Source: Hippasteria phrygiana (Eukaryota > Echinodermata > Asteroidea > Valvatida > Goniasteridae). Taken from it: a stretch of 64,000 bases of DNA. Each line of letters begins with the position of its first letter. Within the stretch, counting starts at the first letter, position 1. The translations under genes were made by a program, and so were the position numbers. Below are positions 1 to 64,000 of the stretch, in pieces. Below the pieces are notes generated by a model. It was not told the DNA's origin. It searched no databases and worked only from the letters and a program-made list of their open reading frames with translations. The stretch lies in contig JAZGUH010000402.1 in assembly GCA_037893225.1 (NCBI GenBank), forward strand, positions 1,736,001 through 1,800,000. The letters are read 5' to 3'.

Positions 1-287
1 TCCATGTCACTATGAACAACAAAAGAATAATGGTGCACTAACAATAAACATCCATTGCAAAGCTATTGCATTTCATTCAGTGCATGCTTAAGTTACTGCT
101 TCCCTGTTGTTCCAATAACCAAAGGCATTTTCTAAATATGAACTAGTTGGTGAAATGAAAATTATTAAATTCATAAAGCAAGTCAAAATGAATTCGATTT
201 GTGACATTTCTCTTTTCTTCAGAGTTTTGGCTTATCTTGCCTAATAGTATAGTTTGAAAAAATGTCTGCGCAGTACAATAATGTCAA
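1..287. other. AT-rich spacer without a recognisable gene
   Basis: No supported gene is seen here or in the equivalent stretch of each unit. On the minus strand it lies between the EGF-like exon of its own unit and the transposase start of the preceding unit, so it could hold transposase 5' leader or promoter. An AATAAA stands at 43-48 on the + strand, but it is about 2.2 kb beyond the endonuclease stop of the preceding unit and is unlikely to serve it. Confidence 0.5.
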
Positions 288-303
288 CACTAGTTAACTA
301 GTG
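288..303. other. Perfect 16-bp palindrome
   Basis: CACTAGTTAACTAGTG is its own reverse complement and is found just inside every full unit, about 80 bp from the EGF-like exon. A palindrome of this length could be a dimeric protein site; family I-PpoI endonucleases are homodimers that cut near-palindromic 14 to 16-bp targets. Any link to the endonuclease of the unit is speculation. Confidence 0.6.
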
Positions 304-381
304 CACGCCCCAACCAGTTGATTGTTTCAGAACCATTTATAGCCTTTCTCCAATTTGATTTCTGTAATAGCCAACCGGTAC

Positions 382-499
382 CTCTTTCACAGTTTTCACC
401 CACAAAACCATCGCTGCACCGGCAGACTACTGCGACGTTTACCCCCCGTACACGTGGCTCCATTCTGACACGGATTAACGCTCTCATGACACGGGCCCA
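382..499 (-). pseudogene. Captured EGF-like domain exon, frameshifted (U1)
   Basis: Read on the minus strand, the exon follows an acceptor (pyrimidine-rich tract then CACAG, AG at 500-501) and ends at a donor (AAGAG then GTACCG, GT at 381-380). It starts in phase 1 and would end in phase 1, the usual symmetry of EGF exons in animal extracellular proteins. The first half reads CHESVNPCQNGATC and the second VCRCSDGFVGENCE, giving all six EGF cysteines with normal spacing. The halves lie in different frames: the exon is 118 nt where 117 (39 codons) is expected, and a run of six G (minus strand) between the halves is the likely site of the extra base. No neighbouring EGF exon is visible, so this looks like a fragment of a host gene carried by the element. 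The identity of the donor gene cannot be told. Confidence 0.8.
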
Positions 500-566
500 C
501 TGTGAACATAAAAACCCAATCACAAACAGATTAGCCTATTTGGTTCAGCACTATCGTATATGGATT

Positions 567-586
567 GTGGCCCTGAAGGGACATGC
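567..586 (+). repeat. Left inverted arm flanking the minisatellite (U1)
   Basis: GTGGCCCTGAAGGGACATGC matches the reverse complement of a sequence on the far side of the minisatellite (in U2 at 4886-4905) at 19 of 20 positions. In U1 the right partner has been deleted. No convincing target-site duplication is seen outside the arms. Confidence 0.75.
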
Positions 587-591
587 ACACA

Positions 592-817
592 GCGCACATT
601 TTCTGCGCACATTTTCTGCGCACATTTTCTGCGCACATTTTCTGCGCACATTTTCTGCGCACATTTTCTGCGCACATTTTCTGCGCACATTTTCTGCGCA
701 CATTTTCTGCGCACATTTTCTGCGCACATTTTCTGCGCACATTTTCTGCGCACATTTTCTGCGCACATTTTCTGCGCACATTTTCTGCGCACATTTTCTG
801 CGCACATTTTCTGCGCA
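592..817. repeat. 13-bp minisatellite, 17.4 copies (U1)
   Basis: Pure head-to-tail copies of CGCACATTTTCTG. Thirteen is not a multiple of three and no frame of the repeat contains a stop, so long spurious open frames arise in several frames on both strands; none is taken as a gene. Each unit contains the palindrome TGCGCA. Confidence 0.97.
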
Positions 818-953
818 ATAAGAGGTCCCTGGGGCCTATAAATTGGACTGATTGTAGAAATATTTGTGGAAATCAAGAATTTGTGACCCGTGGCTTCCAA
901 CTCGGGGAATTCCGTTCACAAAAATGACCAATACGTAGGTCTATTTGGCATAG

Positions 954-1046
954 AGGCGGGGGGGGAGGGGGGCTACATTTAGACCTGGGCCCAGAGATGG
1001 GCCACCATTTTAGGGGTGGTTTGTGGGGAGGGCCAGGGAGTATAAA
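954..1046 (+). promoter_or_regulatory. G-rich tract and possible core promoter (U1)
   Basis: A run of eight G, an A and six G (about 958-972) is followed by a GGGG-GGGG-GGG-GGG series at 1013-1038 that fits a G-quadruplex pattern with one slightly long loop. A TATAAA follows at 1041-1046, 150 bp before the first ATG of the + strand transcript; another stands at 837-842. The first G run is 7 to 10 long among units: 8, 9, 8, 7, 8, 8, 7, 7, 9, 10, 9, 10 for U1 to U12. Promoter function is inferred only. Confidence 0.4.
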
Positions 1047-1190
1047 AAAAAAAAATTTCCTTCAACTCTCATAAATTTGAAAAGAAAATTATTCTAGGAG
1101 TCTTAATCTTTAATTTCCAGTGAAAAAAATATTGCCACCTTACTCCTGAGCGTCACCAGGCGGCGCTCTTTCTTTCTATTGGGTTACAAA

Positions 1191-1296
1191 ATGAGCGCCG
1201 TATTTAGTGGAGTGGAACCACTAGAGATCAGTGAGTGGAATCTATATGAAGCAAACATGGCGGCGCCCATATGCCAAGTGTACTCGCTAAAAATAG
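1191..1296 (+). other. Putative first exon of the + strand transcript (U1)
   Basis: An open stretch from ATG 1191 (35 codons plus one base) ends at a strong donor, AAATAG then GTATGT. A second in-frame ATG at 1257 sits in AAACATGGCGGC, 11 of 12 to the TISU/YY1 initiator element, and an ATTGG box lies at 1178-1182. With donor 1297 the frame enters the next exon out of phase and stops after six more codons, so it would act as an upstream frame overlapping the endonuclease start. A weaker donor (CAA then GTGTAC, GT at 1278) would join in phase 0 and add 29 residues to the endonuclease. Equivalent first ATGs are at 5380, 9616, 13788, 18000, 22160, 26358, 30544, 41626, 45793, 56888 and 61081. U3 has lost one TTTC just upstream. 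Confidence 0.5.
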
Positions 1297-1433
1297 GTAT
1301 GTTTCATGTTTTGAACTATGAAATCTCACAGAAAACACAGTAATGATTACACACATGATAGAGAACAAAATGGGTTCTGTCTTTCTTTTCTTTGTTTGCT
1401 CTCGCTGTCTTTTTATTCACATACACATTTCAG
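1297..1433 (+). other. Putative 137-bp intron before the endonuclease (U1)
   Basis: It begins GTATGT and ends with a long pyrimidine-rich stretch and CATTTCAG directly before ATG 1434. The same donor and acceptor are kept in every full unit. Confidence 0.6.
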
Positions 1434-1862
1434 ATGCCTATCCGCCATGTTAATTGTTACCAACATAATGCAGATTTCTTAAACCATAGCAAAATGGATT
1501 CCATCTGGAAGGCCTTAATTAAAGGCAAGATTTTAAGAAAGACTGTACACAGAGGCAGAAAAAATTGTAGAATATGGACAGGAAATGTCCAGCAGAAATA
1601 TGGCATTATTAATGTTGTCATGCCTGGCTCAAAATCAAATTCACGCACAAGGATGCGTGTGCACAGGTTCACTTACATTGTTTATTCTGGAGTCCTTGAT
1701 CTTCCCCGGGGGTATGATGTCAGTCACCTGTGCCACAACTCCTTGTGTGTGAATTTTGATCACCTGTCACTTGAGCCACACGCCATCAACACTGCAAGAT
1801 CTCGTTGTAAGAGATGCCGTTTGTGTTCGGGCCATGGCCCATACAAGGATTGTCTTCTTTAA
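1434..1862 (+). CDS. His-Cys box (His-Me finger, I-PpoI-like) endonuclease, U1
   Basis: The 142-residue protein ends in a His-Cys box: SHLCHNSLC, then DHLSLEPHAIN, then C-x2-C-x2-C-x2-H-x5-C. In the family, exemplified by the rDNA homing enzyme I-PpoI, a homodimer cuts DNA with a His general base and an Asn that binds the metal ion, braced by two zinc sites. The matching residues are His98, Asn119, zinc site 1 Cys45, Cys100, Cys105, His110, and zinc site 2 Cys125, Cys128 or Cys131, His134, Cys140. A basic stretch (residues 67-78, S-R-T-R-M-R) precedes it and could contact DNA. The start is the ATG right after a splice acceptor; the frame is open 14 codons further upstream but without an ATG. 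The stop is 198 bp from the stop of the convergent transposase. This copy has Phe79. Function is inferred from motifs; activity and target are unknown. Confidence 0.82.
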   Translation: MPIRHVNCYQHNADFLNHSKMDSIWKALIKGKILRKTVHRGRKNCRIWTGNVQQKYGIINVVMPGSKSNSRTRMRVHRFTYIVYSGVLDLPRGYDVSHLCHNSLCVNFDHLSLEPHAINTARSRCKRCRLCSGHGPYKDCLL

Positions 1863-2060
1863 AATGTAATTAAGGAGAACTTTTTGGCTCACCATTAAGT
1901 TTGATAACTGAAATTGCTCACCATTTTTTGATGCTACACTTTTTGCTTTTATAATTCATTTTTAATTGAAACGTATGCTGTAATTGTGCTCACTCTGAAT
2001 TCTTTGCCAATCCACATCTGGAGGGATTGCTGACTTGGGTTCCAGTTGCCCTTTCTTTTT

Positions 2061-3981
2061 CTACAATGACTTGGCACAGTTGTACAAGTTATATCGTTGT
2101 GCCCTACACTTTGCCCTTCGTATTTTATAATGTGTGCTCCTAGCCCGTTGGGAATGATATTTTTCTTTTCTGTCCATTTCAGCCAGACTTTTGGCAGCTG
2201 CAGATCCTGGCAAAACAGGACAACCTGCAGCTTCACACTTGACTGAGGATGATTAAGTTGGCATGGCCATTGTTGACAAGGTGAACTGCGCTGTGGTCTC
2301 TTGAGAGAGCATTTCTGGAAAAGGTTAGTGTCCCTTTTGGATTAGTACTTGAAAAAGCATGGTTCATGGACTCTGCTTTTTGTGTACTTGTCCCATATCT
2401 GGTTTTTTGCATTGCCTCGTGACCAATTCTCTTCTGAATTTTCAGTAAAAGCAGTTTCTTGTCAGACTCGAGCATTTTCAGTTTTCCCCTAACATGGACA
2501 GGAAGGTAGGGAAATCTGTTATTGCCATTGCAAACCAAGGACCGCTTTTTGCAAAGGTTGTGGCGACCTCGGTAACATTCGGGAATGGTTGAGGCAGCCT
2601 GTTCAGCCTTGTCATACATTTGGGCAAAGTTTCTCCCACATTTCTTGAGGATTGCCCCTGCTTCTGCTTGTACCCTGTGACTTACATCGTCACCTAACCG
2701 GTCTTGTATCTTTTTTTTTTTCATTTTTAGTTCTACCAGGCATCATGTCACCACTGAATTTGGCCCGACTGATTGCTGAACTGAGTGATCGATTTAAGTA
2801 AGGTGGGTCAAAAAAGTGTTCTGGCTCGATACCTGCTTTAATTCTCATCTGAGACATAAAACCTTTTGCCATACACCCGTCCGCATCGCTTGTTACTCTT
2901 TCTGCCAACAAGGGTTCCTTACACTCTAGAAGTTTCTTGGCACAACATTGAATTCCCCCTTCTCTTTCATCCCCCATGTTGTAATTTGCTGGGTGTGTAG
3001 CACTACAAGAATCTGTGTGCTCGGAACACTTGTTATACTGCTGTGTTTGCCTGACATTTGATTTGCACATTTACAGAGTTTATTCTCGTGGTGGTACATT
3101 ACTACCATTTTTTTGGTGGTTACATTCTCACATACTACGTCCCTAGTTTGGGTTGCCGGCACAAATGGTGTTTTTTTCCGACAGTTTCTCAAGGGGTTAT
3201 TGTATTGTCTATCTAATTCGACAGCAATCGGTTTTTCTCTGTCATAGCCCTGTAATTCTAAAATACCTTTGACCAGTTTTCTCTTTTCAGCCATACATCT
3301 AACATTTTCATTGATAATAATGTCCCCACATTTGCTTGCTGTTTTCTGCAGCCCACTGATTGAAGGAACAGTTGTACCCAATGCTGTCAAAAGTCGTCTT
3401 GCTCCTGTGGCTGCAATACCCGTGTTGAGGAGACCAACCTAAAAGGCCATGTTTGGAGTTGCAGTGCGTCGGCCTCTGCTGACCTGAGGTATCTCTGAGT
3501 ACAGCTTCTTCCTTCCTGTCGAGAAGTAGCACTTGTTGCATGACAGCACCTCTGAAACAGCAAGGCCCCGGTGTGTTTCTTGCTCTGCCTGTAGCTGAGG
3601 CCAGCCATCACAGTCAGGATTCGCATGCTGATGGTCCAGGGTAGCTCGAACACTTGTCTCAACTGTAGTGTTGACATGAACAATTTTGTAGCCGCCTGGG
3701 TTCAAGTTGTCGGCTCCTTCCCTCTGGAGTCTGCTTATCGGCGTTATTTCCTCAATTTTCGGTCGCAGCACCATCATAGTTTTATTAGTTCTGGCACCTG
3801 GTGGGTTGTAGAAAGAACCTCGCTCATCTCTGGGAAAGGCCAGTTGCAATTGTTCATTTGTGGGTCTGAAATAGAAAGATGAAACATCAGCCTTTTCTCT
3901 TATCAACTGACATGTCAGACCATTGCCTTTTTTTAAATAGGCTTTTTTCATCTTAAACATGCCCTTTCTGTAGCGAACCAT
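2061..3981 (-). pseudogene. Mutator-like (MULE) transposase, broken (U1)
   Basis: The start ATG at 3981 lies in TCCACCATGG. The conceptual product is about 637 codons. Features in order: HANPDCDGWPQL and a CNKC zinc-type pair (about 125-155), GRR-x4-N (about 170), the segment around LDRQYNNPL with candidate catalytic Asp257, ENVTTKKMV and a Cys-rich stretch (about 285-325), TSDADG with candidate Asp365, TQKAESMNHAF with candidate Glu536, and a basic tail. This order resembles the Mutator-like transposase domain of invertebrate proteins. Lesions here: amber TAG at 3439-3441, where the family usually has Gln; an extra TA near 3034-3037; a run of 11 T (+ strand) at 2711-2721 shifting the frame; and a 4-bp insertion near 2241-2244. 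An ATTAAA on the minus strand (1966-1961) could be the poly(A) signal. Not functional as read. Confidence 0.75.
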
Positions 3982-4413
3982 GGTGGACCTTTCAGTTGGT
4001 GAGTAATTAGGGTTATGAAGAGTTTTGTTTATTCCATGTCACTATGAACAACAAAAGAATAATGGTGCACTAACAATAAACATCCATTGCAAAGCTATTG
4101 CATTTCATTCAGTGCATGCTTAAGTTACTGCTTCCCTGTTGTTCCAATAACCAAAGGCATTTTCTAAATATGAACTAGTTGGTGAAATGAAAATTATTAA
4201 ATTCATAAAGCAAGTCAAAATGAATTCGATTTGTGACATTTCTCTTTTCTTCAGAGTTTTGGCTTATCTTGCCTAATAGTATAGTTTGAAAAAATGTCTG
4301 CGCAGTACAATAATGTCAACACTAGTTAACTAGTGCACGCCCCAACCAGTTGATTGTTTCAGAACCATTTATAGCCTTTCTCCAATTTGATTTCTGTAAT
4401 AGCCAACCGGTAC

Positions 4414-4531
4414 CTCTTTCACAGTTTTCACCCACAAAACCATCGCTGCACCGGCAGACTACTGCGACGTTTACCCCCCGTACACGTGGCTCCATTCTGA
4501 CACGGATTAACGCTCTCATGACACGGGCCCA
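4414..4531 (-). pseudogene. Captured EGF-like exon, frameshifted (U2)
   Basis: 118 nt between the same acceptor and donor, with the same six-G frameshift as the U1 copy. Confidence 0.78.
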
Positions 4532-4598
4532 CTGTGAACATAAAAACCCAATCACAAACAGATTAGCCTATTTGGTTCAGCACTATCGTATATGGATT

Positions 4599-4905
4599 GT
4601 GGCCCTGAAGGGACATGCACACTGCGCACATTTTCTGCGCACATTTTCTGCGCACATTTTCTGCGCACATTTTCTGCGCACATTTTCTGCGCACATTTTC
4701 TGCGCACATTTTCTGCGCACATTTTCTGCGCACATTTTCTGCGCACATTTTCTGCGCACATTTTCTGCGCACATTTTCTGCGCACATTTTCTGCGCACAT
4801 TTTCTGCGCACATTTTCTGCGCACATTTTCTGCGCACATTTTCTGCGCACATTTTCTGCGCACATTTTCTGCGCACATTTTCTGCGCATGTCCCTTTAGG
4901 GCCAC
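4599..4905. mobile_element. Inverted-arm element enclosing the minisatellite (U2)
   Basis: Left arm 4599-4618 and right arm 4886-4905 are 20-nt inverted repeats with one mismatch, and they enclose 4624-4888, made of 20.4 copies of the 13-bp repeat. This resembles a small non-autonomous inverted-repeat element with a minisatellite core. The flanks (GGATT on the left, GATAA on the right) do not give a clear target-site duplication, so insertion as a transposon is not proven. Confidence 0.55.
4624..4888. repeat. 13-bp minisatellite, 20.4 copies (U2)
   Basis: Pure copies of the CGCACATTTTCTG repeat. Confidence 0.97.
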
Positions 4906-5622
4906 GATAATTATGACTTCTATCAGCAGGGTGCATGCCACTAAATCTGTGAAAATCACTGCGCGCGAGCTCATTAATATTTTGTGATCCCTCCATTAAT
5001 TTGGAATAAGAGGTCCCTGGGGCCTATAAATTGGACTGATTGTAGAAATATTTGTGGAAATCAACAATTTGTGACCCGTGGCTTCCAACTCGGGGAATTC
5101 CGTTCACAAAAATGACCAATACGTAGGTCTATTTGGCATAGAGGCGGGGGGGGGAGGGGGGCTACATTTAGACCTGGGCCCAGAGATGGGCCACCATTTT
5201 AGGGGTGGTTTGTGGGGAGGGCCAGGGAGTATAAAAAAAAAAAATTTCCTTCAACTCTCATAAATTTGAAAAGAAAATTATTCTAGGAGTCTTAATCTTT
5301 AATTTCCAGTGAAAAAAATATTGCCACCTTACTCCTGAGCGTCACCAGGCGGCGCTCTTTCTTTCTATTGGGTTACAAAATGAGCGCCGTATTTAGTGGA
5401 GTGGAACCACTAGAGATCAGTGAGTGGAATCTATATGAAGCAAACATGGCGGCGCCCATATGCCAAGTGTACTCGCTAAAAATAGGTATGTTTCATGTTT
5501 TGAATTATGAAATCTCACAGAAAACACAGTAATGATTACACACATGATAGAGAACAAAATGGGTTCTGTCTTTCTTTTCTTTGTTTGCTCTCGCTGTCTT
5601 TTTATTCACATACACATTTCAG

Positions 5623-6051
5623 ATGCCTATCCGCCATGTTAATTGTTACCAACATAATGCAGATTTCTTAAACCATAGCAAAATGGATTCCATCTGGAAG
5701 GCCTTAATTAAAGGCAAGATTTTAAGAAAGACTGTACACAGAGGCAGAAAAAATTGTAGAATATGGACAGGAAATGTCCAGCAGAAATATGGCATTATTA
5801 ATGTTGTCATGCCTGGCTCAAAATCAAATTCACGCACAAGGATGCGTGTGCACAGGTTGACTTACATTGTTTATTCTGGAGTCCTTGATCTTCCCCGGGG
5901 GTATGATGTCAGTCACCTGTGCCACAACTCCTTGTGTGTGAATTTTGATCACCTGTCACTTGAGCCACATGCCATCAACACTGCAAGATCTCGTTGTAAG
6001 AGATGCCGTTTGTGTTCGGGCCATGGCCCATACAAGGATTGTCTTCTTTAA
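5623..6051 (+). CDS. His-Cys box endonuclease, U2
   Basis: 142 residues, intact. It differs from U1 by Leu79 in place of Phe79, and by a silent CAC to CAT change in the His116 codon. Confidence 0.82.
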   Translation: MPIRHVNCYQHNADFLNHSKMDSIWKALIKGKILRKTVHRGRKNCRIWTGNVQQKYGIINVVMPGSKSNSRTRMRVHRLTYIVYSGVLDLPRGYDVSHLCHNSLCVNFDHLSLEPHAINTARSRCKRCRLCSGHGPYKDCLL

Positions 6052-6249
6052 AATGTAATTAAGGAGAACTTTTTGGCTCACCATTAAGTTTGATAACTGA
6101 AATTGCTCACCATTTTTTGATGCTACACTTTTTGCTTTTATAATTCATTTTTAATTGAAACGTATGCTGTAATTGTGCTCACTCTGAATTCTTTGCCAAT
6201 CCACATCTGGAGGGATTGCTGACTTGGGTTCCAGTTGCCCTTTCTTTTT

Positions 6250-8170
6250 CTACAATGACTTGGCACAGTTGTACAAGTTATATCGTTGTGCCCTACACTT
6301 TGCCCTTCGTATTTTATAATGTGTGCTCCTAGCCCGTTGGGAATGATATTTTTCTTTTCTGTCCATTTCAGCCAGACTTTTGGCAGCTGCAGATCCTGGC
6401 AAAACAGGACAACCTGCAGCTTCACACTTGACTGAGGATGATTAAGTTGGCATGGCCATTGTTGACAAGGTGAACTGCGCTGTGGTCTCTTGAGAGAGCA
6501 TTTCTGGAAAAGGTTAGTGTCCCTTTTGGATTAGTACTTGAAAAAGCATGGTTCATGGACTCTGCTTTTTGTGTACTTGTCCCATATCTGGTTTTTTGCA
6601 TTGCCTCGTGACCAATTCTCTTCTGAATTTTCAGTAAAAGCAGTTTCTTGTCAGACTCGAGCATTTTCAGTTTTCCCCTAACATGGACAGGAAGGTAGGG
6701 AAATCTGTTATTGCCATTGCAAACCAAGGACCGCTTTTTGCAAAGGTTGTGGCGACCTCGGTAACATTCGGGAATGGTTGAGGCAGCCTGTTCAGCCTTG
6801 TCATACATTTGGGCAAAGTTTCTCCCACATTTCTTGAGGATTGCCCCTGCTTCTGCTTGTACCCTGTGACTTACATCGTCACCTAACCGGTCTTGTATCT
6901 TTTTTTTTTTCATTTTTAGTTCTACCAGGCATCATGTCACCACTGAATTTGGCCCGACTGATTGCTGAACTGAGTGATCGATTTAAGTAAGGTGGGTCAA
7001 AAAAGTGTTCTGGCTCGATACCTGCTTTAATTCTCATCTGAGACATAAAACCTTTTGCCATACACCCGTCCGCATCGCTTGTTACTCTTTCTGCCAACAA
7101 GGGTTCCTTACACTCTAGAAGTTTCTTGGCACAACATTGAATTCCCCCTTCTCTTTCATCCCCCATGTTGTAATTTGCTGGGTGTGTAGCACTACAAGAA
7201 TCTGTGTGCTCGGAACACTTGTTATACTGCTGTGTTTGCCTGACATTTGATTTGCACATTTACAGAGTTTATTCTCGTGGTGGTACATTACTACCATTTT
7301 TTTGGTGGTTACATTCTCACATACTACGTCCCTAGTTTGGGTTGCCGGCACAAATGGTGTTTTTTTCCGACAGTTTCTCAAGGGGTTATTGTATTGTCTA
7401 TCTAATTCGACAGCAATCGGTTTTTCTCTGTCATAGCCCTGTAATTCTAAAATACCTTTGACCAGTTTTCTCTTTTCAGCCATACATCTAACATTTTCAT
7501 TGATAATAATGTCCCCACATTTGCTTGCTGTTTTCTGCAGCCCACTGATTGAAGGAACAGTTGTACCCAATGCTGTCAAAAGTCGTCTTGCTCCTGTGGC
7601 TGCAATACCCGTGTTGAGGAGACCAACCTAAAAGGCCATGTTTGGAGTTGCAGTGCGTCGGCCTCTGCTGACCTGAGGTATCTCTGAGTACAGCTTCTTC
7701 CTTCCTGTCGAGAAGTAGCACTTGTTGCATGACAGCACCTCTGAAACAGCAAGGCCCCGGTGTGTTTCTTGCTCTGCCTGTAGCTGAGGCCAGCCATCAC
7801 AGTCAGGATTCGCATGCTGATGGTCCAGGGTAGCTCGAACACTTGTCTCAACTGTAGTGTTGACATGAACAATTCTGTAGCCGCCTGGGTTCAAGTTGTC
7901 GGCTCCTTCCCTCTGGAGTCTGCTTATCGGCGTTATTTCCTCAATTTTCGGTCGCAGCACCATCATAGTTTTATTAGTTCTGGCACCTGGTGGGTTGTAG
8001 AAAGAACCTCGCTCATCTCTGGGAAAGGCCAGTTGCAATTGTTCATTTGTGGGTCTGAAATAGAAAGATGAAACATCAGCCTTTTCTCTTATCAACTGAC
8101 ATGTCAGACCATTGCCTTTTTTTAAATAGGCTTTTTTCATCTTAAACATGCCCTTTCTGTAGCGAACCAT
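6250..8170 (-). pseudogene. Mutator-like transposase, broken (U2)
   Basis: Lesions as in U1: amber at 7628-7630, the TA insertion, the 11-T run and the 4-bp insertion. Codon 241 is still Leu. The GYRIVH segment has Arg where U1 has Lys. Confidence 0.75.
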
Positions 8171-8602
8171 GGTGGACCTTTCAGTTGGTGAGTAATTAGG
8201 GTTATGAAGAGTTTTGTTTATTCCATGTCACTATGAACAACAAAAGAATAATGGTGCACTAACAATAAACATCCATTGCAAAGCTATTGCATTTCATTCA
8301 GTGCATGCTTAAGTTACTGCTTCCCTGTTGTTCCAATAACCAAAGGCATTTTCTAAATATGAACTAGTTGGTGAAATGAAAATTATTAAATTCATAAAGC
8401 AAGTCAAAATGAATTCGATTTGTGACATTTCTCTTTTCTTCAGAGTTTTGGCTTATCTTGCCTAATAGTATAGTTTGAAAAAATGTCTGCGCAGTACAAT
8501 AATGTCAACACTAGTTAACTAGTGCACGCCCCAACCAGTTGATTGTTTCAGAACCATTTATAGCCTTTCTCCAATTTGATTTCTGTAATAGCCAACCGGT
8601 AC

Positions 8603-8720
8603 CTCTTTCACAGTTTTCACCCACAAAACCATCGCTGCACCGGCAGACTACTGCGACGTTTACCCCCCGTACACGTGGCTCCATTCTGACACGGATTAAC
8701 GCTCTCATGACACGGGCCCA
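8603..8720 (-). pseudogene. Captured EGF-like exon, frameshifted (U3)
   Basis: Same length, splice sites and frameshift as in U1. Confidence 0.78.
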
Positions 8721-8813
8721 CTGTGAACATAAAAACCCAATCACAAACAGATTAGCCTATTTGGTTCAGCACTATCGTATATGGATTGTGGCCCTGAAGG
8801 GACATGCACACAT

Positions 8814-9129
8814 CGCACATTTTCTGCGCACATTTTCTGCGCACATTTTCTGCGCACATTTTCTGCGCACATTTTCTGCGCACATTTTCTGCGCACATTT
8901 TCTGCGCACATTTTCTGCGCACATTTTCTGCGCACATTTTCTGCGCACATTTTCTGCGCACATTTTCTGCGCACATTTTCTGCGCACATTTTCTGCGCAC
9001 ATTTTCTGCGCACATTTTCTGCGCACATTTTCTGCGCACATTTTCTGCGCACATTTTCTGCGCACATTTTCTGCGCACATTTTCTGCGCACATTTTCTGC
9101 GCACATTTTCTGCGCACATTTTCTGCGCA
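8814..9129. repeat. 13-bp minisatellite, 24.3 copies (U3)
   Basis: The largest array in the window. Arms flank it at 8788-8807 and 9127-9146. The last base before the first full repeat differs from U1 and U2 (CATCGCAC rather than CAGCGCAC or CTGCGCAC). Confidence 0.97.
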
Positions 9130-9858
9130 TGTCCCTTTAGGGCCACGATAATTATGACTTCTATCAGCAGGGTGCATGCCACTAAATCTGTGAAAATCAC
9201 TGCGCGCGAGCTCATTAATATTTTGTGATCCCTCCATTAATTTGGAATAAGAGGTCCCTGGGGCCTATAAATTGGACTGATTGTAGAAATATTTGTGGAA
9301 ATCAAGAATTTGTGACCCGTGGCTTCCAACTCGGGGAATTCCGTTCACAAAAATGACCAATACGTAGGTCTATTTGGCATAGAGGCGGGGGGGGAGGGGG
9401 GCTACATTTAGACCTGGGCCCAGAGATGGGCCACCATTTTAGGGGTGGTTTGTGGGGAGGGCCAGGGAGTATAAAAAAAAAAAATTTCCTTCAACTCTCA
9501 TAAATTTGAAAAGAAAATTATTCTAGGAGTCTTAATCTTTAATTTCCAGTGAAAAAAATATTGCCACCTTACTCCTGAGCGTCACCAGGCGGCGCTCTTT
9601 CTATTGGGTTACAAAATGAGCGCCGTATTTAGTGGAGTGGAACCACTAGAGATCAGTGAGTGGAATCTATATGAAGCAAACATGGCGGCGCCCATATGCC
9701 AAGTGTACTCGCTAAAAATAGGTATGTTTCATGTTTTGAACTATGAAATCTCACAGAAAACACAGTAATGATTACACACATGATAGAGAACAAAATGGGT
9801 TCTGTCTTTCTTTTCTTTGTTTGCTCTCGCTGTCTTTTTATTCACATACACATTTCAG

Positions 9859-10287
9859 ATGCCTATCCGCCATGTTAATTGTTACCAACATAATGCAGAT
9901 TTCTTAAACCATAGCAAAATGGATTCCATCTGGAAGGCCTTAATTAAAGGCAAGATTTTAAGAAAGACTGTACACAGAGGCAGAAAAAATTGTAGAATAT
10001 GGACAGGAAATGTCCAGCAGAAATATGGCATTATTAATGTTGTCATGCCTGGCTCAAAATCAAATTCACGCACAAGGATGCGTGTGCACAGGTTGACTTA
10101 CATTGTTTATTCTGGAGTCCTTGATCTTCCCCGGGGGTATGATGTCAGTCACCTGTGCCACAACTCCTTGTGTGTGAATTTTGATCACCTGTCACTTGAG
10201 CCACATGCCATCAACACTGCAAGATCTCGTTGTAAGAGATGCCGTTTGTGTTCGGGCCATGGCCCATACAAGGATTGTCTTCTTTAA
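9859..10287 (+). CDS. His-Cys box endonuclease, U3
   Basis: Intact; protein identical to the U2 copy (Gln10, Gln53, Leu79). Confidence 0.82.
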   Translation: MPIRHVNCYQHNADFLNHSKMDSIWKALIKGKILRKTVHRGRKNCRIWTGNVQQKYGIINVVMPGSKSNSRTRMRVHRLTYIVYSGVLDLPRGYDVSHLCHNSLCVNFDHLSLEPHAINTARSRCKRCRLCSGHGPYKDCLL

Positions 10288-10485
10288 AATGTAATTAAGG
10301 AGAACTTTTTGGCTCACCATTAAGTTTGATAACTGAAATTGCTCTCCATTTTTTGATGCTACACTTTTTGCTTTTATAATTCATTTTTAATTGAAACGTA
10401 TGCTGTAATTGTGCTCACTCTGAATTCTTTGCCAATCCACATCTGGAGGGATTGCTGACTTGGGTTCCAGTTGCCCTTTCTTTTT

Positions 10486-12404
10486 CTACAATGACTTGGC
10501 ACAGTTGTACAAGTTATATCGTTGTGCCCTACACTTTGCCCTTCGTATTTTATAATGTGTGCTCCTAGCCCGTTGGGAATGATATTTTTCTTTTCTGTCC
10601 ATTTCAGCCAGACTTTTGGCAGCTGCAGATCCTGGCAAAACAGGACAACCTGCAGCTTCACACTTGACTGAGGATGATTAAGTTGGCATGGCCATTGTTG
10701 ACAAGGTGAACTGCGCTGTGGTCTCTTGAGAGAGCATTTCTGGAAAAGGTTAGTGTCCCTTTTGGATTAGTACTTGAAAAAGCATGGTTCATGGACTCTG
10801 CTTTTTGTGTACTTGTCCCATATCTGGTTTTTTGCATTGCCTCGTGACCAATTCTCTTCTGAATTTTCAGTAAAAGCAGTTTCTTGTCAGACTCGAGCAT
10901 TTTCAGTTTTCCCCTAACATGGACAGGAAGGTAGGGAAATCTGTTATTGCCATTGCAAACCAAGGACCGCTTTTTGCAAAGGTTGTGGCGACCTCGGTAA
11001 CATTCGGGAATGGTTGAGGCAGCCTGTTCAGCCATGTCATACATTTGGGCAAAGTTTCTCCCACATTTCTTGAGGATTGCCCCTGCTTCTGCTTGTACCC
11101 TGTGACTTACATCGTCACCTAACCGGTCTTGTATCTTTTTTTTTTTCATTTTTAGTTCTACCAGGCATCATGTCACCACTGAATTTGGCCCGACTGATTG
11201 CTGAACTGAGTGATCGATTTAAGTAAGGTGGGTCAAAAAAGTGTTCTGGCTCGATACCTGCTTTAATTCTCATCTGAGACATAAAACCTTTTGCCATACA
11301 CCCGTCCGCATCGCTTGTTACTCTTTCTGCCAACAAGGGTTCCTTACACTCTAGAAGTTTCTTGGCACAACATTGAATTCCCCCTTCTCTTTCATCCCCC
11401 ATGTTGTAATTTGCTGGGTGTGTAGCACTACAAGAATCTGTGTGCTCGGAACACTTGTTACTGCTGTGTTTGCCTGACATTTGATTTGCACATTTACAGA
11501 GTTTATTCTCGTGGTGGTACATTACTACCATTTTTTTGGTGGTTACATTCTCACATACTACGTCCCTAGTTTGGGTTGCCGGCACAAATGGTGTTTTTTT
11601 CCGACAGTTTCTCAAGGGGTTATTGTATTGTCTATCTAATTCGACAGCAATCGGTTTTTCTCTGTCATAGCCCTGTAATTCTTAAATACCTTTGACCAGT
11701 TTTCTCTTTTCAGCCATACATCTAACATTTTCATTGATAATAATGTCCCCACATTTGCTTGCTGTTTTCTGCAGCCCACTGATTGAAGGAACAGTTGTAC
11801 CCAATGCTGTCAAAAGTCGTCTTGCTCCTGTGGCTGCAATACCCGTGTTGAGGAGACCAACCTAAAAGGCCATGTTTGGAGTTGCAGTGCGTCGGCCTCT
11901 GCTGACCTGAGGTATCTCTGAGTACAGCTTCTTCCTTCCTGTCGAGAAGTAGCACTTGTTGCATGACAGCACCTCTGAAACAGCAAGGCCCCGGTGTGTT
12001 TCTTGCTCTGCCTGTAGCTGAGGCCAGCCATCACAGTCAGGATTCGCATGCTGATGGTCCAGGGTAGCTCGAACACTTGTCTCAACTGTAGTGTTGACAT
12101 GAACAATTCTGTAGCCGCCTGGGTTCAAGTTGTCGGCTCCTTCCCTCTGGAGTCTGCTTATCGGCGTTATTTCCTCAATTTTCGGTCGCAGCACCATCAT
12201 AGTTTTATTAGTTCTGGCACCTGGTGGGTTGTAGAAAGAACCTCGCTCATCTCTGGGAAAGGCCAGTTGCAATTGTTCATTTGTGGGTCTGAAATAGAAA
12301 GATGAAACATCAGCCTTTTCTCTTATCAACTGACATGTCAGACCATTGCCTTTTTTTAAATAGGCTTTTTTCATCTTAAACATGCCCTTTCTGTAGCGAA
12401 CCAT
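10486..12404 (-). pseudogene. Mutator-like transposase, broken (U3)
   Basis: The TA insertion of U1 and U2 is absent, but codon 241 (11682-11684) has become TAA by one base change. The amber at 11862-11864, the 11-T run and the 4-bp insertion remain. The residue in YD-x-AEQ is Met here and in later units, Lys in U1 and U2. Confidence 0.75.
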
Positions 12405-12836
12405 GGTGGACCTTTCAGTTGGTGAGTAATTAGGGTTATGAAGAGTTTTGTTTATTCCATGTCACTATGAACAACAAAAGAATAATGGTGCACTAACAAT
12501 AAACATCCATTGCAAAGCTATTGCATTTCATTCAGTGCATGCTTAAGTTACTGCTTCCCTGTTGTTCCAATAACCAAAGGCATTTTCTAAATATGAACTA
12601 GTTGGTGAAATGAAAATTATTAAATTCATAAAGCAAGTCAAAATGAATTCGATTTGTGACATTTCTCTTTTCTTCAGAGTTTTGGCTTATCTTGCCTAAT
12701 AGTATAGTTTGAAAAAATGTCTGCGCAGTACAATAATGTCAACACTAGTTAACTAGTGCACGCCCCAACCAGTTGATTGTTTCAGAACCATTTATAGCCT
12801 TTCTCCAATTTGATTTCTGTAATAGCCAACCGGTAC

Positions 12837-12954
12837 CTCTTTCACAGTTTTCACCCTCAAAACCATCGCTGCACCGGCAGACTACTGCGACGTTTACCCC
12901 CCGTACACGTGGCTCCATTCTGACACGGATTAACGCTCTCATGACACGGGCCCA
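12837..12954 (-). pseudogene. Captured EGF-like exon, frameshifted (U4)
   Basis: As in U1, but the second half reads GFEGENC rather than GFVGENC. Confidence 0.78.
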
Positions 12955-13047
12955 CTGTGAACATAAAAACCCAATCACAAACAGATTAGCCTATTTGGTT
13001 CAGCACTATCGTATATGGATTGTGGCCCTGAAGGGACATGCACACAT

Positions 13048-13298
13048 CGCACATTTTCTGCGCACATTTTCTGCGCACATTTTCTGCGCACATTTTCTGC
13101 GCACATTTTCTGCGCACATTTTCTGCGCACATTTTCTGCGCACATTTTCTGCGCACATTTTCTGCGCACATTTTCTGCGCACATTTTCTGCGCACATTTT
13201 CTGCGCACATTTTCTGCGCACATTTTCTGCGCACATTTTCTGCGCACATTTTCTGCGCACATTTTCTGCGCACATTTTCTGCGCACATTTTCTGCGCA
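13048..13298. repeat. 13-bp minisatellite, 19.3 copies (U4)
   Basis: Pure repeat with both inverted arms present. Confidence 0.97.
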
Positions 13299-14030
13299 TG
13301 TCCCTTTAGGGCCACGATAATTATGACTTCTATCAGCAGGGTGCATGCCACTAAATCTGTGAAAATCACTGCGCGCGAGCTCATTAATATTTTGTGATCC
13401 CTCCATTAATTTGGAATAAGAGGTCCCTGGGGCCTATAAATTGGACTGATTGTAGAAATATTTGTGGAAATCAAGAATTTGTGACCCGTGGCTTCCAACT
13501 CGGGGAATTCCGTTCACAAAAATGACCAATACGTAGGTCTATTTGGCATAGAGGCGGGGGGGAGGGGGGCTACATTTAGACCTGGGCCCAGAGATGGGCC
13601 ACCATTTTAGGGGTGGTTTGTGGGGAGGGCCAGGGAGTATAAAAAAAAAAAATTTCCTTCAACTCTCATAAATTTGAAAAGAAAATTATTCTAGGAGTCT
13701 TAATCTTTAATTTCCAGTGAAAAAAATATTGCCACCTTACTCCTAAGCGTCACCAGGCGGCGCTCTTTCTTTCTATTGGGTTACAAAATGAGCGCCGTAT
13801 TTAGTGGAGTGGAACCACTAGAGATCAGTGAGTGGAATCTATATGAAGCAAACATGGCGGCGCCCATATGCCAAGTGTACTCGCTAAAAATAGGTATGTT
13901 TCATGTTTTGAACTATGAAATCTCACAGAAAACACAGTAATGATTACACACATGATAGAGAACAAAATGGGTTCTGTCTTTCTTTTCTTTGTTTGCTCTC
14001 GCTGTCTTTTTATTCACATACACATTTCAG

Positions 14031-14459
14031 ATGCCTATCCGCCATGTTAATTGTTACCAACATAATGCAGATTTCTTAAACCATAGCAAAATGGATTCCA
14101 TCTGGAAGGCCTTAATTAAAGGCAAGATTTTAAGAAAGACTGTACACAGAGGCAGAAAAAATTGTAGAATATGGACAGGAAATGTCCAGCAGAAATATGG
14201 CATTATTAATGTTGTCATGCCTGGCTCAAAATCAAATTCACGCACAAGGATGCGTGTGCACAGGTTGACTTACATTGTTTATTCTGGAGTCCTTGATCTT
14301 CCCCGGGGGTATGATGTCAGTCACCTGTGCCACAACTCCTTGTGTGTGAATTTTGATCACCTGTCACTTGAGCCACATGCCATCAACACTGCAAGATCTC
14401 GTTGTAAGAGATGCCGTTTGTGTTCGGGCCATGGCCCATACAAGGATTGTCTTCTTTAA
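14031..14459 (+). CDS. His-Cys box endonuclease, U4
   Basis: Intact; protein identical to U2 and U3. Confidence 0.82.
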   Translation: MPIRHVNCYQHNADFLNHSKMDSIWKALIKGKILRKTVHRGRKNCRIWTGNVQQKYGIINVVMPGSKSNSRTRMRVHRLTYIVYSGVLDLPRGYDVSHLCHNSLCVNFDHLSLEPHAINTARSRCKRCRLCSGHGPYKDCLL

Positions 14460-14657
14460 AATGTAATTAAGGAGAACTTTTTGGCTCACCATTAAGTTTG
14501 ATAACTGAAATTGCTCTCCATTTTTTGATGCTACACTTTTTGCTTTTATAATTCATTTTTAATTGAAACGTATGCTGTAATTGTGCTCACTCTGAATTCT
14601 TTGCCAATCCACATCTGGAGGGATTGCTGACTTGGGTTCCAGTTGCCCTTTCTTTTT

Positions 14658-16576
14658 CTACAATGACTTGGCACAGTTGTACAAGTTATATCGTTGTGCC
14701 CTACACTTTGCCCTTCGTATTTTATAATGTGTGCTCCTAGCCCGTTGGGAATGATATTTTTCTTTTCTGTCCATTTCAGCCAGACTTTTGGCAGCTGCAG
14801 ATCCTGGCAAAACAGGACAACCTGCAGCTTCACACTTGACTGAGGATGATTAAGTTGGCATGGCCATTGTTGACAAGGTGAACTGCGCTGTGGTCTCTTG
14901 AGAGAGCATTTCTGGAAAAGGTTAGTGTCCCTTTTGGATTAGTACTTGAAAAAGCATGGTTCATGGACTCTGCTTTTTGTGTACTTGTCCCATATCTGGT
15001 TTTTTGCATTGCCTCGTGACCAATTCTCTTCTGAATTTTCAGTAAAAGCAGTTTCTTGTCAGACTCGAGCATTTTCAGTTTTCCCCTAACATGGACAGGA
15101 AGGTAGGGAAATCTGTTATTGCCATTGCAAACCAAGGACCGCTTTTTGCAAAGGTTGTGGCGACCTCGGTAACATTCGGGAATGGTTGAGGCAGCCTGTT
15201 CAGCCATGTCATACATTTGGGCAAAGTTTCTCCCACATTTCTTGAGGATTGCCCCTGCTTCTGCTTGTACCCTGTGACTTACATCGTCACCTAACCGGTC
15301 TTGTATCTTTTTTTTTTTCATTTTTAGTTCTACCAGGCATCATGTCACCACTGAATTTGGCCCGACTGATTGCTGAACTGAGTGATCGATTTAAGTAAGG
15401 TGGGTCAAAAAAGTGTTCTGGCTCGATACCTGCTTTAATTCTCATCTGAGACATAAAACCTTTTGCCATACACCCGTCCGCATCGCTTGTTACTCTTTCT
15501 GCCAACAAGGGTTCCTTACACTCTAGAAGTTTCTTGGCACAACATTGAATTCCCCCTTCTCTTTCATCCCCCATGTTGTAATTTGCTGGGCGTGTAGCAC
15601 TACAAGAATCTGTGTGCTCGGAACACTTGTTACTGCTGTGTTTGCCTGACATTTGATTTGCACATTTACAGAGTTTATTCTCGTGGTGGTACATTACTAC
15701 CATTTTTTTGGTGGTTACATTCTCACATACTACGTCCCTAGTTTGGGTTGCCGGCACAAATGGTGTTTTTTTCCGACAGTTTCTCAAGGGGTTATTGTAT
15801 TGTCTATCTAATTCGACAGCAATCGGTTTTTCTCTGTCATAGCCCTGTAATTCTTAAATACCTTTGACCTGTTTTCTCTTTTCAGCCATACATCTAACAT
15901 TTTCATTGATAATAATGTCCCCACATTTGCTTGCTGTTTTCTGCAGCCCACTGATTGAAGGAACAGTTGTACCCAATGCTGTCAAAAGTCGTCTTGCTCC
16001 TGTGGCTGCAATACCCGTGTTGAGGAGACCAACCTAAAAGGCCATGTTTGGAGTTGCAGTGCGTCGGCCTCTGCTGACCTGAGGTATCTCTGAGTACAGC
16101 TTCTTCCTTCCTGTCGAGAAGTAGCACTTGTTGCATGACAGCACCTCTGAAACAGCAAGGCCCCGGTGTGTTTCTTGCTCTGCCTGTAGCTGAGGCCAGC
16201 CATCACAGTCAGGATTCGCATGCTGATGGTCCAGGGTAGCTCGAACACTTGTCTCAACTGTAGTGTTGACATGAACAATTCTGTAGCCGCCTGGGTTCAA
16301 GTTGTCGGCTCCTTCCCTCTGGAGTCTGCTTATCGGCGTTATTTCCTCAATTTTCGGTCGCAGCACCATCATAGTTTTATTAGTTCTGGCACCTGGTGGG
16401 TTGTAGAAAGAACCTCGCTCATCTCTGGGAAAGGCCAGTTGCAATTGTTCATTTGTGGGTCTGAAATAGAAAGATGAAACATCAGCCTTTTCTCTTATCA
16501 ACTGACATGTCAGACCATTGCCTTTTTTTAAATAGGCTTTTTTCATCTTAAACATGCCCTTTCTGTAGCGAACCAT
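14658..16576 (-). pseudogene. Mutator-like transposase, broken (U4)
   Basis: Same lesions as U3, with the amber at 16034-16036. Has Arg in SAT-R-PAN, where U3 has His. Confidence 0.75.
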
Positions 16577-17008
16577 GGTGGACCTTTCAGTTGGTGAGTA
16601 ATTAGGGTTATGAAGAGTTTTGTTTATTCCATGTCACTATGAACAACAAAAGAATAATGGTGCACTAACAATAAACATCCATTGCAAAGCTATTGCATTT
16701 CATTCAGTGCATGCTTAAGTTACTGCTTCCCTGTTGTTCCAATAACCAAAGGCATTTTCTAAATATGAACTAGTTGGTGAAATGAAAATTATTAAATTCA
16801 TAAAGCAAGTCAAAATGAATTCGATTTGTGACATTTCTCTTTTCTTCAGAGTTTTGGCTTATCTTGCCTAATAGTATAGTTTGAAAAAATGTCTGCGCAG
16901 TACAATAATGTCAACACTAGTTAACTAGTGCACGCCCCAACCAGTTGATTGTTTCAGAACCATTTATAGCCTTTCTCCAATTTGATTTCTGTAATAGCCA
17001 ACCGGTAC

Positions 17009-17126
17009 CTCTTTCACAGTTTTCACCCACAAAACCATCGCTGCACCGGCAGACTACTGCGACGTTTACCCCCCGTACACGTGGCTCCATTCTGACACGG
17101 ATTAACGCTCTCATGACACGGGCCCA
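17009..17126 (-). pseudogene. Captured EGF-like exon, frameshifted (U5)
   Basis: Same as the U1 copy. Confidence 0.78.
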
Positions 17127-17219
17127 CTGTGAACATAAAAACCCAATCACAAACAGATTAGCCTATTTGGTTCAGCACTATCGTATATGGATTGTGGCCC
17201 TGAAGGGACATGCACACAT

Positions 17220-17509
17220 CGCACATTTTCTGCGCACATTTTCTGCGCACATTTTCTGCGCACATTTTCTGCGCACATTTTCTGCGCACATTTTCTGCGC
17301 ACATTTTCTGCGCACATTTTCTGCGCACATTTTCTGCGCACATTTTCTGCGCACATTTTCTGCGCACATTTTCTGCGCACATTTTCTGCGCACATTTTCT
17401 GCGCACATTTTCTGCGCACATTTTCTGCGCACATTTTCTGCGCACATTTTCTGCGCACATTTTCTGCGCACATTTTCTGCGCACATTTTCTGCGCACATT
17501 TTCTGCGCA
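17220..17509. repeat. 13-bp minisatellite, 22.3 copies (U5)
   Basis: Pure repeat with both inverted arms present. Confidence 0.97.
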
Positions 17510-18242
17510 TGTCCCTTTAGGGCCACGATAATTATGACTTCTATCAGCAGGGTGCATGCCACTAAATCTGTGAAAATCACTGCGCGCGAGCTCATTAATA
17601 TTTTGTGATCCCTCCATTAATTTGGAATAAGAGGTCCCTGGGGCCTATAAATTGGACTGATTGTAGAAATATTTGTGGAAATCAAGAATTTGTGACCCGT
17701 GGCTTCCAACTCGGGGAATTCCGTTCACAAAAATGACCAATACGTAGGTCTATTTGGCATAGAGGCGGGGGGGGAGGGGGGCTACATTTAGACCTGGGCC
17801 CAGAGATGGGCCACCATTTTAGGGGTGGTTTGTGGGGAGGGCCAGGGAGTATAAAAAAAAAAAATTTCCTTCAACTCTCATAAATTTGAAAAGAAAATTA
17901 TTCTAGGAGTCTTAATCTTTAATTTCCAGTGAAAAAAATATTGCCACCTTACTCCTGAGCGTCACCAGGCGGCGCTCTTTCTTTCTATTGGGTTACAAAA
18001 TGAGCGCCGTATTTAGTGGAGTGGAACCACTAGAGATCAGTGAGTGGAATCTATATGAAGCAAACATGGCGGCGCCCATATGCCAAGTGTACTCGCTAAA
18101 AATAGGTATGTTTCATGTTTTGAACTATGAAATCTCACAGAAAACACAGTAATGATTACACACATGATAGAGAACAAAATGGGTTCTGTCTTTCTTTTCT
18201 TTGTTTGCTCTCGCTGTCTTTTTATTCACATACACATTTCAG

Positions 18243-18671
18243 ATGCCTATCCGCCATGTTAATTGTTACCAACATAATGCAGATTTCTTAAACCATAGCA
18301 AAATGGATTCCATCTGGAAGGCCTTAATTAAAGGCAAGATTTTAAGAAAGACTGTACACAGAGGCAGAAAAAATTGTAGAATATGGACAGGAAATGTCCA
18401 GCAGAAATATGGCATTATTAATGTTGTCATGCCTGGCTCAAAATCAAATTCACGCACAAGGATGCGTGTGCACAGGTTGACTTACATTGTTTATTCTGGA
18501 GTCCTTGATCTTCCCCGGGGGTATGATGTCAGTCACCTGTGCCACAACTCCTTGTGTGTGAATTTTGATCACCTGTCACTTGAGCCACATGCCATCAACA
18601 CTGCAAGATCTCGTTGTAAGAGATGCCGTTTGTGTTCGGGCCATGGCCCATACAAGGATTGTCTTCTTTAA
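18243..18671 (+). CDS. His-Cys box endonuclease, U5
   Basis: Intact; protein identical to U2. Confidence 0.82.
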   Translation: MPIRHVNCYQHNADFLNHSKMDSIWKALIKGKILRKTVHRGRKNCRIWTGNVQQKYGIINVVMPGSKSNSRTRMRVHRLTYIVYSGVLDLPRGYDVSHLCHNSLCVNFDHLSLEPHAINTARSRCKRCRLCSGHGPYKDCLL

Positions 18672-18869
18672 AATGTAATTAAGGAGAACTTTTTGGCTCA
18701 CCATTAAGTTTGATAACTGAAATTGCTCTCCATTTTTTGATGCTACACTTTTTGCTTTTATAATTCATTTTTAATTGAAACGTATGCTGTAATTGTGCTC
18801 ACTCTGAATTCTTTGCCAATCCACATCTGGAGGGATTGCTGACTTGGGTTCCAGTTGCCCTTTCTTTTT

Positions 18870-20788
18870 CTACAATGACTTGGCACAGTTGTACAAGTTA
18901 TATCGTTGTGCCCTACACTTTGCCCTTCGTATTTTATAATGTGTGCTCCTAGCCCGTTGGGAATGATATTTTTCTTTTCTGTCCATTTCAGCCAGACTTT
19001 TGGCAGCTGCAGATCCTGGCAAAACAGGACAACCTGCAGCTTCACACTTGACTGAGGATGATTAAGTTGGCATGGCCATTGTTGACAAGGTGAACTGCGC
19101 TGTGGTCTCTTGAGAGAGCATTTCTGGAAAAGGTTAGTGTCCCTTTTGGATTAGTACTTGAAAAAGCATGGTTCATGGACTCTGCTTTTTGTGTACTTGT
19201 CCCATATCTGGTTTTTTGCATTGCCTCGTGACCAATTCTCTTCTGAATTTTCAGTAAAAGCAGTTTCTTGTCAGACTCGAGCATTTTCAGTTTTCCCCTA
19301 ACATGGACAGGAAGGTAGGGAAATCTGTTATTGCCATTGCAAACCAAGGACCGCTTTTTGCAAAGGTTGTGGCGACCTCGGTAACATTCGGGAATGGTTG
19401 AGGCAGCCTGTTCAGCCATGTCATACATTTGGGCAAAGTTTCTCCCACATTTCTTGAGGATTGCCCCTGCTTCTGCTTGTACCCTGTGACTTACATCGTC
19501 ACCTAACCGGTCTTGTATCTTTTTTTTTTTCATTTTTAGTTCTACCAGGCATCATGTCACCACTGAATTTGGCCCGACTGATTGCTGAACTGAGTGATCG
19601 ATTTAAGTAAGGTGGGTCAAAAAAGTGTTCTGGCTCGATACCTGCTTTAATTCTCATCTGAGACATAAAACCTTTTGCCATACACCCGTCCGCATCGCTT
19701 GTTACTCTTTCTGCCAACAAGGGTTCCTTACACTCTAGAAGTTTCTTGGCACAACATTGAATTCCCCCTTCTCTTTCATCCCCCATGTTGTAATTTGCTG
19801 GGTGTGTAGCACTACAAGAATCTGTGTGCTCGGAACACTTGTTACTGCTGTGTTTGCCTGACATTTGATTTGCACATTTACAGAGTTTATTCTCGTGGTG
19901 GTACATTACTACCATTTTTTTGGTGGTTACATTCTCACATACTACGTCCCTAGTTTGGGTTGCCGGCACAAATGGTGTTTTTTTCCGACAGTTTCTCAAG
20001 GGGTTATTGTATTGTCTATCTAATTCGACAGCAATCGGTTTTTCTCTGTCATAGCCCTGTAATTCTTAAATACCTTTGACCAGTTTTCTCTTTTCAGCCA
20101 TACATCTAACATTTTCATTGATAATAATGTCCCCACATTTGCTTGCTGTTTTCTGCAGCCCACTGATTGAAGGAACAGTTGTACCCAATGCTGTCAAAAG
20201 TCGTCTTGCTCCTGTGGCTGCAATACCCGTGTTGAGGAGACCAACCTAAAAGGCCATGTTTGGAGTTGCAGTGCGTCGGCCTCTGCTGACCTGAGGTATC
20301 TCTGAGTACAGCTTCTTCCTTCCTGTCGAGAAGTAGCACTTGTTGCATGACAGCACCTCTGAAACAGCAAGGCCCCGGTGTGTTTCTTGCTCTGCCTGTA
20401 GCTGAGGCCAGCCATCACAGTCAGGATTCGCATGCTGATGGTCCAGGGTAGCTCGAACACTTGTCTCAACTGTAGTGTTGACATGAACAATTCTGTAGCC
20501 GCCTGGGTTCAAGTTGTCGGCTCCTTCCCTCTGGAGTCTGCTTATCGGCGTTATTTCCTCAATTTTCGGTCGCAGCACCATCATAGTTTTATTAGTTCTG
20601 GCACCTGGTGGGTTGTAGAAAGAACCTCGCTCATCTCTGGGAAAGGCCAGTTGCAATTGTTCATTTGTGGGTCTGAAATAGAAAGATGAAACATCAGCCT
20701 TTTCTCTTATCAACTGACATGTCAGACCATTGCCTTTTTTTAAATAGGCTTTTTTCATCTTAAACATGCCCTTTCTGTAGCGAACCAT
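18870..20788 (-). pseudogene. Mutator-like transposase, broken (U5)
   Basis: Amber at 20246-20248, TAA at codon 241, 11-T run and 4-bp insertion. Confidence 0.75.
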
Positions 20789-21220
20789 GGTGGACCTTTC
20801 AGTTGGTGAGTAATTAGGGTTATGAAGAGTTTTGTTTATTCCATGTCACTATGAACAACAAAAGAATAATGGTGCACTAACAATAAACATCCATTGCAAA
20901 GCTATTGCATTTCATTCAGTGCATGCTTAAGTTACTGCTTCCCTGTTGTTCCAATAACCAAAGGCATTTTCTAAATATGAACTAGTTGGTGAAATGAAAA
21001 TTATTAAATTCATAAAGCAAGTCAAAATGAATTCGATTTGTGACATTTCTCTTTTCTTCAGAGTTTTGGCTTATCTTGCCTAATAGTATAGTTTGAAAAA
21101 ATGTCTGCGCAGTACAATAATGTCAACACTAGTTAACTAGTGCACGCCCCAACCAGTTGATTGTTTCAGAACCATTTATAGCCTTTCTCCAATTTGATTT
21201 CTGTAATAGCCAACCGGTAC

Positions 21221-21338
21221 CTCTTTCACAGTTTTCACCCACAAAACCATCGCTGCACCGGCAGACTACTGCGACGTTTACCCCCCGTACACGTGGCTCC
21301 ATTCTGACACGGATTAACGCTCTCATGACACGGGCCCA
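21221..21338 (-). pseudogene. Captured EGF-like exon, frameshifted (U6)
   Basis: Same as the U1 copy. Confidence 0.78.
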
Positions 21339-21431
21339 CTGTGAACATAAAAACCCAATCACAAACAGATTAGCCTATTTGGTTCAGCACTATCGTATAT
21401 GGATTGTGGCCCTGAAGGGACATGCACACAT

Positions 21432-21669
21432 CGCACATTTTCTGCGCACATTTTCTGCGCACATTTTCTGCGCACATTTTCTGCGCACATTTTCTGCGCA
21501 CATTTTCTGCGCACATTTTCTGCGCACATTTTCTGCGCACATTTTCTGCGCACATTTTCTGCGCACATTTTCTGCGCACATTTTCTGCGCACATTTTCTG
21601 CGCACATTTTCTGCGCACATTTTCTGCGCACATTTTCTGCGCACATTTTCTGCGCACATTTTCTGCGCA
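21432..21669. repeat. 13-bp minisatellite, 18.3 copies (U6)
   Basis: Pure repeat with both inverted arms present. Confidence 0.97.
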
Positions 21670-22402
21670 TGTCCCTTTAGGGCCACGATAATTATGACTT
21701 CTATCAGCAGGGTGCATGCCACTAAATCTGTGAAAATCACTGCGCGCGAGCTCATTAATATTTTGTGATCCCTCCATTAATTTGGAATAAGAGGTCCCTG
21801 GGGCCTATAAATTGGACTGATTGTAGAAATATTTGTGGAAATCAAGAATTTGTGACCCGTGGCTTCCAACTCGGGGAATTCCGTTCACAAAAATGACCAA
21901 TACGTAGGTCTATTTGGCATAGAGGCGGGGGGGGAGGGGGGCTACATTTAGACCTGGGCCCAGAGATGGGCCACCATTTTAGGGGTGGTTTGTGGGGAGG
22001 GCCAGGGAGTATAAAAAAAAAAAATTTCCTTCAACTCTCATAAATTTGAAAAGAAAATTATTCTAGGAGTCTTAATCTTTAATTTCCAGTGAAAAAAATA
22101 TTGCCACCTTACTCCTGAGCGTCACCAGGCGGCGCTCTTTCTTTCTATTGGGTTACAAAATGAGCGCCGTATTTAGTGGAGTGGAACCACTAGAGATCAG
22201 TGAGTGGAATCTATATGAAGCAAACATGGCGGCGCCCATATGCCAAGTGTACTCGCTAAAAATAGGTATGTTTCATGTTTTGAACTATGAAATCTCACAG
22301 AAAACACAGTAATGATTACACACATGATAGAGAACAAAATGGGTTCTGTCTTTCTTTTCTTTGTTTGCTCTCGCTGTCTTTTTATTCACATACACATTTC
22401 AG

Positions 22403-22831
22403 ATGCCTATCCGCCATGTTAATTGTTACCAACATAATGCAGATTTCTTAAACCATAGCAAAATGGATTCCATCTGGAAGGCCTTAATTAAAGGCAAGAT
22501 TTTAAGAAAGACTGTACACAGAGGCAGAAAAAATTGTAGAATATGGACAGGAAATGTCCAGCAGAAATATGGCATTATTAATGTTGTCATGCCTGGCTCA
22601 AAATCAAATTCACGCACAAGGATGCGTGTGCACAGGTTGACTTACATTGTTTATTCTGGAGTCCTTGATCTTCCCCGGGGGTATGATGTCAGTCACCTGT
22701 GCCACAACTCCTTGTGTGTGAATTTTGATCACCTGTCACTTGAGCCACATGCCATCAACACTGCAAGATCTCGTTGTAAGAGATGCCGTTTGTGTTCGGG
22801 CCATGGCCCATACAAGGATTGTCTTCTTTAA
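22403..22831 (+). CDS. His-Cys box endonuclease, U6
   Basis: Intact; protein identical to U2. Confidence 0.82.
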   Translation: MPIRHVNCYQHNADFLNHSKMDSIWKALIKGKILRKTVHRGRKNCRIWTGNVQQKYGIINVVMPGSKSNSRTRMRVHRLTYIVYSGVLDLPRGYDVSHLCHNSLCVNFDHLSLEPHAINTARSRCKRCRLCSGHGPYKDCLL

Positions 22832-23029
22832 AATGTAATTAAGGAGAACTTTTTGGCTCACCATTAAGTTTGATAACTGAAATTGCTCTCCATTTTTTGA
22901 TGCTACACTTTTTGCTTTTATAATTCATTTTTAATTGAAACGTATGCTGTAATTGTGCTCACTCTGAATTCTTTGCCAATCCACATCTGGAGGGATTGCT
23001 GACTTGGGTTCCAGTTGCCCTTTCTTTTT

Positions 23030-24948
23030 CTACAATGACTTGGCACAGTTGTACAAGTTATATCGTTGTGCCCTACACTTTGCCCTTCGTATTTTATAAT
23101 GTGTGCTCCTAGCCCGTTGGGAATGATATTTTTCTTTTCTGTCCATTTCAGCCAGACTTTTGGCAGCTGCAGATCCTGGCAAAACAGGACAACCTGCAGC
23201 TTCACACTTGACTGAGGATGATTAAGTTGGCATGGCCATTGTTGACAAGGTGAACTGCGCTGTGGTCTCTTGAGAGAGCATTTCTGGAAAAGGTTAGTGT
23301 CCCTTTTGGATTAGTACTTGAAAAAGCATGGTTCATGGACTCTGCTTTTTGTGTACTTGTCCCATATCTGGTTTTTTGCATTGCCTCGTGACCAATTCTC
23401 TTCTGAATTTTCAGTAAAAGCAGTTTCTTGTCAGACTCGAGCATTTTCAGTTTTCCCCTAACATGGACAGGAAGGTAGGGAAATCTGTTATTGCCATTGC
23501 AAACCAAGGACCGGTTTTTGCAAAGGTTGTGGCGACCTCGGTAACATTCGGGAATGGTTGAGGCAGCCTGTTCAGCCATGTCATACATTTGGGCAAAGTT
23601 TCTCCCACATTTCTTGAGGATTGCCCCTGCTTCTGCTTGTACCCTGTGACTTACATCGTCACCTAACCGGTCTTGTATCTTTTTTTTTTTCATTTTTAGT
23701 TCTACCAGGCATCATGTCACCACTGAATTTGGCCCGACTGATTGCTGAACTGAGTGATCGATTTAAGTAAGGTGGGTCAAAAAAGTGTTCTGGCTCGATA
23801 CCTGCTTTAATTCTCATCTGAGACATAAAACCTTTTGCCATACACCCGTCCGCATCGCTTGTTACTCTTTCTGCCAACAAGGGTTCCTTACACTCTAGAA
23901 GTTTCTTGGCACAACATTGAATTCCCCCTTCTCTTTCATCCCCCATGTTGTAATTTGCTGGGTGTGTAGCACTACAAGAATCTGTGTGCTCGGAACACTT
24001 GTTACTGCTGTGTTTGCCTGACATTTGATTTGCACATTTACAGAGTTTATTCTCGTGGTGGTACATTACTACCATTTTTTTGGTGGTTACATTCTCACAT
24101 ACTACGTCCCTAGTTTGGGTTGCCGGCACAAATGGTGTTTTTTTCCGACAGTTTCTCAAGGGGTTATTGTATTGTCTATCTAATTCGACAGCAATCGGTT
24201 TTTCTCTGTCATAGCCCTGTAATTCTTAAATACCTTTGACCAGTTTTCTCTTTTCAGCCATACATCTAACATTTTCATTGATAATAATGTCCCCACATTT
24301 GCTTGCTGTTTTCTGCAGCCCACTGATTGAAGGAACAGTTGTACCCAATGCTGTCAAAAGTCGTCTTGCTCCTGTGGCTGCAATACCCGTGTTGAGGAGA
24401 CCAACCTAAAAGGCCATGTTTGGAGTTGCAGTGCGTCGGCCTCTGCTGACCTGAGGTATCTCTGAGTACAGCTTCTTCCTTCCTGTCGAGAAGTAGCACT
24501 TGTTGCATGACAGCACCTCTGAAACAGCAAGGCCCCGGTGTGTTTCTTGCTCTGCCTGTAGCTGAGGCCAGCCATCACAGTCAGGATTCGCATGCTGATG
24601 GTCCAGGGTAGCTCGAACACTTGTCTCAACTGTAGTGTTGACATGAACAATTCTGTAGCCGCCTGGGTTCAAGTTGTCGGCTCCTTCCCTCTGGAGTCTG
24701 CTTATCGGCGTTATTTCCTCAATTTTCGGTCGCAGCACCATCATAGTTTTATTAGTTCTGGCACCTGGTGGGTTGTAGAAAGAACCTCGCTCATCTCTGG
24801 GAAAGGCCAGTTGCAATTGTTCATTTGTGGGTCTGAAATAGAAAGATGAAACATCAGCCTTTTCTCTTATCAACTGACATGTCAGACCATTGCCTTTTTT
24901 TAAATAGGCTTTTTTCATCTTAAACATGCCCTTTCTGTAGCGAACCAT
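23030..24948 (-). pseudogene. Mutator-like transposase, broken (U6)
   Basis: Amber at 24406-24408 and the other U3-type lesions. It also has a private Lys to Asn change in LCKNRSL (near 23515). Confidence 0.75.
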
Positions 24949-25380
24949 GGTGGACCTTTCAGTTGGTGAGTAATTAGGGTTATGAAGAGTTTTGTTTATT
25001 CCATGTCACTATGAACAACAAAAGAATAATGGTGCACTAACAATAAACATCCATTGCAAAGCTATTGCATTTCATTCAGTGCATGCTTAAGTTACTGCTT
25101 CCCTGTTGTTCCAATAACCAAAGGCATTTTCTAAATATGAACTAGTTGGTGAAATGAAAATTATTAAATTCATAAAGCAAGTCAAAATGAATTCGATTTG
25201 TGACATTTCTCTTTTCTTCAGAGTTTTGGCTTATCTTGCCTAATAGTATAGTTTGAAAAAATGTCTGCGCAGTACAATAATGTCAACACTAGTTAACTAG
25301 TGCACGCCCCAACCAGTTGATTGTTTCAGAACCATTTATAGCCTTTCTCCAATTTGATTTCTGTAATAGCCAACCGGTAC

Positions 25381-25498
25381 CTCTTTCACAGTTTTCACCC
25401 TCAAAACCATCGCTGCACCGGCAGACTACTGCGACGTTTACCCCCCGTACACGTGGCTCCATTCTGACACGGATTAACGCTCTCATGACACGGGCCCA
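25381..25498 (-). pseudogene. Captured EGF-like exon, frameshifted (U7)
   Basis: GFEGENC variant, otherwise as in U1. Confidence 0.78.
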
Positions 25499-25591
25499 CT
25501 GTGAACATAAAAACCCAATCACAAACAGATTAGCCTATTTGGTTCAGCACTATCGTATATGGATTGTGGCCCTGAAGGGACATGCACACAT

Positions 25592-25868
25592 CGCACATTT
25601 TCTGCGCACATTTTCTGCGCACATTTTCTGCGCACATTTTCTGCGCACATTTTCTGCGCACATTTTCTGCGCACATTTTCTGCGCACATTTTCTGCGCAC
25701 ATTTTCTGCGCACATTTTCTGCGCACATTTTCTGCGCACATTTTCTGCGCACATTTTCTGCGCACATTTTCTGCGCACATTTTCTGCGCACATTTTCTGC
25801 GCACATTTTCTGCGCACATTTTCTGCGCACATTTTCTGCGCACATTTTCTGCGCACATTTTCTGCGCA
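25592..25868. repeat. 13-bp minisatellite, 21.3 copies (U7)
   Basis: Pure repeat with both inverted arms present. Confidence 0.97.
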
Positions 25869-26600
25869 TGTCCCTTTAGGGCCACGATAATTATGACTTC
25901 TATCAGCAGGGTGCATGCCACTAAATCTGTGAAAATCACTGCGCGCGAGCTCATTAATATTTTGTGATCCCTCCATTAATTTGGAATAAGAGGTCCCTGG
26001 GGCCTATAAATTGGACTGATTGTAGAAATATTTGTGGAAATCAAGAATTTGTGACCCGTGGCTTCCAACTCGGGGAATTCCGTTCACAAAAATGACCAAT
26101 ACGTAGGTCTATTTGGCATAGAGGCGGGGGGGAGGGGGGCTACATTTAGACCTGGGCCCAGAGATGGGCCACCATTTTAGGGGTGGTTTGTGGGGAGGGC
26201 CAGGGAGTATAAAAAAAAAAAATTTCCTTCAACTCTCATAAATTTGAAAAGAAAATTATTCTAGGAGTCTTAATCTTTAATTTCCAGTGAAAAAAATATT
26301 GCCACCTTACTCCTGAGCGTCACCAGGCGGCGCTCTTTCTTTCTATTGGGTTACAAAATGAGCGCCGTATTTAGTGGAGTGGAACCACTAGAGATCAGTG
26401 AGTGGAATCTATATGAAGCAAACATGGCGGCGCCCATATGCCAAGTGTACTCGCTAAAAATAGGTATGTTTCATGTTTTGAACTATGAAATCTCACAGAA
26501 AACACAGTAATGATTACACACATGATAGAGAACAAATTTGGTTCTGTCTTTCTTTTCTTTGTTTGCTCTCGCTGTCTTTTTATTCACATACACATTTCAG

Positions 26601-27029
26601 ATGCCTATCCGCCATGTTAATTGTTACCAACATAATGCAGATTTCTTAAACCATAGCAAAATGGATTCCATCTGGAAGGCCTTAATTAAAGGCAAGATTT
26701 TAAGAAAGACTGTACACAGAGGCAGAAAAAATTGTAGAATATGGACAGGAAATGTCCAGCAGAAATATGGCATTATTAATGTTGTCATGCCTGGCTCAAA
26801 ATCAAATTCACGCACAAGGATGCGTGTGCACAGGTTGACTTACATTGTTTATTCTGGAGTCCTTGATCTTCCCCGGGGGTATGATGTCAGTCACCTGTGC
26901 CACAACTCCTTGTGTGTGAATTTTGATCACCTGTCACTTGAGCCACATGCCATCAACACTGCAAGATCTCGTTGTAAGAGATGCCGTTTGTGTTCGGGCC
27001 ATGGCCCATACAAGGATTGTCTTCTTTAA
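26601..27029 (+). CDS. His-Cys box endonuclease, U7
   Basis: Intact; protein identical to U2. The nearby intron change opens the frame seven codons further upstream than in other copies, but adds no ATG. Confidence 0.82.
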   Translation: MPIRHVNCYQHNADFLNHSKMDSIWKALIKGKILRKTVHRGRKNCRIWTGNVQQKYGIINVVMPGSKSNSRTRMRVHRLTYIVYSGVLDLPRGYDVSHLCHNSLCVNFDHLSLEPHAINTARSRCKRCRLCSGHGPYKDCLL

Positions 27030-27227
27030 AATGTAATTAAGGAGAACTTTTTGGCTCACCATTAAGTTTGATAACTGAAATTGCTCTCCATTTTTTGATG
27101 CTACACTTTTTGCTTTTATAATTCATTTTTAATTGAAACGTATGCTGTAATTGTGCTCACTCTGAATTCTTTGCCAATCCACATCTGGAGGGATTGCTGA
27201 CTTGGGTTCCAGTTGCCCTTTCTTTTT

Positions 27228-29146
27228 CTACAATGACTTGGCACAGTTGTACAAGTTATATCGTTGTGCCCTACACTTTGCCCTTCGTATTTTATAATGT
27301 GTGCTCCTAGCCCGTTGGGAATGATATTTTTCTTTTCTGTCCATTTCAGCCAGACTTTTGGCAGCTGCAGATCCTGGCAAAACAGGACAACCTGCAGCTT
27401 CACACTTGACTGAGGATGATTAAGTTGGCATGGCCATTGTTGACAAGGTGAACTGCGCTGTGGTCTCTTGAGAGAGCATTTCTGGAAAAGGTTAGTGTCC
27501 CTTTTGGATTAGTACTTGAAAAAGCATGGTTCATGGACTCTGCTTTTTGTGTACTTGTCCCATATCTGGTTTTTTGCATTGCCTCGTGACCAATTCTCTT
27601 CTGAATTTTCAGTAAAAGCAGTTTCTTGTCAGACTCGAGCATTTTCAGTTTTCCCCTAACATGGACAGGAAGGTAGGGAAATCTGTTATTGCCATTGCAA
27701 ACCAAGGACCGCTTTTTGCAAAGGTTGTGGCGACCTCGGTAACATTCGGGAATGGTTGAGGCAGCCTGTTCAGCCATGTCATACATTTGGGCAAAGTTTC
27801 TCCCACATTTCTTGAGGATTGCCCCTGCTTCTGCTTGTACCCTGTGACTTACATCGTCACCTAACCGGTCTTGTATCTTTTTTTTTTTCATTTTTAGTTC
27901 TACCAGGCATCATGTCACCACTGAATTTGGCCCGACTGATTGCTGAACTGAGTGATCGATTTAAGTAAGGTGGGTCAAAAAAGTGTTCTGGCTCGATACC
28001 TGCTTTAATTCTCATCTGAGACATAAAACCTTTTGCCATACACCCGTCCGCATCGCTTGTTACTCTTTCTGCCAACAAGGGTTCCTTACACTCTAGAAGT
28101 TTCTTGGCACAACATTGAATTCCCCCTTCTCTTTCATCCCCCATGTTGTAATTTGCTGGGTGTGTAGCACTACAAGAATCTGTGTGCTCGGAACACTTGT
28201 TACTGCTGTGTTTGCCTGACATTTGATTTGCACATTTACAGAGTTTATTCTCGTGGTGGTACATTACTACCATTTTTTTGGTGGTTACATTCTCACATAC
28301 TACGTCCCTAGTTTGGGTTGCCGGCACAAATGGTGTTTTTTTCCGACAGTTTCTCAAGGGGTTATTGTATTGTCTATCTAATTCGACAGCAATCGGTTTT
28401 TCTCTGTCATAGCCCTGTAATTCTTAAATACCTTTGACCAGTTTTCTCTTTTCAGCCATACATCTAACATTTTCATTGATAATAATGTCCCCACATTTGC
28501 TTGCTGTTTTCTGCAGCCCACTGATTGAAGGAACAGTTGTACCCAATGCTGTCAAAAGTCGTCTTGCTCCTGTGGCTGCAATACCCGTGTTGAGGAGACC
28601 AACCTAAAAGGCCATGTTTGGAGTTGCAGTGCGTCGGCCTCTGCTGACCTGAGGTATCTCTGAGTACAGCTTCTTCCTTCCTGTCGAGAAGTAGCACTTG
28701 TTGCATGACAGCACCTCTGAAACAGCAAGGCCCCGGTGTGTTTCTTGCTCTGCCTGTAGCTGAGGCCAGCCATCACAGTCAGGATTCGCATGCTGATGGT
28801 CCAGGGTAGCTCGAACACTTGTCTCAACTGTAGTGTTGACATGAACAATTCTGTAGCCGCCTGGGTTCAAGTTGTCGGCTCCTTCCCTCTGGAGTCTGCT
28901 TATCGGCGTTATTTCCTCAATTTTCGGTCGCAGCACCATCATAGTTTTATTAGTTCTGGCACCTGGTGGGTTGTAGAAAGAACCTCGCTCATCTCTGGGA
29001 AAGGCCAGTTGCAATTGTTCATTTGTGGGTCTGAAATAGAAAGATGAAACATCAGCCTTTTCTCTTATCAACTGACATGTCAGACCATTGCCTTTTTTTA
29101 AATAGGCTTTTTTCATCTTAAACATGCCCTTTCTGTAGCGAACCAT
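27228..29146 (-). pseudogene. Mutator-like transposase, broken (U7)
   Basis: Amber at 28604-28606, TAA at codon 241, 11-T run and 4-bp insertion. Confidence 0.75.
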
Positions 29147-29578
29147 GGTGGACCTTTCAGTTGGTGAGTAATTAGGGTTATGAAGAGTTTTGTTTATTCC
29201 ATGTCACTATGAACAACAAAAGAATAATGGTGCACTAACAATAAACATCCATTGCAAAGCTATTGCATTTCATTCAGTGCATGCTTAAGTTACTGCTTCC
29301 CTGTTGTTCCAATAACCAAAGGCATTTTCTAAATATGAACTAGTTGGTGAAATGAAAATTATTAAATTCATAAAGCAAGTCAAAATGAATTCGATTTGTG
29401 ACATTTCTCTTTTCTTCAGAGTTTTGGCTTATCTTGCCTAATAGTATAGTTTGAAAAAATGTCTGCGCAGTACAATAATGTCAACACTAGTTAACTAGTG
29501 CACGCCCCAACCAGTTGATTGTTTCAGAACCATTTATAGCCTTTCTCCAATTTGATTTCTGTAATAGCCAACCGGTAC

Positions 29579-29696
29579 CTCTTTCACAGTTTTCACCCTC
29601 AAAACCATCGCTGCACCGGCAGACTACTGCGACGTTTACCCCCCGTACACGTGGCTCCATTCTGACACGGATTAACGCTCTCATGACACGGGCCCA
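29579..29696 (-). pseudogene. Captured EGF-like exon, frameshifted (U8)
   Basis: GFEGENC variant with the common frameshift. Confidence 0.78.
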
Positions 29697-29789
29697 CTGT
29701 GAACATAAAAACCCAATCACAAACAGATTAGCCTATTTGGTTCAGCACTATCGTATATGGATTGTGGCCCTGAAGGGACATGCACACAT

Positions 29790-30053
29790 CGCACATTTTC
29801 TGCGCACATTTTCTGCGCACATTTTCTGCGCACATTTTCTGCGCACATTTTCTGCGCACATTTTCTGCGCACATTTTCTGCGCACATTTTCTGCGCACAT
29901 TTTCTGCGCACATTTTCTGCGCACATTTTCTGCGCACATTTTCTGCGCACATTTTCTGCGCACATTTTCTGCGCACATTTTCTGCGCACATTTTCTGCGC
30001 ACATTTTCTGCGCACATTTTCTGCGCACATTTTCTGCGCACATTTTCTGCGCA
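29790..30053. repeat. 13-bp minisatellite, 20.3 copies (U8)
   Basis: Pure repeat with both inverted arms present. Confidence 0.97.
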
Positions 30054-30786
30054 TGTCCCTTTAGGGCCACGATAATTATGACTTCTATCAGCAGGGTGCA
30101 TGCCACTAAATCTGTGAAAATCACTGCGCGCGAGCTCATTAATATTTTGTGATCCCTCCATTAATTTGGAATAAGAGGTCCCTGGGGCCTATAAATTGGA
30201 CTGATTGTAGAAATATTTGTGGAAATCAAGAATTTGTGACCCGTGGCTTCCAACTCGGGGAATTCCGTTCACAAAAATGACCAATACGTAGGTCTATTTG
30301 GCATAGAGGCGGGGGGGAGGGGGGCTACATTTAGACCTGGGCCCAGAGATGGGCCACCATTTTAGGGGTGGTTTGTGGGAAGGGCCAGGGAGTATAAAAA
30401 AATAAAAATTTCCTTCAACTCTCATAAATTTGAAAAGAAAATTATTCTAGGAGTCTTAATCTTTAATTTCCAGTGAAAAAAATATTGCCACCTTACTCCT
30501 GAGCGTCACCAGGCGGCGCTCTTTCTTTCTATTGGGTTACAAAATGAGCGCCGTATTTAGTGGAGTGGAACCACTAGAGATCAGTGAGTGGAATCTATAT
30601 GAAGCAAACATGGCGGCGCCCATATGCCAAGTGTACTCGCTAAAAATAGGTATGTTTCATGTTTTGAACTATGAAATCTCACAGAAAACACAGTAATGAT
30701 TACACACATGATAGAGAACAAAATGGGTTCTGTCTTTCTTTTCTTTGTTTGCTCTCGCTGTCTTTTTATTCACATACACATTTCAG

Positions 30787-31215
30787 ATGCCTATCCGCCA
30801 TGTTAATTGTTACCGACATAATGCAGATTTCTTAAACCATAGCAAAATGGATTCCATCTGGAAGGCCTTAATTAAAGGCAAGATTTTAAGAAAGACTGTA
30901 CACAGAGGCAGAAAAAATTGTAGAATATGGACAGGAAATGTCCAGCAGAAATATGGCATTATTAATGTTGTCATGCCTGGCTCAAAATCAAATTCACGCA
31001 CAAGGATGCGTGTGCACAGGTTGACTTACATTGTTTATTCTGGAGTCCTTGATCTTCCCCGGGGGTATGATGTCAGTCACCTGTGCCACAACTCCTTGTG
31101 TGTGAATTTTGATCACCTGTCACTTGAGCCACATGCCATCAACACTGCAAGATCTCGTTGTAAGAGATGCCGTTTGTGTTCGGGCCATGGCCCATACAAG
31201 GATTGTCTTCTTTAA
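30787..31215 (+). CDS. His-Cys box endonuclease, U8
   Basis: Intact, with one private change, Gln10 to Arg, well outside the His-Cys box. Leu79. The promoter-side A-rich tract has a T interruption (TATAAAAAAATAAAAA near 30393). Confidence 0.82.
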   Translation: MPIRHVNCYRHNADFLNHSKMDSIWKALIKGKILRKTVHRGRKNCRIWTGNVQQKYGIINVVMPGSKSNSRTRMRVHRLTYIVYSGVLDLPRGYDVSHLCHNSLCVNFDHLSLEPHAINTARSRCKRCRLCSGHGPYKDCLL

Positions 31216-31413
31216 AATGTAATTAAGGAGAACTTTTTGGCTCACCATTAAGTTTGATAACTGAAATTGCTCTCCATTTTTTGATGCTACACTTTTTGCT
31301 TTTATAATTCATTTTTAATTGAAACGTATGCTGTAATTGTGCTCACTCTGAATTCTTTGCCAATCCACATCTGGAGGGATTGCTGACTTGGGTTCCAGTT
31401 GCCCTTTCTTTTT

Positions 31414-32797
31414 CTACAATGACTTGGCACAGTTGTACAAGTTATATCGTTGTGCCCTACACTTTGCCCTTCGTATTTTATAATGTGTGCTCCTAGCCCG
31501 TTGGGAATGATATTTTTCTTTTCTGTCCATTTCAGCCAGACTTTTGGCAGCTGCAGATCCTGGCAAAACAGGACAACCTGCAGCTTCACACTTGACTGAG
31601 GATGATTAAGTTGGCATGGCCATTGTTGACAAGGTGAACTGCGCTGTGGTCTCTTGAGAGAGCATTTCTGGAAAAGGTTAGTGTCCCTTTTGGATTAGTA
31701 CTTGAAAAAGCATGGTTCATGGACTCTGCTTTTTGTGTACTTGTCCCATATCTGGTTTTTTGCATTGCCTCGTGACCAATTCTCTTCTGAATTTTCAGTA
31801 AAAGCAGTTTCTTGTCAGACTCGAGCATTTTCAGTTTTCCCCTAACATGGACAGGAAGGTAGGGAAATCTGTTATTGCCATTGCAAACCAAGGACCGCTT
31901 TTTGCAAAGGTTGTGGCGACCTCGGTAACATTCGGGAATGGTTGAGGCAGCCTGTTCAGCCATGTCATACATTTGGGCAAAGTTTCTCCCACATTTCTTG
32001 AGGATTGCCCCTGCTTCTGCTTGTACCCTGTGACTTACATCGTCACCTAACCGGTCTTGTATCTTTTTTTTTTTCATTTTTAGTTCTACCAGGCATCATG
32101 TCACCACTGAATTTGGCCCGACTGATTGCTGAACTGAGTGATCGATTTAAGTAAGGTGGGTCAAAAAAGTGTTCTGGCTCGATACCTGCTTTAATTCTCA
32201 TCTGAGACATAAAACCTTTTGCCATACACCCGTCCGCATCGCTTGTTACTCTTTCTGCCAACAAGGGTTCCTTACACTCTAGAAGTTTCTTGGCACAACA
32301 TTGAATTCCCCCTTCTCTTTCATCCCCCATGTTGTAATTTGCTGGGCGTGTAGCACTACAAGAATCTGTGTGCTCGGAACACTTGTTACTGCTGTGTTTG
32401 CCTGACATTTGATTTGCACATTTACAGAGTTTATTCTCGTGGTGGTACATTACTACCATTTTTTTGGTGGTTACATTCTCACATACTACGTCCCTAGTTT
32501 GGGTTGCCGGCACAAATGGTGTTTTTTTCCGACAGTTTCTCAAGGGGTTATTGTATTGTCTATCTAATTCGACAGCAATCGGTTTTTCTCTGTCATAGCC
32601 CTGTAATTCTTAAATACCTTTGACCAGTTTTCTCTTTTCAGCCATACATCTAACATTTTCATTGATAATAATGTCCCCACATTTGCTTGCTGTTTTCTGC
32701 AGCCCACTGATTGAAGGAACAGTTGTACCCAATGCTGTCAAAAGTCGTCTTGCTCCTGTGGCTGCAATACCCGTGTTGAGGAGACCAACCTAAAAGG
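31414..32797 (-). pseudogene. Transposase fragment lacking its 5' end (U8, first)
   Basis: Runs from the junction at 32797, five bases 5' of the shared amber (32790-32792), to the normal stop. It has lost the first 180 codons, and has TAA at codon 241, the 11-T run and the 4-bp insertion. Confidence 0.75.
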
Positions 32798-32808
32798 TAT
32801 GATGTCAG

Positions 32809-32958
32809 TATGATGTCAGTCACCTGTGCCACAACTCCTTGTGTGTGAATTTTGATCACCTGTCACTTGAGCCACACGCCATCAACACTGCAAGATCTCG
32901 TTGTAAGAGATGCCGTTTGTGTTCGGGCCATGGCCCATACAAGGATTGTCTTCTTTAA
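32809..32958 (+). pseudogene. Endonuclease 3' fragment, residues 94-142
   Basis: Holds the whole His-Cys box (His98, Asn119 and both C-terminal zinc ligand sets) but no start codon. An in-frame TGA lies at 32800-32802, created by the 11-bp duplication. Confidence 0.8.
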
Positions 32959-33156
32959 AATGTAATTAAGGAGAACTTTTTGGCTCACCATTAAGTTTGA
33001 TAACTGAAATTGCTCACCATTTTTTGATGCTACACTTTTTGCTTTTATAATTCATTTTTAATTGAAACGTATGCTGTAATTGTGCTCACTCTGAATTCTT
33101 TGCCAATCCACATCTGGAGGGATTGCTGACTTGGGTTCCAGTTGCCCTTTCTTTTT

Positions 33157-34540
33157 CTACAATGACTTGGCACAGTTGTACAAGTTATATCGTTGTGCCC
33201 TACACTTTGCCCTTCGTATTTTATAATGTGTGCTCCTAGCCCGTTGGGAATGATATTTTTCTTTTCTGTCCATTTCAGCCAGACTTTTGGCAGCTGCAGA
33301 TCCTGGCAAAACAGGACAACCTGCAGCTTCACACTTGACTGAGGATGATTAAGTTGGCATGGCCATTGTTGACAAGGTGAACTGCGCTGTGGTCTCTTGA
33401 GAGAGCATTTCTGGAAAAGGTTAGTGTCCCTTTTGGATTAGTACTTGAAAAAGCATGGTTCATGGACTCTGCTTTTTGTGTACTTGTCCCATATCTGGTT
33501 TTTTGCATTGCCTCGTGACCAATTCTCTTCTGAATTTTCAGTAAAAGCAGTTTCTTGTCAGACTCGAGCATTTTCAGTTTTCCCCTAACATGGACAGGAA
33601 GGTAGGGAAATCTGTTATTGCCATTGCAAACCAAGGACCGCTTTTTGCAAAGGTTGTGGCGACCTCGGTAACATTCGGGAATGGTTGAGGCAGCCTGTTC
33701 AGCCATGTCATACATTTGGGCAAAGTTTCTCCCACATTTCTTGAGGATTGCCCCTGCTTCTGCTTGTACCCTGTGACTTACATCGTCACCTAACCGGTCT
33801 TGTATCTTTTTTTTTTTCATTTTTAGTTCTACCAGGCATCATGTCACCACTGAATTTGGCCCGACTGATTGCTGAACTGAGTGATCGATTTAAGTAAGGT
33901 GGGTCAAAAAAGTGTTCTGGCTCGATACCTGCTTTAATTCTCATCTGAGACATAAAACCTTTTGCCATACACCCGTCCGCATCGCTTGTTACTCTTTCTG
34001 CCAACAAGGGTTCCTTACACTCTAGAAGTTTCTTGGCACAACATTGAATTCCCCCTTCTCTTTCATCCCCCATGTTGTAATTTGCTGGGCGTGTAGCACT
34101 ACAAGAATCTGTGTGCTCGGAACACTTGTTACTGCTGTGTTTGCCTGACATTTGATTTGCACATTTACAGAGTTTATTCTCGTGGTGGTACATTACTACC
34201 ATTTTTTTGGTGGTTACATTCTCACATACTACGTCCCTAGTTTGGGTTGCCGGCACAAATGGTGTTTTTTTCCGACAGTTTCTCAAGGGGTTATTGTATT
34301 GTCTATCTAATTCGACAGCAATCGGTTTTTCTCTGTCATAGCCCTGTAATTCTTAAATACCTTTGACCAGTTTTCTCTTTTCAGCCATACATCTAACATT
34401 TTCATTGATAATAATGTCCCCACATTTGCTTGCTGTTTTCTGCAGCCCACTGATTGAAGGAACAGTTGTACCCAATGCTGTCAAAAGTCGTCTTGCTCCT
34501 GTGGCTGCAATACCCGTGTTGAGGAGACCAACCTAAAAGG
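33157..34540 (-). pseudogene. Transposase fragment (U8, shortened copy 1)
   Basis: Same extent and lesions as the fragment at 31414-32797. Confidence 0.73.
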
Positions 34541-34551
34541 TATGATGTCAG

Positions 34552-34701
34552 TATGATGTCAGTCACCTGTGCCACAACTCCTTGTGTGTGAATTTTGATC
34601 ACCTGTCACTTGAGCCACACGCCATCAACACTGCAAGATCTCGTTGTAAGAGATGCCGTTTGTGTTCGGGCCATGGCCCATACAAGGATTGTCTTCTTTA
34701 A
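34552..34701 (+). pseudogene. Endonuclease 3' fragment (U8, copy 2)
   Basis: Residues 94-142 only, with no usable start. Confidence 0.8.
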
Positions 34702-34899
34702 AATGTAATTAAGGAGAACTTTTTGGCTCACCATTAAGTTTGATAACTGAAATTGCTCACCATTTTTTGATGCTACACTTTTTGCTTTTATAATTCATTT
34801 TTAATTGAAACGTATGCTGTAATTGTGCTCACTCTGAATTCTTTGCCAATCCACATCTGGAGGGATTGCTGACTTGGGTTCCAGTTGCCCTTTCTTTTT

Positions 34900-36283
34900 C
34901 TACAATGACTTGGCACAGTTGTACAAGTTATATCGTTGTGCCCTACACTTTGCCCTTCGTATTTTATAATGTGTGCTCCTAGCCCGTTGGGAATGATATT
35001 TTTCTTTTCTGTCCATTTCAGCCAGACTTTTGGCAGCTGCAGATCCTGGCAAAACAGGACAACCTGCAGCTTCACACTTGACTGAGGATGATTAAGTTGG
35101 CATGGCCATTGTTGACAAGGTGAACTGCGCTGTGGTCTCTTGAGAGAGCATTTCTGGAAAAGGTTAGTGTCCCTTTTGGATTAGTACTTGAAAAAGCATG
35201 GTTCATGGACTCTGCTTTTTGTGTACTTGTCCCATATCTGGTTTTTTGCATTGCCTCGTGACCAATTCTCTTCTGAATTTTCAGTAAAAGCAGTTTCTTG
35301 TCAGACTCGAGCATTTTCAGTTTTCCCCTAACATGGACAGGAAGGTAGGGAAATCTGTTATTGCCATTGCAAACCAAGGACCGCTTTTTGCAAAGGTTGT
35401 GGCGACCTCGGTAACATTCGGGAATGGTTGAGGCAGCCTGTTCAGCCATGTCATACATTTGGGCAAAGTTTCTCCCACATTTCTTGAGGATTGCCCCTGC
35501 TTCTGCTTGTACCCTGTGACTTACATCGTCACCTAACCGGTCTTGTATCTTTTTTTTTTTCATTTTTAGTTCTACCAGGCATCATGTCACCACTGAATTT
35601 GGCCCGACTGATTGCTGAACTGAGTGATCGATTTAAGTAAGGTGGGTCAAAAAAGTGTTCTGGCTCGATACCTGCTTTAATTCTCATCTGAGACATAAAA
35701 CCTTTTGCCATACACCCGTCCGCATCGCTTGTTACTCTTTCTGCCAACAAGGGTTCCTTACACTCTAGAAGTTTCTTGGCACAACATTGAATTCCCCCTT
35801 CTCTTTCATCCCCCATGTTGTAATTTGCTGGGCGTGTAGCACTACAAGAATCTGTGTGCTCGGAACACTTGTTACTGCTGTGTTTGCCTGACATTTGATT
35901 TGCACATTTACAGAGTTTATTCTCGTGGTGGTACATTACTACCATTTTTTTGGTGGTTACATTCTCACATACTACGTCCCTAGTTTGGGTTGCCGGCACA
36001 AATGGTGTTTTTTTCCGACAGTTTCTCAAGGGGTTATTGTATTGTCTATCTAATTCGACAGCAATCGGTTTTTCTCTGTCATAGCCCTGTAATTCTTAAA
36101 TACCTTTGACCAGTTTTCTCTTTTCAGCCATACATCTAACATTTTCATTGATAATAATGTCCCCACATTTGCTTGCTGTTTTCTGCAGCCCACTGATTGA
36201 AGGAACAGTTGTACCCAATGCTGTCAAAAGTCGTCTTGCTCCTGTGGCTGCAATACCCGTGTTGAGGAGACCAACCTAAAAGG
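34900..36283 (-). pseudogene. Transposase fragment (U8, shortened copy 2)
   Basis: 5'-truncated at the joint; TAA at codon 241, 11-T run and 4-bp insertion. Confidence 0.73.
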
Positions 36284-36294
36284 TATGATGTCAG

Positions 36295-36444
36295 TATGAT
36301 GTCAGTCACCTGTGCCACAACTCCTTGTGTGTGAATTTTGATCACCTGTCACTTGAGCCACACGCCATCAACACTGCAAGATCTCGTTGTAAGAGATGCC
36401 GTTTGTGTTCGGGCCATGGCCCATACAAGGATTGTCTTCTTTAA
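36295..36444 (+). pseudogene. Endonuclease 3' fragment (U8, copy 3)
   Basis: Residues 94-142 only, with no usable start. Confidence 0.8.
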
Positions 36445-36642
36445 AATGTAATTAAGGAGAACTTTTTGGCTCACCATTAAGTTTGATAACTGAAATTGCT
36501 CACCATTTTTTGATGCTACACTTTTTGCTTTTATAATTCATTTTTAATTGAAACGTATGCTGTAATTGTGCTCACTCTGAATTCTTTGCCAATCCACATC
36601 TGGAGGGATTGCTGACTTGGGTTCCAGTTGCCCTTTCTTTTT

Positions 36643-38026
36643 CTACAATGACTTGGCACAGTTGTACAAGTTATATCGTTGTGCCCTACACTTTGCCCTT
36701 CGTATTTTATAATGTGTGCTCCTAGCCCGTTGGGAATGATATTTTTCTTTTCTGTCCATTTCAGCCAGACTTTTGGCAGCTGCAGATCCTGGCAAAACAG
36801 GACAACCTGCAGCTTCACACTTGACTGAGGATGATTAAGTTGGCATGGCCATTGTTGACAAGGTGAACTGCGCTGTGGTCTCTTGAGAGAGCATTTCTGG
36901 AAAAGGTTAGTGTCCCTTTTGGATTAGTACTTGAAAAAGCATGGTTCATGGACTCTGCTTTTTGTGTACTTGTCCCATATCTGGTTTTTTGCATTGCCTC
37001 GTGACCAATTCTCTTCTGAATTTTCAGTAAAAGCAGTTTCTTGTCAGACTCGAGCATTTTCAGTTTTCCCCTAACATGGACAGGAAGGTAGGGAAATCTG
37101 TTATTGCCATTGCAAACCAAGGACCGCTTTTTGCAAAGGTTGTGGCGACCTCGGTAACATTCGGGAATGGTTGAGGCAGCCTGTTCAGCCATGTCATACA
37201 TTTGGGCAAAGTTTCTCCCACATTTCTTGAGGATTGCCCCTGCTTCTGCTTGTACCCTGTGACTTACATCGTCACCTAACCGGTCTTGTATCTTTTTTTT
37301 TTTCATTTTTAGTTCTACCAGGCATCATGTCACCACTGAATTTGGCCCGACTGATTGCTGAACTGAGTGATCGATTTAAGTAAGGTGGGTCAAAAAAGTG
37401 TTCTGGCTCGATACCTGCTTTAATTCTCATCTGAGACATAAAACCTTTTGCCATACACCCGTCCGCATCGCTTGTTACTCTTTCTGCCAACAAGGGTTCC
37501 TTACACTCTAGAAGTTTCTTGGCACAACATTGAATTCCCCCTTCTCTTTCATCCCCCATGTTGTAATTTGCTGGGCGTGTAGCACTACAAGAATCTGTGT
37601 GCTCGGAACACTTGTTACTGCTGTGTTTGCCCGACATTTGATTTGCACATTTACAGAGTTTATTCTCGTGGTGGTACATTACTACCATTTTTTTGGTGGT
37701 TACATTCTCACATACTACGTCCCTAGTTTGGGTTGCCGGCACAAATGGTGTTTTTTTCCGACAGTTTCTCAAGGGGTTATTGTATTGTCTATCTAATTCG
37801 ACAGCAATCGGTTTTTCTCTGTCATAGCCCTGTAATTCTTAAATACCTTTGACCAGTTTTCTCTTTTCAGCCATACATCTAACATTTTCTTTGATAATAA
37901 TGTCCCCACATTTGCTTGCTGTTTTCTGCAGCCCACTGATTGAAGGAACAGTTGTACCCAATGCTGTCAAAAGTCGTCTTGCTCCTGTGGCTGCAATACC
38001 CGTGTTGAGGAGACCAACCTAAAAGG
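36643..38026 (-). pseudogene. Transposase fragment (U8, shortened copy 3)
   Basis: 5'-truncated at the joint; carries the private variants noted for its unit. Confidence 0.73.
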
Positions 38027-39765
38027 TATGATGTCAGTATGATGTCAGTCACCTGTGCCACAACTCCTTGTGTGTGAATTTTGATCACCTGTCACTTGAG
38101 CCACACGCCATCAACACTGCAAGATCTCGTTGTAAGAGATGCCGTTTGTGTTCGGGCCATGGCCCATACAAGGATTGTCTTCTTTAAAATGTAATTAAGG
38201 AGAACTTTTTGGCTCACCATTAAGTTTGATAACTGAAATTGCTCTCCATTTTTTGATGCTACACTTTTTGCTTTTATAATTCATTTTTAATTGAAACGTA
38301 TGCTGTAATTGTGCTCACTCTGAATTCTTTGCCAATCCACATCTGGAGGGATTGCTGACTTGGGTTCCAGTTGCCCTTTCTTTTTCTACAATGACTTGGC
38401 ACAGTTGTACAAGTTATATCGTTGTGCCCTACACTTTGCCCTTCGTATTTTATAATGTGTGCTCCTAGCCCGTTGGGAATGATATTTTTCTTTTCTGTCC
38501 ATTTCAGCCAGACTTTTGGCAGCTGCAGATCCTGGCAAAACAGGACAACCTGCAGCTTCACACTTGAGGATGATTAAGTTGGCATGGCCATTGTTGACAA
38601 GGTGAACTGCGCTGTGGTCTCTTGAGAGAGCATTTCTGGAAAAGGTTAGTGTCCCTTTTGGATTAGTACTTGAAAAAGCATGGTTCATGGACTCTGCTTT
38701 TTGTGTACTTGTCCCATATCTGGTTTTTTGCATTGCCTCGTGACCAATTCTCTTCTGAATTTTCAGTAAAAGCAGTTTCTTGTCAGACTCGAGCATTTTC
38801 AGTTTTCCCCTAACATGGACAGGAAGGTAGGGAAATCTGTTATTGCCATTGCAAACCAAGGACCGCTTTTTGCAAAGGTTGTGGCGACCTTGGTAACATT
38901 CGGGAATGGTTGAGGCAGCCTGTTCAGCCATGTCATACATTTGGGCAAAGTTTCTCCCACATTTCTTGAGGATTGCCCCTGCTTCTGCTTGTACCCTGTG
39001 ACTTACATCGTCACCTAACCGGTCTTGTATCTTTTTTTTTTTCATTTTTAGTTCTACCAGGCATCATGTCACCACTGAATTTGGCCCGACTGATTGCTGA
39101 ACTGAGTGATCGATTTAAGTAAGGTGGGTCAAAAAAGTGTTCTGGCTCGATACCTGCTTTAATTCTCATCTGAGACATAAAACCTTTTGCCATACACCCG
39201 TCCGCATCGCTTGTTACTCTTTCTGCCAACAAGGGTTCCTTACACTCTAGAAGTTTCTTGGCACAACATTGAATTCCCCCTTCTCTTTCATCCCCCATGT
39301 TGTAATTTGCTGGGCGTGTAGCACTACAAGAATCTGTGTGCTCGGAACACTTGTTACTGCTGTGTTTGCCCGACATTTGATTTGCACATTTACAGAGTTT
39401 ATTCTCGTGGTGGTACATTACTACCATTTTTTTGGTGGTTACATTCTCACATACTACGTCCCTAGTTTGGGTTGCCGGCACAAATGGTGTTTTTTTCCGA
39501 CAGTTTCTCAAGGGGTTATTGTATTGTCTATCTAATTCGACAGCAATCGGTTTTTCTCTGTCATAGCCCTGTAATTCTTAAATACCTTTGACCAGTTTTC
39601 TCTTTTCAGCCATACATCTAACATTTTCATTGATAATAATGTCCCCACATTTGCTTGCTGTTTTCTGCAGCCCACTGATTGAAGGAACAGTTGTACCCAA
39701 TGCTGTCAAAAGTCGTCTTGCTCCTGTGGCTGCAATACCCGTGTTGAGGAGACCAACCTAAAAGG
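38027..39765. repeat. Shortened unit, 1,739 bp (U8, copy 4)
   Basis: Four bases shorter than its neighbours (CACTTGAGGATG near 38561). It begins at the deletion joint but runs on into a complete transposase 5' region rather than into another joint. Confidence 0.9.
38038..38187 (+). pseudogene. Endonuclease 3' fragment (U8, copy 4)
   Basis: Residues 94-142 only, with no usable start. Confidence 0.8.
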
Positions 39766-40300
39766 CCATGTTTGGAGTTGCAGTGCGTCGGCCTCTGCTG
39801 ACCTGAGGTATCTCTGAGTACAGCTTCTTCCTTCCTGTCGAGAAGTAGCACTTGTTGCATGACAGCACCTCTGAAACAGCAAGGCCCCGGTGTGTTTCTT
39901 GCTCTGCCTGTAGCTGAGGCCAGCCATCACAGTCAGGATTCGCATGCTGATGGTCCAGGGTAGCTCGAACACTTGTCTCAACTGTAGTGTTGACATGAAC
40001 AATTCTGTAGCCGCCTGGGTTCAAGTTGTCGGTTCCTTCCCTCTGGAGTCTGCTTATCGGCGTTATTTCCTCAATTTTCGGTCGCAGCACCATCATAGTT
40101 TTATTAGTTCTGGCACCTGGTGGGTTGTAGAAAGAACCTCGCTCATCTCTGGGAAAGGCCAGTTGCAATTGTTCATTTGTGGGTCTGAAATAGAAAGATG
40201 AAACATCAGCCTTTTCTCTTATCAACTGACATGTCAGACCATTGCCTTTTTTTAAATAGGCTTTTTTCATCTTAAACATGCCCTTTCTGTAGCGAACCAT
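38386..40300 (-). pseudogene. Full-length Mutator-like transposase, broken (U8)
   Basis: The copy with the most intact C-terminus: the 4-bp insertion is absent, so the frame runs from LIIL straight into KCEAAGCPVLPGS and on to the basic tail. Amber (39758-39760), TAA at codon 241 and the 11-T run remain. Private variants are GTDNLNP and ECYQGRHN. Its 1,915 nt equal 637 codons plus stop plus the single extra T. Confidence 0.77.
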
Positions 40301-40732
40301 GGTGGACCTTTCAGTTGGTGAGTAATTAGGGTTATGAAGAGTTTTGTTTATTCCATGTCACTATGAACAACAAAAGAATAATGGTGCACTAACAATAAAC
40401 ATCCATTGCAAAGCTATTGCATTTCATTCAGTGCATACTTAAGTTACTGCTTCCCTGTTGTTCCAATAACCAAAGGCATTTTCTAAATATGAACTAGTTG
40501 GTGAAATGAAAATTATTAAATTCATAAAGCAAGTCAAAATGAATTCGATTTGTGACATTTCTCTTTTCTTCAGAGTTTTGGCTTATCTTGCCTAATAGTA
40601 TAGTTTGAAAAAATGTCTGCGCAGTACAATAATGTCAACACTAGTTAACTAGTGCACGCCCCAACCAGTTGATTGTTTCAGAACCATTTATAGCCTTTCT
40701 CCAATTTGATTTCTGTAATAGCCAACCGGTAC

Positions 40733-40850
40733 CTCTTTCACAGTTTTCACCCACAAAACCATCGCTGCACCGGCAGACTACTGCGACGTTTACCCCCCGT
40801 ACACGTGGCTCCATTCTGACACGGATTAACGCTCTCATGACACGGGCCCA
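40733..40850 (-). pseudogene. Captured EGF-like exon, frameshifted (U9)
   Basis: V form with the common frameshift. Confidence 0.78.
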
Positions 40851-40943
40851 CTGTGAACATAAAAACCCAATCACAAACAGATTAGCCTATTTGGTTCAGC
40901 ACTATCGTATATGGATTGTGGCCCTGAAGGGACATGCACACAT

Positions 40944-41181
40944 CGCACATTTTCTGCGCACATTTTCTGCGCACATTTTCTGCGCACATTTTCTGCGCAC
41001 ATTTTCTGCGCACATTTTCTGCGCACATTTTCTGCGCACATTTTCTGCGCACATTTTCTGCGCACATTTTCTGCGCACATTTTCTGCGCACATTTTCTGC
41101 GCACATTTTCTGCGCACATTTTCTGCGCACATTTTCTGCGCACATTTTCTGCGCACATTTTCTGCCTACATTTTCTGCGCG
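40944..41181. repeat. 13-bp minisatellite, 18.3 copies (U9)
   Basis: The last-but-one repeat reads CTGCCTACATTTT, and the array ends GCGCGTGTCCC instead of GCGCATGTCCC. Only U11 shares this. Confidence 0.97.
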
Positions 41182-41868
41182 TGTCCCTTTAGGGCCACGA
41201 TAATTATGACTTCTATCAGCAGGGTGCATCCGATCCCCCCATTAATTTGGAATAAGAGGTCCCTGGGGCCTTTAAATTGGACAGATTGTAGAAATATTTG
41301 TGGAAATCAAGAATTTGTGACCCGTGGCTTCCAACTCGGGGAATTCCGTTCACAAAAATGACCAATACGTAGGTCTATTTGGCATAGAGGCGGGGGGGGG
41401 AGGGGGGCTACATTTAGACCTGGGCCCAGAGATGGGCCACCATTTTAGGGGTGGTTTGTGGGGAGGGCCAGGGAGTATAAAAAAAAAAAATTTCCTTCAA
41501 CTCTCATAAATTTGAAAAGAAAATTATTCTAGGAGTCTTAATCTTTAATTTCCAGTGAAAAAAATATTGCCACCTTACTCCTGAGCGTCACCAGGCGGCG
41601 CTCTTTCTTTCTATTGGGTTACAAAATGAGCGCCGTATTTAGTGGAGTGGAACCACTAGAGATCAGTGAGTGGAATCTATATGAAGCAAACATGGCGGCG
41701 CCCATATGCCAAGTGTACTCGCTAAAAATAGGTATGTTTCATGTTTTGAACTATGAAATCTCACAGAAAACACAGTAATGATTACACACATGATAGAGAA
41801 CAAAATGGGTTCTGTCTTTCTTTTCTTTGTTTGCTCTCGCTGTCTTTTTATTCACATACACATTTCAG

Positions 41869-42297
41869 ATGCCTATCCGCCATGTTAATTGTTACCAACA
41901 TAATGCAGATTTCTTAAACCATAGCAAAATGGATTCCATCTGGAAGGCCTTAATTAAAGGCAAGATTTTAAGAAAGACTGTACACAGAGGCAGAAAAAAT
42001 TGTAGAATATGGACAGGAAATGTCCAGCAGAAATATGGCATTATTAATGTTGTCATGCCTGGCTCAAAATCAAATTCACGCACAAGGATGCGTGTGCACA
42101 GGTTGACTTACATTGTTTATTCTGGAGTCCTTGATCTTCCCCGGGGGTATGATGTCAGTCACCTGTGCCACAACTCCTTGTGTGTGAATTTTGATCACCT
42201 GTCACTTGAGCCACACGCCATCAACACTGCAAGATCTCGTTGTAAGAGATGCCGTTTGTGTTCGGGCCATGGCCCATACAAGGATTGTCTTCTTTAA
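41869..42297 (+). CDS. His-Cys box endonuclease, U9
   Basis: Intact; protein as U2 (Leu79), with the CAC form of the His116 codon. Confidence 0.82.
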   Translation: MPIRHVNCYQHNADFLNHSKMDSIWKALIKGKILRKTVHRGRKNCRIWTGNVQQKYGIINVVMPGSKSNSRTRMRVHRLTYIVYSGVLDLPRGYDVSHLCHNSLCVNFDHLSLEPHAINTARSRCKRCRLCSGHGPYKDCLL

Positions 42298-42495
42298 AAT
42301 GTAATTAAGGAGAACTTTTTGGCTCACCATTAAGTTTGATAACTGAAATTGCTCACCATTTTTTGATGCTACACTTTTTGCTTTTATAATTCATTTTTAA
42401 TTGAAACGTATGCTGTAATTGTGCTCACTCTGAATTCTTTGCCAATCCACATCTGGAGGGATTGCTGACTTGGGTTCCAGTTGCCCTTTCTTTTT

Positions 42496-44414
42496 CTACA
42501 ATGACTTGGCACAGTTGTACAAGTTATATCGTTGTGCCCTACACTTTGCCCTTCGTATTTTATAATGTGTGCTCCTAGCCCGTTGGGAATGATATTTTTC
42601 TTTTCTGTCCATTTCAGCCAGACTTTTGGCAGCTGCAGATCCTGGCAAAACAGGACAACCTGCAGCTTCACACTTGACTGAGGATGATTAAGTTGGCATG
42701 GCCATTGTTGACAAGGTGAACTGCGCTGTGGTCTCTTGAGAGAGCATTTCTGGAAAAGGTTAGTGTCCCTTTTGGATTAGTACTTGAAAAAGCATGGTTC
42801 ATGGACTCTGCTTTTTGTGTACTTGTCCCATATCTGGTTTTTTGCATTGCCTCGTGACCAATTCTCTTCTGAATTTTCAGTAAAAGCAGTTTCTTGTCAG
42901 ACTCGAGCATTTTCAGTTTTCCCCTAACATGGACAGGAAGGTAGGGAAATCTGTTATTGCCATTGCAAACCAAGGACCGCTTTTTGCAAAGGTTGTGGCG
43001 ACCTCGGTAACATTCGGGAATGGTTGAGGCAGCCTGTTCAGCCATGTCATACATTTGGGCAAAGTTTCTCCCACATTTCTTGAGGATTGCCCCTGCTTCT
43101 GCTTGTACCCTGTGACTTACATCGTCACCTAACCGGTCTTGTATCTTTTTTTTTTTCATTTTTAGTTCTACCAGGCATCATGTCACCACTGAATTTGGCC
43201 CGACTGATTGCTGAACTGAGTGATCGATTTAAGTAAGGTGGGTCAAAAAAGTGTTCTGGCTCGATACCTGCTTTAATTCTCATCTGAGACATAAAACCTT
43301 TTGCCATACACCCGTCCGCATCGCTTGTTACTCTTTCTGCCAACAAGGGTTCCTTACACTCTAGAAGTTTCTTGGCACAACATTGAATTCCCCCTTCTCT
43401 TTCATCCCCCATGTTGTAATTTGCTGGGCGTGTAGCACTACAAGAATCTGTGTGCTCGGAACACTTGTTACTGCTGTGTTTGCCTGACATTTGATTTGCA
43501 CATTTACAGAGTTTATTCTCGTGGTGGTACATTACTACCATTTTTTTGGTGGTTACATTCTCACATACTACGTCCCTAGTTTGGGTTGCCGGCACAAATG
43601 GTGTTTTTTTCTGACAGTTTCTCAAGGGGTTATTGTATTGTCTATCTAATTCGACAGCAATCGGTTTTTCTCTGTCATAGCCCTGTAATTCTTAAATACC
43701 TTTGACCAGTTTTCTCTTTTCAGCCATACATCTAACATTTTCATTGATAATAATGTCCCCACATTTGCTTGCTGTTTTCTGCAGCCCACTGATTGAAGGA
43801 ACAGTTGTACCCAATGCTGTCAAAAGTCGTCTTGCTCCTGTGGCTGCAATACCCGTGTTGAGGAGACCAACCTAAAAGGCCATGTTTGGAGTTGCAGTGC
43901 GTCGGCCTCTGCTGACCTGAGGTATCTCTGAGTACAGCTTCTTCCTTCCTGTCGAGAAGTAGCACTTGTTGCATGACAGCACCTCTGAAACAGCAAGGCC
44001 CCGGTGTGTTTCTTGCTCTGCCTGTAGCTGAGGCCAGCCATCACAGTCAGGATTCGCATGCTGATGGTCCAGGGTAGCTGGAACACTTGTCTCAACTGTA
44101 GTGTTGACATGAACAATTCTGTAGCCGCCTGGGTTCAAGTTGTCGGCTCCTTCCCTCTGGAGTCTGCTTATCGGCGTTATTTCCTCAATTTTCGGTCGCA
44201 GCACCATCATAGTTTTATTAGTTCTGGCACCTGGTGGGTTGTAGAAAGAACCTCGCTCATCTCTGGGAAAGGCCAGTTGCAATTGTTCATTTGTGGGTCT
44301 GAAATAGAAAGATGAAACATCAGCCTTTTCTCTTATCAACTGACATGTCAGACCATTGCCTTTTTTTAAATAGGCTTTTTTCATCTTAAACATGCCCTTT
44401 CTGTAGCGAACCAT
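42496..44414 (-). pseudogene. Mutator-like transposase, broken (U9)
   Basis: Amber at 43872-43874, TAA at codon 241, 11-T run and 4-bp insertion. Private Arg to Gln (NCQKKT) and Arg to Pro (SVPATLDH) changes are shared only with U11. Confidence 0.75.
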
Positions 44415-44846
44415 GGTGGACCTTTCAGTTGGTGAGTAATTAGGGTTATGAAGAGTTTTGTTTATTCCATGTCACTATGAACAACAAAAGAATAATGGTG
44501 CACTAACAATAAACATCCATTGCAAAGCTATTGCATTTCATTCAGTGCATGCTTAAGTTACTGCTTCCCTGTTGTTCCAATAACCAAAGGCATTTTCTAA
44601 ATATGAACTAGTTGGTGAAATGAAAATTATTAAATTCATAAAGCAAGTCAAAATGAATTCGATTTGTGACATTTCTCTTTTCGTCAGAGTTTTGGCTTAT
44701 CTTGCCTAATAGTATAGTTTGAAAAAATGTCTGCGCAGTACAATAATGTCAACACTAGTTAACTAGTGCACGCCCCAACCAGTTGATTGTTTCAGAACCA
44801 TTTATAGCCTTTCTCCAATTTGATTTCTGTAATAGCCAACCGGTAC

Positions 44847-44964
44847 CTCTTTCACAGTTTTCACCCACAAAACCATCGCTGCACCGGCAGACTACTGCGA
44901 CGTTTACCCCCCGTACACGTGGCTCCATTCTGACACGGATTAACGCTCTCATGACACGGGCCCA
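44847..44964 (-). pseudogene. Captured EGF-like exon, frameshifted (U10)
   Basis: V form. About 160 bp 3' of it on the same strand, CTTTTCGTCAGAG replaces CTTTTCTTCAGAG (+ strand, near 44680), as in U12. Confidence 0.78.
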
Positions 44965-45057
44965 CTGTGAACATAAAAACCCAATCACAAACAGATTAGC
45001 CTATTTGGTTCAGCACTATCGTATATGGATTGTGGCCCTGAAGGGACATGCACACAT

Positions 45058-45282
45058 CGCACATTTTCTGCGCACATTTTCTGCGCACATTTTCTGCGCA
45101 CATTTTCTGCGCACATTTTCTGCGCACATTTTCTGCGCACATTTTCTGCGCACATTTTCTGCGCACATTTTCTGCGCACATTTTCTGCGCACATTTTCTG
45201 CGCACATTTTCTGCGCACATTTTCTGCGCACATTTTCTGCGCACATTTTCTGCGCACATTTTCTGCGCACATTTTCTGCGCA
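45058..45282. repeat. 13-bp minisatellite, 17.3 copies (U10)
   Basis: The shortest array in the window. The right arm is followed by CTATAATT rather than CGATAATT. Confidence 0.97.
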
Positions 45283-46035
45283 TGTCCCTTTAGGGCCACT
45301 ATAATTATGACTTCTATCAGCAGGGTGCATGCCACTAAATCTGTGCATGCCACTAAATCTGTGAAAATCACTGCGCGCGAGCTCATTAATATTTTGTGAT
45401 CCCTCCATTAATTTGGAATAAGAGGTCCCTGGGGCCTATAAATTGGACTGATTGTAGAAATATTTGTGGAAATCAAGAATTTGTGACCCGTGGCTTCCAA
45501 CTCGGGGAATTCCGTTCACAAAAATGACCAATACGTAGGTCTATTTGGCATAGAGGCGGGGGGGGGGAGGGGGGCTACATTTAGACCTGGGCCCAGAGAT
45601 GGGCCACCATTTTAGGGGTGGTTTGTGGGGAGGGCCAGGGAGTATAAAAAAAAAAAATTTCCTTCAACTCTCATAAATTTGAAAAGAAAATTATTCTAGG
45701 AGTCTTAATCTTTAATTTCCAGTGAAAAAAATATTGCCACCTTACTCCTGAGCGTCACCAGGCGGCGCTCTTTCTTTCTATTGGGTTACAAAATGAGCGC
45801 CGTATTTAGTGGAGTGGAACCACTAGAGATCAGTGAGTGGAATCTATATGAAGCAAACATGGCGGCGCCCATATGCCAAGTGTACTCGCTAAAAATAGGT
45901 ATGTTTCATGTTTTGAACTATGAAATCTCACAGAAAACACAGTAATGATTACACACATGATAGAGAACAAAATGGGTTCTGTCTTTCTTTTCTTTGTTTG
46001 CTCTCGCTGTCTTTTTATTCACATACACATTTCAG

Positions 46036-46464
46036 ATGCCTATCCGCCATGTTAATTGTTACCAACATAATGCAGATTTCTTAAACCATAGCAAAATGGA
46101 TTCCATCTGGAAGGCCTTAATTAAAGGCAAGATTTTAAGAAAGACTGTACACAGAGGCAGAAAAAATTGTAGAATATGGACAGGAAATGTCCTGCAGAAA
46201 TATGGCATTATTAATGTTGTCATGCCTGGCTCAAAATCAAATTCACGCACAAGGATGCGTGTGCACAGGTTCACTTACATTGTTTATTCTGGAGTCCTTG
46301 ATCTTCCCCGGGGGTATGATGTCAGTCACCTGTGCCACAACTCCTTGTGTGTGAATTTTGATCACCTGTCACTTGAGCCACACGCCATCAACACTGCAAG
46401 ATCTCGTTGTAAGAGATGCCGTTTGTGTTCGGGCCATGGCCCATACAAGGATTGTCTTCTTTAA
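46036..46464 (+). CDS. His-Cys box endonuclease, U10
   Basis: Intact; Gln53 to Leu and Phe79. The catalytic and zinc residues are unchanged. Confidence 0.82.
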   Translation: MPIRHVNCYQHNADFLNHSKMDSIWKALIKGKILRKTVHRGRKNCRIWTGNVLQKYGIINVVMPGSKSNSRTRMRVHRFTYIVYSGVLDLPRGYDVSHLCHNSLCVNFDHLSLEPHAINTARSRCKRCRLCSGHGPYKDCLL

Positions 46465-46662
46465 AATGTAATTAAGGAGAACTTTTTGGCTCACCATTAA
46501 GTTTGATAACTGAAATTGCTCTCCATTTTTTGATGCTACACTTTTTGCTTTTATAATTCATTTTTAATTGAAACGTATGCTGTAATTGTGCTCACTCTGA
46601 ATTCTTTGCCAATCCACATCTGGAGGGATTGCTGACTTGGGTTCCAGTTGCCCTTTCTTTTT

Positions 46663-48046
46663 CTACAATGACTTGGCACAGTTGTACAAGTTATATCGTT
46701 GTGCCCTACACTTTGCCCTTCGTATTTTATAATGTGTGCTCCTAGCCCGTTGGGAATGATATTTTTCTTTTCTGTCCATTTCAGCCAGACTTTTGGCAGC
46801 TGCAGATCCTGGCAAAACAGGACAACCTGCAGCTTCACACTTGACTGAGGATGATTAAGTTGGCATGGCCATTGTTGACAAGGTGAACTGCGCTGTGGTC
46901 TCTTGAGAGAGCATTTCTGGAAAAGGTTAGTGTCCCTTTTGGATTAGTACTTGAAAAAGCATGGTTCATGGACTCTGCTTTTTGTGTACTTGTCCCATAT
47001 CTGGTTTTTTGCATTGCCTCGTGACCAATTCTCTTCTGAATTTTCAGTAAAAGCAGTTTCTTGTCAGACTCGAGCATTTTCAGTTTTCCCCTAACATGGA
47101 CAGGAAGGTAGGGAAATCTGTTATTGCCATTGCAAACCAAGGACCGCTTTTTGCAAAGGTTGTGGCGACCTCGGTAACATTCGGGAATGGTTGAGGCAGC
47201 CTGTTCAGCCATGTCATACATTTGGGCAAAGTTTCTCCCACATTTCTTGAGGATTGCCCCTGCTTCTGCTTGTACCCTGTGACTTACATCGTCACCTAAC
47301 CGGTCTTGTATCTTTTTTTTTTTCATTTTTAGTTCTACCAGGCATCATGTCACCACTGAATTTGGCCCGACTGATTGCTGAACTGAGTGATCGATTTAAG
47401 TAAGGTGGGTCAAAAAAGTGTTCTGGCTCGATACCTGCTTTAATTCTCATCTGAGACATAAAACCTTTTGCCATACACCCGTCCGCATCGCTTGTTACTC
47501 TTTCTGCCAACAAGGGTTCCTTACACTCTAGAAGTTTCTTGGCACAACATTGAATTCCCCCTTCTCTTTCATCCCCCATGTTGTAATTTGCTGGGCGTGT
47601 AGCACTACAAGAATCTGTGTGCTCGGAACACTTGTTACTGCTGTGTTTGCCTGACATTTGATTTGCACATTTACAGAGTTTATTCTCGTGGTGGTACATT
47701 ACTACCATTTTTTTGGTGGTTACATTCTCACATACTACGTCCCTAGTTTGGGTTGCCGGCACAAATGGTGTTTTTTTCCGACAGTTTCTCAAGGGGTTAT
47801 TGTATTGTCTATCTAATTCGACAGCAATCGGTTTTTCTCTGTCATAGCCCTGTAATTCTTAAATACCTTTGACCAGTTTTCTCTTTTCAGCCATACATCT
47901 AACATTTTCATTGATAATAATGTCCCCACATTTGCTTGCTGTTTTCTGCAGCCCACTGATTGAAGGAACAGTTGTACCCAATGCTGTCAAAAGTCGTCTT
48001 GCTCCTGTGGCTGCAATACCCGTGTTGAGGAGACCAACCTAAAAGG
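46663..48046 (-). pseudogene. Transposase fragment lacking its 5' end (U10, first)
   Basis: Cut at the same joint as in U8; TAA at codon 241, 11-T run and 4-bp insertion. Confidence 0.74.
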
Positions 48047-48057
48047 TATGATGTCAG

Positions 48058-48207
48058 TATGATGTCAGTCACCTGTGCCACAACTCCTTGTGTGTGAATT
48101 TTGATCACCTGTCACTTGAGCCACACGCCATCAACACTGCAAGATCTCGTTGTAAGAGATGCCGTTTGTGTTCGGGCCATGGCCCATACAAGGATTGTCT
48201 TCTTTAA
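48058..48207 (+). pseudogene. Endonuclease 3' fragment (U10, copy 1)
   Basis: Residues 94-142 only, with no usable start. Confidence 0.8.
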
Positions 48208-48405
48208 AATGTAATTAAGGAGAACTTTTTGGCTCACCATTAAGTTTGATAACTGAAATTGCTCACCATTTTTTGATGCTACACTTTTTGCTTTTATAAT
48301 TCATTTTTAATTGAAACGTATGCTGTAATTGTGCTCACTCTGAATTCTTTGCCAATCCACATCTGGAGGGATTGCTGACTTGGGTTCCAGTTGCCCTTTC
48401 TTTTT

Positions 48406-49789
48406 CTACAATGACTTGGCACAGTTGTACAAGTTATATCGTTGTGCCCTACACTTTGCCCTTCGTATTTTATAATGTGTGCTCCTAGCCCGTTGGGAAT
48501 GATATTTTTCTTTTCTGTCCATTTCAGCCAGACTTTTGGCAGCTGCAGATCCTGGCAAAACAGGACAACCTGCAGCTTCACACTTGACTGAGGATGATTA
48601 AGTTGGCATGGCCATTGTTGACAAGGTGAACTGCGCTGTGGTCTCTTGAGAGAGCATTTCTGGAAAAGGTTAGTGTCCCTTTTGGATTAGTACTTGAAAA
48701 AGCATGGTTCATGGACTCTGCTTTTTGTGTACTTGTCCCATATCTGGTTTTTTGCATTGCCTCGTGACCAATTCTCTTCTGAATTTTCAGTAAAAGCAGT
48801 TTCTTGTCAGACTCGAGCATTTTCAGTTTTCCCCTAACATGGACAGGAAGGTAGGGAAATCTGTTATTGCCATTGCAAACCAAGGACCGCTTTTTGCAAA
48901 GGTTGTGGCGACCTCGGTAACATTCGGGAATGGTTGAGGCAGCCTGTTCAGCCATGTCATACATTTGGGCAAAGTTTCTCCCACATTTCTTGAGGATTGC
49001 CCCTGCTTCTGCTTGTACCCTGTGACTTACATCGTCACCTAACCGGTCTTGTATCTTTTTTTTTTTCATTTTTAGTTCTACCAGGCATCATGTCACCACT
49101 GAATTTGGCCCGACTGATTGCTGAACTGAGTGATCGATTTAAGTAAGGTGGGTCAAAAAAGTGTTCTGGCTCGATACCTGCTTTAATTCTCATCTGAGAC
49201 ATAAAACCTTTTGCCATACACCCGTCCGCATCGCTTGTTACTCTTTCTGCCAACAAGGGTTCCTTACACTCTAGAAGTTTCTTGGCACAACATTGAATTC
49301 CCCCTTCTCTTTCATCCCCCATGTTGTAATTTGCTGGGCGTGTAGCACTACAAGAATCTGTGTGCTCGGAACACTTGTTACTGCTGTGTTTGCCTGACAT
49401 TTGATTTGCACATTTACAGAGTTTATTCTCGTGGTGGTACATTACTACCATTTTTTTGGTGGTTACATTCTCACATACTACGTCCCTAGTTTGGGTTGCC
49501 GGCACAAATGGTGTTTTTTTCCGACAGTTTCTCAAGGGGTTATTGTATTGTCTATCTAATTCGACAGCAATCGGTTTTTCTCTGTCATAGCCCTGTAATT
49601 CTTAAATACCTTTGACCAGTTTTCTCTTTTCAGCCATACATCTAACATTTTCATTGATAATAATGTCCCCACATTTGCTTGCTGTTTTCTGCAGCCCACT
49701 GATTGAAGGAACAGTTGTACCCAATGCTGTCAAAAGTCGTCTTGCTCCTGTGGCTGCAATACCCGTGTTGAGGAGACCAACCTAAAAGG
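48406..49789 (-). pseudogene. Transposase fragment (U10, shortened copy 1)
   Basis: 5'-truncated at the joint, with the usual lesions. Confidence 0.73.
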
Positions 49790-49800
49790 TATGATGTCAG

Positions 49801-49950
49801 TATGATGTCAGTCACCTGTGCCACAACTCCTTGTGTGTGAATTTTGATCACCTGTCACTTGAGCCACACGCCATCAACACTGCAAGATCTCGTTGTAAGA
49901 GATGCCGTTTGTGTTCGGGCCATGGCCCATACAAGGATTGTCTTCTTTAA
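49801..49950 (+). pseudogene. Endonuclease 3' fragment (U10, copy 2)
   Basis: Residues 94-142 only, with no usable start. Confidence 0.8.
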
Positions 49951-50148
49951 AATGTAATTAAGGAGAACTTTTTGGCTCACCATTAAGTTTGATAACTGAA
50001 ATTGCTCACCATTTTTTGATGCTACACTTTTTGCTTTTATAATTCATTTTTAATTGAAACGTATGCTGTAATTGTGCTCACTCTGAATTCTTTGCCAATC
50101 CACATCTGGAGGGATTGCTGACTTGGGTTCCAGTTGCCCTTTCTTTTT

Positions 50149-51532
50149 CTACAATGACTTGGCACAGTTGTACAAGTTATATCGTTGTGCCCTACACTTT
50201 GCCCTTCGTATTTTATAATGTGTGCTCCTAGCCCGTTGGGAATGATATTTTTCTTTTCTGTCCATTTCAGCCAGACTTTTGGCAGCTGCAGATCCTGGCA
50301 AAACAGGACAACCTGCAGCTTCACACTTGACTGAGGATGATTAAGTTGGCATGGCCATTGTTGACAAGGTGAACTGCGCTGTGGTCTCTTGAGAGAGCAT
50401 TTCTGGAAAAGGTTAGTGTCCCTTTTGGATTAGTACTTGAAAAAGCATGGTTCATGGACTCTGCTTTTTGTGTACTTGTCCCATATCTGGTTTTTTGCAT
50501 TGCCTCGTGACCAATTCTCTTCTGAATTTTCAGTAAAAGCAGTTTCTTGTCAGACTCGAGCATTTTCAGTTTTCCCCTAACATGGACAGGAAGGTAGGGA
50601 AATCTGTTATTGCCATTGCAAACCAAGGACCGCTTTTTGCAAAGGTTGTGGCGACCTCGGTAACATTCGGGAATGGTTGAGGCAGCCTGTTCAGCCATGT
50701 CATACATTTGGGCAAAGTTTCTCCCACATTTCTTGAGGATTGCCCCTGCTTCTGCTTGTACCCTGTGACTTACATCGTCACCTAACCGGTCTTGTATCTT
50801 TTTTTTTTTCATTTTTAGTTCTACCAGGCATCATGTCACCACTGAATTTGGCCCGACTGATTGCTGAACTGAGTGATCGATTTAAGTAAGGTGGGTCAAA
50901 AAAGTGTTCTGGCTCGATACCTGCTTTAATTCTCATCTGAGACATAAAACCTTTTGCCATACACCCGTCCGCATCGCTTGTTACTCTTTCTGCCAACAAG
51001 GGTTCCTTACACTCTAGAAGTTTCTTGGCACAACATTGAATTCCCCCTTCTCTTTCATCCCCCATGTTGTAATTTGCTGGGCGTGTAGCACTACAAGAAT
51101 CTGTGTGCTCGGAACACTTGTTACTGCTGTGTTTGCCTGACATTTGATTTGCACATTTACAGAGTTTATTCTCGTGGTGGTACATTACTACCATTTTTTT
51201 GGTGGTTACATTCTCACATACTACGTCCCTAGTTTGGGTTGCCGGCACAAATGGTGTTTTTTTCCGACAGTTTCTCAAGGGGTTATTGTATTGTCTATCT
51301 AATTCGACAGCAATCGGTTTTTCTCTGTCATAGCCCTGTAATTCTTAAATACCTTTGACCAGTTTTCTCTTTTCAGCCATACATCTAACATTTTCATTGA
51401 TAATAATGTCCCCACATTTGCTTGCTGTTTTCTGCAGCCCACTGATTGAAGGAACAGTTGTACCCAATGCTGTCAAAAGTCGTCTTGCTCCTGTGGCTGC
51501 AATACCCGTGTTGAGGAGACCAACCTAAAAGG
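50149..51532 (-). pseudogene. Transposase fragment (U10, shortened copy 2)
   Basis: 5'-truncated at the joint, with the usual lesions. Confidence 0.73.
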
Positions 51533-51543
51533 TATGATGTCAG

Positions 51544-51693
51544 TATGATGTCAGTCACCTGTGCCACAACTCCTTGTGTGTGAATTTTGATCACCTGTCA
51601 CTTGAGCCACACGCCATCAACACTGCAAGATCTCGTTGTAAGAGATGCCGTTTGTGTTCGGGCCATGGCCCATACAAGGATTGTCTTCTTTAA
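51544..51693 (+). pseudogene. Endonuclease 3' fragment (U10, copy 3)
   Basis: Residues 94-142 only, with no usable start. Confidence 0.8.
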
Positions 51694-51891
51694 AATGTAA
51701 TTAAGGAGAACTTTTTGGCTCACCATTAAGTTTGATAACTGAAATTGCTCACCATTTTTTGATGCTACACTTTTTGCTTTTATAATTCATTTTTAATTGA
51801 AACGTATGCTGTAATTGTGCTCACTCTGAATTCTTTGCCAATCCACATCTGGAGGGATTGCTGACTTGGGTTCCAGTTGCCCTTTCTTTTT

Positions 51892-53275
51892 CTACAATGA
51901 CTTGGCACAGTTGTACAAGTTATATCGTTGTGCCCTACACTTTGCCCTTCGTATTTTATAATGTGTGCTCCTAGCCCGTTGGGAATGATATTTTTCTTTT
52001 CTGTCCATTTCAGCCAGACTTTTGGCAGCTGCAGATCCTGGCAAAACAGGACAACCTGCAGCTTCACACTTGACTGAGGATGATTAAGTTGGCATGGCCA
52101 TTGTTGACAAGGTGAACTGCGCTGTGGTCTCTTGAGAGAGCATTTCTGGAAAAGGTTAGTGTCCCTTTTGGATTAGTACTTGAAAAAGCATGGTTCATGG
52201 ACTCTGCTTTTTGTGTACTTGTCCCATATCTGGTTTTTTGCATTGCCTCGTGACCAATTCTCTTCTGAATTTTCAGTAAAAGCAGTTTCTTGTCAGACTC
52301 GAGCATTTTCAGTTTTCCCCTAACATGGACAGGAAGGTAGGGAAATCTGTTATTGCCATTGCAAACCAAGGACCGCTTTTTGCAAAGGTTGTGGCGACCT
52401 CGGTAACATTCGGGAATGGTTGAGGCAGCCTGTTCAGCCATGTCATACATTTGGGCAAAGTTTCTCCCACATTTCTTGAGGATTGCCCCTGCTTCTGCTT
52501 GTACCCTGTGACTTACATCGTCACCTAACCGGTCTTGTATCTTTTTTTTTTTCATTTTTAGTTCTACCAGGCATCATGTCACCACTGAATTTGGCCCGAC
52601 TGATTGCTGAACTGAGTGATCGATTTAAGTAAGGTGGGTCAAAAAAGTGTTCTGGCTCGATACCTGCTTTAATTCTCATCTGAGACATAAAACCTTTTGC
52701 CATACACCCGTCCGCATCGCTTGTTACTCTTTCTGCCAACAAGGGTTCCTTACACTCTAGAAGTTTCTTGGCACAACATTGAATTCCCCCTTCTCTTTCA
52801 TCCCCCATGTTGTAATTTGCTGGGCGTGTAGCACTACAAGAATCTGTGTGCTCGGAACACTTGTTACTGCTGTGTTTGCCCGACATTTGATTTGCACATT
52901 TACAGAGTTTATTCTCGTGGTGGTACATTACTACCATTTTTTTGGTGGTTACATTCTCACATACTACGTCCCTAGTTTGGGTTGCCGGCACAAATGGTGT
53001 TTTTTTCCGACAGTTTCTCAAGGGGTTATTGTATTGTCTATCTAATTCGACAGCAATCGGTTTTTCTCTGTCATAGCCCTGTAATTCTTAAATACCTTTG
53101 ACCAGTTTTCTCTTTTCAGCCATACATCTAACATTTTCTTTGATAATAATGTCCCCACATTTGCTTGCTGTTTTCTGCAGCCCACTGATTGAAGGAACAG
53201 TTGTACCCAATGCTGTCAAAAGTCGTCTTGCTCCTGTGGCTGCAATACCCGTGTTGAGGAGACCAACCTAAAAGG
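51892..53275 (-). pseudogene. Transposase fragment (U10, shortened copy 3)
   Basis: 5'-truncated at the joint; private variants as in U8 copy 3. Confidence 0.73.
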
Positions 53276-55014
53276 TATGATGTCAGTATGATGTCAGTCA
53301 CCTGTGCCACAACTCCTTGTGTGTGAATTTTGATCACCTGTCACTTGAGCCACACGCCATCAACACTGCAAGATCTCGTTGTAAGAGATGCCGTTTGTGT
53401 TCGGGCCATGGCCCATACAAGGATTGTCTTCTTTAAAATGTAATTAAGGAGAACTTTTTGGCTCACCATTAAGTTTGATAACTGAAATTGCTCTCCATTT
53501 TTTGATGCTACACTTTTTGCTTTTATAATTCATTTTTAATTGAAACGTATGCTGTAATTGTGCTCACTCTGAATTCTTTGCCAATCCACATCTGGAGGGA
53601 TTGCTGACTTGGGTTCCAGTTGCCCTTTCTTTTTCTACAATGACTTGGCACAGTTGTACAAGTTATATCGTTGTGCCCTACACTTTGCCCTTCGTATTTT
53701 ATAATGTGTGCTCCTAGCCCGTTGGGAATGATATTTTTCTTTTCTGTCCATTTCAGCCAGACTTTTGGCAGCTGCAGATCCTGGCAAAACAGGACAACCT
53801 GCAGCTTCACACTTGAGGATGATTAAGTTGGCATGGCCATTGTTGACAAGGTGAACTGCGCTGTGGTCTCTTGAGAGAGCATTTCTGGAAAAGGTTAGTG
53901 TCCCTTTTGGATTAGTACTTGAAAAAGCATGGTTCATGGACTCTGCTTTTTGTGTACTTGTCCCATATCTGGTTTTTTGCATTGCCTCGTGACCAATTCT
54001 CTTCTGAATTTTCAGTAAAAGCAGTTTCTTGTCAGACTCGAGCATTTTCAGTTTTCCCCTAACATGGACAGGAAGGTAGGGAAATCTGTTATTGCCATTG
54101 CAAACCAAGGACCGCTTTTTGCAAAGGTTGTGGCGACCTTGGTAACATTCGGGAATGGTTGAGGCAGCCTGTTCAGCCATGTCATACATTTGGGCAAAGT
54201 TTCTCCCACATTTCTTGAGGATTGCCCCTGCTTCTGCTTGTACCCTGTGACTTACATCGTCACCTAACCGGTCTTGTATCTTTTTTTTTTTCATTTTTAG
54301 TTCTACCAGGCATCATGTCACCACTGAATTTGGCCCGACTGATTGCTGAACTGAGTGATCGATTTAAGTAAGGTGGGTCAAAAAAGTGTTCTGGCTCGAT
54401 ACCTGCTTTAATTCTCATCTGAGACATAAAACCTTTTGCCATACACCCGTCCGCATCGCTTGTTACTCTTTCTGCCAACAAGGGTTCCTTACACTCTAGA
54501 AGTTTCTTGGCACAACATTGAATTCCCCCTTCTCTTTCATCCCCCATGTTGTAATTTGCTGGGCGTGTAGCACTACAAGAATCTGTGTGCTCGGAACACT
54601 TGTTACTGCTGTGTTTGCCCGACATTTGATTTGCACATTTACAGAGTTTATTCTCGTGGTGGTACATTACTACCATTTTTTTGGTGGTTACATTCTCACA
54701 TACTACGTCCCTAGTTTGGGTTGCCGGCACAAATGGTGTTTTTTTCCGACAGTTTCTCAAGGGGTTATTGTATTGTCTATCTAATTCGACAGCAATCGGT
54801 TTTTCTCTGTCATAGCCCTGTAATTCTTAAATACCTTTGACCAGTTTTCTCTTTTCAGCCATACATCTAACATTTTCATTGATAATAATGTCCCCACATT
54901 TGCTTGCTGTTTTCTGCAGCCCACTGATTGAAGGAACAGTTGTACCCAATGCTGTCAAAAGTCGTCTTGCTCCTGTGGCTGCAATACCCGTGTTGAGGAG
55001 ACCAACCTAAAAGG
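53276..55014. repeat. Shortened unit, 1,739 bp (U10, copy 4)
   Basis: Has the same 4-bp shortening as U8 copy 4 and likewise runs into a complete transposase 5' region. Confidence 0.9.
53287..53436 (+). pseudogene. Endonuclease 3' fragment (U10, copy 4)
   Basis: Residues 94-142 only, with no usable start. Confidence 0.8.
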
Positions 55015-55549
55015 CCATGTTTGGAGTTGCAGTGCGTCGGCCTCTGCTGACCTGAGGTATCTCTGAGTACAGCTTCTTCCTTCCTGTCGAGAAGTAGCAC
55101 TTGTTGCATGACAGCACCTCTGAAACAGCAAGGCCCCGGTGTGTTTCTTGCTCTGCCTGTAGCTGAGGCCAGCCATCACAGTCAGGATTCGCATGCTGAT
55201 GGTCCAGGGTAGCTCGAACACTTGTCTCAACTGTAGTGTTGACATGAACAATTCTGTAGCCGCCTGGGTTCAAGTTGTCGGTTCCTTCCCTCTGGAGTCT
55301 GCTTATCGGCGTTATTTCCTCAATTTTCGGTCGCAGCACCATCATAGTTTTATTAGTTCTGGCACCTGGTGGGTTGTAGAAAGAACCTCGCTCATCTCTG
55401 GGAAAGGCCAGTTGCAATTGTTCATTTGTGGGTCTGAAATAGAAAGATGAAACATCAGCCTTTTCTCTTATCAACTGACATGTCAGACCATTGCCTTTTT
55501 TTAAATAGGCTTTTTTCATCTTAAACATGCCCTTTCTGTAGCGAACCAT
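53635..55549 (-). pseudogene. Full-length Mutator-like transposase, broken (U10)
   Basis: Counterpart of 38386-40300, with the same open C-terminus and the same GTDNLNP and ECYQGRHN variants. Amber at 55007-55009, TAA at codon 241 and the 11-T run remain. Confidence 0.77.
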
Positions 55550-55981
55550 GGTGGACCTTTCAGTTGGTGAGTAATTAGGGTTATGAAGAGTTTTGTTTAT
55601 TCCATGTCACTATGAACAACAAAAGAATAATGGTGCACTAACAATAAACATCCATTGCAAAGCTATTGCATTTCATTCAGTGCATACTTAAGTTACTGCT
55701 TCCCTGTTGTTCCAATAACCAAAGGCATTTTCTAAATATGAACTAGTTGGTGAAATGAAAATTATTAAATTCATAAAGCAAGTCAAAATGAATTCGATTT
55801 GTGACATTTCTCTTTTCTTCAGAGTTTTGGCTTATCTTGCCTAATAGTATAGTTTGAAAAAATGTCTGCGCAGTACAATAATGTCAACACTAGTTAACTA
55901 GTGCACGCCCCAACCAGTTGATTGTTTCAGAACCATTTATAGCCTTTCTCCAATTTGATTTCTGTAATAGCCAACCGGTAC

Positions 55982-56099
55982 CTCTTTCACAGTTTTCACC
56001 CACAAAACCATCGCTGCACCGGCAGACTACTGCGACGTTTACCCCCCGTACACGTGGCTCCATTCTGACACGGATTAACGCTCTCATGACACGGGCCCA
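55982..56099 (-). pseudogene. Captured EGF-like exon, frameshifted (U11)
   Basis: Same as the U9 copy. Confidence 0.78.
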
Positions 56100-56192
56100 C
56101 TGTGAACATAAAAACCCAATCACAAACAGATTAGCCTATTTGGTTCAGCACTATCGTATATGGATTGTGGCCCTGAAGGGACATGCACACAT

Positions 56193-56443
56193 CGCACATT
56201 TTCTGCGCACATTTTCTGCGCACATTTTCTGCGCACATTTTCTGCGCACATTTTCTGCGCACATTTTCTGCGCACATTTTCTGCGCACATTTTCTGCGCA
56301 CATTTTCTGCGCACATTTTCTGCGCACATTTTCTGCGCACATTTTCTGCGCACATTTTCTGCGCACATTTTCTGCGCACATTTTCTGCGCACATTTTCTG
56401 CGCACATTTTCTGCGCACATTTTCTGCCTACATTTTCTGCGCG
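56193..56443. repeat. 13-bp minisatellite, 19.3 copies (U11)
   Basis: Shares the CTGCCTACATTTT variant repeat and GCGCGTGTCCC end with U9, but has one repeat more. Confidence 0.97.
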
Positions 56444-57130
56444 TGTCCCTTTAGGGCCACGATAATTATGACTTCTATCAGCAGGGTGCATCCGATCCCC
56501 CCATTAATTTGGAATAAGAGGTCCCTGGGGCCTTTAAATTGGACAGATTGTAGAAATATTTGTGGAAATCAAGAATTTGTGACCCGTGGCTTCCAACTCG
56601 GGGAATTCCGTTCACAAAAATGACCAATACGTAGGTCTATTTGGCATAGAGGCGGGGGGGGGAGGGGGGCTACATTTAGACCTGGGCCCAGAGATGGGCC
56701 ACCATTTTAGGGGTGGTTTGTGGGGAGGGCCAGGGAGTATAAAAAAAAAAAATTTCCTTCAACTCTCATAAATTTGAAAAGAAAATTATTCTAGGAGTCT
56801 TAATCTTTAATTTCCAGTGAAAAAAATATTGCCACCTTACTCCTGAGCGTCACCAGGCGGCGCTCTTTCTTTCTATTGGGTTACAAAATGAGCGCCGTAT
56901 TTAGTGGAGTGGAACCACTAGAGATCAGTGAGTGGAATCTATATGAAGCAAACATGGCGGCGCCCATATGCCAAGTGTACTCGCTAAAAATAGGTATGTT
57001 TCATGTTTTGAACTATGAAATCTCACAGAAAACACAGTAATGATTACACACATGATAGAGAACAAAATGGGTTCTGTCTTTCTTTTCTTTGTTTGCTCTC
57101 GCTGTCTTTTTATTCACATACACATTTCAG

Positions 57131-57559
57131 ATGCCTATCCGCCATGTTAATTGTTACCAACATAATGCAGATTTCTTAAACCATAGCAAAATGGATTCCA
57201 TCTGGAAGGCCTTAATTAAAGGCAAGATTTTAAGAAAGACTGTACACAGAGGCAGAAAAAATTGTAGAATATGGACAGGAAATGTCCAGCAGAAATATGG
57301 CATTATTAATGTTGTCATGCCTGGCTCAAAATCAAATTCACGCACAAGGATGCGTGTGCACAGGTTGACTTACATTGTTTATTCTGGAGTCCTTGATCTT
57401 CCCCGGGGGTATGATGTCAGTCACCTGTGCCACAACTCCTTGTGTGTGAATTTTGATCACCTGTCACTTGAGCCACACGCCATCAACACTGCAAGATCTC
57501 GTTGTAAGAGATGCCGTTTGTGTTCGGGCCATGGCCCATACAAGGATTGTCTTCTTTAA
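57131..57559 (+). CDS. His-Cys box endonuclease, U11
   Basis: Intact; protein identical to U9 and U2. Confidence 0.82.
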   Translation: MPIRHVNCYQHNADFLNHSKMDSIWKALIKGKILRKTVHRGRKNCRIWTGNVQQKYGIINVVMPGSKSNSRTRMRVHRLTYIVYSGVLDLPRGYDVSHLCHNSLCVNFDHLSLEPHAINTARSRCKRCRLCSGHGPYKDCLL

Positions 57560-57757
57560 AATGTAATTAAGGAGAACTTTTTGGCTCACCATTAAGTTTG
57601 ATAACTGAAATTGCTCACCATTTTTTGATGCTACACTTTTTGCTTTTATAATTCATTTTTAATTGAAACGTATGCTGTAATTGTGCTCACTCTGAATTCT
57701 TTGCCAATCCACATCTGGAGGGATTGCTGACTTGGGTTCCAGTTGCCCTTTCTTTTT

Positions 57758-59676
57758 CTACAATGACTTGGCACAGTTGTACAAGTTATATCGTTGTGCC
57801 CTACACTTTGCCCTTCGTATTTTATAATGTGTGCTCCTAGCCCGTTGGGAATGATATTTTTCTTTTCTGTCCATTTCAGCCAGACTTTTGGCAGCTGCAG
57901 ATCCTGGCAAAACAGGACAACCTGCAGCTTCACACTTGACTGAGGATGATTAAGTTGGCATGGCCATTGTTGACAAGGTGAACTGCGCTGTGGTCTCTTG
58001 AGAGAGCATTTCTGGAAAAGGTTAGTGTCCCTTTTGGATTAGTACTTGAAAAAGCATGGTTCATGGACTCTGCTTTTTGTGTACTTGTCCCATATCTGGT
58101 TTTTTGCATTGCCTCGTGACCAATTCTCTTCTGAATTTTCAGTAAAAGCAGTTTCTTGTCAGACTCGAGCATTTTCAGTTTTCCCCTAACATGGACAGGA
58201 AGGTAGGGAAATCTGTTATTGCCATTGCAAACCAAGGACCGCTTTTTGCAAAGGTTGTGGCGACCTCGGTAACATTCGGGAATGGTTGAGGCAGCCTGTT
58301 CAGCCATGTCATACATTTGGGCAAAGTTTCTCCCACATTTCTTGAGGATTGCCCCTGCTTCTGCTTGTACCCTGTGACTTACATCGTCACCTAACCGGTC
58401 TTGTATCTTTTTTTTTTTCATTTTTAGTTCTACCAGGCATCATGTCACCACTGAATTTGGCCCGACTGATTGCTGAACTGAGTGATCGATTTAAGTAAGG
58501 TGGGTCAAAAAAGTGTTCTGGCTCGATACCTGCTTTAATTCTCATCTGAGACATAAAACCTTTTGCCATACACCCGTCCGCATCGCTTGTTACTCTTTCT
58601 GCCAACAAGGGTTCCTTACACTCTAGAAGTTTCTTGGCACAACATTGAATTCCCCCTTCTCTTTCATCCCCCATGTTGTAATTTGCTGGGCGTGTAGCAC
58701 TACAAGAATCTGTGTGCTCGGAACACTTGTTACTGCTGTGTTTGCCTGACATTTGATTTGCACATTTACAGAGTTTATTCTCGTGGTGGTACATTACTAC
58801 CATTTTTTTGGTGGTTACATTCTCACATACTACGTCCCTAGTTTGGGTTGCCGGCACAAATGGTGTTTTTTTCTGACAGTTTCTCAAGGGGTTATTGTAT
58901 TGTCTATCTAATTCGACAGCAATCGGTTTTTCTCTGTCATAGCCCTGTAATTCTTAAATACCTTTGACCAGTTTTCTCTTTTCAGCCATACATCTAACAT
59001 TTTCATTGATAATAATGTCCCCACATTTGCTTGCTGTTTTCTGCAGCCCACTGATTGAAGGAACAGTTGTACCCAATGCTGTCAAAAGTCGTCTTGCTCC
59101 TGTGGCTGCAATACCCGTGTTGAGGAGACCAACCTAAAAGGCCATGTTTGGAGTTGCAGTGCGTCGGCCTCTGCTGACCTGAGGTATCTCTGAGTACAGC
59201 TTCTTCCTTCCTGTCGAGAAGTAGCACTTGTTGCATGACAGCACCTCTGAAACAGCAAGGCCCCGGTGTGTTTCTTGCTCTGCCTGTAGCTGAGGCCAGC
59301 CATCACAGTCAGGATTCGCATGCTGATGGTCCAGGGTAGCTGGAACACTTGTCTCAACTGTAGTGTTGACATGAACAATTCTGTAGCCGCCTGGGTTCAA
59401 GTTGTCGGCTCCTTCCCTCTGGAGTCTGCTTATCGGCGTTATTTCCTCAATTTTCGGTCGCAGCACCATCATAGTTTTATTAGTTCTGGCACCTGGTGGG
59501 TTGTAGAAAGAACCTCGCTCATCTCTGGGAAAGGCCAGTTGCAATTGTTCATTTGTGGGTCTGAAATAGAAAGATGAAACATCAGCCTTTTCTCTTATCA
59601 ACTGACATGTCAGACCATTGCCTTTTTTTAAATAGGCTTTTTTCATCTTAAACATGCCCTTTCTGTAGCGAACCAT
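57758..59676 (-). pseudogene. Mutator-like transposase, broken (U11)
   Basis: Same lesions and same private NCQKKT and SVPATLDH changes as U9; amber at 59134-59136. Confidence 0.75.
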
Positions 59677-60108
59677 GGTGGACCTTTCAGTTGGTGAGTA
59701 ATTAGGGTTATGAAGAGTTTTGTTTATTCCATGTCACTATGAACAACAAAAGAATAATGGTGCACTAACAATAAACATCCATTGCAAAGCTATTGCATTT
59801 CATTCAGTGCATGCTTAAGTTACTGCTTCCCTGTTGTTCCAATAACCAAAGGCATTTTCTAAATATGAACTAGTTGGTGAAATGAAAATTATTAAATTCA
59901 TAAAGCAAGTCAAAATGAATTCGATTTGTGACATTTCTCTTTTCGTCAGAGTTTTGGCTTATCTTGCCTAATAGTATAGTTTGAAAAAATGTCTGCGCAG
60001 TACAATAATGTCAACACTAGTTAACTAGTGCACGCCCCAACCAGTTGATTGTTTCAGAACCATTTATAGCCTTTCTCCAATTTGATTTCTGTAATAGCCA
60101 ACCGGTAC

Positions 60109-60226
60109 CTCTTTCACAGTTTTCACCCACAAAACCATCGCTGCACCGGCAGACTACTGCGACGTTTACCCCCCGTACACGTGGCTCCATTCTGACACGG
60201 ATTAACGCTCTCATGACACGGGCCCA
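60109..60226 (-). pseudogene. Captured EGF-like exon, frameshifted (U12)
   Basis: Same as the U10 copy. Confidence 0.78.
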
Positions 60227-60319
60227 CTGTGAACATAAAAACCCAATCACAAACAGATTAGCCTATTTGGTTCAGCACTATCGTATATGGATTGTGGCCC
60301 TGAAGGGACATGCACACAT

Positions 60320-60570
60320 CGCACATTTTCTGCGCACATTTTCTGCGCACATTTTCTGCGCACATTTTCTGCGCACATTTTCTGCGCACATTTTCTGCGC
60401 ACATTTTCTGCGCACATTTTCTGCGCACATTTTCTGCGCACATTTTCTGCGCACATTTTCTGCGCACATTTTCTGCGCACATTTTCTGCGCACATTTTCT
60501 GCGCACATTTTCTGCGCACATTTTCTGCGCACATTTTCTGCGCACATTTTCTGCGCACATTTTCTGCGCA
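60320..60570. repeat. 13-bp minisatellite, 19.3 copies (U12)
   Basis: Pure repeat with both arms present; followed by the doubled 18-bp segment seen in U10. Confidence 0.97.
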
Positions 60571-61323
60571 TGTCCCTTTAGGGCCACTATAATTATGACT
60601 TCTATCAGCAGGGTGCATGCCACTAAATCTGTGCATGCCACTAAATCTGTGAAAATCACTGCGCGCGAGCTCATTAATATTTTGTGATCCCTCCATTAAT
60701 TTGGAATAAGAGGTCCCTGGGGCCTATAAATTGGACTGATTGTAGAAATATTTGTGGAAATCAAGAATTTGTGACCCGTGGCTTCCAACTCGGGGAATTC
60801 CGTTCACAAAAATGACCAATACGTAGGTCTATTTGGCATAGAGGCGGGGGGGGGGAGGGGGGCTACATTTAGACCTGGGCCCAGAGATGGGCCACCATTT
60901 TAGGGGTGGTTTGTGGGGAGGGCCAGGGAGTATAAAAAAAAAAAATTTCCTTCAACTCTCATAAATTTGAAAAGAAAATTATTCTAGGAGTCTTAATCTT
61001 TAATTTCCAGTGAAAAAAATATTGCCACCTTACTCCTGAGCGTCACCAGGCGGCGCTCTTTCTTTCTATTGGGTTACAAAATGAGCGCCGTATTTAGTGG
61101 AGTGGAACCACTAGAGATCAGTGAGTGGAATCTATATGAAGCAAACATGGCGGCGCCCATATGCCAAGTGTACTCGCTAAAAATAGGTATGTTTCATGTT
61201 TTGAACTATGAAATCTCACAGAAAACACAGTAATGATTACACACATGATAGAGAACAAAATGGGTTCTGTCTTTCTTTTCTTTGTTTGCTCTCGCTGTCT
61301 TTTTATTCACATACACATTTCAG

Positions 61324-61752
61324 ATGCCTATCCGCCATGTTAATTGTTACCAACATAATGCAGATTTCTTAAACCATAGCAAAATGGATTCCATCTGGAA
61401 GGCCTTAATTAAAGGCAAGATTTTAAGAAAGACTGTACACAGAGGCAGAAAAAATTGTAGAATATGGACAGGAAATGTCCTGCAGAAATATGGCATTATT
61501 AATGTTGTCATGCCTGGCTCAAAATCAAATTCACGCACAAGGATGCGTGTGCACAGGTTCACTTACATTGTTTATTCTGGAGTCCTTGATCTTCCCCGGG
61601 GGTATGATGTCAGTCACCTGTGCCACAACTCCTTGTGTGTGAATTTTGATCACCTGTCACTTGAGCCACACGCCATCAACACTGCAAGATCTCGTTGTAA
61701 GAGATGCCGTTTGTGTTCGGGCCATGGCCCATACAAGGATTGTCTTCTTTAA
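61324..61752 (+). CDS. His-Cys box endonuclease, U12
   Basis: Intact; identical to the U10 protein (Leu53, Phe79). Confidence 0.82.
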   Translation: MPIRHVNCYQHNADFLNHSKMDSIWKALIKGKILRKTVHRGRKNCRIWTGNVLQKYGIINVVMPGSKSNSRTRMRVHRFTYIVYSGVLDLPRGYDVSHLCHNSLCVNFDHLSLEPHAINTARSRCKRCRLCSGHGPYKDCLL

Positions 61753-61950
61753 AATGTAATTAAGGAGAACTTTTTGGCTCACCATTAAGTTTGATAACTG
61801 AAATTGCTCTCCATTTTTTGATGCTACACTTTTTGCTTTTATAATTCATTTTTAATTGAAACGTATGCTGTAATTGTGCTCACTCTGAATTCTTTGCCAA
61901 TCCACATCTGGAGGGATTGCTGACTTGGGTTCCAGTTGCCCTTTCTTTTT

Positions 61951-63333
61951 CTACAATGACTTGGCACAGTTGTACAAGTTATATCGTTGTGCCCTACACT
62001 TTGCCCTTCGTATTTTATAATGTGTGCTCCTAGCCCGTTGGGAATTATATTTTTCTTTTCTGTCCATTTCAGCCAGACTTTTGGCAGCTGCAGATCCTGG
62101 CAAAACAGGACAACCTGCAGCTTCACACTTGACTGAGGATGATTAAGTTGGCATGGCCATTGTTGACAAGGTGAACTGCGCTGTGGTCTCTTGAGAGAGC
62201 ATTTCTGGAAAAGGTTAGTGTCCCTTTTGGATTAGTACTTGAAAAAGCATGGTTCATGGACTCTGCTTTTTGTGTACTTGTCCCATATCTGGTTTTTTGC
62301 ATTGCCTCGTGACCAATTCTCTTCTGAATTTTCAGTAAAAGCAGTTTCTTGTCAGACTCGAGCATTTTCAGTTTTCCCCTAACATGGACAGGAAGGTAGG
62401 GAAATCTGTTATTGCCATTGCAAACCAAGGACCGCTTTTTGCAAAGGTTGTGGCGACCTTGGTAACATTCGGGAATGGTTGAGGCAGCCTGTTCAGCCAT
62501 GTCATACATTTGGGCAAAGTTTCTCCCACATTTCTTGAGGATTGCCCCTGCTTCTGCTTGTACCCTGTGACTTACATCGTCACCTAACCGGTCTTGTATC
62601 TTTTTTTTTTCATTTTTAGTTCTACCAGGCATCATGTCACCACTGAATTTGGCCCGACTGATTGCTGAACTGAGTGATCGATTTAAGTAAGGTGGGTCAA
62701 AAAAGTGTTCTGGCTCGATACCTGCTTTAATTCTCATCTGAGACATAAAACCTTTTGCCATACACCCGTCCGCATCGCTTGTTACTCTTTCTGCCAACAA
62801 GGGTTCCTTACACTCTAGAAGTTTCTTGGCACAACATTGAATTCCCCCTTCTCTTTCATCCCCCATGTTGTAATTTGCTGGGCGTGTAGCACTACAAGAA
62901 TCTGTGTGCTCGGAACACTTGTTACTGCTGTGTTTGCCCGACATTTGATTTGCACATTTACAGAGTTTATTCTCGTGGTGGTACATTACTACCATTTTTT
63001 TGGTGGTTACATTCTCACATACTACGTCCCTAGTTTGGGTTGCCGGCACAAATGGTGTTTTTTTCCGACAGTTTCTCAAGGGGTTATTGTATTGTCTATC
63101 TAATTCGACAGCAATCGGTTTTTCTCTGTCATAGCCCTGTAATTCTTAAATACCTTTGACTAGTTTTCTCTTTTCAGCCATACATCTAACATTTTCATTG
63201 ATAATAATGTCCCCACATTTGCTTGCTGTTTTCTGCAGCCCACTGATTGAAGGAACAGTTGTACCCAATGCTGTCAAAAGTCGTCTTGCTCCTGTGGCTG
63301 CAATACCCGTGTTGAGGAGACCAACCTAAAAGG
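61951..63333 (-). pseudogene. Transposase fragment with a restored middle frame (U12)
   Basis: Its T run is 10 long (62601-62610) where all other copies have 11, so the catalytic core is open as one 318-codon frame (62123-63079) covering the NCRKKT region, TSDADG and KAESMN. TAA at codon 241 and the 4-bp insertion remain, and the 5' end is lost at the joint. It has ECYQGRHN like the full-length U8 and U10 copies, and a private GGAATTATAT (near 62041). Confidence 0.77.
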
Positions 63334-63344
63334 TATGATGTCAG

Positions 63345-63494
63345 TATGATGTCAGTCACCTGTGCCACAACTCCTTGTGTGTGAATTTTGATCACCTGTC
63401 ACTTGAGCCACACGCCATCAACACTGCAAGATCTCGTTGTAAGAGATGCCGTTTGTGTTCGGGCCATGGCCCATACAAGGATTGTCTTCTTTAA
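63345..63494 (+). pseudogene. Endonuclease 3' fragment (U12)
   Basis: Residues 94-142 only, with no usable start. Confidence 0.8.
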
Positions 63495-63692
63495 AATGTA
63501 ATTAAGGAGAACTTTTTGGCTCACCATTAAGTTTGATAACTGAAATTGCTCACCATTTTTTGATGCTACACTTTTTGCTTTTATAATTCATTTTTAATTG
63601 AAACGTATGCTGTAATTGTGCTCACTCTGAATTCTTTGCCAATCCACATCTGGAGGGATTGCTGACTTGGGTTCCAGTTGCCCTTTCTTTTT

Positions 63693-64000
63693 CTACAATG
63701 ACTTGGCACAGTTGTACAAGTTATATCGTTGTGCCCTACACTTTGCCCTTCGTATTTTATAATGTGTGCTCCTAGCCCGTTGGGAATTATATTTTTCTTT
63801 TCTGTCCATTTCAGCCAGACTTTTGGCAGCTGCAGATCCTGGCAAAACAGGACAACCTGCAGCTTCACACTTGACTGAGGATGATTAAGTTGGCATGGCC
63901 ATTGTTGACAAGGTGAACTGCGCTGTGGTCTCTTGAGAGAGCATTTCTGGAAAAGGTTAGTGTCCCTTTTGGATTAGTACTTGAAAAAGCATGGTTCATG
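63693..64000 (-). pseudogene. Transposase 3' fragment (U12, window end)
   Basis: C-terminal part only, cut by the window edge; 4-bp insertion present. Confidence 0.7.

Follow-up and report, generated by a model that had tools for sequence, protein, structure and literature searches.

The 64-kb stretch of DNA analysed here (the window, C402:1736001-1800000) is very probably part of a long tandem array that descends from a KolobokP DNA transposon, of which an altered copy would have been amplified by unequal exchange. Judging from anatomy, gene content and motif order, we regard the repeated element with high confidence as a KolobokP derivative. The DNA itself shows which genes are present, their strand order, the anatomy of the LTDR and its inverted ends, and the tandem layout. 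The window adds a further genome in which animal DNA transposons are confirmed to carry I-PpoI-type endonucleases, and illustrates the reach of such elements, with repeats of ~4.2-4.5 kb in arrays that apparently extend over hundreds of kb.

KolobokP elements, of which 228 families are published, were described by Kojima & Bao (Mobile DNA 2022, PMC9587614) from seven animal phyla as LTDR-INT-LTDR structures, generally >4 kb in length when autonomous. Their LTDRs, ~450 or ~660 bp in length, begin and end in inverted repeats of 11-18 bp in the pattern 5'-RR..YY-3', and their genes encode a DDE transposase and, on the complementary strand, an I-PpoI-like nuclease. Target duplications are 3-4 or 4-5 bp long, and the elements also occur as solo LTDRs and as multimers of the type (LTDR-INT)n-LTDR. 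The initial annotation had suspected an undescribed family of homing endonucleases. This we reject, since transposon-borne I-PpoI-like nucleases, multimers included, already figure in that paper. Beyond it, no further account of such elements appeared among the titles and abstract openings listed in a literature search.

The endonuclease ORF at 1434-1862 (+) encodes 142 amino acids and matches PF05551 (E 6.9e-10). His98, Cys100, Cys105, His110, Asn119, Cys125 and His134, the residues named in the initial annotation, were all seen. The I-PpoI stretch SHLCHNTRC..H..N..C aligned to the window endonuclease without gaps, and chain positions 98, 100, 105, 110, 119 and 125 of I-PpoI bear the same numbers in both proteins. 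The claimed I-PpoI spacing thus holds at these positions, while 134 is not covered by this alignment. In an alignment of 41 proteins, His98, Cys100, Cys105 and Asn119 were invariant, and Cys45, His110, Cys125, Cys131, His134 and Cys140 showed at least 90% conservation. That is, eight Cys/His positions, able to hold two zinc ions, are kept across the 41 proteins. The His and Asn of the active site and both predicted zinc sites (8 Cys/His) are all present, as in His-Cys box enzymes. PF05551 was matched by 41 of the 41 aligned relatives and HNH_3 was the only other Pfam family among them; the zinc-loop family search that had been proposed as a check brought up no unrelated zinc-finger family. The ORF is not a product of chance.

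A single-sequence search of the PDB with the endonuclease did not find I-PpoI; in a profile search (E up to 1), I-PpoI was the sole match. It was also the top match of the structure model by VIA-align, with 17-18% identity in the structural alignment, though Foldseek scores of the model were weak. The structural check proposed beforehand hence came out in favour of I-PpoI, and the endonuclease is predicted to adopt the same beta-beta-alpha metal fold. I-HmuI, an HNH homing endonuclease, gave a lower Z than I-PpoI and was absent from the profile search (E up to 1). Next after these two came the DNA-binding domains Smad MH1 and NFI, which belong to transcription factors, not nucleases; both were absent from the profile search of the PDB (E up to 1). 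The endonuclease is a genuine relative of the slime-mould enzyme I-PpoI, sharing with it and other His-Cys box homing endonucleases the active-site and zinc-ligand residues, PF05551 and the predicted fold. It differs from the His-Cys box enzymes of group I introns in its 122 residues from Met21, in its low overall identity and in its location: an Rfam search of window positions 1-9000 found no group I intron (the one match with E of 1 or below was to a bacterial sRNA, E 0.84). Its place beside a DDE-type transposase, within a tandem array in an animal-type genome, was borne out.

Translation of the endonuclease probably starts at Met21 (1494) rather than at 1434, because the Met21 column is conserved (Met in ≥90% of 41 aligned sequences) and residues 1-20 of the window array have no counterpart in a sister array on contig C328, where ~210 bp extra stand in their place. 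The probable true coding sequence is 1494-1862 (+, 122 aa). Residues 21-142 differ at two positions between the window and C328, and a dispersed monomer on contig C98 (locus L039) has, like C328, the longer form at the 5' part of the gene. A GT..AG interval directly 5' of the ORF (1297-1433, +) is a candidate 5' intron, predicted from the letters alone. No relatives were confirmed in viral contigs or in bacterial and archaeal genome contigs.

Downstream of the endonuclease ORF, on the minus strand, lies the remnant of a Kolobok-type DDE transposase (2233-3981) with an in-frame stop and frameshifts. It matches the Pfam model PF20700 ('Mutator-like transposase') at 3439-3981 (E 3.7e-8) and 2926-3390 (E 4.6e-9), as does the longest open piece in the window (62123-63079, -, 318 aa, E 1.6e-11). 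Read by eye, the motifs follow each other as ELDRQYNN, a C..C..H..C group, TSDADG, DVSH, a second zinc-finger-like group and QKAESMN. This order, D..CCHC..D..DxxH..zinc finger..E, is the one given for Kolobok transposases, with their two zinc fingers, in PMC9587614; the two zinc fingers and the C/DxxH motif of a Kolobok-type DDE transposase were both recognised by eye. Our assignment to Kolobok draws on this motif order and on PF20700, a model that is not Kolobok-specific. The MULE-like neighbour of the initial annotation is therefore right as to the Pfam match, but its motif order is that of Kolobok. Three relatives (P0042, P0045 and P0046) have an open frame at the position of the stop, and a Holothuria leucospilota protein (P0044) is 43% identical to the transposase piece. 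The frameshifts lie 3' of the stop common to the array transposases and differ among copies.

The LTDR at 4929-5408 is 480 bp long and has 18-bp inverted ends (GGGTGCATGCCACTAAAT / ATTTAGTGGAGTGGAACC, 14/18 paired) with GG..CC termini, which fit the RR..YY pattern; size, inverted ends and termini all agree with published KolobokP LTDRs. Copies at L010, L037 and the monomer L039 stop at the same end points. Another candidate, 4401-5025, near a different inverted pair, was dropped after copies elsewhere and the monomer had given 4929-5408. In total, the window holds 12 LTDRs. Besides 4929-5408 and a copy at 9170-9644, full or nearly full copies lie at 13339-13816, 17550-18028, 21710-22188, 25909-26386, 30094-30572, 45343-45821 and 60631-61109. 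The copy at 817-1219 lacks the first 76 bp, and those at 41232-41654 and 56494-56916 are truncated.

The monomer L039 consists of an LTDR (113-549), INT (550-4187) and a second LTDR (4188-4655). GTAG stands immediately outside both ends, a 4-bp target duplication within the 3-5 bp known for KolobokP, observed at this one monomer read; the array in the window has its ends outside the window. Residues 46-142 of the endonuclease are encoded in L039, and the opposite strand holds a transposase interrupted by one stop within the part compared. The insertion is not a recent one, since the two LTDRs of L039 are 88% identical. At a candidate solo LTDR, L037 on contig C614, the flanks agree at 3/4 bases of the expected duplication, and on the right side the flank is similar to the beginning of the junction sequence in C328 (10/12 bases by eye), so L037 may hold an INT remnant. 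For these two reasons it was demoted from a clean solo LTDR to weak support. Nine of the ten LTDR sites fetched (L028-L036) had no target duplication, and their flanks were common to each other on one or two sides.

Twelve full-length endonuclease copies, 99.3-100% identical, were found in the window in addition to nine 151-bp fragments of its 3' end, so the annotated number of 12 copies in 64 kb was correct. After the first ORF copy (1434-1862), they follow on the plus strand at 5623-6051, 9859-10287, 14031-14459, 18243-18671, 22403-22831, 26601-27029, 30787-31215, 41869-42297, 46036-46464, 57131-57559 and 61324-61752. These copies arose by tandem amplification, not by independent insertions. 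The array unit departs from a plain (LTDR-INT) arrangement: compared with the monomer L039, ~675 bp before the LTDR and ~20-30 bp after it are unmatched. The ~675-bp segment, whose length varies with a 13-bp minisatellite, replaces the last 370 bp of the monomer INT and also contains the palindrome CACTAGTTAACTAGTG. Between LTDR and INT, the array units have extra bases and a 13-bp remnant resembling an LTDR end. The minisatellite (GCGCACATTTTCT) lies at 4622-4888 between 26-bp inverted repeats (4596-4621 / 4883-4908) and occupies 12 places in the window (592-817, 4622-4888 and ten more) with 17-24 units, depending on the copy. Together with its inverted repeats (88%), it resembles a small inverted-repeat element whose interior consists of tandem repeats. 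A nested sub-array of 1743 bp, made of the endonuclease 3' end and part of the transposase, lies at ~31586-38558 and ~46835-53807, and a ~15.2-kb block repeated in the window forms a higher-order unit.

Set against KolobokP as described in the accessible text of PMC9587614, the window element has the same Kolobok-type transposase, opposite-strand I-PpoI-like nuclease and LTDR with short RR..YY inverted ends, as well as the ~4.2-kb unit, the multimers and, at the monomer, the 4-bp target duplication. Units share LTDRs as in KolobokP multimers, with 12 LTDRs to 12 endonuclease copies, though in an altered unit. This unit differs in the additional DNA at the junction and upstream, the palindrome, the minisatellite and the disabled array transposase. 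The arrays are also far longer than the multimers spelled out there, LTDR-(INT)n-LTDR with n up to 4; for other multimer forms, the accessible text sets no upper n.

On this reading, the element would first have been moved by its own transposase. An altered copy would then have arisen, containing additional DNA at the LTDR junction and also upstream of the transposase; it would have multiplied, through unequal exchange among direct repeats, to form satellite arrays. What we saw directly are a dispersed monomer with its target duplication, a transposase that is disabled and endonuclease frames that are mostly open. By analogy, the endonuclease, a homodimer if it is I-PpoI-like, may provoke exchange by cutting a semi-palindromic site in the unit. 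Such a trigger function is suggested by the fold and by the model in PMC9587614, where the nuclease is proposed to induce unequal crossover and experiment is said to be awaited. The arrays can be fully accounted for by ordinary unequal crossing-over, with no part played by the endonuclease. Since enzyme, candidate substrate and outcome reside in one repeat unit, the idea of endonuclease-driven multimers is directly testable.

A further-reaching alternative, which we consider unlikely, is that the endonuclease drives a selfish satellite: it would outlive the transposase under selection and cut a palindrome in each unit, and break-induced unequal exchange would add units. If true, nature would here have realised on a large scale the 'induced unequal crossover' modelled in PMC9587614. 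The palindrome in question, CACTAGTTAACTAGTG (4320-4335), is perfect, 16 bp long, TTAA-centred and present in 12 window copies, and it is the sole perfect palindrome with arms of at least 7 in the window. We counted 596 sites in the genome versus 2 for the control, and it was intact in all of the 46 rows compared (the finder required matching flanks, and one row, L002, repeats a window site). TTAA-centred palindromes of at least 16 bp appeared in 4 of 500 shuffled units (22 of 500 for any centre), but the centre was judged only after it had been seen. Because I-PpoI leaves TTAA overhangs (PMC9587614), CACTAGTTAACTAGTG is, by analogy, a fair candidate for the endonuclease substrate and cut site. 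However, the monomer L039 has no such palindrome. Nor was it found in the single C33 stretch read (L038), and it is not supported as a KolobokP-wide homing site. A second, perfect 18-bp palindrome, TGATCTCTATAGAGATCA, lies between the LTDR right end and the 13-bp remnant in the C328, C32 and C151 units; the window family retains its right half only.

The coding frames speak for the same alternative. The endonuclease core frame was open in 34 of the 36 full copies read (24 partial matches excluded, L001-L008 unused), namely in 17/17 on C402 (12 of them in the window), 11/11 on C328, 5/5 on C32 and 1/3 on C974, versus an in-frame stop after ..TPNMAF at 38 of 39 transposase sites (exact flank pattern, window and loci L009-L039). 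The C151 unit (L040) has an open core frame as well. Two disrupted endonuclease copies (L021 4121-4491 and L023 5249-5621) lie near the start of C974, as does the sole transposase site lacking the common stop. Between C402 and C328, the endonuclease differs by 4 synonymous and 2 nonsynonymous changes in 122 codons (dN 0.0071, dS 0.051), versus 2 and 9 in 513 codons of the transposase (dN 0.0075, dS 0.0060), which suggests purifying selection on the endonuclease. But the two sets of counts do not differ significantly (Fisher p 0.11), and the C151 unit, compared with the window by eye, is about neutral, with 3 synonymous versus 6 amino-acid changes, one of them at the near-invariant Leu111. Homogenised arrays also hold frames open for a while even without purifying selection.

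Relatives of the KolobokP-derived array were mapped across the genome (944 Mb, 1285 contigs). On C402, array homology starts at ~1,449,720 and can still be recognised close to the contig end at 1,920,927; we infer its continuity from the window together with the other pieces that were read and from endonuclease matches along the contig. Further arrays lie on C974 (contig start), C328, C32 and C151, and arrays appear to run for hundreds of kb, with repeats of ~4.2-4.5 kb and endonuclease frames mostly open where read. A search for a 51-base endonuclease motif, allowing up to 3 mismatches, gave 739 places in the genome (truncated copies counted) versus 0 for the control, and the best 150 of 923 endonuclease candidates were all without an internal stop. 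Could the assembler have collapsed or multiplied the long arrays? Two 15.2-kb stretches of the window recur at nearly equal spacing, one contig ends within an array and another begins in one. Yet the units have minisatellites of different lengths and carry different truncations and base changes; in addition, different contigs hold arrays of several lineages, and dispersed copies exist too, so we judge such an artefact very improbable. Least credible of all is a true MULE of the Mutator superfamily, unrelated to KolobokP, that captured the endonuclease: the Pfam label 'Mutator-like' is outweighed by LTDRs with inverted ends, the strand arrangement, the 4-bp target duplication at the single monomer read and the transposase motifs in the Kolobok order of PMC9587614.

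Related LTDRs also stand in rows on C33, C194, C225 and C549. Genome-wide, LTDR right ends not followed by A, a condition that leaves out arrays of the window's type, numbered 121, versus 0 for a reversed-pattern control. Among the right ends listed, at least 33 fall in one C194 array, others form rows on C225 and C549, and several pairs or triples are spaced 4.1-4.2 kb apart (C98, C272, C371, C529, C564, C610 and C707). The single C33 stretch read (4.6 kb) matched neither the endonuclease nor either of two transposase relatives. On C194, the array at ~1,551,000-1,710,000 has inverted LTDR pairs ~44 bp apart, at spacings of 3.9 and 4.66 kb.
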